Under the pieces are notes generated by a model that had not been told where the DNA came from, searched no databases, and worked only from the letters and a program-made list of their open reading frames with translations. A stretch of 33,966 nucleotides of DNA from Collimonas fungivorans (lineage in GTDB: Bacteria > Pseudomonadota > Gammaproteobacteria > Burkholderiales > Burkholderiaceae_D): contig NZ_JAQGLV010000143.1 of NCBI RefSeq assembly GCF_028292705.1, positions 1 through 33,966 on the forward strand. The letters run 5' to 3'. This document shows positions 1 to 33,966 of the stretch, one piece after another. Within the stretch, counting starts at the first letter, position 1. Each line of letters starts with the position of its first letter. The position numbers and the translations under genes are program-made.

Positions 1-226
1 CTACGTTAAACAGCTTGCCTTGCAAATCCTTGAGCGCCAGGCTGGCGGCGTCCGACAGCAGCTCTACGGTGAAGGCAAAATCACGCGACAGGCTTTCGGC
101 GGCATCGAGCTTGTTGACCAGCAGCTGTGCTTGCGGACCATCATCGTGCGGAAAGGAGAGGCGCAGGATCCGGTTGGTCTGGCGCCCACTAATCAGGCTT
201 TGCAGGCTCTGGAGTACGTTGCTCAT
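1..226 (-). CDS. vgrG: VgrG (TssI) spike protein, N-terminal fragment cut by window edge
   Basis: Not in the ORF track because it runs off the left edge. The reverse complement reads MSNVLQSLQSLISGRQTNRI from the ATG at 226, and 75 codons stay open to base 2. The sequence continues with an LRLSFPHDD...LVNKLDAAESLSRDFAFTVELLS pattern, which is the start of the gp27-like domain of VgrG, where the first beta strands and the phrase 'F.F.VELLS' are typical. An in-frame ATG at 238 would add four residues; 226 has a GGGA about 9 bases upstream and is preferred. It lies 63 bases after the tssL stop on the same strand, so it is probably the last known member of the tssJKL operon. It is a second VgrG besides the one at 20123-22366. 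Whether a PAAR or effector gene follows cannot be seen. Confidence 0.8.
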   Translation of the reverse strand, partial: MSNVLQSLQSLISGRQTNRILRLSFPHDDGPQAQLLVNKLDAAESLSRDFAFTVELLSDAASLALKDLQGKLFNV

Positions 227-289
227 GCCGTGTCCCATACGTGCCCGGAATGCCGGGCATTAGATAGTTAATGCCTCAGGCGAATCCGA

Positions 290-1066
290 TCAAGGCAGGG
301 TAATGGTCAGATAGGACGCACGCGGCGCCAGTTTGACGATGTCGCTGTAACCGCTGATGCTCGATGCGGTGGCGCGCGACAGCATGGTGTTCAGCGCAAA
401 ATAACCGCCCAGTCCGATCAGGGCGAATACCGAACACAGCGCCCACAGCGGCACTTCGTTGCGCAGCTTGTGGCTGACCTGGTCCGGCCGTTCCCAGTGC
501 GGCGCGAAACCGGCGCTCTTGCCTTTCATGCGCGCGATTTCATCGCCCAGGCGGGCGGTCAGGTAGTTCAGTTTTTCCGGGCCTTCAATAATGTACTTGC
601 CCTGGAAACCCAGCAGCAGGCACATGTGGAACACTTCCAGCGCCTGCAGGTGCTGGGCGCCCTTGGCGCGCAGGTCTTCCAGGCGGGTGAAGAAATGTTC
701 GCCGGCGAGCTGGTCGCCGAACAGGATCAATTGCAGCGGCCGCCGCGCCCAAGTATCGCGGATATTGAATTGCGAATGCAGGATATTTTCATCGACCGCC
801 GCGCAAAATGCGTATTTCGCTGCGTGGACGTCTTCCGCCGACACATCCAGCTTTTTTGCGCCGCGTTCGAAATCGCTGAGAAAGCGCTGCATCTTCGACG
901 TGAAACCGGCTTCGTCGGTAGGCGCGCAGCGGTTTTTCAGCAGGAACAAGGCGTAGAACCCGTCGTACATCAGGTCCAGCAACGAATTGGCGGAACTGGT
1001 GTCCGCCGCGATGTATTGGCCGCCGGCGCTGTCGCCGAGCAGGGAGGGGGCTGATGGTCTGTTCAT
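290..1066 (-). CDS. tssL: TssL (DotU/IcmH family) T6SS inner-membrane complex subunit
   Basis: 258 residues, the usual size for a TssL lacking a fused peptidoglycan-binding domain. The long cytoplasmic N-terminal domain has the DotU-family pattern: LLDLMYDGFYALFLLK near residue 30, 'AKYAFCAAVDENIL' near residue 85, and 'LEVFHMCLLLGFQGKY' near residue 150. One membrane segment (WALCSVFALIGLGGYFAL) lies near residue 215 and is followed by a short periplasmic tail, as expected for a tail-anchored protein. TssL pairs with TssM and TssJ to form the trans-envelope complex and contacts TssK of the baseplate. The ATG overlaps the tssK stop by 4 bases (ATGA), which indicates translational coupling. 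Because it carries no OmpA-like domain, peptidoglycan anchoring is probably supplied by the separate OmpA-family protein at 24651-25433. Confidence 0.95.
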   Translation of the reverse strand: MNRPSAPSLLGDSAGGQYIAADTSSANSLLDLMYDGFYALFLLKNRCAPTDEAGFTSKMQRFLSDFERGAKKLDVSAEDVHAAKYAFCAAVDENILHSQFNIRDTWARRPLQLILFGDQLAGEHFFTRLEDLRAKGAQHLQALEVFHMCLLLGFQGKYIIEGPEKLNYLTARLGDEIARMKGKSAGFAPHWERPDQVSHKLRNEVPLWALCSVFALIGLGGYFALNTMLSRATASSISGYSDIVKLAPRASYLTITLP

Positions 1067-2421
1067 GATGTAACCGCTAAGAGCTCAAGTTTAAGGTCGT
1101 TGATGCCGGATGGTACATAAATCGCGATCGACTGCGCCTGCAGCATACGATCATACAGGGCGCCCTTGTTTTCCAAGGCAAAATAATAGGTGTCCGGCCG
1201 CACCGGCAACGCTGCCGGCACTTGCGGCGAATGCGACAGCTTGACGCCCGGCATCGCCGACAGCACGAACTTGTCGACGTCGTCGGGGGCACCGATCTTG
1301 AAGCGCAGCGGCACGATATCGACCAGTTCGATGGCTGGCATGCTGGCGTTGACCGCCAGGTAGAATGCGGTCTTGTCGTCGATCTTGCCGGAGTCGAGCA
1401 TGCCGTGATGGTGCGAAGGCTTGTTCTCCGACAGCGCAATCGAGAAGTAGCGCGAGGAAATCACGGTGTCCAGCAGCTCGCGGATGATGCTGTCGAGCTT
1501 GGCGAAACACGGTCCCGGATCCTGGTGCTGGTACACCGGCAGGTCCGACAGCGCATAGCTCTTGGAAAACGTCATCAGCGCGCCGGCCAGGCTCAGCAGC
1601 TGCTCGTACAAACGCTCCGGATGGAAGGCTGGATTGTGGAAATAATGCGTCAGTCCGGCGAACGCCGAGCTTGCAGTGTGCAGCAGCCAGAACGATGAAA
1701 TATCGCCGGAACGGAATTCGATCACGTTCTTGCTCGGCTCGCGATGATGGCCGTACAAGGCATTGACCTTGGCCTGCAGCGCATCCATCAGGCGCCGCAG
1801 CTGGATATACAGCGCCGGTGCACTGCGGATCGTCAGGCTTGGCGCGACGAAGGTCGGGTCCGGCTCGAAGCCGCCGGTCGAGATACGGCGCAGCTTGATC
1901 AGCGGGAAGCTGATCAGCGAATCGCGCGGCTCGACTTCCGACACCATGCGCACCGATTTCTTCAGGTAGGTCAGCTCGGCTTCCGCCGCCTGCGTGAACA
2001 GGTCCGGCGTGGCCGAATTGTTCTGGGCGTAACGGGTCGAGTTGCTGGTCTGGCCCAGCGGCGAGAAATTGCCGCCGAAGCCTTTCATGTATGGCAGGGC
2101 TGCGTAGTAAGTAATGGTTTGCTGCGCATGCGGGATATCGCTCAGGTCGACCACTTCCGGCAAGTCGTCATCGCCCGGTGCGTTGTAAATCTCGCCGTCC
2201 TGGAAAATCACCGACAGCTCGGATAAACGCAGCGTGTTGTTGGCCAGCGCATCGCGGTCCAGCTGCACCGTCATCACGCCCCAGGCATACGGATGCAAGG
2301 CGTTGGTGGTCTCATGCAGGCGGTTTTCGTGATACCGGTCCTGCTGCTGGAAATGCTGGGGCCGTAAAAACAGGCCCTCGCCCCATAAAATTTTCGATGT
2401 TCGATTCACGTATTTACTCAC
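1063..2421 (-). CDS. tssK: TssK baseplate protein
   Basis: 452 residues, normal for TssK (VasE/ImpJ family). The N-terminus carries the signature WGEGLFLRPQHFQQQDRY, found at the start of nearly all TssK proteins; the shell domain follows and the C-terminal head is near 'FALENKGALYDRMLQAQSIAIYVP'. TssK forms trimers that join the TssEFG wedge and VgrG hub to the TssL/TssM cytoplasmic domains. The start is a GTG at 2421 with only a weak Shine-Dalgarno sequence; no better in-frame start lies between it and tssJ. It is 55 bases downstream of tssJ and overlaps tssL by 4 bases, so tssJ-K-L are one transcription unit. Confidence 0.95.
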   Translation of the reverse strand: MSKYVNRTSKILWGEGLFLRPQHFQQQDRYHENRLHETTNALHPYAWGVMTVQLDRDALANNTLRLSELSVIFQDGEIYNAPGDDDLPEVVDLSDIPHAQQTITYYAALPYMKGFGGNFSPLGQTSNSTRYAQNNSATPDLFTQAAEAELTYLKKSVRMVSEVEPRDSLISFPLIKLRRISTGGFEPDPTFVAPSLTIRSAPALYIQLRRLMDALQAKVNALYGHHREPSKNVIEFRSGDISSFWLLHTASSAFAGLTHYFHNPAFHPERLYEQLLSLAGALMTFSKSYALSDLPVYQHQDPGPCFAKLDSIIRELLDTVISSRYFSIALSENKPSHHHGMLDSGKIDDKTAFYLAVNASMPAIELVDIVPLRFKIGAPDDVDKFVLSAMPGVKLSHSPQVPAALPVRPDTYYFALENKGALYDRMLQAQSIAIYVPSGINDLKLELLAVTS

Positions 2422-2476
2422 ATGTCATTTTATTCAAACCATCACGCAAGATCCGCGTGGCGCTAGCTGGACCACG

Positions 2477-3076
2477 CTAGCCGCATGGGGCCGGGGTTAA
2501 AAGTTTAGTCGCCGCGCCGGTTTCCGCAACCGTGACGCCGGTGCCGACTGTCAGCGCACAGGCGTTCGCGCCTATCGTAATGCCTGATTTTTCCGCAGCT
2601 TCGGTCGGGAAAGTCACCTTCCAGCGTTGTGCCGCAGGCTTGCGGAACAACGCCACAACCCCGACAAAACCCGCTTCCCTGGTGACTTTTTCGCTGACTT
2701 CATAGCGTTGTCCAGGAACCAGTGTAATTTCCTTAACTTCGATCAAATCGGCGCCCAATACGTCTTTTTCTTTCTGCGGATTGGTAAATGTATCGTATGT
2801 AGCCTGTTGGAAAGCACCATTTTGTCGTAACTTATATACTCTGGCGACCAGGGCAAGCGGCGTACCGGAGCTGTCGGCGTTCAAATTGCTGCCTGCATGC
2901 AGCTTGATGGCTATGGTGCGCGGCGGTTTTTGAGCATCGGGAACCTCTGGTTTGGTGATGCCTGACATCTGCAATACAGAACTGGCGACAGAGCCGATCG
3001 CGGAAACGGCGCCTGCGGCGCAACCAGCCAAACTCAGTATTGCGGCCAGCGAAACCAGGAGAGATATGGGGCGCAT
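2477..3076 (-). CDS. tssJ: TssJ outer-membrane lipoprotein
   Basis: 199 residues. A signal peptide ends in the lipobox L16-A17-G18-C19, and the +2 residue is Ala, consistent with outer-membrane sorting. The mature part matches the TssJ (VasD) beta-sandwich: 'IAIKLHAGSNLNADSSGTPLAL' then 'VRVYKL'-like 'VARVYKLRQNGAFQQATYD', and 'LVPGQ' before the last strands (VGVVALFRKPAAQRWKV). TssJ anchors TssM to the outer membrane. It is the first gene of the minus-strand tssJ-K-L-vgrG unit, divergent from the TPR lipoprotein gene across a 261-base AT-rich spacer. Translation from the ATG at 3076 has no strong Shine-Dalgarno. Confidence 0.93.
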   Translation of the reverse strand: MRPISLLVSLAAILSLAGCAAGAVSAIGSVASSVLQMSGITKPEVPDAQKPPRTIAIKLHAGSNLNADSSGTPLALVARVYKLRQNGAFQQATYDTFTNPQKEKDVLGADLIEVKEITLVPGQRYEVSEKVTREAGFVGVVALFRKPAAQRWKVTFPTEAAEKSGITIGANACALTVGTGVTVAETGAATKLLTPAPCG

Positions 3077-3337
3077 TAAAGTTAGTCTTTATTTGGGTTG
3101 CAAAAATACCGGATAGATAATAACGTCTGGAATAATATTTTATTGCCAATATTGTATAAAACAACAACATTCTCAGTTGTCGCCTAGACACATAGTATGG
3201 GTCTGGACTAAACTTGTTGCAATGGTGTAACCAAAGTTCACAAATTTTGATGTAGATTGGCAATATGATATCTGCATCTGCCGGGTTTTGTTAAGATTCG
3301 GCTATTTAAAAGTTGCCACATAGAAAGCGAGTTTACG
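3077..3337. promoter_or_regulatory. Divergent promoter region between tssJ and the tssB operon
   Basis: This 261-base spacer separates two divergent operons that together encode most of the machine, so both promoters must lie here. It is clearly more AT-rich than its surroundings. The 10-mer TATTGCCAAT occurs at 3141-3150 and again in the opposite orientation (ATTGGCAATA) at 3256-3265, a widely spaced inverted pair that could bind a regulator. On the minus strand a TTGTTT / TAAAAT pair spaced by 16 bases is a weak sigma-70 candidate for tssJ. I found no convincing -35/-10 pair on the plus strand and no sigma-54 site with correct GG-N10-GC spacing. The role is inferred from gene arrangement. 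Confidence 0.6.
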
Positions 3338-3937
3338 ATGAGTCAATGGAAAAGCAAATTTATCTACGGCGTGGCATTGGCGTGTCTGGTAAGCGCCTGC
3401 GCAACCCCACCTGCGGTTGATCCCGCAGCCAAACTGGATTCTATAGTGGCTGAAGCCGACGCCGCACAAAAAGCCGGACAGACCGACAAGGCAGTCAAAT
3501 TACTGAAAGACGCGACCAGCGCGTTTCCTGCAGACAAGACACCATGGGTGCGCCTGGCGCAGATCCGTTTCGATGGGGAAAACTATGGCGACGCCATTTC
3601 CTATGCGCTGGAAGGCTTGCAACGCGATCCGAAAGACAAGGTCGCCAACAGCATAGTCGCGGTAGGCGGCCTCCGGCTGTCGACCAAGGCTTTGAACGAT
3701 TTACGCACACAAAACGATTTGAACGGCAATGTCCGCACCGAAGCACAGGGACTGGCCAAAATCCTGCGTGAAAGCCTGGGCGAGACGGTGTTGGTGCCGC
3801 CCCGTCCAAAAGCAGTAGCACGTCCGGCGCCGGCAGCAGCAGCAGCGGCCGCCGCCAAAAAGGGTGCTGTCCCGGCCAAACCGGGCACGCCGGAACCTAG
3901 CGGCGATGGCGCCAATCCATTCGGATCGTTGCAGTAA
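3338..3937 (+). CDS. TPR-like outer-membrane lipoprotein heading the tssB operon
   Basis: 199 residues with a lipoprotein signal peptide (lipobox V18-S19-A20-C21, +2 Ala, so outer membrane predicted). The mature protein has a tetratricopeptide-like pair of helices: 'AEADAAQKAGQTDKAVKLLK', then 'KTPWVRLAQIRFDGENYGDA' and 'SYALEGLQRDPKDK'. A helical region (ALNDLRTQNDLNG...LAKILRESLGETV) follows, then a Pro/Ala/Lys-rich low-complexity stretch with a run of eight alanines, ending NPFGSLQ. It is the first gene of the plus operon, 67 bases before tssB, which argues for a T6SS role. A clear paralogue sits at 22663-23214 and shares the KTPWVR, LQRDP, ALNDL, LRESLGETV and PFGSLQ blocks. TPR proteins generally mediate protein contacts; a periplasmic scaffold or assembly role is inference and the exact function is unknown. 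Confidence 0.85.
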   Translation: MSQWKSKFIYGVALACLVSACATPPAVDPAAKLDSIVAEADAAQKAGQTDKAVKLLKDATSAFPADKTPWVRLAQIRFDGENYGDAISYALEGLQRDPKDKVANSIVAVGGLRLSTKALNDLRTQNDLNGNVRTEAQGLAKILRESLGETVLVPPRPKAVARPAPAAAAAAAAKKGAVPAKPGTPEPSGDGANPFGSLQ

Positions 3938-3954
3938 CTCATATGAATCCTGAT

Positions 3955-3969
3955 CCCCGCCAGGCGGGG
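3955..3969 (+). repeat. Small GC-rich hairpin between the TPR lipoprotein gene and tssB
   Basis: CCCCGC-CAG-GCGGGG forms a perfect 6-bp stem with a 3-base loop in the 67-base spacer. No T tract follows, so it is not a standard intrinsic terminator. It could stabilise or process the polycistronic mRNA ahead of tssB, but this is only a structural observation. Confidence 0.35.
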
Positions 3970-4004
3970 TCGGGGCTTGATTATTCGGTATCAGCGGGGG
4001 TTTT

Positions 4005-4514
4005 ATGGCTAAAAAAGAGAGTACTCAAAAACGTTTGCAGAAAGTCCGTCCACCACGGGTGCAAATGACATACGACGTTGAAATCGGCGACGCCATCGAG
4101 CAAAAGGAATTGCCGTTCGTGATGGGCGTGATCGGTGATTTCAGCGGCAAGTCCGAAGTGGCCCAGACCAAGCTGAAGGACCGCAAGTTCGTCAATATCG
4201 ACAACGATAACTTCGATGAAGTGATGAAGGGCGTCGAGCCGAGAGCCGCTTTCCGCGTGCCGAACCACTTGAGCGACGCCGGCGGCGAGTTCGGGGTCGA
4301 CCTGAAGTTCAAGTCGATCGACGATTTCCGGCCGGAAGCGGTGGTGCAGCAGATCGAGCCGCTCAAGCAGCTGCTCGAAGCCCGCACCAAACTGGCCGAC
4401 CTGCGCAATAAGCTGGCCGGCAACGACAAGCTGGAAGATATCCTCAACGATGTGCTTAACAGCACCGAAAAGCTGGCGGCGTTAAGCAAGCAAACCAAGA
4501 AGCAAGGAGACTGA
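4005..4514 (+). CDS. tssB: TssB (VipA) contractile sheath small subunit
   Basis: 169 residues, normal for TssB. Recognised by 'QKVRPPRVQMTYDVEIGDAIE', 'LPFVMGVIGDFSGKS', 'FVNIDNDNFDEVMKG' and 'RAAFRVPNHL', all conserved in the VipA/ImpB family. The C-terminal helix (LEARTKLADLRNKLAGNDKLED...) is the segment that pairs with TssC and, in other systems, exposes the site recognised by ClpV on contracted sheaths. A purine-rich GGGGG precedes the ATG. It is followed after one base by tssC, so the two subunits are made in a coupled fashion. Confidence 0.97.
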   Translation: MAKKESTQKRLQKVRPPRVQMTYDVEIGDAIEQKELPFVMGVIGDFSGKSEVAQTKLKDRKFVNIDNDNFDEVMKGVEPRAAFRVPNHLSDAGGEFGVDLKFKSIDDFRPEAVVQQIEPLKQLLEARTKLADLRNKLAGNDKLEDILNDVLNSTEKLAALSKQTKKQGD

Positions 4515-4515
4515 G

Positions 4516-6003
4516 ATGTCCTTTCAGCATAATTCTGCGCCAGCCGCAGGGGCGGCCGCGGAAGAATCCGGTTTGCTCGACCAGATCGTGGAACAGAGCA
4601 AAGTCGCCAAGTCCGGCGCCGAGCATGACCGCGCCAAAGACATCATTTCGGAACTGGTCAACCAGGTCATGCAAGGCACCGTGGTGGTGTCGGCCAACCT
4701 GTCGGCCACCATCGACGCCCGCGTGGCCGAGCTGGACCGCCTGATTTCCGCCCAGGTCAGCGCCGTGATCCATGCGCCTGAATTCCAGAAACTGGAAAGC
4801 AGCTGGACCGGCCTGCACTACCTGGTGTTCAACTCGACCACTAGCCAGAACCTCAAGATCAAGGTCTTGAACGCCACCAAGCGGGAACTGGTCAAGGACT
4901 TCCAGAGCGCCCTCGAGTTCGACCAGAGCGCGATCTTCAAGAAAGTCTACGAAGAAGAGTTCGGCACGTTCGGCGGTGCGCCGTTCGGCTCCCTGCTGGG
5001 CGATTTCGAAATCACCCGGCAGCCGGAAGACATGTATTTCGTCGAACAGATGTCGCATATCGCCGCAGCGGCCCATGCACCGTTCATCAGCTCGGCCTCG
5101 CCTGAGCTGTTCGGCCTGGAAACCTACAGCGAACTCGGCAAGCCGCGTGACCTGGCCAAGGTGTTCGAGACCGTCGAATACGCCAAATGGAAGTCTTTCC
5201 GCGAATCGGAAGATTCCCGTTATGTCGGCCTGACCCTGCCGCGCTTCCTCGGCCGCCTGCCGTTCAATCCGAAGGATGGCCAGACAGTCGAAGGTTTCAA
5301 CTTCGTGGAAGATGTCGACGGCACCGATCACTCCAAGTACCTCTGGTGTAACGCAGCGTATGCCTTCGGCACCAAGCTGACCAAGGCGTTTGAAGATTTC
5401 GGCTGGTGCGCGGCGATCCGCGGCGTCGAAGGCGGTGGCCTGGTGGAAGACCTGCCGACCCACACCTTCAAGACCGACGAAGGCGAAGTCGCGCTCAAGT
5501 GCCCGACCGAAATCGCGATTACCGACCGTCGCGAAAAAGAACTGAGCGACCTCGGTTTCATCTCGCTGGTGCATTGCAAGAACACCGATTACGCCGCCTT
5601 CTTCGGCGCGCAGTCGACGCAAAAAGCCAAGAAATACAATACCGATTCGGCCAACGCCAACTCTGTGCTGTCAGCTCAGCTGCAGTACATTTTTGCCGTA
5701 TCGCGTATTGCGCATTACATGAAATCGATGATGCGCGACAAGATCGGCAGCTTTGCTTCGGCAGGCAACGTGGAGGATTTCCTCAACCGTTGGCTGACCC
5801 AGTATGTGCTGCTTGATGACAATGCCAGCCAAGAAGCCAAAGCGCAATTTCCCTTGCGCGAAGCCTCGGTGCAGGTATCCGAAGTACCGGGACGTCCGGG
5901 CGTCTACCGTGCAGTGTCCTTCCTGCGCCCGCACTTCCAGCTTGACGAACTTTCAGTTTCACTGCGCTTGGTTGCAGAATTACCAGCGTCAACCAAGTCT
6001 TAA
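4516..6003 (+). CDS. tssC: TssC (VipB) contractile sheath large subunit
   Basis: 495 residues, the standard length. Family blocks are visible in order: 'LVNQVMQGTVVVSANLSATID' near residue 50, 'FQKLESSWTGLHYLVFNS' near residue 90, 'FGTFGGAPFGSLLGDFEI' near residue 150, 'PRFLGRLPF' near residue 245 and 'QYVLLDDNASQEAKAQFPLREA' near residue 435. TssB/TssC heterodimers polymerise into the cytoplasmic sheath around the Hcp tube, and contraction drives secretion. The ATG has AGGAGA just upstream, overlapping the end of tssB. No unusual insertions or breaks. Confidence 0.97.
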   Translation: MSFQHNSAPAAGAAAEESGLLDQIVEQSKVAKSGAEHDRAKDIISELVNQVMQGTVVVSANLSATIDARVAELDRLISAQVSAVIHAPEFQKLESSWTGLHYLVFNSTTSQNLKIKVLNATKRELVKDFQSALEFDQSAIFKKVYEEEFGTFGGAPFGSLLGDFEITRQPEDMYFVEQMSHIAAAAHAPFISSASPELFGLETYSELGKPRDLAKVFETVEYAKWKSFRESEDSRYVGLTLPRFLGRLPFNPKDGQTVEGFNFVEDVDGTDHSKYLWCNAAYAFGTKLTKAFEDFGWCAAIRGVEGGGLVEDLPTHTFKTDEGEVALKCPTEIAITDRREKELSDLGFISLVHCKNTDYAAFFGAQSTQKAKKYNTDSANANSVLSAQLQYIFAVSRIAHYMKSMMRDKIGSFASAGNVEDFLNRWLTQYVLLDDNASQEAKAQFPLREASVQVSEVPGRPGVYRAVSFLRPHFQLDELSVSLRLVAELPASTKS

Positions 6004-6026
6004 CTTAATTCACAAGGGGTATCGCT

Positions 6027-6518
6027 ATGGCAATTGACGTTTATCTGCAAATCGACGGCATCAAGGGCGAGTCGACGGACAGCGCGCACAAGGACTGGAT
6101 CGAGTGCAAATCGGTGCAATGGGAAGTGCTGCAGCCGAAGTCGGCGACTGCTTCGACCGGCGGCGGCCACACGGCCGAACGCTGTGAGCACAAGGACATC
6201 GTCGTGACCAAGATCGCCGATCTGGCTACGCCTCTGCTGCTGCAGAACTGCTCATCGGGCAAAACCATTCCGAAAGCCAAGTTCGAATTCCTGCGCGCCG
6301 ACGGCAAGGGCGACCGCATCAAGTACTTCGAAATCGAGCTGGTCAACCTGCTCATTTCCGATGTCACGCCATCGGTCCAGGAAGGCGATGTGCTGAGCGA
6401 AAGCATCAGCCTGAAGTACTCCCAGGTCAAATGGAAGTACACACAGCAAAAAATCGGCGGCGGTTCGGGCGGCAATACTTCCGGCGGCTGGGATCTGTCG
6501 ACCAACAAGGTCGTGTAA
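6027..6518 (+). CDS. hcp: Hcp (TssD) tube protein
   Basis: 163 residues, the expected size. Begins MAIDVYLQIDGIKGES, the typical Hcp start, and contains 'DWIECKSVQWEVLQPKS' and 'LRADGKGDRIKYFEIELVNLLISDV', with a C-terminal 'SLKYSQVKWKYTQQKI' strand followed by a Gly/Ser-rich tail. Hexameric rings stack into the inner tube and can carry small effectors. A strong ribosome binding site (AAGGGG) precedes the ATG, and the gene is followed immediately by an intrinsic terminator, both consistent with Hcp being made in excess over downstream baseplate proteins. Confidence 0.97.
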   Translation: MAIDVYLQIDGIKGESTDSAHKDWIECKSVQWEVLQPKSATASTGGGHTAERCEHKDIVVTKIADLATPLLLQNCSSGKTIPKAKFEFLRADGKGDRIKYFEIELVNLLISDVTPSVQEGDVLSESISLKYSQVKWKYTQQKIGGGSGGNTSGGWDLSTNKVV

Positions 6519-6534
6519 TTTTCTTGTGTTGAAC

Positions 6535-6564
6535 AAAGAGCCGCATGCTGCGGCTCTTTTTTTC
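6535..6564 (+). terminator. Intrinsic terminator between hcp and tssE
   Basis: AAAGAGCCGCA - TGC - TGCGGCTCTTT forms an 11-bp perfect stem with a 3-base loop and runs into seven consecutive T residues on the plus strand. It lies 17 bases after the hcp stop and 17 bases before the tssE start. As it sits within the operon, it probably reduces but does not abolish transcription of tssE-F-G-H, allowing high Hcp output; that effect is inferred. Confidence 0.9.
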
Positions 6565-6580
6565 TCCTGAATGGTAAGCG

Positions 6581-7072
6581 ATGAAAGGTTTCACTCCAGG
6601 ATTGTTTGACCGGTTGATGGGCGGCGACAACACGCCTGCACAATCCGATCTGGTAGTGCGATTGTCGATGGATGCCTTGAAAGACACGGTCGCTCGTGAC
6701 CTTGAGGCCATGCTCAATACGCGTACCGTGATTCCCGAAGAATTGCTGAAGAATTTCCCCGAATGCAGTAAGTCGATACTGACCTACGGCTTGAACGATT
6801 TTTCCGGCATGAGCCTGGCCAGCCTGGATGACCGGGCGCATATCTGCCAGTGCCTGGAACAGGGCATTGCGCGCCACGAGCCGCGCCTGAGGAATGTGCG
6901 CGCCTCACTCGAACTGCGCGAAGGATCGATCAACCGCTTGAATTTTGCGATTGCAGCCATGCTGGTGGTGGGGCCGGCCAAGGAAGCCGTGAGCTTCGAC
7001 GCCGTGCTGCAGCCGTCAACCTTGCAATATTCAATCAGCAGAGCACGCCGCGCGACGCGGATGGACGGTTAA
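6581..7072 (+). CDS. tssE: TssE (gp25-like) baseplate wedge protein
   Basis: 163 residues. The N-terminus 'FTPGLFDRLMG' and the gp25/lysozyme-like core ('ILTYGLNDFSGMSL', 'IARHEPRLRNVRASL') are characteristic of TssE; the E-P-R-L segment corresponds to the conserved E-x-R motif of gp25 proteins that initiates sheath polymerisation. The start follows a terminator by 17 bases, and tssF begins 1 base after the stop. No anomaly in length. Confidence 0.95.
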   Translation: MKGFTPGLFDRLMGGDNTPAQSDLVVRLSMDALKDTVARDLEAMLNTRTVIPEELLKNFPECSKSILTYGLNDFSGMSLASLDDRAHICQCLEQGIARHEPRLRNVRASLELREGSINRLNFAIAAMLVVGPAKEAVSFDAVLQPSTLQYSISRARRATRMDG

Positions 7073-7073
7073 C

Positions 7074-8918
7074 GTGGACGAATTACTTCCCTATTACGAG
7101 CGCGAGCTCGGGTTCCTGAGACGCTACTCGCGCGAATTTTCCGAACGCTATCCGAAGATTGCCAGCCGCCTGCTGATGTCCGGCGAAGTATCGGAAGATC
7201 CGCACATCGAGCGCATGATCCAGTCGTTTGCGCTGATCAATGCCCGCACCTCGAAGCGGCTGGACGACGACTACCCGGAATTCACCGAAGCGCTGTTCGA
7301 GGTGCTGTATCCGCACTACCTGCGACCGTTTCCCTCCTGCTCGATCGCGCGCATGGACTACAGCGTCGCCGCGGCACAGCTGACCACCGCCATGCCGGTG
7401 CCGCGCGGCACCGAACTGACGACGCGCCAGGTCAAGGGCGTCGCTTGCAAATTCAAGACAACCTATGAAGTGACGGTGGCGCCGGTGCAGCTGTCGCGTG
7501 CGGTATTCGATCCCATCATCGAACCGCCGGACGCGGTGCTGCTGCCGCCTACCGCCAGCTCACGCATCGGCATTACTTTCGAGAGCACAGCGGAGCAGGC
7601 CGGTTTTGCCGAATTGGGCATCAAGAGCCTGCGCGTATTCATCGACGGCGAACCATCGTTCTGCGCCGCATTGCGCGACACCCTGTTCATGCGCACCGTG
7701 CGCGCCTATGTCGAAGTCGGCAAGAGCGGCAAATGGCATGCCGTGAACAAGATCCCGGTCACGCCGGTAGGCTTTGAAGAAGACGAATCGCTGATCGACT
7801 TCCCGGCGCGCTCACATCCCGCCTACCGGCTGCTGACCGAGTACTTTTCCTATCCTGAGAAATTCAATTTCTTTGACGTCGATGTTGCCGAAATCACAAA
7901 GCTGCTGCCGCCAGGCTGCAAGAAATTCACCTTGCACCTGGTGCTGTCCGGACTGCGCGCCGACTCCAACACCGCGCGCATGCTTGGCACCCTGTCGACC
8001 AACAACCTGCTGCTAGGCTGCACCCCAGTCATCAACCTGTTCAAGCAGCGTGGCGACCCGATCCGGCTGACCCACACCAGCGCCTACTACCCGGTAGTGG
8101 GCGACTCGCGGCGCGCCTATGCTTATGAAGTGCATTCCATCGATTCGGTGCAGCTGGTGCGGCAAACCCCGGAAGGTGAATCGATTACGGAATTCCGGCC
8201 TTTCTATTCCTTGCGTCACGGCGAAAGCGTGGACAAGGCCGGCCATTACTGGGCCATGCGGCGCGACGAGATGGTTGCGTCGCGCAGTCCCGGCTACGAA
8301 ACCGAAATTTCCATCGTCGACATCGACTTCGATCCGGCCACCATAGAAACCGATACGCTGAGCATCGAGCTGACCTGCTGCAACCGCAACCTGCCGGCTT
8401 CCCTGGCTTACGGCCTGGCCGGCGGCGACCTGTTCCTGGAAGGCGGTTCGCTGGTGAACTCTATAGGCTTCTTGAGGAAGCCTTCCGAGCCGTGCCGCTT
8501 CGAGCGCGGCCGCGGTGCGCACTGGCGCCTGATTTCCCATCTTGCATTGAACCACCTGTCGCTGGCCAAGGGCGGCCTGGAGGCTTTGCAAGAAACCCTG
8601 AGCTTGTACGACTTGCCGCGTTCGGCGATTTCCCAGCGCCAGATCGGCAGCGTGGTCGGCATCGACCACAAGGCTGCCACCGCCTGGCTGCCCGGCAATC
8701 CGTTCGCATCGCTGGTGCGCGGCATCGAGATCAGGGTAACGCTGGACGAGGAAGGTTTTGTGGGTAGCGGCATCCATGTGTTTGCCAATGTCCTGGACCG
8801 CTTCCTCGGCCTGTATGTGCATGCCAACAGCTTTACGCAATTGGTGATAGCTTCCAAACGAACAGGTGAGGAGATACTGCGATGCTTACCGCGCAGCGGA
8901 GATTCGAACCTAGTGTAA
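7074..8918 (+). CDS. tssF: TssF baseplate wedge protein
   Basis: 614 residues, standard for TssF (VasA/ImpG). N-terminal signature 'LLPYYERELGFLRRYSREF' and 'YPKIASRLLM', then 'DPHIERMIQSFALINARTSKRLDDDYPEFTEALFEVLYPHYLRPFPS', one of the best conserved blocks of the family. The C-terminus contains 'GSGIHVFANVLDRFLGLYVHANSFTQL'. TssF2-TssG forms the core of each wedge. The start is a GTG one base after tssE, which suggests coupling; the last 37 bases overlap the start of tssG. Confidence 0.96.
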   Translation: MDELLPYYERELGFLRRYSREFSERYPKIASRLLMSGEVSEDPHIERMIQSFALINARTSKRLDDDYPEFTEALFEVLYPHYLRPFPSCSIARMDYSVAAAQLTTAMPVPRGTELTTRQVKGVACKFKTTYEVTVAPVQLSRAVFDPIIEPPDAVLLPPTASSRIGITFESTAEQAGFAELGIKSLRVFIDGEPSFCAALRDTLFMRTVRAYVEVGKSGKWHAVNKIPVTPVGFEEDESLIDFPARSHPAYRLLTEYFSYPEKFNFFDVDVAEITKLLPPGCKKFTLHLVLSGLRADSNTARMLGTLSTNNLLLGCTPVINLFKQRGDPIRLTHTSAYYPVVGDSRRAYAYEVHSIDSVQLVRQTPEGESITEFRPFYSLRHGESVDKAGHYWAMRRDEMVASRSPGYETEISIVDIDFDPATIETDTLSIELTCCNRNLPASLAYGLAGGDLFLEGGSLVNSIGFLRKPSEPCRFERGRGAHWRLISHLALNHLSLAKGGLEALQETLSLYDLPRSAISQRQIGSVVGIDHKAATAWLPGNPFASLVRGIEIRVTLDEEGFVGSGIHVFANVLDRFLGLYVHANSFTQLVIASKRTGEEILRCLPRSGDSNLV

Positions 8919-9964
8919 TCCAGCGCTTGCTGGACAAGCCGCATCGGTTCCAGTTTTTCCAGGCTGTGATGATGTTGGAGCTGTGGTTGAAACGCAACGG
9001 CATCCCGCATGAGGAGGCCGTCAGCGACTTCCTGCGTTTCCAGAACACCGTGTCGCTGAATTTTCCTCCGAGCGAAATCGAGGCGCTGGAGGTAAAGCCC
9101 AAGCTGACCGAACAAACGGTGGAAGCGCTGCTGGAAGCATTGCAGACCAACCAGCTCGACAGCATTGCGCTGACGCCGGCGTTCATCGGTTTTTTAGGCA
9201 GCAACGGCACTTTGCCCAGCCACTACTCGGAACGCATCGCCGCGCATCAGCTGTATGAAAAAGATCACGGGCCGCGCGCTTTCCTGGATGTCTTCTCGAA
9301 TCGCAGCGTAGCGCTTTTTTTCAAGGCCTGGCGCAAGTACCGGCTGGAATTCAAGTACCAGATCGACGGCACCGACAGTTTCCTGCCGCTGCTGATGTCG
9401 CTCGCCGGCCTCGGCCACCGCACTTTGCGCGACCGCATGTCGGAAGACGGCGCCGGCGTGCTGGACGAATCGATCGGGCATTTCGCCGCAGCCATCCGCC
9501 ATCGGCCGCCGTCGGCAGCGTACATGCAGCGGGTGTTGCGCGAATATTTTTCGGTGCCGATCACCATCGAGCAGTTTGTCGGCCACTGGTATAACGTGCC
9601 GGTCGACCAGCAAACCGTGCTGGGTTCCACCAACGCCCTGCTAGGCAGCGTGGCGATGGTGGGCGAGCGGGTATGGCAGCGCGATCTGCGCATGCGCCTG
9701 AAAATCGGCCCGCTGGCGAAGAAGAAGTTCGAGAGCTTTTTGCCGGGCGGCGCTGCCGCCATCGGCTTGCAAAAAATACTGGCGATGTTTACCAGCGTCT
9801 TCCTGGAGTATGAAATACAGCTGATCTTGCGCGCAGACCAGGTACAAAGCGTCAGCCTCGATTCCGACCGCGAAAGCGGACGGCTGGGCTGGGATACTTT
9901 TGTCACCAGCAAGCCGGAAGAAAGCGACCGCACCGATGTCTGTTACGAAATTCACTCACTTTGA
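8882..9964 (+). CDS. tssG: TssG baseplate wedge protein
   Basis: 360 residues, normal for TssG (VasB/ImpH). Diagnostic N-terminal block 'LLDKPHRFQFFQAVMMLE' and, later, 'TPAFIGFLGSNGTLPSHYSE', 'FLDVFSNRSVALFFKAWRKYR' and 'VGHWYNVP'. It binds TssF and TssE to form wedges on the VgrG hub. The ORF starts inside tssF (37-base overlap) with GAGGAG about 8 bases before the ATG, a good binding site within the upstream gene. tssH starts 24 bases after its stop. Confidence 0.95.
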   Translation: MLTAQRRFEPSVIQRLLDKPHRFQFFQAVMMLELWLKRNGIPHEEAVSDFLRFQNTVSLNFPPSEIEALEVKPKLTEQTVEALLEALQTNQLDSIALTPAFIGFLGSNGTLPSHYSERIAAHQLYEKDHGPRAFLDVFSNRSVALFFKAWRKYRLEFKYQIDGTDSFLPLLMSLAGLGHRTLRDRMSEDGAGVLDESIGHFAAAIRHRPPSAAYMQRVLREYFSVPITIEQFVGHWYNVPVDQQTVLGSTNALLGSVAMVGERVWQRDLRMRLKIGPLAKKKFESFLPGGAAAIGLQKILAMFTSVFLEYEIQLILRADQVQSVSLDSDRESGRLGWDTFVTSKPEESDRTDVCYEIHSL

Positions 9965-9988
9965 CCATGCATGGATGGGAAGGCTTCA

Positions 9989-12691
9989 ATGAGCATTAAT
10001 CTCAAAACCTTAATCAGCAAACTGAACGACACCTCGCGCCTGGCGGCGGAACGTGCGGCAAACATCTGCGTCGGCCGTGGCCAGTATGAAGTGGATATCG
10101 AACATCTGTTCCTGGCCTTGCTGGAACAGCCCAAGAGCGATTTTGCAGTGATTGCGCGCAAATCCGGCATCAGCCTCGCCGCGCTGGAAAGCGACCTGCA
10201 GGGCGAAATCGACCGTTTCAAGAACGGCAACGCGCGCACCCCGGTATTTTCACCGCACCTGCCCAAGCTGTTCGAACACGCCTGGCTGATCGCCTCGCTC
10301 GACAACCAGTCGGGACGGATCCGCAGCGGCCACCTGCTGCTGGCGCTGCTGACCGAACCGGACCTGGTGCAGCTGGCCTACCGCGGCTCCAAGCTGTTCA
10401 TCAAGTTCAAGCTGGACGATCTCAAGCATGACCTGGAAAAACTGACCGAAGGTTCGCAGGAAAGCACGACTGGGGAAGGCGGCATTGCCACGGCTGAAGA
10501 TGAAGGCGGCGATCCGGTGCAGGAACTGACCACCAAGGGCGAAGCCTCGAAAACCCCGTCGCTCGACAAATTCACCACCAACCTGACGCAGCGTGCGCGC
10601 GAAGGCAAGGTCGATCCGGTGATCGGCCGCGATACCGAAATCCGCCAGACCATCGACATCCTGATGCGGCGCCGCCAGAACAATCCTATCCTGACCGGCG
10701 AGGCCGGCGTCGGCAAGACCGCGGTGGTGGAAGGCCTGGCGCTGCGCATTGCGCAAAAAGACGTGCCTGACGTGCTGCAAGGCGTGGAACTGCATACTCT
10801 CGACATGGGCCTGCTGCAAGCCGGCGCCAGCGTCAAGGGCGAGTTTGAAAACCGCCTGAAAAGCGTGATCGACGAAGTCAAGAAAAGCTCGCACGCCATC
10901 ATCCTGTTCATCGACGAAGCCCACACCATGATCGGCGCCGGCGGCCAGGCTGGCCAGAACGACGCCGCCAACCTGCTGAAACCGGCGCTAGCGCGTGGCG
11001 AACTGCGCACCATCGCCGCCACCACCTGGAGCGAGTACAAGAAATACTTTGAAAAAGACGCCGCCCTGGCGCGCCGTTTCCAGGTAGTGAAAGTCGAAGA
11101 ACCAAGCGAAGAACTGGCTTGCGCCATGCTGCGCGGCATGGCGCCGCTGATGGAAAAACACTTCGGCGTGCGTGTCTTCGACGAAGCGATCACCGAGGCC
11201 GTGCGCCTGTCGCACCGCTATATCAGTGGCCGCCAGCTGCCCGACAAGGCGATCAGCGTGCTCGACACCGCCTGCGCCAAGGTCGCACTCGGCCAGAATG
11301 CAACGCCGGCCCTAATCGAGAACATCGTCAAAAAGCTGGATCGCCTGGTGGCCGAGCTGAATTCGCTGGAACGCGAATCGAACGCCGGCGGCAAGCATGC
11401 CGAACGCCTGAAGGAATTGCGCGAACTGCAAAACACATTGAATGCGGAACTAGCGATCCATCGCGAACGCTGGGAAAAGGAAAAAACCCTGACCGACCGC
11501 ATCAAGGCCGCCCGTACCGAACTGGAAGCGATCCCTGCTGCCGAACAAACCGCAGCGGAAGAAGGCGCCAAGCCTTCCAAGAAAGCCACCAAGGACAGCA
11601 AGGAAAACCAGGAACTGGCGAAGCTGATCGAGGAATTGAAAACGCTGCAAGGCGAAACGCCGATGGTGCCGGTGCAGGTCGACGGCCTGGTGGTAGCGGA
11701 AATCGTCGCCAGCTGGACCGGCATCCCGCTCGGCAAGATGGTCAAGGATGAAATCAAGACCGTGATCAATCTCGGCGCCCTGCTGCATGAACGCGTGCTG
11801 GGCCAGTCGCATGCGATCGAAGCGGTGGCGCAGCGTGTGCGCACTTCGCGCGCCAACCTGGACGATCCGAACAAACCGAAGGGCGTGTTCCTGTTCGTCG
11901 GCCCGTCCGGCGTCGGCAAGACCGAAACCGCGCTGGCGCTGGCCGACGTGCTGTACGGCGGCGAACGCAAGCTGATCACCATCAACATGAGCGAATACCA
12001 GGAAGCGCACAGCGTCTCCGGCCTGAAAGGCTCGCCGCCCGGTTATGTCGGCTACGGCGAAGGCGGCGTCCTGACCGAAGCGGTGCGGCGCAATCCGTAC
12101 AGCGTGGTGCTGCTGGACGAGGTGGAGAAGGCCCACCCGGATGTGCTCGAGCTGTTCTTCCAGGTATTCGACAAGGGCGTGCTGGACGACGCCGAAGGCC
12201 GCGAGATCGACTTCAAGAACACCATCATCATCCTCACCAGCAATGTCGCCTCCAGCCTGATCATGCAGAGCTGCCTGAACAAGGCGGCGGCGGAACTGCC
12301 GAGCACCGACGACCTGGAACAGGCAATCCGGCCGCAGCTGGTGAAGGCGTTCAAGCCGGCCTTCCTCGGTCGCCTCAAAGTCATTCCTTACTATCCGATT
12401 TCGGATGACGTGCTGGTCGAGATCATCAACCTCAAGCTGGGACGCATCCAGAAACGCATCGCCATCAACCACAAGGCCGAGTTCAGCTACGACGAACCGC
12501 TGGTGGAAGCGGTGCTGGCGCGCTGCACGGAAGTCGATTCCGGCGCCCGCAATGTCGACAATATCCTCAACGGCACGCTGTTGCCGGAAATTGCCGAAAC
12601 CGTGCTGGCCAAGATGGCCGAAGGCGGCAGCATCGCCAAGATCAAGGTCACTGCCAACAAGCAGGGTCAATTCAAATACGCGATCAAATAG
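9989..12691 (+). CDS. tssH: TssH (ClpV) sheath-disassembly AAA+ ATPase
   Basis: 900 residues from the ATG at 9989, which is better than the track start at 9971 because it has AAGG six bases upstream and begins MSINLKTLISKLND like other ClpV proteins. Domains in order: Clp-N repeat domain (about 1-150) that binds the exposed TssC helix; AAA-1 with Walker A GEAGVGKT near 237 and Walker B LFIDEAH; a coiled-coil middle domain (about 400-520, 'LDRLVAELNSLERES', 'LKELRELQNTLNAEL'); AAA-2 with Walker A GPSGVGKT near 638 and Walker B VVLLDEVEKAHP; and a C-terminal D2-small domain ending YAIK. It extracts contracted TssBC sheath for reuse in the cytoplasm. All catalytic motifs are intact. Confidence 0.97.
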   Translation: MSINLKTLISKLNDTSRLAAERAANICVGRGQYEVDIEHLFLALLEQPKSDFAVIARKSGISLAALESDLQGEIDRFKNGNARTPVFSPHLPKLFEHAWLIASLDNQSGRIRSGHLLLALLTEPDLVQLAYRGSKLFIKFKLDDLKHDLEKLTEGSQESTTGEGGIATAEDEGGDPVQELTTKGEASKTPSLDKFTTNLTQRAREGKVDPVIGRDTEIRQTIDILMRRRQNNPILTGEAGVGKTAVVEGLALRIAQKDVPDVLQGVELHTLDMGLLQAGASVKGEFENRLKSVIDEVKKSSHAIILFIDEAHTMIGAGGQAGQNDAANLLKPALARGELRTIAATTWSEYKKYFEKDAALARRFQVVKVEEPSEELACAMLRGMAPLMEKHFGVRVFDEAITEAVRLSHRYISGRQLPDKAISVLDTACAKVALGQNATPALIENIVKKLDRLVAELNSLERESNAGGKHAERLKELRELQNTLNAELAIHRERWEKEKTLTDRIKAARTELEAIPAAEQTAAEEGAKPSKKATKDSKENQELAKLIEELKTLQGETPMVPVQVDGLVVAEIVASWTGIPLGKMVKDEIKTVINLGALLHERVLGQSHAIEAVAQRVRTSRANLDDPNKPKGVFLFVGPSGVGKTETALALADVLYGGERKLITINMSEYQEAHSVSGLKGSPPGYVGYGEGGVLTEAVRRNPYSVVLLDEVEKAHPDVLELFFQVFDKGVLDDAEGREIDFKNTIIILTSNVASSLIMQSCLNKAAAELPSTDDLEQAIRPQLVKAFKPAFLGRLKVIPYYPISDDVLVEIINLKLGRIQKRIAINHKAEFSYDEPLVEAVLARCTEVDSGARNVDNILNGTLLPEIAETVLAKMAEGGSIAKIKVTANKQGQFKYAIK

Positions 12692-12703
12692 AACGGAGAG
12701 AAC

Positions 12704-13069
12704 ATGGATGCAGCAACCAAACAGAAAATCCTGAAGCAGTGCTACTCGAAGCGCTTCGACGAGAAATACAGCCGCAAATTCCAGTACCAGGACAAGGCGA
12801 CCGACGTGCGCAATTTCGTCAAGCTGACGCCGGCCGATATCATCGACCTGCTGGATACTCCGTCCGCGGCAGCCCGCTCACAGGCGCGCCGCCTGCTGCA
12901 GCTGATGCAGGGGCGGCCCTGGCTGCCGTCGGCGACGGCGCATGAGGGTGGGACCGGGGATCAGCGTGGGGTGGACAACAACCTGCACATTACACTGAGG
13001 ATACAAGAGACGAGCTATCACTTGCGTTGCAAGGAACAGCCTAGTTTGCACATTATCCAGATTACCTGA
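12704..13069 (+). CDS. Small unknown protein at the end of the tssB operon, possibly truncated
   Basis: 121 residues, starting 12 bases after tssH with a good GGAGAG ribosome binding site, so it is probably translated. The first 80 or so residues look like a genuine folded protein (charged N-terminus 'KQKILKQCYSKRFDEKYSRKF', then 'LTPADIIDLLDTPSAAARSQARRLLQL'). From about residue 82 ('HEGGTGDQRGVDNN...') the codons and amino-acid mix no longer resemble a conserved domain, the G+C drops, and the ORF ends 106 bases before the convergent immunity gene. This suggests the 3' part may be read-through into the boundary of the rhs module. I do not recognise the family. Its position suggests a T6SS accessory, but no function can be assigned. 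Confidence 0.55.
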   Translation: MDAATKQKILKQCYSKRFDEKYSRKFQYQDKATDVRNFVKLTPADIIDLLDTPSAAARSQARRLLQLMQGRPWLPSATAHEGGTGDQRGVDNNLHITLRIQETSYHLRCKEQPSLHIIQIT

Positions 13070-13175
13070 TCCTCGTATTGCACTGGCGAGCGCTGGATAA
13101 AAGTATGCGAGGCGGCGGGATTGTTACTGATAGTTTTCCCGACGCAATCGCTTATTTTTCGTCCGGCGCCACCGG

Positions 13176-14054
13176 TTAAATCTTGATCTCTTTGTAGGCG
13201 CCAAACCAAAATTTTAATGCGTCACGGTTTATGCCGTTTTTCCCAGTCCAGAAATCAACCGGATACGCCCAATCTGAGCTATGCGATTTACTCGGAGCAA
13301 GACCAGGATTGGTGTAATGCGTCAAATATCCTCTATGTTGTTCTGTCTCCAGGATGCTGCAAAATCCCAAAATCTCGAGCACATATTGACATTCGTCGGT
13401 AGTAGGTTTGAAGCCAGGAATTTTTTTCAGTTCTTTATGCGCATCTTTCGGTTTCAGGCCGTCATCCGCATGTTTCAGTATGTCGATGATTGCATTAAAG
13501 ATAGCAAAATCTGCGGCAGCAGGAGGGACGTCCTCGAGCTGGTGGTGCTGTTCCAGAAAAAACTGGATCTCGTAGGGCGTTTTATATCCGATCATCGAAC
13601 CGCATTTAAATCTTTGCTGATTCAAGCCGGTCAAATCCAGGCGATCCTTTACCTCTACAGCAGAGCATATCTTGCAGACATCGGCAGAACTCAGCTTGCA
13701 CACATGATCGGGCATCGTTTGCATGAATGCATAAGCGGACAGCCCGCTTCTATAATCCTGGCGCCCACTGCTGAAACTGGCTAAAAACAAATTGGTAACG
13801 TGCTTCTTCTTGCACAGCGCATAGTGTTCAAAACTTTTCCGTACCGCTTCATCATGGCCGATCTTGAGCGAATCAAATGCCAGGCCGTGCTGCTTCATGT
13901 AAGACACGTCGTCAGGCGAAGTACCGTTTTTCTCTACATATTCTTGTTGACGGGCATTGAGCGGATATCCTCGTGCTTCATAGCCAGCGGCCAGCACATC
14001 GTACTTCAGGAGAATTTTTAATGCACGTGCGTCAATAAGATTTTTATTCAGCAT
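13176..14054 (-). CDS. Putative immunity protein of the Rhs toxin (unrecognised family)
   Basis: 292 residues, no signal peptide or membrane segment, so cytoplasmic. Its ATG overlaps the rhs stop by 7 bases (TGC TGA shares ATGCTGA), the usual arrangement for a cognate immunity gene directly behind a polymorphic toxin tip. No known immunity family is recognisable to me. Visible features are a CKLSSADVCKICSA cluster and another Cys in 'RFKCGSMIGYKTPYE', a Glu/His/Pro stretch 'QFFLEQHHQLEDVPP', and a Trp-rich end ('SDWAYPVDFWTG', 'LKFWFGAYKE'). G+C is well below the neighbours (25 of 60 bases in 13561-13620), as is common for recently exchanged toxin/immunity pairs. The size is large for an immunity protein, so an accessory or second-effector role is an alternative. 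Confidence 0.65.
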   Translation of the reverse strand: MLNKNLIDARALKILLKYDVLAAGYEARGYPLNARQQEYVEKNGTSPDDVSYMKQHGLAFDSLKIGHDEAVRKSFEHYALCKKKHVTNLFLASFSSGRQDYRSGLSAYAFMQTMPDHVCKLSSADVCKICSAVEVKDRLDLTGLNQQRFKCGSMIGYKTPYEIQFFLEQHHQLEDVPPAAADFAIFNAIIDILKHADDGLKPKDAHKELKKIPGFKPTTDECQYVLEILGFCSILETEQHRGYLTHYTNPGLAPSKSHSSDWAYPVDFWTGKNGINRDALKFWFGAYKEIKI

Positions 14055-14452
14055 TTTATTTTGTAATCCTTTCCTTTTAATGTGGTTCCAGTCATTTCGC
14101 TCGGGCTCTTGCCTTTCAAGAAATCTTCCCCGGCTTCCATTTTTATGGTCGCTCTTTTTGATTTAGGGTTAACGCCTTCGATTGCGTTGCCACGTACTTT
14201 GCCGCCATTCGTCTTTTTCCGGCCGATGACCCCGGTTTCCTGAACCGCTACGCCTTCCACACCTTGAGCCGTCAATTTTGGCGTGCCTGGCTTGGTAATT
14301 TGCGTCATGGTGTCGCCTGAACCAAACCGCGCACCGTCAGTGCCCACGTTATTCCCATGTCTGCGCGCGACATCAGCCATTGACTGCTTATCGCTGGCGC
14401 GTCCATGGTAATAGACATCGCCATCGGAATTTGTAAGATGATAGTTCCAATC
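14048..14452 (-). other. Toxin tip of Rhs: predicted GIY-YIG/URI-type nuclease domain
   Basis: The last 134 residues (about 1330-1463) follow the Rhs cleavage region. A beta hairpin 'YHLTNSDGDVYYHGRASD' matches the GIY-YIG arrangement (Y...VYY.GR), then 'MADVARRHG' supplies the helix Arg and His, 'VEGVAVQETGVIG' a Glu on a later helix or strand, and 'GGKVRGNAIEGVNPKSKR' the terminal Asn motif, the same order seen in URI-type nuclease tips of other Rhs and polymorphic toxins. The region is rich in Lys and Gly and its G+C is lower than the Rhs shell. The predicted activity is DNA cleavage in the target cell. The assignment rests on motif reading only; an unrelated small fold cannot be excluded. 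Confidence 0.55.
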
Positions 14453-17400
14453 CCATCCCAACGGGTCAATCCAGCGATTCGGGTTAGGTGCGTACTGGTA
14501 CAGGTTGTTGCCGCCATCCAGTCCGATCGGATCCTTTCCGACAAATTGCCCGATATACGGGTCGTAATATCGATACCGGTTGTAATGCAATCCTGTTTCT
14601 ACATCATGGTATTGGCCCTGGAACCTGATCGGGTTATCGATCTCCCCTGCGTGCAGCTGCCGTACCTCGCCCCATGCTGCGTAGCTAGCCGACCACACAA
14701 TTTCCCCGTATTTATCGGTCAACCTTGTCGGACAGCCATTGGGATCGTTGTGATAATAAAAGACGGCGCCAGAAGTTTCGTCAGCCGCCGCCACCGTCTC
14801 GACCTTGCTGATCTCCGGGAGGCCGCTCAGCGCCGCACCGGATAGAGATGCATTGGCAGCACCGCCGATCAGTATTCCCATCCCCAATCCCATCGGGCTG
14901 ACAGGCCGAACCGTTCTTGCTGTCGCCTCAGTTTGTCCATCGATCAGCGCCAGCGGCGCAAATGTAGCCGGATAATAGACATATTCCCGTGCCCGGGCAT
15001 GCATTGTTTTCAGCGCCGCCAGCCGCTTACGCGCCGCCATGAAATCAGCCACATTGCCGGCTGACCAAATGTCAGCATGGTTCTTGGCATTGCTGGCCTG
15101 ATGCACTTCTCCCAGCAAGATATCGCCATCCCAGAAAAACCAGGTGGTGCGAGCCGGGCTACGTTTGAATACCCGCCGGCCAAGCGGGTCGTAGCCGTAG
15201 CGAGTCACCTGGCCGCCTTTGCTGCTTTCGATCAGGCGTTGATCGGCGTCCCATCTGAGTTGCGTGGCCGGCTCGGTGGTGGATTGCTCTGCCGGCGGTT
15301 GGCTGCTGTTGCGCCGGACCAGGTTGCCGGCACGATCGAATATGTAGTGGTTGCCCTCATAGCTGCCTTCGCGGCTCCATAGGACATCGGCGAGGCCTTC
15401 AGCGCCCGCCGCCTGCTTCACTTCGGCTAGATGGATCCGGGTGCGCAAGCGATCGCCAGTCGGATCGCTGAGAAAATCCGTAATGCGGCCGGCAGGGTCG
15501 ATATGGCGCAGAATATTGCCCAACGGGTCATAGTGATACAGATCACTGCCATGCTCGCTATCGTTGCGCCGCGTTTGATTTCCCGCGCTGTCGTAATCGT
15601 AGCTGGTGGCAAATAGAGGCGCCTGGTCCCACAACACGGTTTGGGCTGTGAGGTGACCTTCCGTGTCATAACGCAGCTGACGCTGAAGACTGCCGCTCAA
15701 TTGCTCCTTGATGGAGCGTCCAAGCGCATCGCGCTCGATCAAGATCGGCGTCGCGTCGTTAATCACGATAGCGGTCGCCTGGTCGCGTAAATCGAAGCGG
15801 GCAACAACCTTGTTGCCTGCGCCGGTTTGTCGCGACACCCGGTTGCCCGCCTCGTCGTAGCCGTATTCAACCTGAAACCCGTCTTGCATTTCTCCGCCAA
15901 GACGACCGTCGGCGTCGAATTTGCGCAGCACATGCCGATGCGAATTGCGGATTTCGACCAGATTGCCGTTCTTGTCGTAACTGAAGATTTCCTGCACATG
16001 CTGTCCGGGACTATCGGAATCGGGCAAGATTTTCTTTGTGATGCGGCCCAGCCGATCAGTAACATAGGTGACGACGCGGCCCAGAGGATCGGTGGCGCTT
16101 GCCAGGCTGCCGCCAGGATCGTAACAATAACGGCGTGATTGCTGCCAATAATCACATTCTTCAATGATGCGGCCCAAGGCGTCGCGCTTGAGCTGGTAGT
16201 GCTCCTTGCGCTGGTTTACCAGGCCGATCAGTTGTTCCTCGGTATTGTAAAGATATTCCACGATGTGGCCGTCAGCCAGTGCGCGCTTGGCGACCTGGCC
16301 GGTGCCGAAGTACTCGACCCTGGTCAGGGCGCCGTTTTGATCTGCATAAGCGGTCAGCCGATCTTCCGCATCATAGTCGCAGCGGGTGCTGGCTCCGTCG
16401 GCCTGGCGAGTCTGCAGCAGACGTCCTTTGGCGTCATAGCGATATTCGGTGACAGCTCCGCTGGCATCGGTATGGCGTGTCAGGTCGCCCAGCGCGTCAT
16501 ATTCGAAATGGCTGCGATGACCAAGCGGGTCCGTCAGCTGCGATATATTGCCGTAGCGATCGTAAACCAGCCCAGTGACAGCTCCGCGCGGGTTGACGTG
16601 GGTTTGCAATTGCCCGTGGGCATCGTAGGTAAATCGCGAGCGCGCTCCCATAGGCGTGCTTTGCTCCAGCATCCGGCCCCTTTCGTCCCAGACGCGCCGC
16701 CAAGGATGGCCAAGCGAGTCAACCACCAAAGTCATACGATTGGCGTCGTCGAACTCCATGCTGATCACGCTACCGTCTGCCTGCAGCAATTTCAACAGGT
16801 TTCCGCGTTCGTCATATTCAAATTCCGTACGCGATCCGACCGGATCCGATACCGCAGTGGTGCGCCCTACCTCGTCATATTCAAAGCTCGTAACGCCACC
16901 TAAAGGATCGATTTCGCAAAGAGGCAGGTGGTCCTCATCGAACTTGATCAGCGAAGTATGGCCCAGCGAATCGGTGACTTCTGTTTCGCGCAATACGGCG
17001 TTGTACCCAAACCGGTAGTCATGCAATCCGTGGTCGCCCCAGGCATGCACTACACGCCATTCACTGTCATAAGCATAATAGAAGGACAGTCCCAGCCGGT
17101 CGGCGTGGCGCACCATGTGATGGCGGTCGTAGTCGAAGGTGCGGGGGGCATCGAGTGCGTCGAATTCAGCGATCAGATCCTGATTCTGGTATTTGTAAGT
17201 ACTCAGCGGGTGGTTCAGGCCGGTAGCCGGGTCGTGCAGACTTAGCTGATGAATTTTGCCGGCGGATTCATGTACTTCGATAAAACGGCCTGGCATGGCG
17301 CCGATGCCATTCTCTATGATTCGGGTCAGATGCCCTTCAACGCGCTCGAATCGCCAGTGATTGCCGCACAAGTCTTCGATTCTCTCGATCTGCAAATGCA

Positions 17401-18439
17401 GGACTTGATGCTGTGGCGCGATATCGGGCGCCGGCATGCGGAAGACATAACGCAAATCGCCCTTGGTCAGGACCTGCAGCTCGGCAATTTCGTCAGTTTG
17501 AATCCAGGCTAACCGCGCGCCATCGACAAATTCGGTCACAGCGTGCTCAGCACCAGCGGCTTCTGGCAGTTGCGGAAATACTGCAGCCCCGTTGGCTTCG
17601 AAAAACAGTACCATGCCATCCGCTTCGATTTCCAATCGGAAATCCGCGGGCGTCTGCCAGCCGTAACCGCACATGCCGTCGTAGCTATTGCCCGATGAAT
17701 AATCGCGACTCCAGATCAACGGCAAGCGTCCTGATATGGAAAAATCTTCTTGCGAAACCGCTACGCTGCCATCGCGGATATCGACCGGCTCGGCATGCAA
17801 TATCTTGCATTTCAAGAAACCGGAATCCATATTCTTGAACAGTTTCTGCCGTGCCTCCTTGAACATTGCTGCCGCACGCTTATACCCCTTTGTCCCGCGC
17901 AACGCCTTGAATCCTTTGCCAAGAGCCGCCAGTCCCAGCCTGGACGCAATCGCCATCAAGGAAATCGTCGGCGGCCCGCCGACAAACACGCTGTCGGGTA
18001 TCGCCAGGTTGACCGAAGTCGGCAAGGTCATCGACAAATGCGGCTTGGACGGTTTCTTCAGCCGGAACGGGGGCACCATGCCGACCACACTGCAATCGAG
18101 CACCGGCATGCCCAGGCGCGAGAACGGCGAGTCGTCGGCCAGCACTGTCTTGCTGCCCATGAACAGCTCGTCGTCGAACTGCGGACCGCCGGGGGCGCGC
18201 AAGGGCGGCACCCATATCGCCAGCGGAATATGCACCGACAAGCCGCCGGTTCCTGCCGTGGCGCGCTTGACGCCGGCTACCTGCACTGTCGCGCCGATAA
18301 AAGGCAGGTAATCGAAAGGATCGAGCACCATCGAGATATGCGCGGTCGGCAGCGGCACCGGCGGCGTGCCGGGCACCAGTACGTACATGTGGATATCGAT
18401 GCCGATCTGGGGGTCGAAATGCTTGGCAGCGTTGGTCAT
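14048..18439 (-). CDS. rhs: PAAR-like Rhs effector with C-terminal GIY-YIG-like nuclease tip
   Basis: 1463 residues. Order of parts: an N-terminal PAAR-like region (about 1-190: 'DPQIGIDIHMYVLVPGTPPVP', 'FDDELFMGSKTVLADDSPFS', 'MPVLDCSVVG') without an obvious transmembrane pair; the start of the Rhs shell ('LKCKILHAEPVDIRDGSV', 'GRLPLIWSRDYSSGNSYDG'); many YD/RHS repeats ('YDEVGRTTAVSDPVG', 'RYGYDPLGRRVFKR'); the core end 'RYRYYDPYIGQFVGKDPIG' and 'NLYQYAPNPNRWIDPLGW'. DPIG (about 1303) and DPLG (about 1325) are separated by exactly 18 residues, the DPxG-X18-DPxG pattern of the Rhs autoproteolytic site. After it comes a 134-residue tip. The Rhs cage encloses the toxin, and the PAAR-like domain would cap VgrG, delivering it into rival cells. 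It is the third gene of the vgrG-TPR-rhs-imm operon, 13 bases behind the TPR gene. Confidence 0.93.
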   Translation of the reverse strand: MTNAAKHFDPQIGIDIHMYVLVPGTPPVPLPTAHISMVLDPFDYLPFIGATVQVAGVKRATAGTGGLSVHIPLAIWVPPLRAPGGPQFDDELFMGSKTVLADDSPFSRLGMPVLDCSVVGMVPPFRLKKPSKPHLSMTLPTSVNLAIPDSVFVGGPPTISLMAIASRLGLAALGKGFKALRGTKGYKRAAAMFKEARQKLFKNMDSGFLKCKILHAEPVDIRDGSVAVSQEDFSISGRLPLIWSRDYSSGNSYDGMCGYGWQTPADFRLEIEADGMVLFFEANGAAVFPQLPEAAGAEHAVTEFVDGARLAWIQTDEIAELQVLTKGDLRYVFRMPAPDIAPQHQVLHLQIERIEDLCGNHWRFERVEGHLTRIIENGIGAMPGRFIEVHESAGKIHQLSLHDPATGLNHPLSTYKYQNQDLIAEFDALDAPRTFDYDRHHMVRHADRLGLSFYYAYDSEWRVVHAWGDHGLHDYRFGYNAVLRETEVTDSLGHTSLIKFDEDHLPLCEIDPLGGVTSFEYDEVGRTTAVSDPVGSRTEFEYDERGNLLKLLQADGSVISMEFDDANRMTLVVDSLGHPWRRVWDERGRMLEQSTPMGARSRFTYDAHGQLQTHVNPRGAVTGLVYDRYGNISQLTDPLGHRSHFEYDALGDLTRHTDASGAVTEYRYDAKGRLLQTRQADGASTRCDYDAEDRLTAYADQNGALTRVEYFGTGQVAKRALADGHIVEYLYNTEEQLIGLVNQRKEHYQLKRDALGRIIEECDYWQQSRRYCYDPGGSLASATDPLGRVVTYVTDRLGRITKKILPDSDSPGQHVQEIFSYDKNGNLVEIRNSHRHVLRKFDADGRLGGEMQDGFQVEYGYDEAGNRVSRQTGAGNKVVARFDLRDQATAIVINDATPILIERDALGRSIKEQLSGSLQRQLRYDTEGHLTAQTVLWDQAPLFATSYDYDSAGNQTRRNDSEHGSDLYHYDPLGNILRHIDPAGRITDFLSDPTGDRLRTRIHLAEVKQAAGAEGLADVLWSREGSYEGNHYIFDRAGNLVRRNSSQPPAEQSTTEPATQLRWDADQRLIESSKGGQVTRYGYDPLGRRVFKRSPARTTWFFWDGDILLGEVHQASNAKNHADIWSAGNVADFMAARKRLAALKTMHARAREYVYYPATFAPLALIDGQTEATARTVRPVSPMGLGMGILIGGAANASLSGAALSGLPEISKVETVAAADETSGAVFYYHNDPNGCPTRLTDKYGEIVWSASYAAWGEVRQLHAGEIDNPIRFQGQYHDVETGLHYNRYRYYDPYIGQFVGKDPIGLDGGNNLYQYAPNPNRWIDPLGWDWNYHLTNSDGDVYYHGRASDKQSMADVARRHGNNVGTDGARFGSGDTMTQITKPGTPKLTAQGVEGVAVQETGVIGRKKTNGGKVRGNAIEGVNPKSKRATIKMEAGEDFLKGKSPSEMTGTTLKGKDYKIKC

Positions 18440-18452
18440 GGACGCTTCCTTT

Positions 18453-20099
18453 TCAGGCGGTCGCGGCGGCGCTTATCGGCGCTTTGGCGGCTGCGTTTGA
18501 ATTGGCCGAGGCGGCGTCGATCACACCGGCCGGGTCTGGCAATTTGGTGAACTGCGGCGGCTCGCTCCATTCCGGGACATCCTTGTCGAGCGGATGCTTG
18601 ACTTCGGGCAGGCCGTTCCAGAGCGGATTGAGCAGTTCGCGCGCCAGCGCCACCACTTTGCGGAAGAATTCGTCGCCGCCGGCGATCAGGTGTTCGCGTT
18701 CCTGGCGCTGGCGCTGGAAACTGCTTTCGAAACGCGCGTGCATGGCGGTTTCTATCTTTTCCAGGTCGGCCGGCGCCGGCTGCTCGCCCAGCTTGCCGGC
18801 CTGCTGTTCGGCATGCAAGTGGGCAGCGGCGACGGCGGCCTGGTAATCGGCCGCGCTGCGCTCCAGCTTTTCGGTGCGCCCCGGGTCTTGCAGACGCAAC
18901 AGATCCTGCAAGGCCAGCGACATGGTGGTGAGCGGGCGCTCGGCCGGAGCAACCGCTTTTGCGGCGCGCAGCGCCAGGGCGCCGTGCTCGCGCGCCGGTT
19001 TTTCCTGCCGGGCTTGCGCATAACTGTAGGCGGCCATGCGGAAACCTTCGATTTCAAACATGGGATTGGGCACGCGCTGCGCCTGCTCCGCGGCGCTGCG
19101 ATAGGCTTGTGCCGCTTTTTCCGGCTGCTTCGCCACCAGCCATACGCCGGCTTCGCCAAACCAGGTTTGCATGATCAGGTCGGCAGCCATCGGATGTTTG
19201 TCCTGTTCCGCCTGCACGGCGCACTCACGGGCATCGCGATAACGCTTGATGGCGTCGACGTAGTTCTTTTCTTTTACATAAGCGCCAGCCACCGCCATCT
19301 GCAGCACTACCTGCTGGTCCGGCCATTGTTCGCGCCGGGCGATCTGCATGGCTTTTTCGGCGCGCGCGGCGGTTTGCGCGGCGCTGCCTTTTTCGACCAG
19401 GGTGATGACATCGGTGAGCAGCTGGCGGTAGGCCACCGTCGGACCGGAGCCGCCGGACTGCGCCACCGTTTCGCGGGCGATGTCGAACATGTCGATCGGC
19501 GCTTCCACTACGCGCACGCTAGCGCCGTGGCGCTGCGCCAGCGTCTGCCAGCGTTTGTCGGACAAGGTATCGACCAATGTCAGGCGCACCCCGGCGCCAT
19601 CCGCGGCCAAGCCGGGGCTGCGCAGCGCCGCATCCAGCCAGGCTTCCCAAGCATCCTGGCTGATCACGCCGTTCGGCGCCAGCACCGCGTTCACATAACG
19701 CAAGTGCGGCAGCTGCGCCTTGTGATGCTGCGCAAACGAAGACAGCATGGCCATGACGCCGGAAGCCGAATCGTGGAGCGGCAGTTGGGAAAACGGCCAG
19801 TCTGCCGTTACCCCTTGCTCGCGCAGGCTGTCCTTGCTGTCGACATAGCTGTCGGCCAGCGCCTGGCGCAATGCATGGCTGTAGCCGAAGCCGGTGTCGA
19901 ACGGCGCATCGAAGCGCAGGAACAGGTCCGGCGTGGTCCAGTCGCCGGGATGCTGCTGCATCTCGAAAAACGCTTGCAGCATGCGGTCGGCATTATCGGG
20001 AATGCGCCACACCAGCAGCCGCACCTGCGGATCCTCGGTGTGCTCCAGCCACAAGTCGCGCAGGGTCTCGACGCGCTTTTCGACAGGATTCTTCGCCAT
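18453..20099 (-). CDS. TPR-repeat protein between vgrG and rhs, candidate Rhs adaptor
   Basis: 548 residues, no signal peptide, so cytoplasmic. The N-terminal third is a distinct domain ('VRLLVWRIPDNADRMLQAFFEMQQHPGDW', 'DLFLRFDAPFDTGFGYSHALRQAL', 'HLRYVNAVLAPNGVISQDAWEAWL', 'GVRLTLVDT'). The middle (about 230-420) is a run of TPR-like helix pairs ('AAQTAARAEKAMQIARREQW', 'AGAYVKEKNYVDAIKRYRDA', 'GVWLVAKQPEKAAQAYRSAAEQA', 'AAYSYAQARQEKPAREHGALAL'). The end is a helical 'RQRQEREHLIAGGDEFFRKVVAL' segment and an Ala-rich tail. It occupies the slot where other vgrG-rhs operons encode Eag (DUF1795), DUF4123 or DUF2169 adaptors, none of which it resembles to my eye. Spacing to both neighbours is short (23 and 13 bases). 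An adaptor that holds the PAAR-like N-terminus of Rhs and docks it on VgrG is the most economical hypothesis. Confidence 0.8.
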   Translation of the reverse strand: MAKNPVEKRVETLRDLWLEHTEDPQVRLLVWRIPDNADRMLQAFFEMQQHPGDWTTPDLFLRFDAPFDTGFGYSHALRQALADSYVDSKDSLREQGVTADWPFSQLPLHDSASGVMAMLSSFAQHHKAQLPHLRYVNAVLAPNGVISQDAWEAWLDAALRSPGLAADGAGVRLTLVDTLSDKRWQTLAQRHGASVRVVEAPIDMFDIARETVAQSGGSGPTVAYRQLLTDVITLVEKGSAAQTAARAEKAMQIARREQWPDQQVVLQMAVAGAYVKEKNYVDAIKRYRDARECAVQAEQDKHPMAADLIMQTWFGEAGVWLVAKQPEKAAQAYRSAAEQAQRVPNPMFEIEGFRMAAYSYAQARQEKPAREHGALALRAAKAVAPAERPLTTMSLALQDLLRLQDPGRTEKLERSAADYQAAVAAAHLHAEQQAGKLGEQPAPADLEKIETAMHARFESSFQRQRQEREHLIAGGDEFFRKVVALARELLNPLWNGLPEVKHPLDKDVPEWSEPPQFTKLPDPAGVIDAASANSNAAAKAPISAAATA

Positions 20100-20122
20100 G
20101 TTCGCGTCCTTTCAATAAGGTC

Positions 20123-22366
20123 TCAGCTGTTCAGGTTGATCTTGCTGCCGTTGATCGACACGCCGCCGCCATTGATCTTGATGATTGAGCCGCCGGCGGT
20201 GATGGTGATTTCGCCGGCATTGATGCTGATGCCGGCGCCGCCGACCACCAGATCGACCTGGCTGCCGGAAGCAATGGTCTGGTCGGAGCCGGAATACACC
20301 GTGTGGGTGCCGGACACCTCATGCTGCATGTTGCCGGTCACTGACAGCAAGCGCGCCCCTGTATTGCCGTCTTCCACCGGGCCGGTCACGGTACGCTTGT
20401 CGGTGCCGGTCACCGTCACTTCGCGGCCGGCATGCATGGTGTCGCTGACCGCGCCGGTGATGGTGCGGGTGGCGGTGCCGGTGATGTCGCGCTTCCAGTT
20501 GCCGCTGGTGCTGCCGCTATAGTTGCCGACCAGGGTGCTGCCGTAGTCGCCGGTGATGTTTTCGTTATAACCGGCGGCGGTGATGGTGCGTTTCTGGCCC
20601 GCCTGGTAGGTCTGCGTCACCGCGCCGGTCACCGTGGCGGTGGAGGTGCCGGTGATGGTGCGGGTATCGTTGCCGGTGACCGTTGCGCCGCGGTTGCCGC
20701 CCACCGAAATATCCTGGTTGGCGCCGACATTCAGGCTGTGGTTGACGGCAACCTTGGTCGCCTTGTTGTTCTTGACGGTGCTGTTATGGTCGTTCAGCAC
20801 CGTCACCGCCATGTCGCGCTGGGCATGCATGTTGAGCAGCTCGCTGCCGCCGGTGTCGTGCATGGTGACTTCATTGAAGCCGCCGCCGCGCACCGTCTTG
20901 GAGCGCATGCCGCTGACTTCCTGGCCGAACGGCGGCATGTTGTCGGCGTTGTAGACGCGGCCGGTGATGATAGGCCGGTCCGGATTGCCGTCGAGGAAAT
21001 CAACCACCACTTCCTGCCCGACGCGCGGCGCCGAAACCCCGCCCATGCCGCTGCCGGCCCAGGGGCTGGCGACCCGTACCCAGCAAGAGCTCTGGTCATT
21101 GAACTGGCCCAGCCGGTCCCAGTGGAACTGCAATTTCACGCGGCCGTATTTGTCGTGCCAGATCTCCTCGCCTTTCGGTCCCACCACGGTCGCCGTCTGT
21201 GGCCCGGGCATGCGCGGCCTGGCGGTCTCGCGCAAGGGCCGGTAGGGAATCTTGCGGCGCAAGGCGCTGACCTCGACCCGGTACATGCAATCCTGGGCTT
21301 CACTGAAATCGCTGGAGAAGTTGTTGCGGGCATCGTGCTTGACCTGCAGCGCCATGAAGCGATGTTCGGTCTGGTCGTCGTCCTCATGCTCGAAATGGCC
21401 GCTGAGGTCGAAATAGCGGCCGATCGCCAGCACCCGGGTGGTGCCGGCGCCCTCAAACACCTTGGTCTGCCAGCCGGCTTCCTCGGCGCGCACCGCGGTC
21501 AGCTGTTCGCCGACCGAACTGTTGCCGTAACTGGCGGCGCCATCGTAAGCATAGTGCTCGAATTGCGGCAGGGTGCCGCGCGGCGCATCGTTCTTCAGTT
21601 CGACCGCGAGGGGATTGCGCGGCTGCTTGAAATCGAAGCTCTTGATGCTGTGCACCGAGGGCCCGACCCGGCGCCGCGGCCGCCAGTCGTCCAGCACGTC
21701 GCTGGCCTGCAATTCCTGGTTGGGCTGGAAACGCACGGTGGCGTCGCCTTCCAGCGGCTGGCACTGGGTGGTATCGTCGGCCAGCACCAGCTTGTGGCCG
21801 CTCTCGCTGTGCTCGAAGCTGTAGTAGATGCCGGCATCTTCCAGCAGGCGCGACACAAACGTGAAGTCGGATTCGTTGTACTGCACGCAGTACGGCAGTT
21901 TTGGATAGCGGCCGGCAACCAGGTCGAAGCGGTAGTCGGCCAGCTGGCCGTATTTGCTGAATACTTCCTGTGCGATATCGAGCACCGACAGGTCCTGGAA
22001 CACGCGGCAGTTGCTGGCGTAGTCGAGGAAGGAAAACCATGGCGCCAGCTGCGCCTGGTAAGTGGCCAGGCCGCCGTCGCTGCCGGTGCGGCTGAATTCC
22101 TTCACGAAACCATGGAAATGGCGCTCGTCGCCGGCGGTCTGCATGGTCAGCAGCACCGGCTGCCCGACCAGCTGCTTGAGTTCAAGCTGGTCGTAGGGCG
22201 ACAGCAATTCCAGCGTCAGCTGGTACGGCTTGGATAAGGCTTCGCTGCCGTGCATCCGGTGCACCAGCAGCAGGTCGGCATCCAATGGAGTCTTGATCCG
22301 GACCAGGCGCCGGTCCTGGTTGAAGCGGCCCACCCGGGCCAGCATTGCAGAAGGGTTTGGATACAT
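20123..22366 (-). CDS. vgrG: VgrG (TssI) spike protein heading the rhs effector operon
   Basis: 747 residues from the ATG at 22366; the track ATG at 22372 leaves only one or two bases after GGAG, while the second ATG is 7 bases from it. gp27-like hub domain: 'LLLVHRMHGSEALSKPYQLTLELLS', 'FHGFVKEFSRTGSDGG', 'YCVQYNESDFTFVSRLLEDAGIYYSF' (the DUF2345/VgrG core signature). gp5 OB-fold: 'IWHDKYGRVKLQFHWDRLG' and 'SSCWVRVASPWAGSGMGG', 'VGQEVVVDFLDGNPDRPIITGRVYN'. C-terminal needle: 'RTVRGGGFNEVTMHDTGGSE'-like 'KTVRGGGFNEVTMHDTGG' then a long Thr/Gly repeat region ending in 'ITITAGGSIIKINGGG'. No enzymatic extension is evident. It would be tipped by the PAAR-like domain of the Rhs protein encoded two genes downstream. 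Confidence 0.95.
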   Translation of the reverse strand: MYPNPSAMLARVGRFNQDRRLVRIKTPLDADLLLVHRMHGSEALSKPYQLTLELLSPYDQLELKQLVGQPVLLTMQTAGDERHFHGFVKEFSRTGSDGGLATYQAQLAPWFSFLDYASNCRVFQDLSVLDIAQEVFSKYGQLADYRFDLVAGRYPKLPYCVQYNESDFTFVSRLLEDAGIYYSFEHSESGHKLVLADDTTQCQPLEGDATVRFQPNQELQASDVLDDWRPRRRVGPSVHSIKSFDFKQPRNPLAVELKNDAPRGTLPQFEHYAYDGAASYGNSSVGEQLTAVRAEEAGWQTKVFEGAGTTRVLAIGRYFDLSGHFEHEDDDQTEHRFMALQVKHDARNNFSSDFSEAQDCMYRVEVSALRRKIPYRPLRETARPRMPGPQTATVVGPKGEEIWHDKYGRVKLQFHWDRLGQFNDQSSCWVRVASPWAGSGMGGVSAPRVGQEVVVDFLDGNPDRPIITGRVYNADNMPPFGQEVSGMRSKTVRGGGFNEVTMHDTGGSELLNMHAQRDMAVTVLNDHNSTVKNNKATKVAVNHSLNVGANQDISVGGNRGATVTGNDTRTITGTSTATVTGAVTQTYQAGQKRTITAAGYNENITGDYGSTLVGNYSGSTSGNWKRDITGTATRTITGAVSDTMHAGREVTVTGTDKRTVTGPVEDGNTGARLLSVTGNMQHEVSGTHTVYSGSDQTIASGSQVDLVVGGAGISINAGEITITAGGSIIKINGGGVSINGSKINLNS
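20381..20690 (-). repeat. Degenerate TG-x-x-T repeats encoding the VgrG beta-helix needle
   Basis: Within vgrG the codons for short Thr/Val/Gly units (TITG, TVTG, TGTSTATVTGAV, TGTATRTITGAV, TGTDKRTVTGPV) recur, giving reiterated GCCGGT / ACCGTC blocks at the DNA level. Two of the units, TGTSTATVTGAVTQT and TGTATRTITGAVSDT, are near copies about 55 residues apart. The protein pattern suits a three-sided beta-helix. Boundaries are approximate. Confidence 0.6.
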
Positions 22367-22500
22367 TGGCATTCTCCGTTTTGCAAAAGGAATGGCTTTG
22401 CATAGAGCAGCTGTTTAAGCCACGGTCCTGGGTGAGGACGTCGACTTTGCCTGTTATAACTGATGGAACGAATATGCGGCAGCAATATTGCCGATCTGAA

Positions 22501-22506
22501 ATTATA
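22501..22506 (-). promoter_or_regulatory. Candidate -10 box for the vgrG-rhs operon
   Basis: TATAAT on the minus strand, 135 bases upstream of the vgrG ATG, in the most AT-rich part of the spacer. No good -35 hexamer lies 16-18 bases upstream and there is no TGn extension, so activity may need an activator. Weak evidence from consensus match alone. Confidence 0.3.
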
Positions 22507-22637
22507 TCGGTATTTAAGGCCGTCGCGACGCCGTGCCTGAATAATTTACAGCGCTGGCGTTACCAGCGAGTGACAGCGGCGGCGAAGTGGCGGTCGGCAT
22601 GCTGAGCCGGACCGCGGTAGTACTTAAGTTACTTTAA

Positions 22638-22655
22638 AAGCAATATTTATTGCTT
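22638..22655 (-). terminator. AT-rich hairpin after the TPR-paralogue gene, possible weak terminator
   Basis: AAGCAATA - TT - TATTGCTT is a perfect 8-bp inverted repeat beginning 7 bases beyond the stop of the gene at 22663-23214. The T run on the minus-strand side is only about four bases and the stem is AT-rich, so termination would be inefficient. Placement right behind a stop codon is the main support. Confidence 0.35.
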
Positions 22656-22662
22656 GCTAGGT

Positions 22663-23214
22663 TTATTGCAAAGACCCGAAAGGCTTGCCCTCGCCGCCGG
22701 CATCCGGCGTAGCGGTTTTGGCAGCGCGCGTGGCCTTTTTCTTCAGCGGACGGCTCACCTTAGGCTTGGTTTCGGCCACTGCGGCCGGATCGACCACGGT
22801 TTCACCCAGGCTCTCGCGCAGCAGTTTTGTCTGGCTCTGGGCATCGCTGAGCACGCCGCCGTTCAAGTCGCTTTGCGCGCTCAAGTCGTTCAGGGCCTTG
22901 ATCGACAGCTTGAGGCTGCCCAACGCCACCACGCCTTTGGCGTACTTGTCGGCCGGATCGCGTTGCAATACCTGCAATGCATAGGCCACCGCATCGCCGT
23001 AGCTACCGGCGTCGTATTTGATCTGGGTCATGCGCACCCATGGCGTTTTTTCGGTCGGACGGGCCTGCGCTACGTCCTTGAGCACCTGGATTTCCTGGTC
23101 GGCCGCACTTTTCTGTGCCGCATCTGCAGCGGCGGGAGCAGCCGACGCAGCGAATGGAATCATCAAACATGTTAAAGCGACACTGCAAACCAACTTGGTT
23201 TTCCAAAGCTTCAT
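22663..23214 (-). CDS. Periplasmic TPR-like protein, paralogue of the tssB-operon lipoprotein
   Basis: 183 residues from the ATG at 23214. The track start at 23283 adds 23 residues that look unnatural, whereas MKLWKTKLVCSVALTCL aligns residue for residue with MSQWKSKFIYGVALACL of the protein at 3338-3937; a GTG four codons upstream, right behind AGGAAA, is an alternative. Shared blocks are KTPWVR, YGDA-YAL, LQRDP-DK, ALNDL--Q-DLNG, LRESLGETV and the final PFGSLQ. Unlike its paralogue it has no lipobox: the signal peptide ends AASA-AP, fitting signal peptidase I, so it should be soluble in the periplasm. The C-terminal linker is Lys/Arg/Pro-rich ('RPLKKKATRAAKTA') instead of Ala-rich. It sits divergent to tssA, which ties it to the T6SS. 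Its role is unknown; a partner or regulator of the lipoprotein version is inference. Confidence 0.82.
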   Translation of the reverse strand: MKLWKTKLVCSVALTCLMIPFAASAAPAAADAAQKSAADQEIQVLKDVAQARPTEKTPWVRMTQIKYDAGSYGDAVAYALQVLQRDPADKYAKGVVALGSLKLSIKALNDLSAQSDLNGGVLSDAQSQTKLLRESLGETVVDPAAVAETKPKVSRPLKKKATRAAKTATPDAGGEGKPFGSLQ

Positions 23215-23557
23215 AGCTTTACTCACTTTCCTGAAAATATTAAGACCTGGACAGGCACAACGCAGCCATTGCAAATATAACAATCGCCGCGCCAGACATC
23301 AACTGCCGCAAATGCCGGATATCGACGCTTTTTTAGAGATGCATTCAGGACACATGTTACTACGGAAACATCTCCTTTGACATTTCGACATATCCGTCCG
23401 GCATCGCCGATGCCGGGTTTGCGCCACATTCCGGGTGCAACTTAGATTCCTTTTTTGAAACGCTAGGGTATGATTGTGCCAAGGAAATTCTGATGAATAT
23501 CTCGCAAGAGCGTCGCCGCTTGCCGGCTTGAATCACTTTTATTTGGATTTGTCATTT
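23215..23557. promoter_or_regulatory. Divergent region between the periplasmic TPR gene and tssA
   Basis: 343 bases without a credible gene. It must hold the promoters for both divergent genes. The clearest structure is a perfect 9-bp inverted repeat CCGGCATCG-C-CGATGCCGG at 23398-23416, which has no T tract and could be an operator or an RNA hairpin about 140 bases before tssA. A TATGAT near 23467-23472 is a possible -10 for tssA, but no matching -35 is present. No sigma-54 consensus seen. Confidence 0.45.
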
Positions 23558-24643
23558 ATGTTTTCTGTCGATCAATTACTCAATCCCGTCAGCGACGCCG
23601 CACCGTGCGGCGCCGACCTGTCTTTCTCAAGCGACCTGGATGCGATTGCCAACGCCCGCCGCTTTGACGATCCGTCGCTCGATCAGGGCGAATGGGTCAC
23701 CGAGCTCAAGGAGGCGGACTGGGGTTTCGTCGTCGACAATTGCGCGCGGCTGATCGAAACCCAGAGCAAGGACCTGCGGCTGGCGGTCTGGCTGGCGGAA
23801 GCCAACACCAAGGTGCGCCATTTCGGCGGCCTGGCCGACGGCTACCTGCTGCTGGCCGGCTTGAGCGACAGGTATTGGGAAGGCTTGCATCCGGTGCCGG
23901 ATGACGACGATCAGGAATTGCGGGTCGGCAACCTGAGCTGGCTATTGTCGCGCTCGGTGCACCTGATACGCGAGATCCCGATCACGGAAGGCCGCGGCAC
24001 CGCTTTTTCCAGCGTCGATTTCGAATCGGCGCGCATCCGCGCAGCCAGTGAAGAACGCGACAGGGCCAACGGCGAGAGCGTCAGCAGCGAAGGCGTCAAG
24101 CTGGCCGACATCGAAGCGGCAAAACGCAAATCGTCGCCGAAATTCTATGAAAAATTATTGGCCGACGCCAGCTTGTGCCAGCAAGCGCTGCTGCAGCTGG
24201 AAAAATCGATCGATTTCCGCGTGGGTGACGATGGCCCGGCTTTTTCAGCAGCCAAGGACACCCTGGAAAATGTGATTGCGGTCATCACCCGCTTCGCCCA
24301 GGAAGCCGGGGTCAACACAGGCAGCGCGCCGAAAGCCAGCAACGATACACAAACCGCACCCACGGTGCAGCAGGAGGTAAGCAAGGTGGAGCAAGCACAG
24401 GCCACGCTGAACGGCCCGATACAGAACCGCGCCCAGGCCCTGGCGCAACTGCGCCATGTGGCCGATTTTTTCCGCCGCACCGAGCCGCACAGCCCGGTCG
24501 CCTACCTGGCGGACAAGGCTGCCAGCTGGGGCGACCTGCCGCTGCATCACTGGCTGCGCACGGTCATCAAGGATCCTGGCTCGCTGGCGCACGTGGAAGA
24601 ACTGCTCGGACTGCACGGCAACCAGCAGAACGACGAAAACTAG
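23558..24643 (+). CDS. tssA: TssA cap/priming protein (ImpA family)
   Basis: 361 residues from the ATG at 23558 (MFSVDQLLNPVSD); the track start at 23474 adds 28 residues lacking family resemblance. The ImpA_N domain is evident: 'LLNPVSDAAPCGADLSFSSDLDAI', 'DWGFVVDNCARLIETQSKDLRLAVWLAEAN' and 'LLAGLSDRYWEGLHPVPDDDD'. The C-terminus 'RAQALAQLRHVADFFRRTEPHSPVAYL' followed by 'WGDLPLHHWLRTVI' is the short-type TssA end of the P. aeruginosa TssA1 kind. TssA recruits baseplate parts and primes tube/sheath growth. Only a weak GGA precedes the start. The gene is convergent with the OmpA-like gene (stops 7 bases apart). Confidence 0.94.
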   Translation: MFSVDQLLNPVSDAAPCGADLSFSSDLDAIANARRFDDPSLDQGEWVTELKEADWGFVVDNCARLIETQSKDLRLAVWLAEANTKVRHFGGLADGYLLLAGLSDRYWEGLHPVPDDDDQELRVGNLSWLLSRSVHLIREIPITEGRGTAFSSVDFESARIRAASEERDRANGESVSSEGVKLADIEAAKRKSSPKFYEKLLADASLCQQALLQLEKSIDFRVGDDGPAFSAAKDTLENVIAVITRFAQEAGVNTGSAPKASNDTQTAPTVQQEVSKVEQAQATLNGPIQNRAQALAQLRHVADFFRRTEPHSPVAYLADKAASWGDLPLHHWLRTVIKDPGSLAHVEELLGLHGNQQNDEN

Positions 24644-24650
24644 GAACCGC

Positions 24651-25433
24651 TTACTGCGATACCCGGAACTCGATACGACGGTTGCGCGAGCGGCCGTCGG
24701 CGGTATCGTTGGTCATGATCGGCCGGTCCGGGCCTTGGCCTGAGGTCACGACGCTGTCCGGATTGATGCCCTTCTGCGCCAGGTAATCCTTCACCGCATC
24801 GGCGCGCGCCTTGCTCAGCGAGACGTTACGCGCCCGCAGGCCCTGGTTGTCGGTATGGCCGATGATTTCCACTTTCTTGTCTTTCACCTTCAGCAGCGCA
24901 GCCGACATTTCGTCAAGGATGCGCATGCCCGACGGCGTCAGCGTGGCTTGCCCGCTTTCGAATTCGATGGTGCGGTTGGCCAGGGTCTGGTCCAGCACAT
25001 TCTGCTCCGAGGCAGAAACCCGCAAGCCGTTCTTGACGGTATAAGTCGGATTCAGGTTGCCTGCGATTTCGCTGGCGATCTGCTGGCGCTGCGCTTCATT
25101 GCTGACCTCGCCGTTGATGGTGACGGTATTGCCGTCGATCTTCAGCTGGCCGCGGCTGACCTGTTTCAGGCTCGGATTGATCAGCTTCTGCACATAACCG
25201 TTCCAGTTGGCCGGCGACACCACCGAACCGACCGAGATCTGGTCAACTACGCGGTCGGCGCCGTACAGTTCCTGCAGCTTGCTCAGCGCGCTCTGCTTGC
25301 TGGCTTCGTCCGGCACCGTGCCGCTGACCAGGATCTGGCCCGGTTTCGGGGTAGCCACGGGCGGCGCGACATTTTGTGCCAGCGCCAGGTTCGACACCAA
25401 TAACGATGTCAGTGCAATGCTCAGATAACGCAT
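24651..25433 (-). CDS. Periplasmic OmpA-family peptidoglycan-binding protein of the T6SS (TagL-like role)
   Basis: 260 residues with a signal peptide (cleavage likely after ALA19, mature start QNVAPP). Two BON-like units follow ('GQILVSGTVPDEASKQSALSKLQEL' and 'LKIDGNTVTINGEVSNEAQRQQIASEIAG'). The C-terminal OmpA domain (about 150-260) carries 'IEFESGQATLTPSGMRILDEM', 'VEIIGHTDNQG' and 'NVSLSKARADAVKDYL', the strand and Asp/Arg residues used to hold diaminopimelate in peptidoglycan. It is last in the tssM-tagF-ompA unit, 3 bases after tagF. TssL here lacks a peptidoglycan domain, so this protein probably anchors the membrane complex to the wall (inference). Confidence 0.85.
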   Translation of the reverse strand: MRYLSIALTSLLVSNLALAQNVAPPVATPKPGQILVSGTVPDEASKQSALSKLQELYGADRVVDQISVGSVVSPANWNGYVQKLINPSLKQVSRGQLKIDGNTVTINGEVSNEAQRQQIASEIAGNLNPTYTVKNGLRVSASEQNVLDQTLANRTIEFESGQATLTPSGMRILDEMSAALLKVKDKKVEIIGHTDNQGLRARNVSLSKARADAVKDYLAQKGINPDSVVTSGQGPDRPIMTNDTADGRSRNRRIEFRVSQ

Positions 25434-25436
25434 GCG

Positions 25437-26423
25437 TCAGGCTCCAATAAATGCGTCACGAAACGAATCATGAGCCGATTTTAAAGATAGGGTGGGTTGC
25501 GCCAGGTAGCTGGCGATCTTCGTGATGCTGTAATCCGACTTGACCTGTTCTTCGACCCAGCTGGCGTCCTCGAAAGAAATATGGTGCTCCAGCGCGACCT
25601 GCGGATCCATGATGGCTTGCAGGGTGCGCGGCGAAGCGCCGCTGAAGCCGATCACCATGGACGGCCTGCCGTTGATCCTGGTAACGAAGGTCGCCAGTTC
25701 GAAATTGCCGCGCAACAGGAAAGGCGTGATCAGGTGCAGCCAGTAGGACGCCACCAGGTTGCGGTACATGGGGTCGTCCGGCAAAGGCATCACCAGGCTC
25801 TTTTCCAGGCGCGACGACGAACTCGCCATCACCGGCTGCAGCAAGATGCCCAGCGCCAGGACCAGGTGCCGCAAAGAGCCCTTGAAGCCGGCGCTGTGCA
25901 GCATGTTCTCCAGGCCGCCTACGGTCTGGATTTCCATGAAATCGGTGAAAGCCGCGTGATAAGCGCCGCTGCCCAGCTGCAAAGGAATGCCGGTGGCGGT
26001 CAGGTTCTGCAGGGAGATCGCCGGGTCGGTGGCGGCCACCACTTCGGAAGCCTGGGTTTCCAGCCGGTTCCACAGGCGCGAGAACGCCATCGGGCTCTTC
26101 GCGGTGAATTCCTGCGGCTCGTCGATTTCCATGGTGCTGACTGCGAGGAAAGGAAAGCGGCGGTTAGCCTGGTCGTTGCTGGCGATCAGGTGGCCGGCGA
26201 TGGCGCGTTTGCTGCGCGGGCCAATGAAGGCGAAATGCAGCGGGCTGACGGCGTCGTAAGCGATTTTCCAGCGCGGCTCGGCCGACAGCAAGTCCATCGC
26301 TTGCGCCAGCCATTCGTCGAGGATGGACACCAGCGGCATGTTGTCGGTCGCCTTGATGAAATCGCCGCGGCTGGGGATCTTGCCGAAATAACCAATATTA
26401 GCCAATTTTTCTCCTACGCTCAT
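25437..26423 (-). CDS. tagF: TagF, post-translational T6SS regulator
   Basis: 328 residues. The N-terminal block 'IGYFGKIPSRGDFIKATDNMPLV' is the hallmark of TagF (DUF2094), followed by 'LDEWLAQAMDLL', 'PRWKIAYDAVSPLHFAFIGP' and 'RRFPFLAVSTMEI'. The longer C-terminal half ('FEDASWVEEQVKSDYSITKIASYL') has no phosphatase motifs, so this is not a TagF-PppA fusion. In characterised systems TagF represses assembly, for example through Fha, independently of the kinase pathway. The start overlaps the tssM stop by 4 bases. No ppkA, pppA or fha gene is seen in this window. Confidence 0.93.
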   Translation of the reverse strand: MSVGEKLANIGYFGKIPSRGDFIKATDNMPLVSILDEWLAQAMDLLSAEPRWKIAYDAVSPLHFAFIGPRSKRAIAGHLIASNDQANRRFPFLAVSTMEIDEPQEFTAKSPMAFSRLWNRLETQASEVVAATDPAISLQNLTATGIPLQLGSGAYHAAFTDFMEIQTVGGLENMLHSAGFKGSLRHLVLALGILLQPVMASSSSRLEKSLVMPLPDDPMYRNLVASYWLHLITPFLLRGNFELATFVTRINGRPSMVIGFSGASPRTLQAIMDPQVALEHHISFEDASWVEEQVKSDYSITKIASYLAQPTLSLKSAHDSFRDAFIGA

Positions 26424-29400
26424 TGTGCGGCCCCTCCTGCAGTTGCTGCGGCAGCCGTTGCTGCGGCAGCCGGCGCTGTACCCGCCGCGCTGATAGCCGG
26501 GGCCGGCGCTGCTCCGGCCGCTGGCGCAGCAGGAGTGCTGACCGGGCTGGCCGCCGTGCCGACAATGGTTTCCGGCAGTCTCATGCCGCGGAAACCCTGG
26601 CCTTGCTGGGCGCCGCCGTCAGGCGACTTGGCGCTGACCTGCGGGCTGCTGATGATCTTCAGATTGATCGGCACCGTGATGTTTTCGTTGGTCCAGCTCA
26701 GTTCGAAGTTACCGTCCTTGCGCTTGCGCACCGCCGTGTTGATCAGGCGCTCCAGGCCGAAACGGCCAGGCTGGTTGGCGATTTCGACAGTACGTCCGTC
26801 GAAGGTGACGGCCGTGATGCGGGCGCCGGCCACGCCTTGCGGATTGGGCCACACGAAATTGGTCCATTGCGCCTGGGTATTGCGGTAACGCAGCTGCTGG
26901 CCGTCGATCTCGATGGTGTATTCAGTGGTGCCGCCGGCCGGCAGCGCCTGGATCTGGAACACGGTTTGCGCATCCGCTCCACCGGCGCTGCCGCCGGCTG
27001 CCGCGCTGCTGGCGCCCAGCGGCGCTACCCAGCGCGCGAAACTCGACACCATGGTAGGCGACAGCGTGATGCCCATGTCGGCCCAGGTCTTGGCGGCCAG
27101 GCTATCGCCGCGGCGCACCACCAGCGGACCCATCGAAGAATTGACGAACTTGGCGATGCTGCCGTCCGGGCCGAAGGTCTGGCCGATTTCAGCGCTGGTC
27201 GCTTCGATTTTCGAATTGGCGGCAAACGGATATTTTTCCGCCAGGGTTTTCTCGAACGGCGAATAAACCTGCGCCAGCCAGGTACGGTTCATCTCGGCCT
27301 CGGTCGGCTTGATGGTGACGGCGAAAGCCTGGATCAGCGGCCGCACCAGGATCGGACGGATCGCCTGTTTCTGCGAATCGCTCATGCCGACCAGCATCTG
27401 CTCGTCAACATACTTGAGAGCGTCGGCCAGTTCCGAACCGCTGCCGTTCAAGGTCTGCTGCATCAGCTGGTTGGCGCCGGGGCCGGTATCGCCCTGGTTC
27501 TTGATCTGGTTGAAGCGGGTGCGCAGTTTCGACAAGCTTTCCATGTAGCCGCGCATCAGCGTGGCGTCCTTGTCCTTGGCCGTGACCATGCGCGCGACGC
27601 CCGCGAATTCCTTGCCGACCGGGCCCATCGGTGCGGCTGTAGGGTCGGTATTGGTATTCAGGTTGACGTTGACGTTCACTCCCGACGGCGCCTGGCGCAG
27701 GATGGTTTGCTTGAACCAGGCGATGAAGCCGCTTTGCGCGCGCCCCAGGCCGGTGTTCAGCAGCGACGGATTGTCCCATGAGGTCTGCTGGTAGACCGCG
27801 GTGATGAACTTGTTGATCGGCGAAGTGGAAGGATCGCCGAAACGGTTCATCGCCTTGACCGCGTTGTCGAAGCCGCCGAGGTCAGCGATATTGGCGCCCT
27901 GCATGAACTTCTGCCATTCCTTGGCGTATTCGGTCTTGTATTGGGTAACCAGGGCTTTCTGGATCTGCTCCGGGCTGCCTTCCAATGTCAGGTCGTCGCT
28001 GGAGGCGGTTTTCAGCACCCAGTCGGCGCTTTGCAGTTCCTTGTTGGCGGCTTCCTTGAACGCGCCCTGGACGAATTTCTCCCAGGCGTCGCGGGTGAAG
28101 GTGCCCGGAATCGCGTAGCTGCCGACAATCAGTTCCTTGTCCTGGTCGCCGACGATGCTGGCCACTGTAATCGACGGGAAGCGGGTCGAGGCGCGCGCCT
28201 TGATATCCGCATACACCCGGTCGCGGGCTGCCATGCCGCGCACCACGCGGCGCAGGTTGTCGCGCGACTGGTCGACCAGTGTCAGCTTGCTTTCAATTGT
28301 GGGCCAGGACGGGTCGCTGACCTGCGACAGGTAAAAACTCATCAGGCGTTCGGCGCTGCGGATCATCTGTTCGCGCGTCATGTTGCCGCGGTTGCTTTCC
28401 AGCCAGCCGCGCCAGAAACGGGTCAGCTGGTCGTTCAGATGGCTGGACTCGGCGCGCGAACGGTCGCTCAGCATCAGGTAAGTCTTCAGGGCGTTGTAGC
28501 CGTCTTCCACATTGGTCGGCGAAGAATCCTTGTATTGCTGGGTGCTGCCGGCACTGGCTGCCTGCGCTGCCGCTGTGCTTGCTGCAGCCGCAGCGCCAGC
28601 CGCCGGCGCCGCACCGGCCACCAGTTGCACCGGACGCGACATCGGCTCCAGCGAACCGGCATGGGCATTCATTTCAGACAGGAAGGATTCGATATTCGCG
28701 GTCACCGGCTTGAGCATGATGTCCTTGATGCCGGCGAAATATTCTTCACGCAGCTTCTGCTCCAGCAGCTCGCCCTGGTACAGGCCGAAGCCGACCGACA
28801 GAGGCCGGTGGTTGTCGTACTTTTGCAATTGCTCGATACGGTCTTGCAGGATCTCCATCGCTTCGAAACGCGATTGCAGGTCCAGCCGTTTTTCCTGCAG
28901 CTTGATGGCCTTGTCCAGGTCTGCCTGGACGTTGGCGGTCAGCTGGCGGTTGCCGATGTAGGACCAGCTCCAGCCCGCCAGGGCCAGACCGACGAAGGCG
29001 GTAGCGGCGAAAAACATGGTGTAGCGCAAGCGGGTCTTGTGGCGGCTGGCGTATTGCGAGACCAGGTCCTTGTCGGCAAAAATGACCTTGCGGAACAGGT
29101 TGAGCAGGAAGAAACCGTGCTTGGAATGGATTTCCGGACGCTCCAGCGGTTGCAGCTTGAGATCGAAGCGCTCGGCGATCCGTTCCGACGACGTGCTGAG
29201 GCCGCTGCCTTCCTGCAAGGCGCTGGTGAAATAGAAGCCGCGAAATACCGGCTTGAACTGGAACGGGTTTTCTTCGAACAGGGTGGCGATGAAGGCGCGC
29301 AAGGAACTCTTTACCGCGGAGAATTCGAGCGGGAAGGTCAGCACGCCGGGCGGCAGACGGTCGCCCCGGCTCAGGGCCATGTTGGCCAGGCTGATTTCTT

Positions 29401-30337
29401 TCAGGCCTTCGAACAATTCATCGAAGCGTTCGTCGAAATACGCCAGTACGTCCTGGCTGCTGGTCTTGCGGCTGTAGGGCAAGGTCGCGCCCCAGACCCG
29501 GTCTTTTTCGCCGCGGTCCATGTCGACGAAGAATTCGGTGAAGCCGGTGATCAGGTCGGCCTTGGTAAACATGACGTAGACCGGCGCAAACACTTCCAGC
29601 TTTTCGGTCAGTTCCTGCACCCGCTGGCGCAGGTTCTTGGCCAGGTTGATGCCGAACTCGGGCCGGTTGCCGGCCAGTTCCGCCACGCTGACGGCGATGA
29701 TGATGCCGTTGATCGGCGCCCGGCTGCGGTGCTTTTTCAGCAGGCCGAGGAAACTGAACCACTCCGCGCGGTCTTCTTCATGCACCGAATAGCGTCCCGC
29801 GGTATCGAGCAGGATGCCGTCGGTGGTGAAGAACCAGTCGCAGTTGCGGGTGCCGCCTACGCCCTGCACGATGTTGCTGTTCTTGTCGGCCAGCGGAAAC
29901 TGCAGGCCGGAATTGGCGACCGCCGTGCTTTTGCCGGCGGCTGGATTGCCGATGATCATGTACCACGGCAGTTCATATAGAGCGGTAGCGCCTGATTTTT
30001 CGCCAAGCTTGGAATTCTTGATGGTGGAAATCGCTTCCAGCATCCGCTTGCGTATGGTCTCGGTTTCGTCGCGGCCGACGACGCTCGGTTTGTCGCTACC
30101 CTTCTCGGCCTGCCCTTCCAGCATCGAACTGAAATTTTTCGAGGCCGTCTTGGTGCGCTGTTTGCGGTACAGCACGACCAATCCCCATATCAGCAGGATC
30201 GCAACCAGGAAAACCACGACCCAGATACCGTCGATCTGCAAGGCGTCCGCAGCGAGAAAGAGGAAGCAGGCCAGCGCCACAAAACCGACCACCGCCAGGG
30301 TTCGTGTATTCGTCAGGAATTGCCAAATTCGTTGCAT
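26420..30337 (-). CDS. tssM: TssM (IcmF family) inner-membrane channel protein
   Basis: 1305 residues, slightly longer than average. Two N-terminal membrane helices (about 12-32 and 37-57), then a cytoplasmic NTPase-like domain with an intact Walker A GNPAAGKST at 130-138 and 'LLDTAGRYSVHEED' as the switch/Walker B region. A third membrane helix lies near 440 ('TMFFAATAFVGLALAGWSW') and a large periplasmic domain follows, with the IcmF-related 'NFVWPNPQGVAGARI' and 'GLERLINTAVRKR' blocks near the end. The tail is unusually Ala/Pro-rich ('PAAAATAAAATAGGAAQ'), probably low complexity at the TssJ-proximal end. No strong Shine-Dalgarno precedes the ATG at 30337. It is the first gene of the tssM-tagF-ompA unit. 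Confidence 0.97.
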   Translation of the reverse strand: MQRIWQFLTNTRTLAVVGFVALACFLFLAADALQIDGIWVVVFLVAILLIWGLVVLYRKQRTKTASKNFSSMLEGQAEKGSDKPSVVGRDETETIRKRMLEAISTIKNSKLGEKSGATALYELPWYMIIGNPAAGKSTAVANSGLQFPLADKNSNIVQGVGGTRNCDWFFTTDGILLDTAGRYSVHEEDRAEWFSFLGLLKKHRSRAPINGIIIAVSVAELAGNRPEFGINLAKNLRQRVQELTEKLEVFAPVYVMFTKADLITGFTEFFVDMDRGEKDRVWGATLPYSRKTSSQDVLAYFDERFDELFEGLKEISLANMALSRGDRLPPGVLTFPLEFSAVKSSLRAFIATLFEENPFQFKPVFRGFYFTSALQEGSGLSTSSERIAERFDLKLQPLERPEIHSKHGFFLLNLFRKVIFADKDLVSQYASRHKTRLRYTMFFAATAFVGLALAGWSWSYIGNRQLTANVQADLDKAIKLQEKRLDLQSRFEAMEILQDRIEQLQKYDNHRPLSVGFGLYQGELLEQKLREEYFAGIKDIMLKPVTANIESFLSEMNAHAGSLEPMSRPVQLVAGAAPAAGAAAAASTAAAQAASAGSTQQYKDSSPTNVEDGYNALKTYLMLSDRSRAESSHLNDQLTRFWRGWLESNRGNMTREQMIRSAERLMSFYLSQVSDPSWPTIESKLTLVDQSRDNLRRVVRGMAARDRVYADIKARASTRFPSITVASIVGDQDKELIVGSYAIPGTFTRDAWEKFVQGAFKEAANKELQSADWVLKTASSDDLTLEGSPEQIQKALVTQYKTEYAKEWQKFMQGANIADLGGFDNAVKAMNRFGDPSTSPINKFITAVYQQTSWDNPSLLNTGLGRAQSGFIAWFKQTILRQAPSGVNVNVNLNTNTDPTAAPMGPVGKEFAGVARMVTAKDKDATLMRGYMESLSKLRTRFNQIKNQGDTGPGANQLMQQTLNGSGSELADALKYVDEQMLVGMSDSQKQAIRPILVRPLIQAFAVTIKPTEAEMNRTWLAQVYSPFEKTLAEKYPFAANSKIEATSAEIGQTFGPDGSIAKFVNSSMGPLVVRRGDSLAAKTWADMGITLSPTMVSSFARWVAPLGASSAAAGGSAGGADAQTVFQIQALPAGGTTEYTIEIDGQQLRYRNTQAQWTNFVWPNPQGVAGARITAVTFDGRTVEIANQPGRFGLERLINTAVRKRKDGNFELSWTNENITVPINLKIISSPQVSAKSPDGGAQQGQGFRGMRLPETIVGTAASPVSTPAAPAAGAAPAPAISAAGTAPAAAATAAAATAGGAAQ

Positions 30338-30637
30338 AGGTATCAGTAATTAAATGGTTGATTCTTTTGGAAGGGATGCGAACGGCACACGCCGACGGCC
30401 ACAATGTTGCTTGCACGCGACAGCGTAATGACTGCGTTGGTCGCTGAACAAGCTGTGCTGCATGACGGTGTCAGCCTGAACAAGGAACCAGGATTGCATT
30501 GCGAAAAACGGGTGTCGCCCGCCGGACGGCTATGCCTCCGCGTGAAATTTTATTGCCCGATACTATCAATCGCCTCGCCATGCCATCCCTCTTTTTGTCG
30601 ATTCTTTTGCGCAGATACAACGGTTTTATGTTTTTTC
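30338..30637. promoter_or_regulatory. Non-coding gap between tagX and tssM
   Basis: 300 bases between two minus-strand genes. The ORFs proposed here in the track are antisense extensions of tagX or short unsupported frames. No hairpin with a T tract and no good -35/-10 pair was found; a TTTAAT near the tssM start is a weak -10 candidate. The length suggests tssM can be transcribed from its own promoter rather than only from tagX, but I cannot locate it. Confidence 0.3.
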
Positions 30638-31477
30638 TTATCTTTTCATTACGCCTGGCTTGCGGAATTCCACGTGGCCCAGGTCCATCATTTTCCAGCG
30701 GCCGCCCCAGGTCAGTCCGACCGATTCCGCCACTTCGCCGTACAGCTGGTAACCGCGCATGGCCCACGGATCTTTCTCCGTAATCACCAGCTTGCCGCTG
30801 CGCATGAACGCAGAATCGGCTGCCAGGCCGTACTGGTGGTAGCTCTGGAACGCCTTGGCGTTGGTCACGCTGCCGCCCATTTGCGCCAGCGCATTCTGCC
30901 GTTCCGGACTACGATAACCTTCAATAATGACCATGTCGTAACCGTACTTCTCTTTCATGATCTTGAAAGTCATCAGCAAGCGCTGAGTGAAATCGGCATC
31001 CAGCGCCTGCCAGTTACGGCTGGCGGTATCCAGCATCGGCCGCACTTGCGCCACTTCCTGCGTAGTAAACACCTCAGGCGGCAACGGCGGCGGCGGTACT
31101 AATTGCTCTCCTTCCAGCAACGCGGCAATCTGCTGGTTCACTACTTGCCCGGAATCATCGTAACTCCCAAGCATGGTTTTACCGCTCAACAGCCAAGCAA
31201 TCAAGGGCGGTATCAGCACAACCGCCATTCCGGCGAGTAGAATCCATTGATGCCGCTTGATGAACTGCCAGCTTGAGAGCCTAGATGCCTGCAGGTTTTG
31301 CGACAGGGATCTGGTGGTCTGGGACCGGCGGTCTCGCCAGTTCTGGACCTGCGCCCCCATCTGCTGCCGCCGCTTGATCAATGCCAAATAAACAATCTCG
31401 CGGGCAGCCGGGAACAGCAGCAGTCCGGCGACACCGCATGCAAGCAAAAAGTAAAGGGCGATGACTAAGACGAACAC
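30638..31477 (-). CDS. tagX: TagX-like M15 peptidoglycan endopeptidase, membrane-anchored
   Basis: 279 residues. Two N-terminal hydrophobic segments (about 1-22 and 78-98) anchor it, and the catalytic domain (about 140-275) faces the periplasm. The M15 zinc-peptidase pattern is complete: 'EGYRSPERQ' at 186-194, S-x-H-x-x-G-x-A-x-D as SYHQYGLAAD (ligands H214 and D221) and the last ligand H268 in 'DLGHVEF', preceded by 'LTWGGRW'. This subfamily cuts the L-Ala-D-Glu or related bonds of peptide stems; in Acinetobacter TagX is a T6SS gene needed to make room for the membrane complex in the wall. The start is a GTG at 31477 with a strong AGAAGG five bases before it. A sigma-70 promoter and an inverted repeat lie directly upstream. 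It is upstream of tssM on the same strand. Confidence 0.9.
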   Translation of the reverse strand: MFVLVIALYFLLACGVAGLLLFPAAREIVYLALIKRRQQMGAQVQNWRDRRSQTTRSLSQNLQASRLSSWQFIKRHQWILLAGMAVVLIPPLIAWLLSGKTMLGSYDDSGQVVNQQIAALLEGEQLVPPPPLPPEVFTTQEVAQVRPMLDTASRNWQALDADFTQRLLMTFKIMKEKYGYDMVIIEGYRSPERQNALAQMGGSVTNAKAFQSYHQYGLAADSAFMRSGKLVITEKDPWAMRGYQLYGEVAESVGLTWGGRWKMMDLGHVEFRKPGVMKR

Positions 31478-31493
31478 AAAAACCTTCTCGTGA

Positions 31494-31530
31494 ATATTAC
31501 CAAAGAAAAATTATAATTTTTTGGTAATAT
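31494..31530. repeat. 11-bp inverted repeat around the tagX -10 box, candidate operator
   Basis: ATATTACCAAA (31494-31504) and TTTGGTAATAT (31520-31530) are perfect inverted copies separated by 15 bases; the spacer holds the palindrome AAATTATAATTT, which contains the tagX -10. The arms therefore sit on both sides of the -10 and one overlaps the predicted transcription start. A dimeric regulator could repress tagX here. The structure is seen directly; the function is inferred. Confidence 0.55.
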
Positions 31531-31538
31531 ATTGCCAG
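31510..31538 (-). promoter_or_regulatory. Sigma-70 type promoter for tagX
   Basis: On the minus strand CTGGCA (31533-31538, 4 of 6 to TTGACA) and TATAAT (31510-31515, 6 of 6) are separated by 17 bases. Transcription would start near 31503, giving a leader of about 26 bases before the GTG of tagX. Confidence 0.6.
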
Positions 31539-31568
31539 TTGACATATTTAGTTGTCAGAGAGTATACC
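31539..31568 (+). promoter_or_regulatory. Sigma-70 type promoter for the divergent membrane-protein gene
   Basis: TTGACA (31539-31544, perfect) and TATACC (31563-31568, 4 of 6) are separated by 18 bases. Its -35 directly abuts the -35 of the tagX promoter on the other strand. The -35 is also part of TGACA-N8-TGTCA (31540-31557), a short inverted repeat. The start would be near 31575, about 65 bases before the preferred TTG start. Confidence 0.6.
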
Positions 31569-31639
31569 TTATCAAACTTGGCGTCACGTCGGTCCGTGCT
31601 CATTAACTGCCCAATAACTGACATTTGGAGATTTGTGTC

Positions 31640-32545
31640 TTGCAACCATCTGAAGAAACTGCGCGCGGCTCCGTAAAACCGAATTTGTTATCGGGCTCGA
31701 CGGCAACAGAAAACGGCAGCGGCAGCATCCTGAACGCGCTGGAAGGCAAGGAATCGCCTTCAAAGGCCGCCGCACAAAAAAAATCCGGCGCCTTGCGCGC
31801 GGCGCTCGTCGTCGTCTTGCTGGCGGCGATCGGCGCGGGTGGATATTTTGCCTGGAACCAACGCAGCGTCCAGCCCGAAACGGCCATTGCAGCCAGCGCG
31901 CCAGCGCCCAAGGAATTGCCGCCAAGCACTCCGGCGCTTGCCGCAAACGATCCCGCGCCTGCCGAAAAAACAGAATCGCAAGCAGCGGTGATCGAAAACG
32001 ATCCAGCCGCCCATGCCGATAAAGCCGACGAAGCATCGGCCGATCCCCGCGCCAAGCTGACGGAAACCCTGGAAGCCGGCGTGCCGGTCACTTCGACTGC
32101 GCTGAAGAAAGCGCTGGAAGAACCGAAGGCATCCAAACCCAAGCCGGCTCCCAAGAGCGTGAATGCACCGCTGGTGAACCGCAATGTGCAGGAGAAAAAA
32201 GCCGTTGCTCCGAAGCCGCCGAAAGCCGGCGCCCAGCCTGCCGACAGCGACGTCAACATCCTGAGCGCACTGGTTTCCCATGGCGACAGCGTGACCGAAC
32301 AACAGCCGCCCAAGGCCAAGGAAACCGCCAAATCGAAACAACAGGCGAAGAAAAAAGGGACAGAACCCGTGCTTGCGCAAAATGCCTCTGACGGACCCGA
32401 TATCGTCGAGCGCAAGGCCGGCGACAGCACTGGCGGCTTGCTGCAACGCTGCAAGCAGCTGGGCATGATCGAAGGCGAGTTGTGCCGCTGGCGCATTTGT
32501 TCCGGACGCTGGGATACCGACGCTGCATGCAAGGTAAACCGCTAG
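31640..32545 (+). CDS. Single-pass membrane protein with Pro/Lys-rich linker and Cys-rich tail, unknown
   Basis: 301 residues from the TTG at 31640, chosen because GGAG lies 9 bases upstream; the track TTG at 31625 would place that site inside the gene. An N-terminal cytoplasmic part of about 50 residues is followed by one membrane helix ('ALRAALVVVLLAAIGAGGYF'), then about 200 residues of Ala/Pro/Lys/Glu-rich, probably extended sequence. The end is a compact segment with four cysteines: 'LLQRCKQLGMIEGELCRWR' followed by 'ICSGRWDTDAAC'. This topology resembles TonB-like or cell-wall-spanning proteins, but no known domain is recognised. It is divergent from tagX, sharing a 147-base promoter region, which hints at a common envelope function. 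The function is unknown. Confidence 0.75.
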   Translation: MQPSEETARGSVKPNLLSGSTATENGSGSILNALEGKESPSKAAAQKKSGALRAALVVVLLAAIGAGGYFAWNQRSVQPETAIAASAPAPKELPPSTPALAANDPAPAEKTESQAAVIENDPAAHADKADEASADPRAKLTETLEAGVPVTSTALKKALEEPKASKPKPAPKSVNAPLVNRNVQEKKAVAPKPPKAGAQPADSDVNILSALVSHGDSVTEQQPPKAKETAKSKQQAKKKGTEPVLAQNASDGPDIVERKAGDSTGGLLQRCKQLGMIEGELCRWRICSGRWDTDAACKVNR

Positions 32546-32588
32546 GCGTTATCGCTCCTGGACTCGCCATCGTGGAGCGCCAGGACCG

Positions 32589-33449
32589 ATGCTGATTACC
32601 TTTGTTTTACTCGCCGTCGCGATCGCCGCGGTCTGGCTGCTTCCCCTCCGACTGACTGACCGCATCGTCCTGCTGCCCTGGATGGCGGTCGCCGCCTGCG
32701 CGCTCCTCAGCGGCCTGGCGGCCGCTGTCCTGAGTCCCCTGGCGGTGCTGGAACTGGCGCTGTTCTGCCTGGCCGCTTACCTGGCCGCCACGGCCCGCCG
32801 CAATCTGCGCTTGCTGTTCGGCGTCGTCGCCGCCATCCTGGCTTTGGCGCTGGCCTTGCATAAGCTGCCGGGATTCAATAATCCGATACTGCTTTTCCAG
32901 CTGCGCCTGTCCGCCGACTCCGCACCCTTCACGCAATATGCAAACTTCGACAAAGGCGCCGCCGGCCTGGTCCTGCTGGCGTTCCTGTGCGCCCGCGCCA
33001 GCTCCGCGGCCGACTGGCGCAAGCTGTTGCGGCAGACCTGGCCCATTGCGCTGATCGCAGCGGTTGCCGTGCTCGGCCTGGCGACCGCCATCGGCTATGT
33101 CAAGCCGGATTTCAAGATCAGCCAGGCTACTGCGCTGTTCTTGTCCACCAACCTGTTCTTTACAGTAGTTGCGGAAGAAGCTTTTTTCCGCGGCTTGCTG
33201 CAAGACCGCCTGGCCTTGTCGTTGGCGCGCTTTCGCTACGGCCCGCTGCTGGCGGTAGTCTGCTCGGCTCTCTTGTTCGGCGCGGCGCATATAGCCGGCG
33301 GCGGCACTTATGTGCTGCTGGCCACGGTCGCCGGCCTGGCTTATGCCTATGCTTATTACGTCACGCAACGCATCGAAGCCGCGATCATCGTCCATTTCGC
33401 GGTCAATGCGGTTCACTTCATCGGCTTTACCTATCCCCACCTCAACTAA
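32589..33449 (+). CDS. CPBP family intramembrane metalloprotease
   Basis: 286 residues, highly hydrophobic with about eight predicted membrane segments. The three CPBP (Abi/Rce1-like) motifs are intact: EEAFFRG (196-202), F230-x-x-x-H234 in FGAAH, and H269-x-x-x-N273 in HFAVN. The two Glu and the two His residues would act in the intramembrane active site. Family members process CAAX proteins in eukaryotes and have varied or unknown substrates in bacteria, including bacteriocin immunity. AGGA lies about 4 bases before the ATG. It starts 43 bases after the unknown membrane-protein gene on the same strand and may be cotranscribed; a direct T6SS link is not evident. Confidence 0.9.
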   Translation: MLITFVLLAVAIAAVWLLPLRLTDRIVLLPWMAVAACALLSGLAAAVLSPLAVLELALFCLAAYLAATARRNLRLLFGVVAAILALALALHKLPGFNNPILLFQLRLSADSAPFTQYANFDKGAAGLVLLAFLCARASSAADWRKLLRQTWPIALIAAVAVLGLATAIGYVKPDFKISQATALFLSTNLFFTVVAEEAFFRGLLQDRLALSLARFRYGPLLAVVCSALLFGAAHIAGGGTYVLLATVAGLAYAYAYYVTQRIEAAIIVHFAVNAVHFIGFTYPHLN

Positions 33450-33487
33450 TCAGATGGGCACAGGCGGAGCGCGATGCTTGTAGCAGA

Positions 33488-33966
33488 TTACTTGTTCTGA
33501 TCGATCCGTTGCTGGATATGCTGGGCACGGTCGGTCGACGATGGATGCGAGCTGAGCATGGTGGCGCCGGCGCCGCCGTCCAGTTTCGCCAGCTTCTGAA
33601 ATGCCGTCACCAGCCCTTTGCGATCCATGTTCATCTTGGTCAGCTGGTCAAACGAATAGTCGTCGGCAGCGCTTTCCTGCACCTGGGAGAATTGGGCGTT
33701 GATGATTTTTTCGGTCAGCTCGCCCAGTTGCGACGACGACAGGTTGGTTACCACCGCATTGCCCGTTGCGCCCGCGGCAGTACGCGCAGCCGTCACGGCA
33801 TACGCGGTCTGCATGGCTTTTTTGGTGTGGCCTAGTGCAACGTGTCCCATTTCATGCCCGATCACGCCGCGCAGTTCACTGTCGTTCATCATGTCCATCA
33901 AGCCGCTATACACCCGGATGCAGCCGTTCGACATGGCCCAGGCGTTGACGTCTTTGGTCATGTAAA
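33488..33966 (-). CDS. loiP: M48 family metalloprotease (LoiP/YggG-like), C-terminal part cut by window edge
   Basis: The frame stays open through the right edge; the Met at 33961 is probably internal, since M48 proteins of this type have about 100 further N-terminal residues including a signal peptide. Visible sequence: 'KDVNAWAMSNGCIRVYSGLMDMM', then 'ELRGVIGHEMGHVALGH' with the zinc motif HEMGH, 'EKIINAQFSQVQESAADDYSFD' with the third ligand Glu, and 'LSSHPSSTDRAQHIQQRI' at the end. These match E. coli YggG/LoiP closely, an outer-membrane lipoprotein protease with envelope quality-control roles. It is convergent with the CPBP gene. It probably marks the edge of the T6SS locus. Confidence 0.85.
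   Translation of the reverse strand, partial: YMTKDVNAWAMSNGCIRVYSGLMDMMNDSELRGVIGHEMGHVALGHTKKAMQTAYAVTAARTAAGATGNAVVTNLSSSQLGELTEKIINAQFSQVQESAADDYSFDQLTKMNMDRKGLVTAFQKLAKLDGGAGATMLSSHPSSTDRAQHIQQRIDQNK

What the first reader, a model, noticed from the sequence alone, without database searches (positions are those of the whole stretch)
18453..20099. TPR protein in the adaptor slot of a vgrG-rhs operon
Between vgrG and rhs lies a 548-residue protein with a distinct N-terminal domain and a central TPR array, where Eag (DUF1795), DUF4123 or DUF2169 adaptors are normally found. The Rhs N-terminus lacks an obvious transmembrane pair, the feature Eag chaperones bind, so a different loading factor is expected. 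This could be a little-described adaptor class for PAAR-like Rhs effectors.
Basis: partly seen in the sequence, partly recalled or inferred. Interest (0 to 1): 0.7.

Follow-up and report, generated by a model that had tools for sequence, protein, structure and literature searches.

The report
TPR chaperone for Rhs spike-tip effectors
The gene between the spike gene vgrG and the giant toxin gene rhs belongs to an unnamed family of helper proteins that is almost always found beside one particular kind of Rhs toxin, in soil bacteria, in gut Bacteroidales and in many others, so it most likely loads that toxin onto the bacterium's molecular spear.

Summary
Confirmed. The 548-aa ORF (minus strand) is real, under purifying selection, and lies in a tight vgrG–TPR–rhs–immunity operon inside a Collimonas T6SS cluster. 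It matches no Pfam, NCBIfam, PHROG, PADLOC or PDB family above cut-off, and none of the known adaptor families (DUF1795/Eag, DUF4123, DUF2169). It defines an undescribed family: an N-terminal ~220-aa alpha/beta-like domain, a 4–5-repeat TPR array, and an optional ~140-aa C-terminal extension. Homologues from some two dozen genera of Pseudomonadota and Bacteroidota, including gut-Bacteroidales T6SSs, lie beside vgrG and/or an rhs with the same PAAR-like N-terminus. The link is reciprocal: in one 295-genome sample, 19 genomes have the TPR gene and 20 the Rhs N-terminus, sharing 19; the extra one is cut by a contig end. TPR stays conserved when toxin tip and immunity gene are exchanged, so it serves the Rhs delivery half, not the toxin. 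Long TPR proteins pair with insert-free Rhs tips, short ones with insert-bearing tips. Best reading: a dedicated chaperone/adaptor seating this tip on VgrG, analogous to DUF2169 for PIPY tips. Binding and loading are inferred. A 2026 paper labels a same-sized, same-position Stenotrophomonas protein "Tap6" adaptor, untested.

The parts
18453..20099 (-). TPR adaptor/chaperone candidate, 548 aa, 60.6 kDa (P0001)
19440..20099 (-). its N-terminal domain, residues 1-220, unknown alpha/beta-like fold, NPxE-R...W motif, no P-loop
18885..19439 (-). TPR array, residues 221-405 (4-5 helix pairs)
18453..18884 (-). C-terminal extension, residues 406-548, present only in the long form
20123..22372 (-). vgrG (TssI spike, 749 aa); no Pfam domain beyond the gp5-like spike was found at its C-terminus
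20107..20112 (-). Shine-Dalgarno AAAGGA of the TPR gene
18447..18452 (-). Shine-Dalgarno AAAGGA of rhs, directly after the TPR stop codon
14048..18439 (-). rhs effector, 1463 aa (DUF6531, RHS repeats, Rhs_assc_core)
17804..18439 (-). PAAR-like N-terminal domain of Rhs (residues 1-212), P-x-x-H-I and FMGSKTV..D..PFSR motifs, without the insert
14048..14455 (-). variable C-terminal toxin tip (residues 1329-1463), shared only with the closest relative
13176..14054 (-). putative immunity gene (292 aa), no family match, travels with the toxin tip

Best explanation
The protein is a cytoplasmic loading chaperone/adaptor dedicated to one class of Rhs effector. Its conserved N-terminal plus TPR core recognises the PAAR-like N-terminal tip domain of the Rhs, keeps it soluble, and seats it on the end of the cognate VgrG trimer, so that a VgrG-tip-Rhs spike can enter the baseplate. 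It is then probably shed before firing, as Eag, Tec/Tap and DUF2169 proteins are thought to be. Shown here: the gene, the family, the strict and reciprocal genetic linkage, independence from toxin and immunity, and the pairing of long and short TPR forms with two tip architectures. Inferred: physical binding, stabilisation, and release before firing.
For: (1) Linkage: every confirmed homologue with readable flanks lies beside vgrG and/or an rhs with the same N-terminus, in Collimonas, Lysobacter, Variovorax, Burkholderia, Paraburkholderia, Caballeronia, an unnamed gammaproteobacterial family (14 genera), Tenacibaculum, Bernardetia and gut Bacteroidales. (2) Reciprocity: in the same 295 genomes, TPR in 19 and the Rhs N-terminus in 20, sharing 19; the twentieth match ends at a contig end. 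In 300 Burkholderiales the strong hits are the same three genomes. (3) TPR and Rhs core are kept while toxin tip and immunity gene are exchanged: among 41 loci only the closest relative shares them, and L077 has TPR 95% but no tip or immunity match. (4) Form coupling: long TPR (516-549 aa) with insert-free tips (205-214 aa), short TPR (421-456 aa) with insert-bearing tips (228-295 aa); one mixed case, Variovorax. (5) No DUF1795 in the genome and no TM pair in the Rhs. (6) TPRs commonly bind protein partners; class II T3SS chaperones are a precedent (family knowledge). (7) DUF2169 chaperones show the same strict VgrG/PAAR-like co-occurrence and are required for delivery (PMC11883445; PMC13373197).
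Against: No direct evidence of binding or loading. The Rhs N-terminus reaches PAAR only below significance (4JIV_D, E 0.14), does not match DUF4150 by profile-profile, and its AlphaFold model failed (pLDDT 31). The N-terminal TPR-protein domain was modelled poorly. Tight operons are co-inherited, so linkage and tree similarity do not prove contact; partial distance correlations were not stable between subsets. The long/short pairing may reflect few evolutionary events. One orphan Rhs of this type (Eleftheria, L085) has neither vgrG nor the TPR gene beside it.
Confidence: 0.74

Rival explanations
1. It is a spike or baseplate assembly factor acting mainly on VgrG, required for every firing of this VgrG, like the TvpAB/TvpB helpers, rather than an effector chaperone.
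For: The TPR gene directly follows vgrG and its divergence tracks VgrG as well as the Rhs N-terminus (r 0.87 and 0.90); Tvp helpers support VgrG-PAAR assembly as such (PMC13373197).
Against: It occurs only where this Rhs N-terminus occurs; its two length forms follow the Rhs tip architecture.
Confidence: 0.14
2. It is a secreted structural partner or co-effector that leaves the cell with the VgrG-Rhs tip, like VP1388 or the RIX secreted adaptors.
For: Secreted co-effectors and adaptors exist (cited in PMC10433429 and PMC12135965). The S. rhizophila look-alike Tap6 was detected as a protein, but in whole cells.
Against: No toxin or enzymatic domain and no P-loop; known adaptors of this position are reported as not secreted (PMC10433429).
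Confidence: 0.08
3. It is an immunity protein or a regulator (a Rap-like TPR) and its place between vgrG and rhs is incidental.
For: TPR proteins include Rap-type regulators; weak Rap/NprR profile hits.
Against: Conserved while toxin tip and immunity gene are exchanged; a separate small gene follows rhs; same slot in two phyla.
Confidence: 0.04

Closest known systems
DUF2169 / TvpA chaperones of DUF4150 (PIPY) tips (PMC11883445, PMC13373197)
   Same: Gene adjacent to vgrG and a non-canonical PAAR-like tip, strict near 1:1 co-occurrence, proposed shielding of the tip.
   Different: No DUF2169 match; partner domain is not DUF4150 by Pfam or hhalign; TPR architecture; also present in Bacteroidota T6SS loci.
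EagR/EagT (DUF1795) chaperones
   Same: Operon position upstream of an Rhs effector with an N-terminal tip domain.
   Different: No DUF1795 domain, 548 aa with TPRs, and the Rhs has no TM pair for it to shield.
Tec/Tap (DUF4123) adaptors
   Same: Slot between vgrG and effector.
   Different: No DUF4123 match; no extra C-terminal domain was found in the VgrG; the genome's DUF4123 protein lies on another contig.
Tap6 of Stenotrophomonas rhizophila (WP_181406191.1, PMC13340143)
   Same: 59.5 kDa 'hypothetical protein' between vgrG6 (81.7 kDa) and paar-rhs-tse6; the values here are 60.6 and 81.8 kDa. Probably the same family.
   Different: Its sequence could not be fetched here, so homology is inferred from size and position; called an adaptor there without a functional test.
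Class II T3SS chaperones (LcrH/SycD)
   Same: TPR-based export chaperones; weak NCBIfam echo (E 0.029).
   Different: Far below the family cut-off (14 of 105 bits), other secretion system, only in the TPR part.

Membership tests
Eag chaperones (DUF1795, PF08786) | DUF1795 domain | tested here: not met
   no match in P0001 or 24 relatives; no DUF1795 in the own genome
Eag chaperones (DUF1795, PF08786) | partner effector with N-terminal transmembrane segments | tested here: not met
   no hydrophobic window in P0002; few, marginal ones in relatives
Tec/Tap adaptors (DUF4123, PF13503) | DUF4123 domain | tested here: not met
   the genome's only DUF4123 is on contig C113
DUF2169 / TvpA chaperones | DUF2169 domain | tested here: not met
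DUF2169 / TvpA chaperones | partner tip is a DUF4150 (PIPY) domain | tested here: not met
   no PF13665 match in the Rhs N-termini or own genome; hhalign probability 1%
DUF2169 / TvpA chaperones | strict co-occurrence with vgrG and a PAAR-like tip (a works-like feature) | tested here: met
T6SS loading chaperone/adaptor (functional class) | required for effector stability or secretion and binds effector or VgrG | not testable with these tools
   needs deletion, secretion and pull-down assays; no complex prediction tool
TPR proteins | tandem TPR helix pairs | tested here: met
   in P0001 itself below the Pfam cut-off
PAAR-like tip (Rhs N-terminus) | PAAR-type fold or profile | tested here: inconclusive
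   only PDB match of profile A8 is PAAR 4JIV_D at E 0.14; one of 16 relatives matches PAAR_motif at E 0.024; model failed
Tap6 family of S. rhizophila | sequence homology | not tested

The most novel reading that the evidence does not exclude
The TPR protein and the Rhs N-terminus form a third, previously unrecognised spike-tip/chaperone pair, beside PAAR-Eag and PIPY-DUF2169, shared by proteobacterial T6SSs and the Bacteroidota T6SSs; in it the C-terminal extension of the chaperone and the insert of the tip domain are alternative solutions to the same assembly problem.
Probability: 0.5. Interest if true: 0.75.

Novelty: new variant of a known kind. Interest (0 to 1): 0.62.

Why it matters
Only a few T6SS loading-factor families are recognised, and they serve as markers for finding effectors. 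This one has no database family, reaches T6SSs of gut Bacteroidales (whose loading factors I did not find described), and gives a ready probe for PAAR-like Rhs effectors that existing markers miss. The family, its partner domain and the long/short coupling make clear predictions that a single deletion strain could test.

Tried and rejected
Known adaptor families by Pfam, NCBIfam, PHROGs and PADLOC: no match. Phage, IMG/VR and E. coli collections: no relatives. Weak hits L015, L016, L026, L027 (TPR) and L120, L121 (Rhs N-terminus) are short, partial stretches and were dropped. Rhs N-terminus AlphaFold model: unusable. hhalign of the Rhs N-terminus with DUF4150: not significant. N-terminal TPR-protein domain against the PDB: only sub-threshold Rab GTPase and methyltransferase hits over an alpha/beta stretch (E 0.1-1); treated as a hint of a Rossmann-like fold without a P-loop, not as a result. 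Mirror-tree partial correlations: suggestive over all loci but not stable within long or short forms, so not used as evidence of contact. An automatic count of the long/short coupling (Fisher p 8e-6) misread a few rows (extension cut-off, one regex miss); the lengths and the alignments are the reliable version. Apparent exceptions to the reciprocal test (G1207, G1093) proved to be a contig end and a gene interrupted beside a Mu-like prophage.

Full report
WHAT IS THERE. The window is a contig of a Collimonas-like genome (G000:C177; homologues at 82-97% come from its own genus, and the named ones are Collimonas) that carries a T6SS cluster: TssK, TssJ, TssB, TssC, Hcp, TssG, ClpV, TssA, an OmpA/BON protein, TagF and TssM (ClpV named from its sequence). 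Between clpV and tssA lies a minus-strand module: vgrG 22372-20123, the TPR gene 20099-18453, rhs 18439-14048 and a small gene 14054-13176. Gaps are 23 bp, 13 bp and an overlap of 7 bp, and each of the TPR and rhs starts has an AAAGGA site 7 nt upstream. The finding's coordinates are right; the strand is minus.

IS IT A GENE. The frame is intact at 82-97% identity in eight of 14 other genomes of the genus, with dN/dS 0.08-0.12.

DOMAINS. Nothing above cut-off in Pfam, NCBIfam, PHROGs or PADLOC. Nine of 25 relatives match Pfam TPR models (best 6e-6), the family profile finds designed TPR proteins in the PDB (3.9e-5), and AlphaFold gives confident helix pairs over residues 222-405 whose best Foldseek matches are TPR domains. 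Residues 1-220 were modelled poorly; the profile's only PDB echoes are sub-threshold, and there is no P-loop. Residues 406-548 are an extension found only in some members.

THE FAMILY. Homologues occur in Lysobacter (57-59%), Variovorax (43%), Burkholderia, Paraburkholderia and Caballeronia (about 27-30%), an unnamed gammaproteobacterial family (19 of 295 genomes, 14 genera), Tenacibaculum (about 22%), Bernardetia (profile E 3.5e-27), and Bacteroides, Parabacteroides and Phocaeicola T6SS loci. It is rare: 3 strong hits among 300 Burkholderiales and 4 genomes of 398 across the phylum.

LINKAGE. Every confirmed homologue with readable flanks follows a vgrG and/or precedes an rhs. In Caballeronia (L022) no vgrG was found upstream; in L073 the rhs is interrupted after about 26 codons beside a Mu-like prophage. 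In Bacteroidota an Imm17 gene may stand between TPR and rhs. The Rhs partners share one N-terminal domain (alignment A4), marked by a P-x-P-H-like and an F-M-G-S-x-T-V-x-x-D-G-x-P motif. The reverse search with this domain finds the same genomes: 20 of 295 against 19 for TPR, sharing 19, with the odd one ending at a contig end; the three strong Burkholderiales genomes coincide; among 11 plasmid records, nine have the TPR gene in the same replicon or module, one is a 1.8 kb fragment and one is an orphan rhs in Eleftheria without vgrG.

WHAT IT SERVES. TPR and Rhs core are retained in the compared loci, but the toxin tip (residues 1329-1463) and the downstream gene are shared only with the nearest relative. 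Locus L077 has a 95%-identical TPR protein, a 70%-identical Rhs core and neither the tip nor the immunity gene. The TPR protein therefore goes with the Rhs delivery half, not with the toxin or immunity. Long TPR proteins (516-549 aa) pair with insert-free Rhs tips (205-214 aa) and short ones (421-456 aa) with tips carrying an insert (228-295 aa), in Burkholderiales as well as in the unnamed family, where several genomes carry two copies of the TPR gene; Variovorax alone is mixed. This is what a fitted pair would look like, though it may reflect few events.

IS THE PARTNER A PAAR-LIKE TIP. The insert-free profile (A8) has one PDB match at E up to 5, the PAAR protein of 4JIV, at E 0.14, over the G-S-x-T-V-x-x-D-G-x-P motif and in two registers. 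One relative matches PAAR_motif at 0.024. It is not DUF4150. Coyne et al. annotated the Rhs proteins of Bacteroidales GA1/GA2 loci as PAAR-Rhs (PMC4714493). I call it PAAR-like with that caveat.

MECHANISM. Best reading: a cytoplasmic chaperone/adaptor that holds the PAAR-like tip and seats it on VgrG, by analogy with DUF2169 and PIPY tips, where strict co-occurrence was matched by genetic and biochemical need (PMC11883445; PMC13373197). Shown: gene, family, reciprocal linkage, independence from toxin and immunity, form pairing. Inferred: binding, stabilising, shedding.

NOVELTY. Reviews list DUF4123, DUF1795 and DUF2169, with DUF2875 and PRK06147 as further candidates (PMC10433429; PMC11925235); none is this family. 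In the held library the only trace is Tap6 of S. rhizophila (PMC13340143): a 59.5-kDa hypothetical protein between an 81.7-kDa VgrG6 and PAAR-Rhs-Tse6, detected in the whole-cell proteome and called an adaptor without a test. It is probably a member. Coyne's TagA or TagB of GA1/GA2 loci could be another name, but this could not be checked. Papers outside the open library may describe it.

Noticed in passing
window 14048-14455 and 13176-14054 (-): Toxin tip of ~135 aa and its putative 292-aa immunity protein match no family; both are shared only with one close relative.
   Followed up: partly
window 3338-3937 (+): A second, unrelated TPR protein (199 aa, TPR_14 above cut-off) stands upstream of tssB in the T6SS cluster.
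   Followed up: no
window 22663-23283 (-): Small ORF between vgrG and tssA with a possible signal sequence and helical repeats; no significant family match.
   Followed up: no
L073 and L116 (G1093): An rhs of this type is interrupted after about 26 codons beside Mu-like prophage genes, its two parts lying on different contigs.
   Followed up: partly
L022 (Caballeronia) 6200-8120 and 14895-15173: Many copies of a short repeat (read as SKLPTRQRT) upstream of the TPR gene where vgrG would be expected, and a second fragment matching the TPR family after rhs.
   Followed up: no
L085 (Eleftheria terrae) 9001-13116: Orphan rhs with the same N-terminal domain but no vgrG or TPR gene beside it; where its loading factor is encoded is unknown.
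   Followed up: no
L020 10355-10606 and L029 16340-16627 (Bacteroidota): An immunity-17 family gene sits between the TPR gene and rhs.
   Followed up: no

What the first reader, a model, noticed from the sequence alone, without database searches (positions are those of the whole stretch)
31640..32545. Unknown membrane protein with a four-cysteine tail, divergent from tagX
One membrane helix, a long Pro/Ala/Lys-rich linker and a short C-terminal domain with four Cys and several Trp/Arg residues suggest a wall-spanning protein with a disulfide-held or metal-binding knob. Sharing a compact divergent promoter with the peptidoglycan hydrolase TagX suggests it may place, restrain or protect against that hydrolase. 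I know of no named T6SS component with this architecture.
Basis: inference. Interest (0 to 1): 0.5.

Follow-up and report, generated by a model that had tools for sequence, protein, structure and literature searches.

The report
TagY, a known type VI accessory protein
The unknown membrane protein next to tagX is TagY, an accessory protein of one type of bacterial "harpoon" (type VI secretion system) that was named in 2019 but whose job is still unknown; relatives show that its four cysteines come and go in pairs, as expected for a disulfide-locked knob that the protein can lose.

Summary
Window 31640-32545 (+, TTG start) encodes a 301-residue protein with one membrane helix, a disordered Pro/Ala/Lys-rich linker and a C-terminal four-Cys domain, divergent from tagX across 162 bp. 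It is not a new T6SS component: it is an orthologue of TagY (BCAL0353), named by Spiewak et al. 2019 (PMC6612558) with the same position and architecture. TagX adjoins it in 63/63 testable loci of named genomes and 40/40 Burkholderiaceae loci.

Three points go beyond what I read of the 2019 description. (1) Among 178 non-redundant TagY proteins the periplasmic Cys count is 4 (139), 2 (21) or 0 (16), and odd in only 2; this favours disulfides over a metal or Fe-S site. (2) The tail is dispensable: lost in a Ralstonia-like genus and eroded in another lineage. (3) A short helix, DxDxxLLxAL, before the tail is kept even there, so it is probably the core periplasmic docking element. Function is unproven: the published tagY mutant secreted TssD normally. 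My best guess is a conditional modulator of TagX or of membrane-complex insertion through the cell wall.

The parts
31640..32545 (+). tagY: bitopic inner-membrane protein, 301 aa, TTG start
   Evidence: matches the TagY of PMC6612558
31676..31750 (+). cytoplasmic N-terminal motifs KPNLLS ... SILNALEG (residues 13-37)
   Evidence: conserved in TagY of all lineages; two motifs with an 11-residue gap
31784..31864 (+). membrane helix, residues 49-75
   Evidence: AlphaFold2 helix, pLDDT about 86-89
32243..32278 (+). conserved short periplasmic helix DSDVNILSALVS (residues 202-213)
   Evidence: kept in tail-less TagY; predicted helix 203-215
32426..32542 (+). four-Cys C-terminal helical hairpin (C271, C282, C287, C297; C-x10-C-x4-C-x9-C)
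   Evidence: only invariant columns among 50 tails; AlphaFold2 pLDDT about 90 over the core
30638..31477 (-). tagX: peptidoglycan hydrolase of the M15 family, divergent partner
   Evidence: Pfam PF13539; adjacent in all testable loci
31478..31639 (.). 162-bp divergent intergenic region with inverted repeat TTACCAAA-N15-TTTGGTAA (31497-31527)
   Evidence: repeat conserved in all 9 genomes of the genus that carry the gene; the only such site in the own genome
26420..30337 (-). tssM, upstream of tagF and tagN in the same T6SS cluster
   Evidence: homology to annotated TssM in L043; synteny

Best explanation
The gene is tagY, an accessory gene of the T6SS-1 (i4b-type) cluster. Shown here: it is a near-obligate neighbour of tagX and has cytoplasmic motifs, one membrane helix, a flexible linker, a conserved short helix and usually a four-Cys tail. 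Inferred: TagY sits in the T6SS membrane complex. Its cytoplasmic motifs contact the cytoplasmic side of TssL/TssM or the baseplate, and its DxDxxLLxAL helix contacts TagX or periplasmic TssM. The linker carries a small disulfide-locked helical knob towards the wall or outer membrane. It would act as a conditional modulator that couples TagX cell-wall opening to membrane-complex assembly, not as a core part. Confidence by step: identity 0.97; disulfides 0.8; action on TagX or the membrane complex 0.4.
For: Identity: position, orientation, TMD, two N-terminal motifs and Cys tail match TagY; profile match to Burkholderiaceae TagY over the full length, probability 99.7, E 2.5e-26. Linkage: TagX beside it in 63/63 testable named-genome loci and 40/40 Burkholderiaceae loci; Fisher p 7.5e-29 across 295 genomes, not corrected for phylogeny. 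Most TagX loci where BLAST missed TagY carry one by motif. Disulfides: even Cys counts in 176 of 178. TagX: full-length enzyme inactive in vitro and its authors suggest control by other T6SS parts (PMC5061870); TagX binds TssM in Acinetobacter (PMC10564176).
Against: The tagY::Tp mutant of B. cenocepacia H111 secreted TssD normally (data not shown, PMC6612558), so any control of TagX is dispensable in the laboratory. Acinetobacter TagX works without a TagY. No interaction data exist. TagM is still present where the tail is lost, and TssJ usually, so no tail partner emerged.
Confidence: 0.5

Rival explanations
1. The Cys tail is a metal, Fe-S or redox-sensing site that tunes T6SS activity (the proposal of Spiewak et al.).
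For: Four invariant Cys with near-constant spacing. A redox-switchable disulfide is not excluded.
Against: No CxxC pair; Cys vary as 4, 2 or 0; periplasmic location; no fold or sequence match to a metal site.
Confidence: 0.15
2. TagY is a self-protection factor that restrains TagX until the membrane complex is in place.
For: Near-obligate pairing with tagX and a shared divergent intergenic region.
Against: Acinetobacter has tagX without tagY; the published tagY mutant was viable.
Confidence: 0.2
3. TagY is a wall or outer-membrane anchor: the knob binds peptidoglycan or a lipoprotein such as TagM or TssJ and the linker only measures distance.
For: Architecture of anchor plus long flexible linker plus small end domain; Acinetobacter lacks TssJ, TagM and TagY together.
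Against: Tail-less TagY clusters keep TagM, and mostly TssJ; tail loss is tolerated.
Confidence: 0.2

Closest known systems
TagY (BCAL0353) of Burkholderia T6SS-1, Spiewak et al. 2019, PMC6612558
   Same: Divergent from tagX; cytoplasmic N-terminus with two short motifs; one TMD about 55 residues in; low-complexity linker; four-Cys tail of about 40 residues.
   Different: Burkholderiaceae relatives are only about 26% identical overall; TTG start here; sequences between the Cys differ.
Tail-less TagY-like protein of Ralstonia, PMC6612558 and PMC11481896
   Same: Same position beside tagX; same N-terminal motifs, TMD, linker and DxDxxLLAAL helix in the g213 genomes, which I take to be Ralstonia.
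   Different: Ends soon after the DxDxxLLAAL helix; no Cys tail.
Non-T6SS proteins with look-alike four-Cys tails (L055, L056, L057)
   Same: Bitopic proteins ending in a four-Cys tail with W/G residues.
   Different: No TagX beside them; one carries a double zinc ribbon and a cytochrome c-like stretch; common origin not shown.

Membership tests
TagY | Upstream of tagX and in reverse orientation | tested here: met
[quoted passage not shown]
   helix 49-75 preceded by basic residues QKK and R
TagY | Two short N-terminal motifs separated by 10-13 residues | tested here: met
   PNLL at 14-17 and SILNALEG at 29-36, gap 11; same motifs in Burkholderiaceae TagY
TagY | C-terminal region of about 40 residues with four Cys (in most members) | tested here: met
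   C271, C282, C287, C297; aligned with Burkholderiaceae Cys
TagY | Lies in a T6SS-1 cluster (tagF, tagN, tagM, tagX plus tss genes) | tested here: met
   TagF and TagX by family models, TagN-like OmpA protein; TssM, TssL, TagF, TagN synteny; TagM assigned by position and lipoprotein look only
TagY | Absent from unrelated T6SSs | tested here: met
   One case: G083 of the same genus has a T6SS with a distant TssC and neither TagX nor TagY
TagY | RnfC-like linker (described for Burkholderia only) | tested here: not met
   no Pfam match of note in 17 family members; not a defining feature outside Burkholderia
TagX regulator or inhibitor | Physical or functional effect on TagX | not testable with these tools
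   genetic linkage only
Zinc ribbon or Fe-S domain | Constant Cys ligand set and matching fold | tested here: not met
   Cys number varies in pairs, no CxxC; no PDB match

The most novel reading that the evidence does not exclude
TagY's essential part is the conserved DxDxxLLxAL periplasmic helix, which docks on TagX or TssM and gates cell-wall opening; the disulfide knob is an optional sensor or anchor that some lineages have shed, so TagY would be a missing control element of a T6SS wall hydrolase.
Probability: 0.25. Interest if true: 0.5.

Novelty: already known. Interest (0 to 1): 0.22.

Why it matters
It closes the claim of a new T6SS component: the protein has a name and one mutant report. 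It also makes the open question of what TagY does sharper. Relatives separate a conserved core (N-terminal motifs, TMD, DxDxxLLxAL helix) from a dispensable disulfide tail, which tells an experimenter which residues to change first. How the T6SS opens its own cell wall safely is still poorly understood.

Tried and rejected
Pfam, NCBIfam and PDB sequence searches with TagY: nothing significant. Fold search of the tail against the PDB: best E 5.3, probability 0.09. Full-length AlphaFold2 model: mostly disordered, pTM 0.26. Idea that the tail is lost together with TagM or TssJ: not supported; of 24 genomes with a tail-less TagY, or close kin of these, TagM is in all and TssJ in 20. Idea that the downstream CPBP protease gene belongs to the system: rejected, found beside tagY only in close relatives. 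Four TagY hits without TagX (G004, G078, G131, G168) look like composition matches and were set aside; G225 is unresolved. A scan with the diverse full-length alignment found no usable conserved stretch.

Full report
What is there. Window 31640-32545 (+) is an open frame of 301 codons from a TTG behind TTGGAG. The divergent gene 30638-31477 (-) is TagX, an M15-type peptidase with a Peptidase_M15_4 match at 2.2e-11. It carries SYHQYGLAAD and GHVEF, the usual M15 metal-ligand motifs (read from the sequence; family knowledge). The gap is 162 bp. The genome is a Collimonas, to judge by its closest named relatives in a public genome scan. The window holds a T6SS cluster with tssM, tagF and a tagN-like gene beside tagX.

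Is it a real, conserved gene? Yes. A search of 295 family genomes gave 81 hits, with 79-97% identity in eight sister genomes and about 37-42% in related genera. All the top loci that reach far enough have TagX beside it. A scan of 84,980 species genomes with the tail gave 68 loci; in 63 TagX lies divergently adjacent and the other five are at contig ends. In Burkholderiaceae, 40 of 40 fetched loci have TagX. Across the 295 genomes 75 have both, 50 TagX only and 6 TagY only; four of the six are weak composition matches, one (G216) has its TagX fragment at a contig edge and one (G225) is unresolved. The Fisher p value (7.5e-29) ignores phylogeny. In most of the 60 regions fetched, mainly because BLAST had missed TagY there, a TagY-like frame is found by motif; a few escaped the script but show the N-terminal motif by eye, and four (L174, L175, L176, L178) remain unresolved. 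Within the genus the 9 TagY genomes are exactly the 9 TagX genomes; G083 has only an unrelated T6SS and has neither gene.

What it is. Spiewak et al. 2019 (PMC6612558) described tagY, BCAL0353: upstream of tagX in reverse orientation, a TMD about 55 residues in, two N-terminal motifs 10-13 residues apart, a low-complexity linker and about 40 C-terminal residues with four Cys. Every one of these is met here. Profile-profile comparison with three Burkholderiaceae TagY proteins gives probability 99.7 and E 2.5e-26 over the full length. The Ralstonia atlas (PMC11481896) also mentions a TagY-like protein without the Cys domain.

What the comparison adds. (1) Cys number. Among 138 non-redundant TagY proteins, mostly of the home family, the part after the TMD has 4 Cys in 111, 2 in 21, 0 in 5 and 3 in 1; 40 Burkholderiaceae proteins give 4 in 28, 0 in 11 and 5 in 1. 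So 176 of 178 are even. Many of these share ancestry, so the number of independent losses is small (at least the Ralstonia-like genus, one lineage in the home family, and later losses inside it). In the 2-Cys class the retained pair is usually C-x4-C. Paired loss in the periplasm is what disulfides predict. (2) In 50 diverse tails only the four Cys are invariant, with spacing C-x10/11-C-x4-C-x8/9-C. AlphaFold2 gives a two-helix hairpin with pLDDT near 90 in its core; no PDB structure resembles it. The pairing of the Cys is not settled: C282 and C287 are in or at the end of one helix, so they may not bond to each other in the full tail. (3) A motif DxDxxLLxAL, about 65 residues before the first Cys here and closer in shorter forms, is predicted helical (203-215) and is kept where the tail is gone: the Ralstonia-like proteins end soon after it. 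I did not find it in the parts of the 2019 paper that I read.

How it may work. TagX is required for T6SS function in Acinetobacter, its full-length form was inactive in vitro, and its authors suggest control by other T6SS parts (PMC5061870). TagX binds TssM there (PMC10564176). TagY is the nearly constant partner gene of tagX in the beta-proteobacteria examined. I infer a membrane-complex accessory protein whose cytoplasmic motifs and short periplasmic helix dock on machine parts, with an optional knob reaching outward, which modulates wall opening. This is inference. Against a strong role stand the H111 tagY mutant with normal TssD secretion (data not shown) and Acinetobacter lacking TagY altogether. 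A metal or Fe-S site is less likely given point 1. A tail partner lost together with the tail was looked for: TagM persists in all the tail-less genomes tested and TssJ in most.

Verdict. Observation confirmed, interpretation partly supported, family already named. Interest is modest and lies in the core-versus-tail split and the even Cys rule.

Noticed in passing
31497-31527: Perfect inverted repeat TTACCAAA-N15-TTTGGTAA between tagX and tagY, conserved in all nine genomes of the genus that carry the pair and found once in the own genome; possible operator.
   Followed up: partly
31640: tagY starts with TTG in this window and in nearly all loci of the home family that were read, while Burkholderiaceae relatives start with ATG.
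   Followed up: partly
L055:3009-4079, L057:3278-4417, L056:3328-4656: Proteins away from TagX with a look-alike four-Cys C-terminal tail, one with a double zinc ribbon and a cytochrome c-like stretch; perhaps a wider periplasmic module.
   Followed up: partly
L174, L175, L176, L177, L178: TagX copies with a shorter loop between their two membrane helices; in four of the five no TagY was recognised.
   Followed up: partly
32589-33449: CPBP/Rce1-like intramembrane protease downstream of tagY, present there only in close relatives.
   Followed up: partly
L063, L066: tagX-tagY pairs on contigs of metagenome genomes labelled Gammaproteobacteria.
   Followed up: no
33488-33964: LoiP-like M48 metalloprotease gene cut by the end of the contig.
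   Followed up: no
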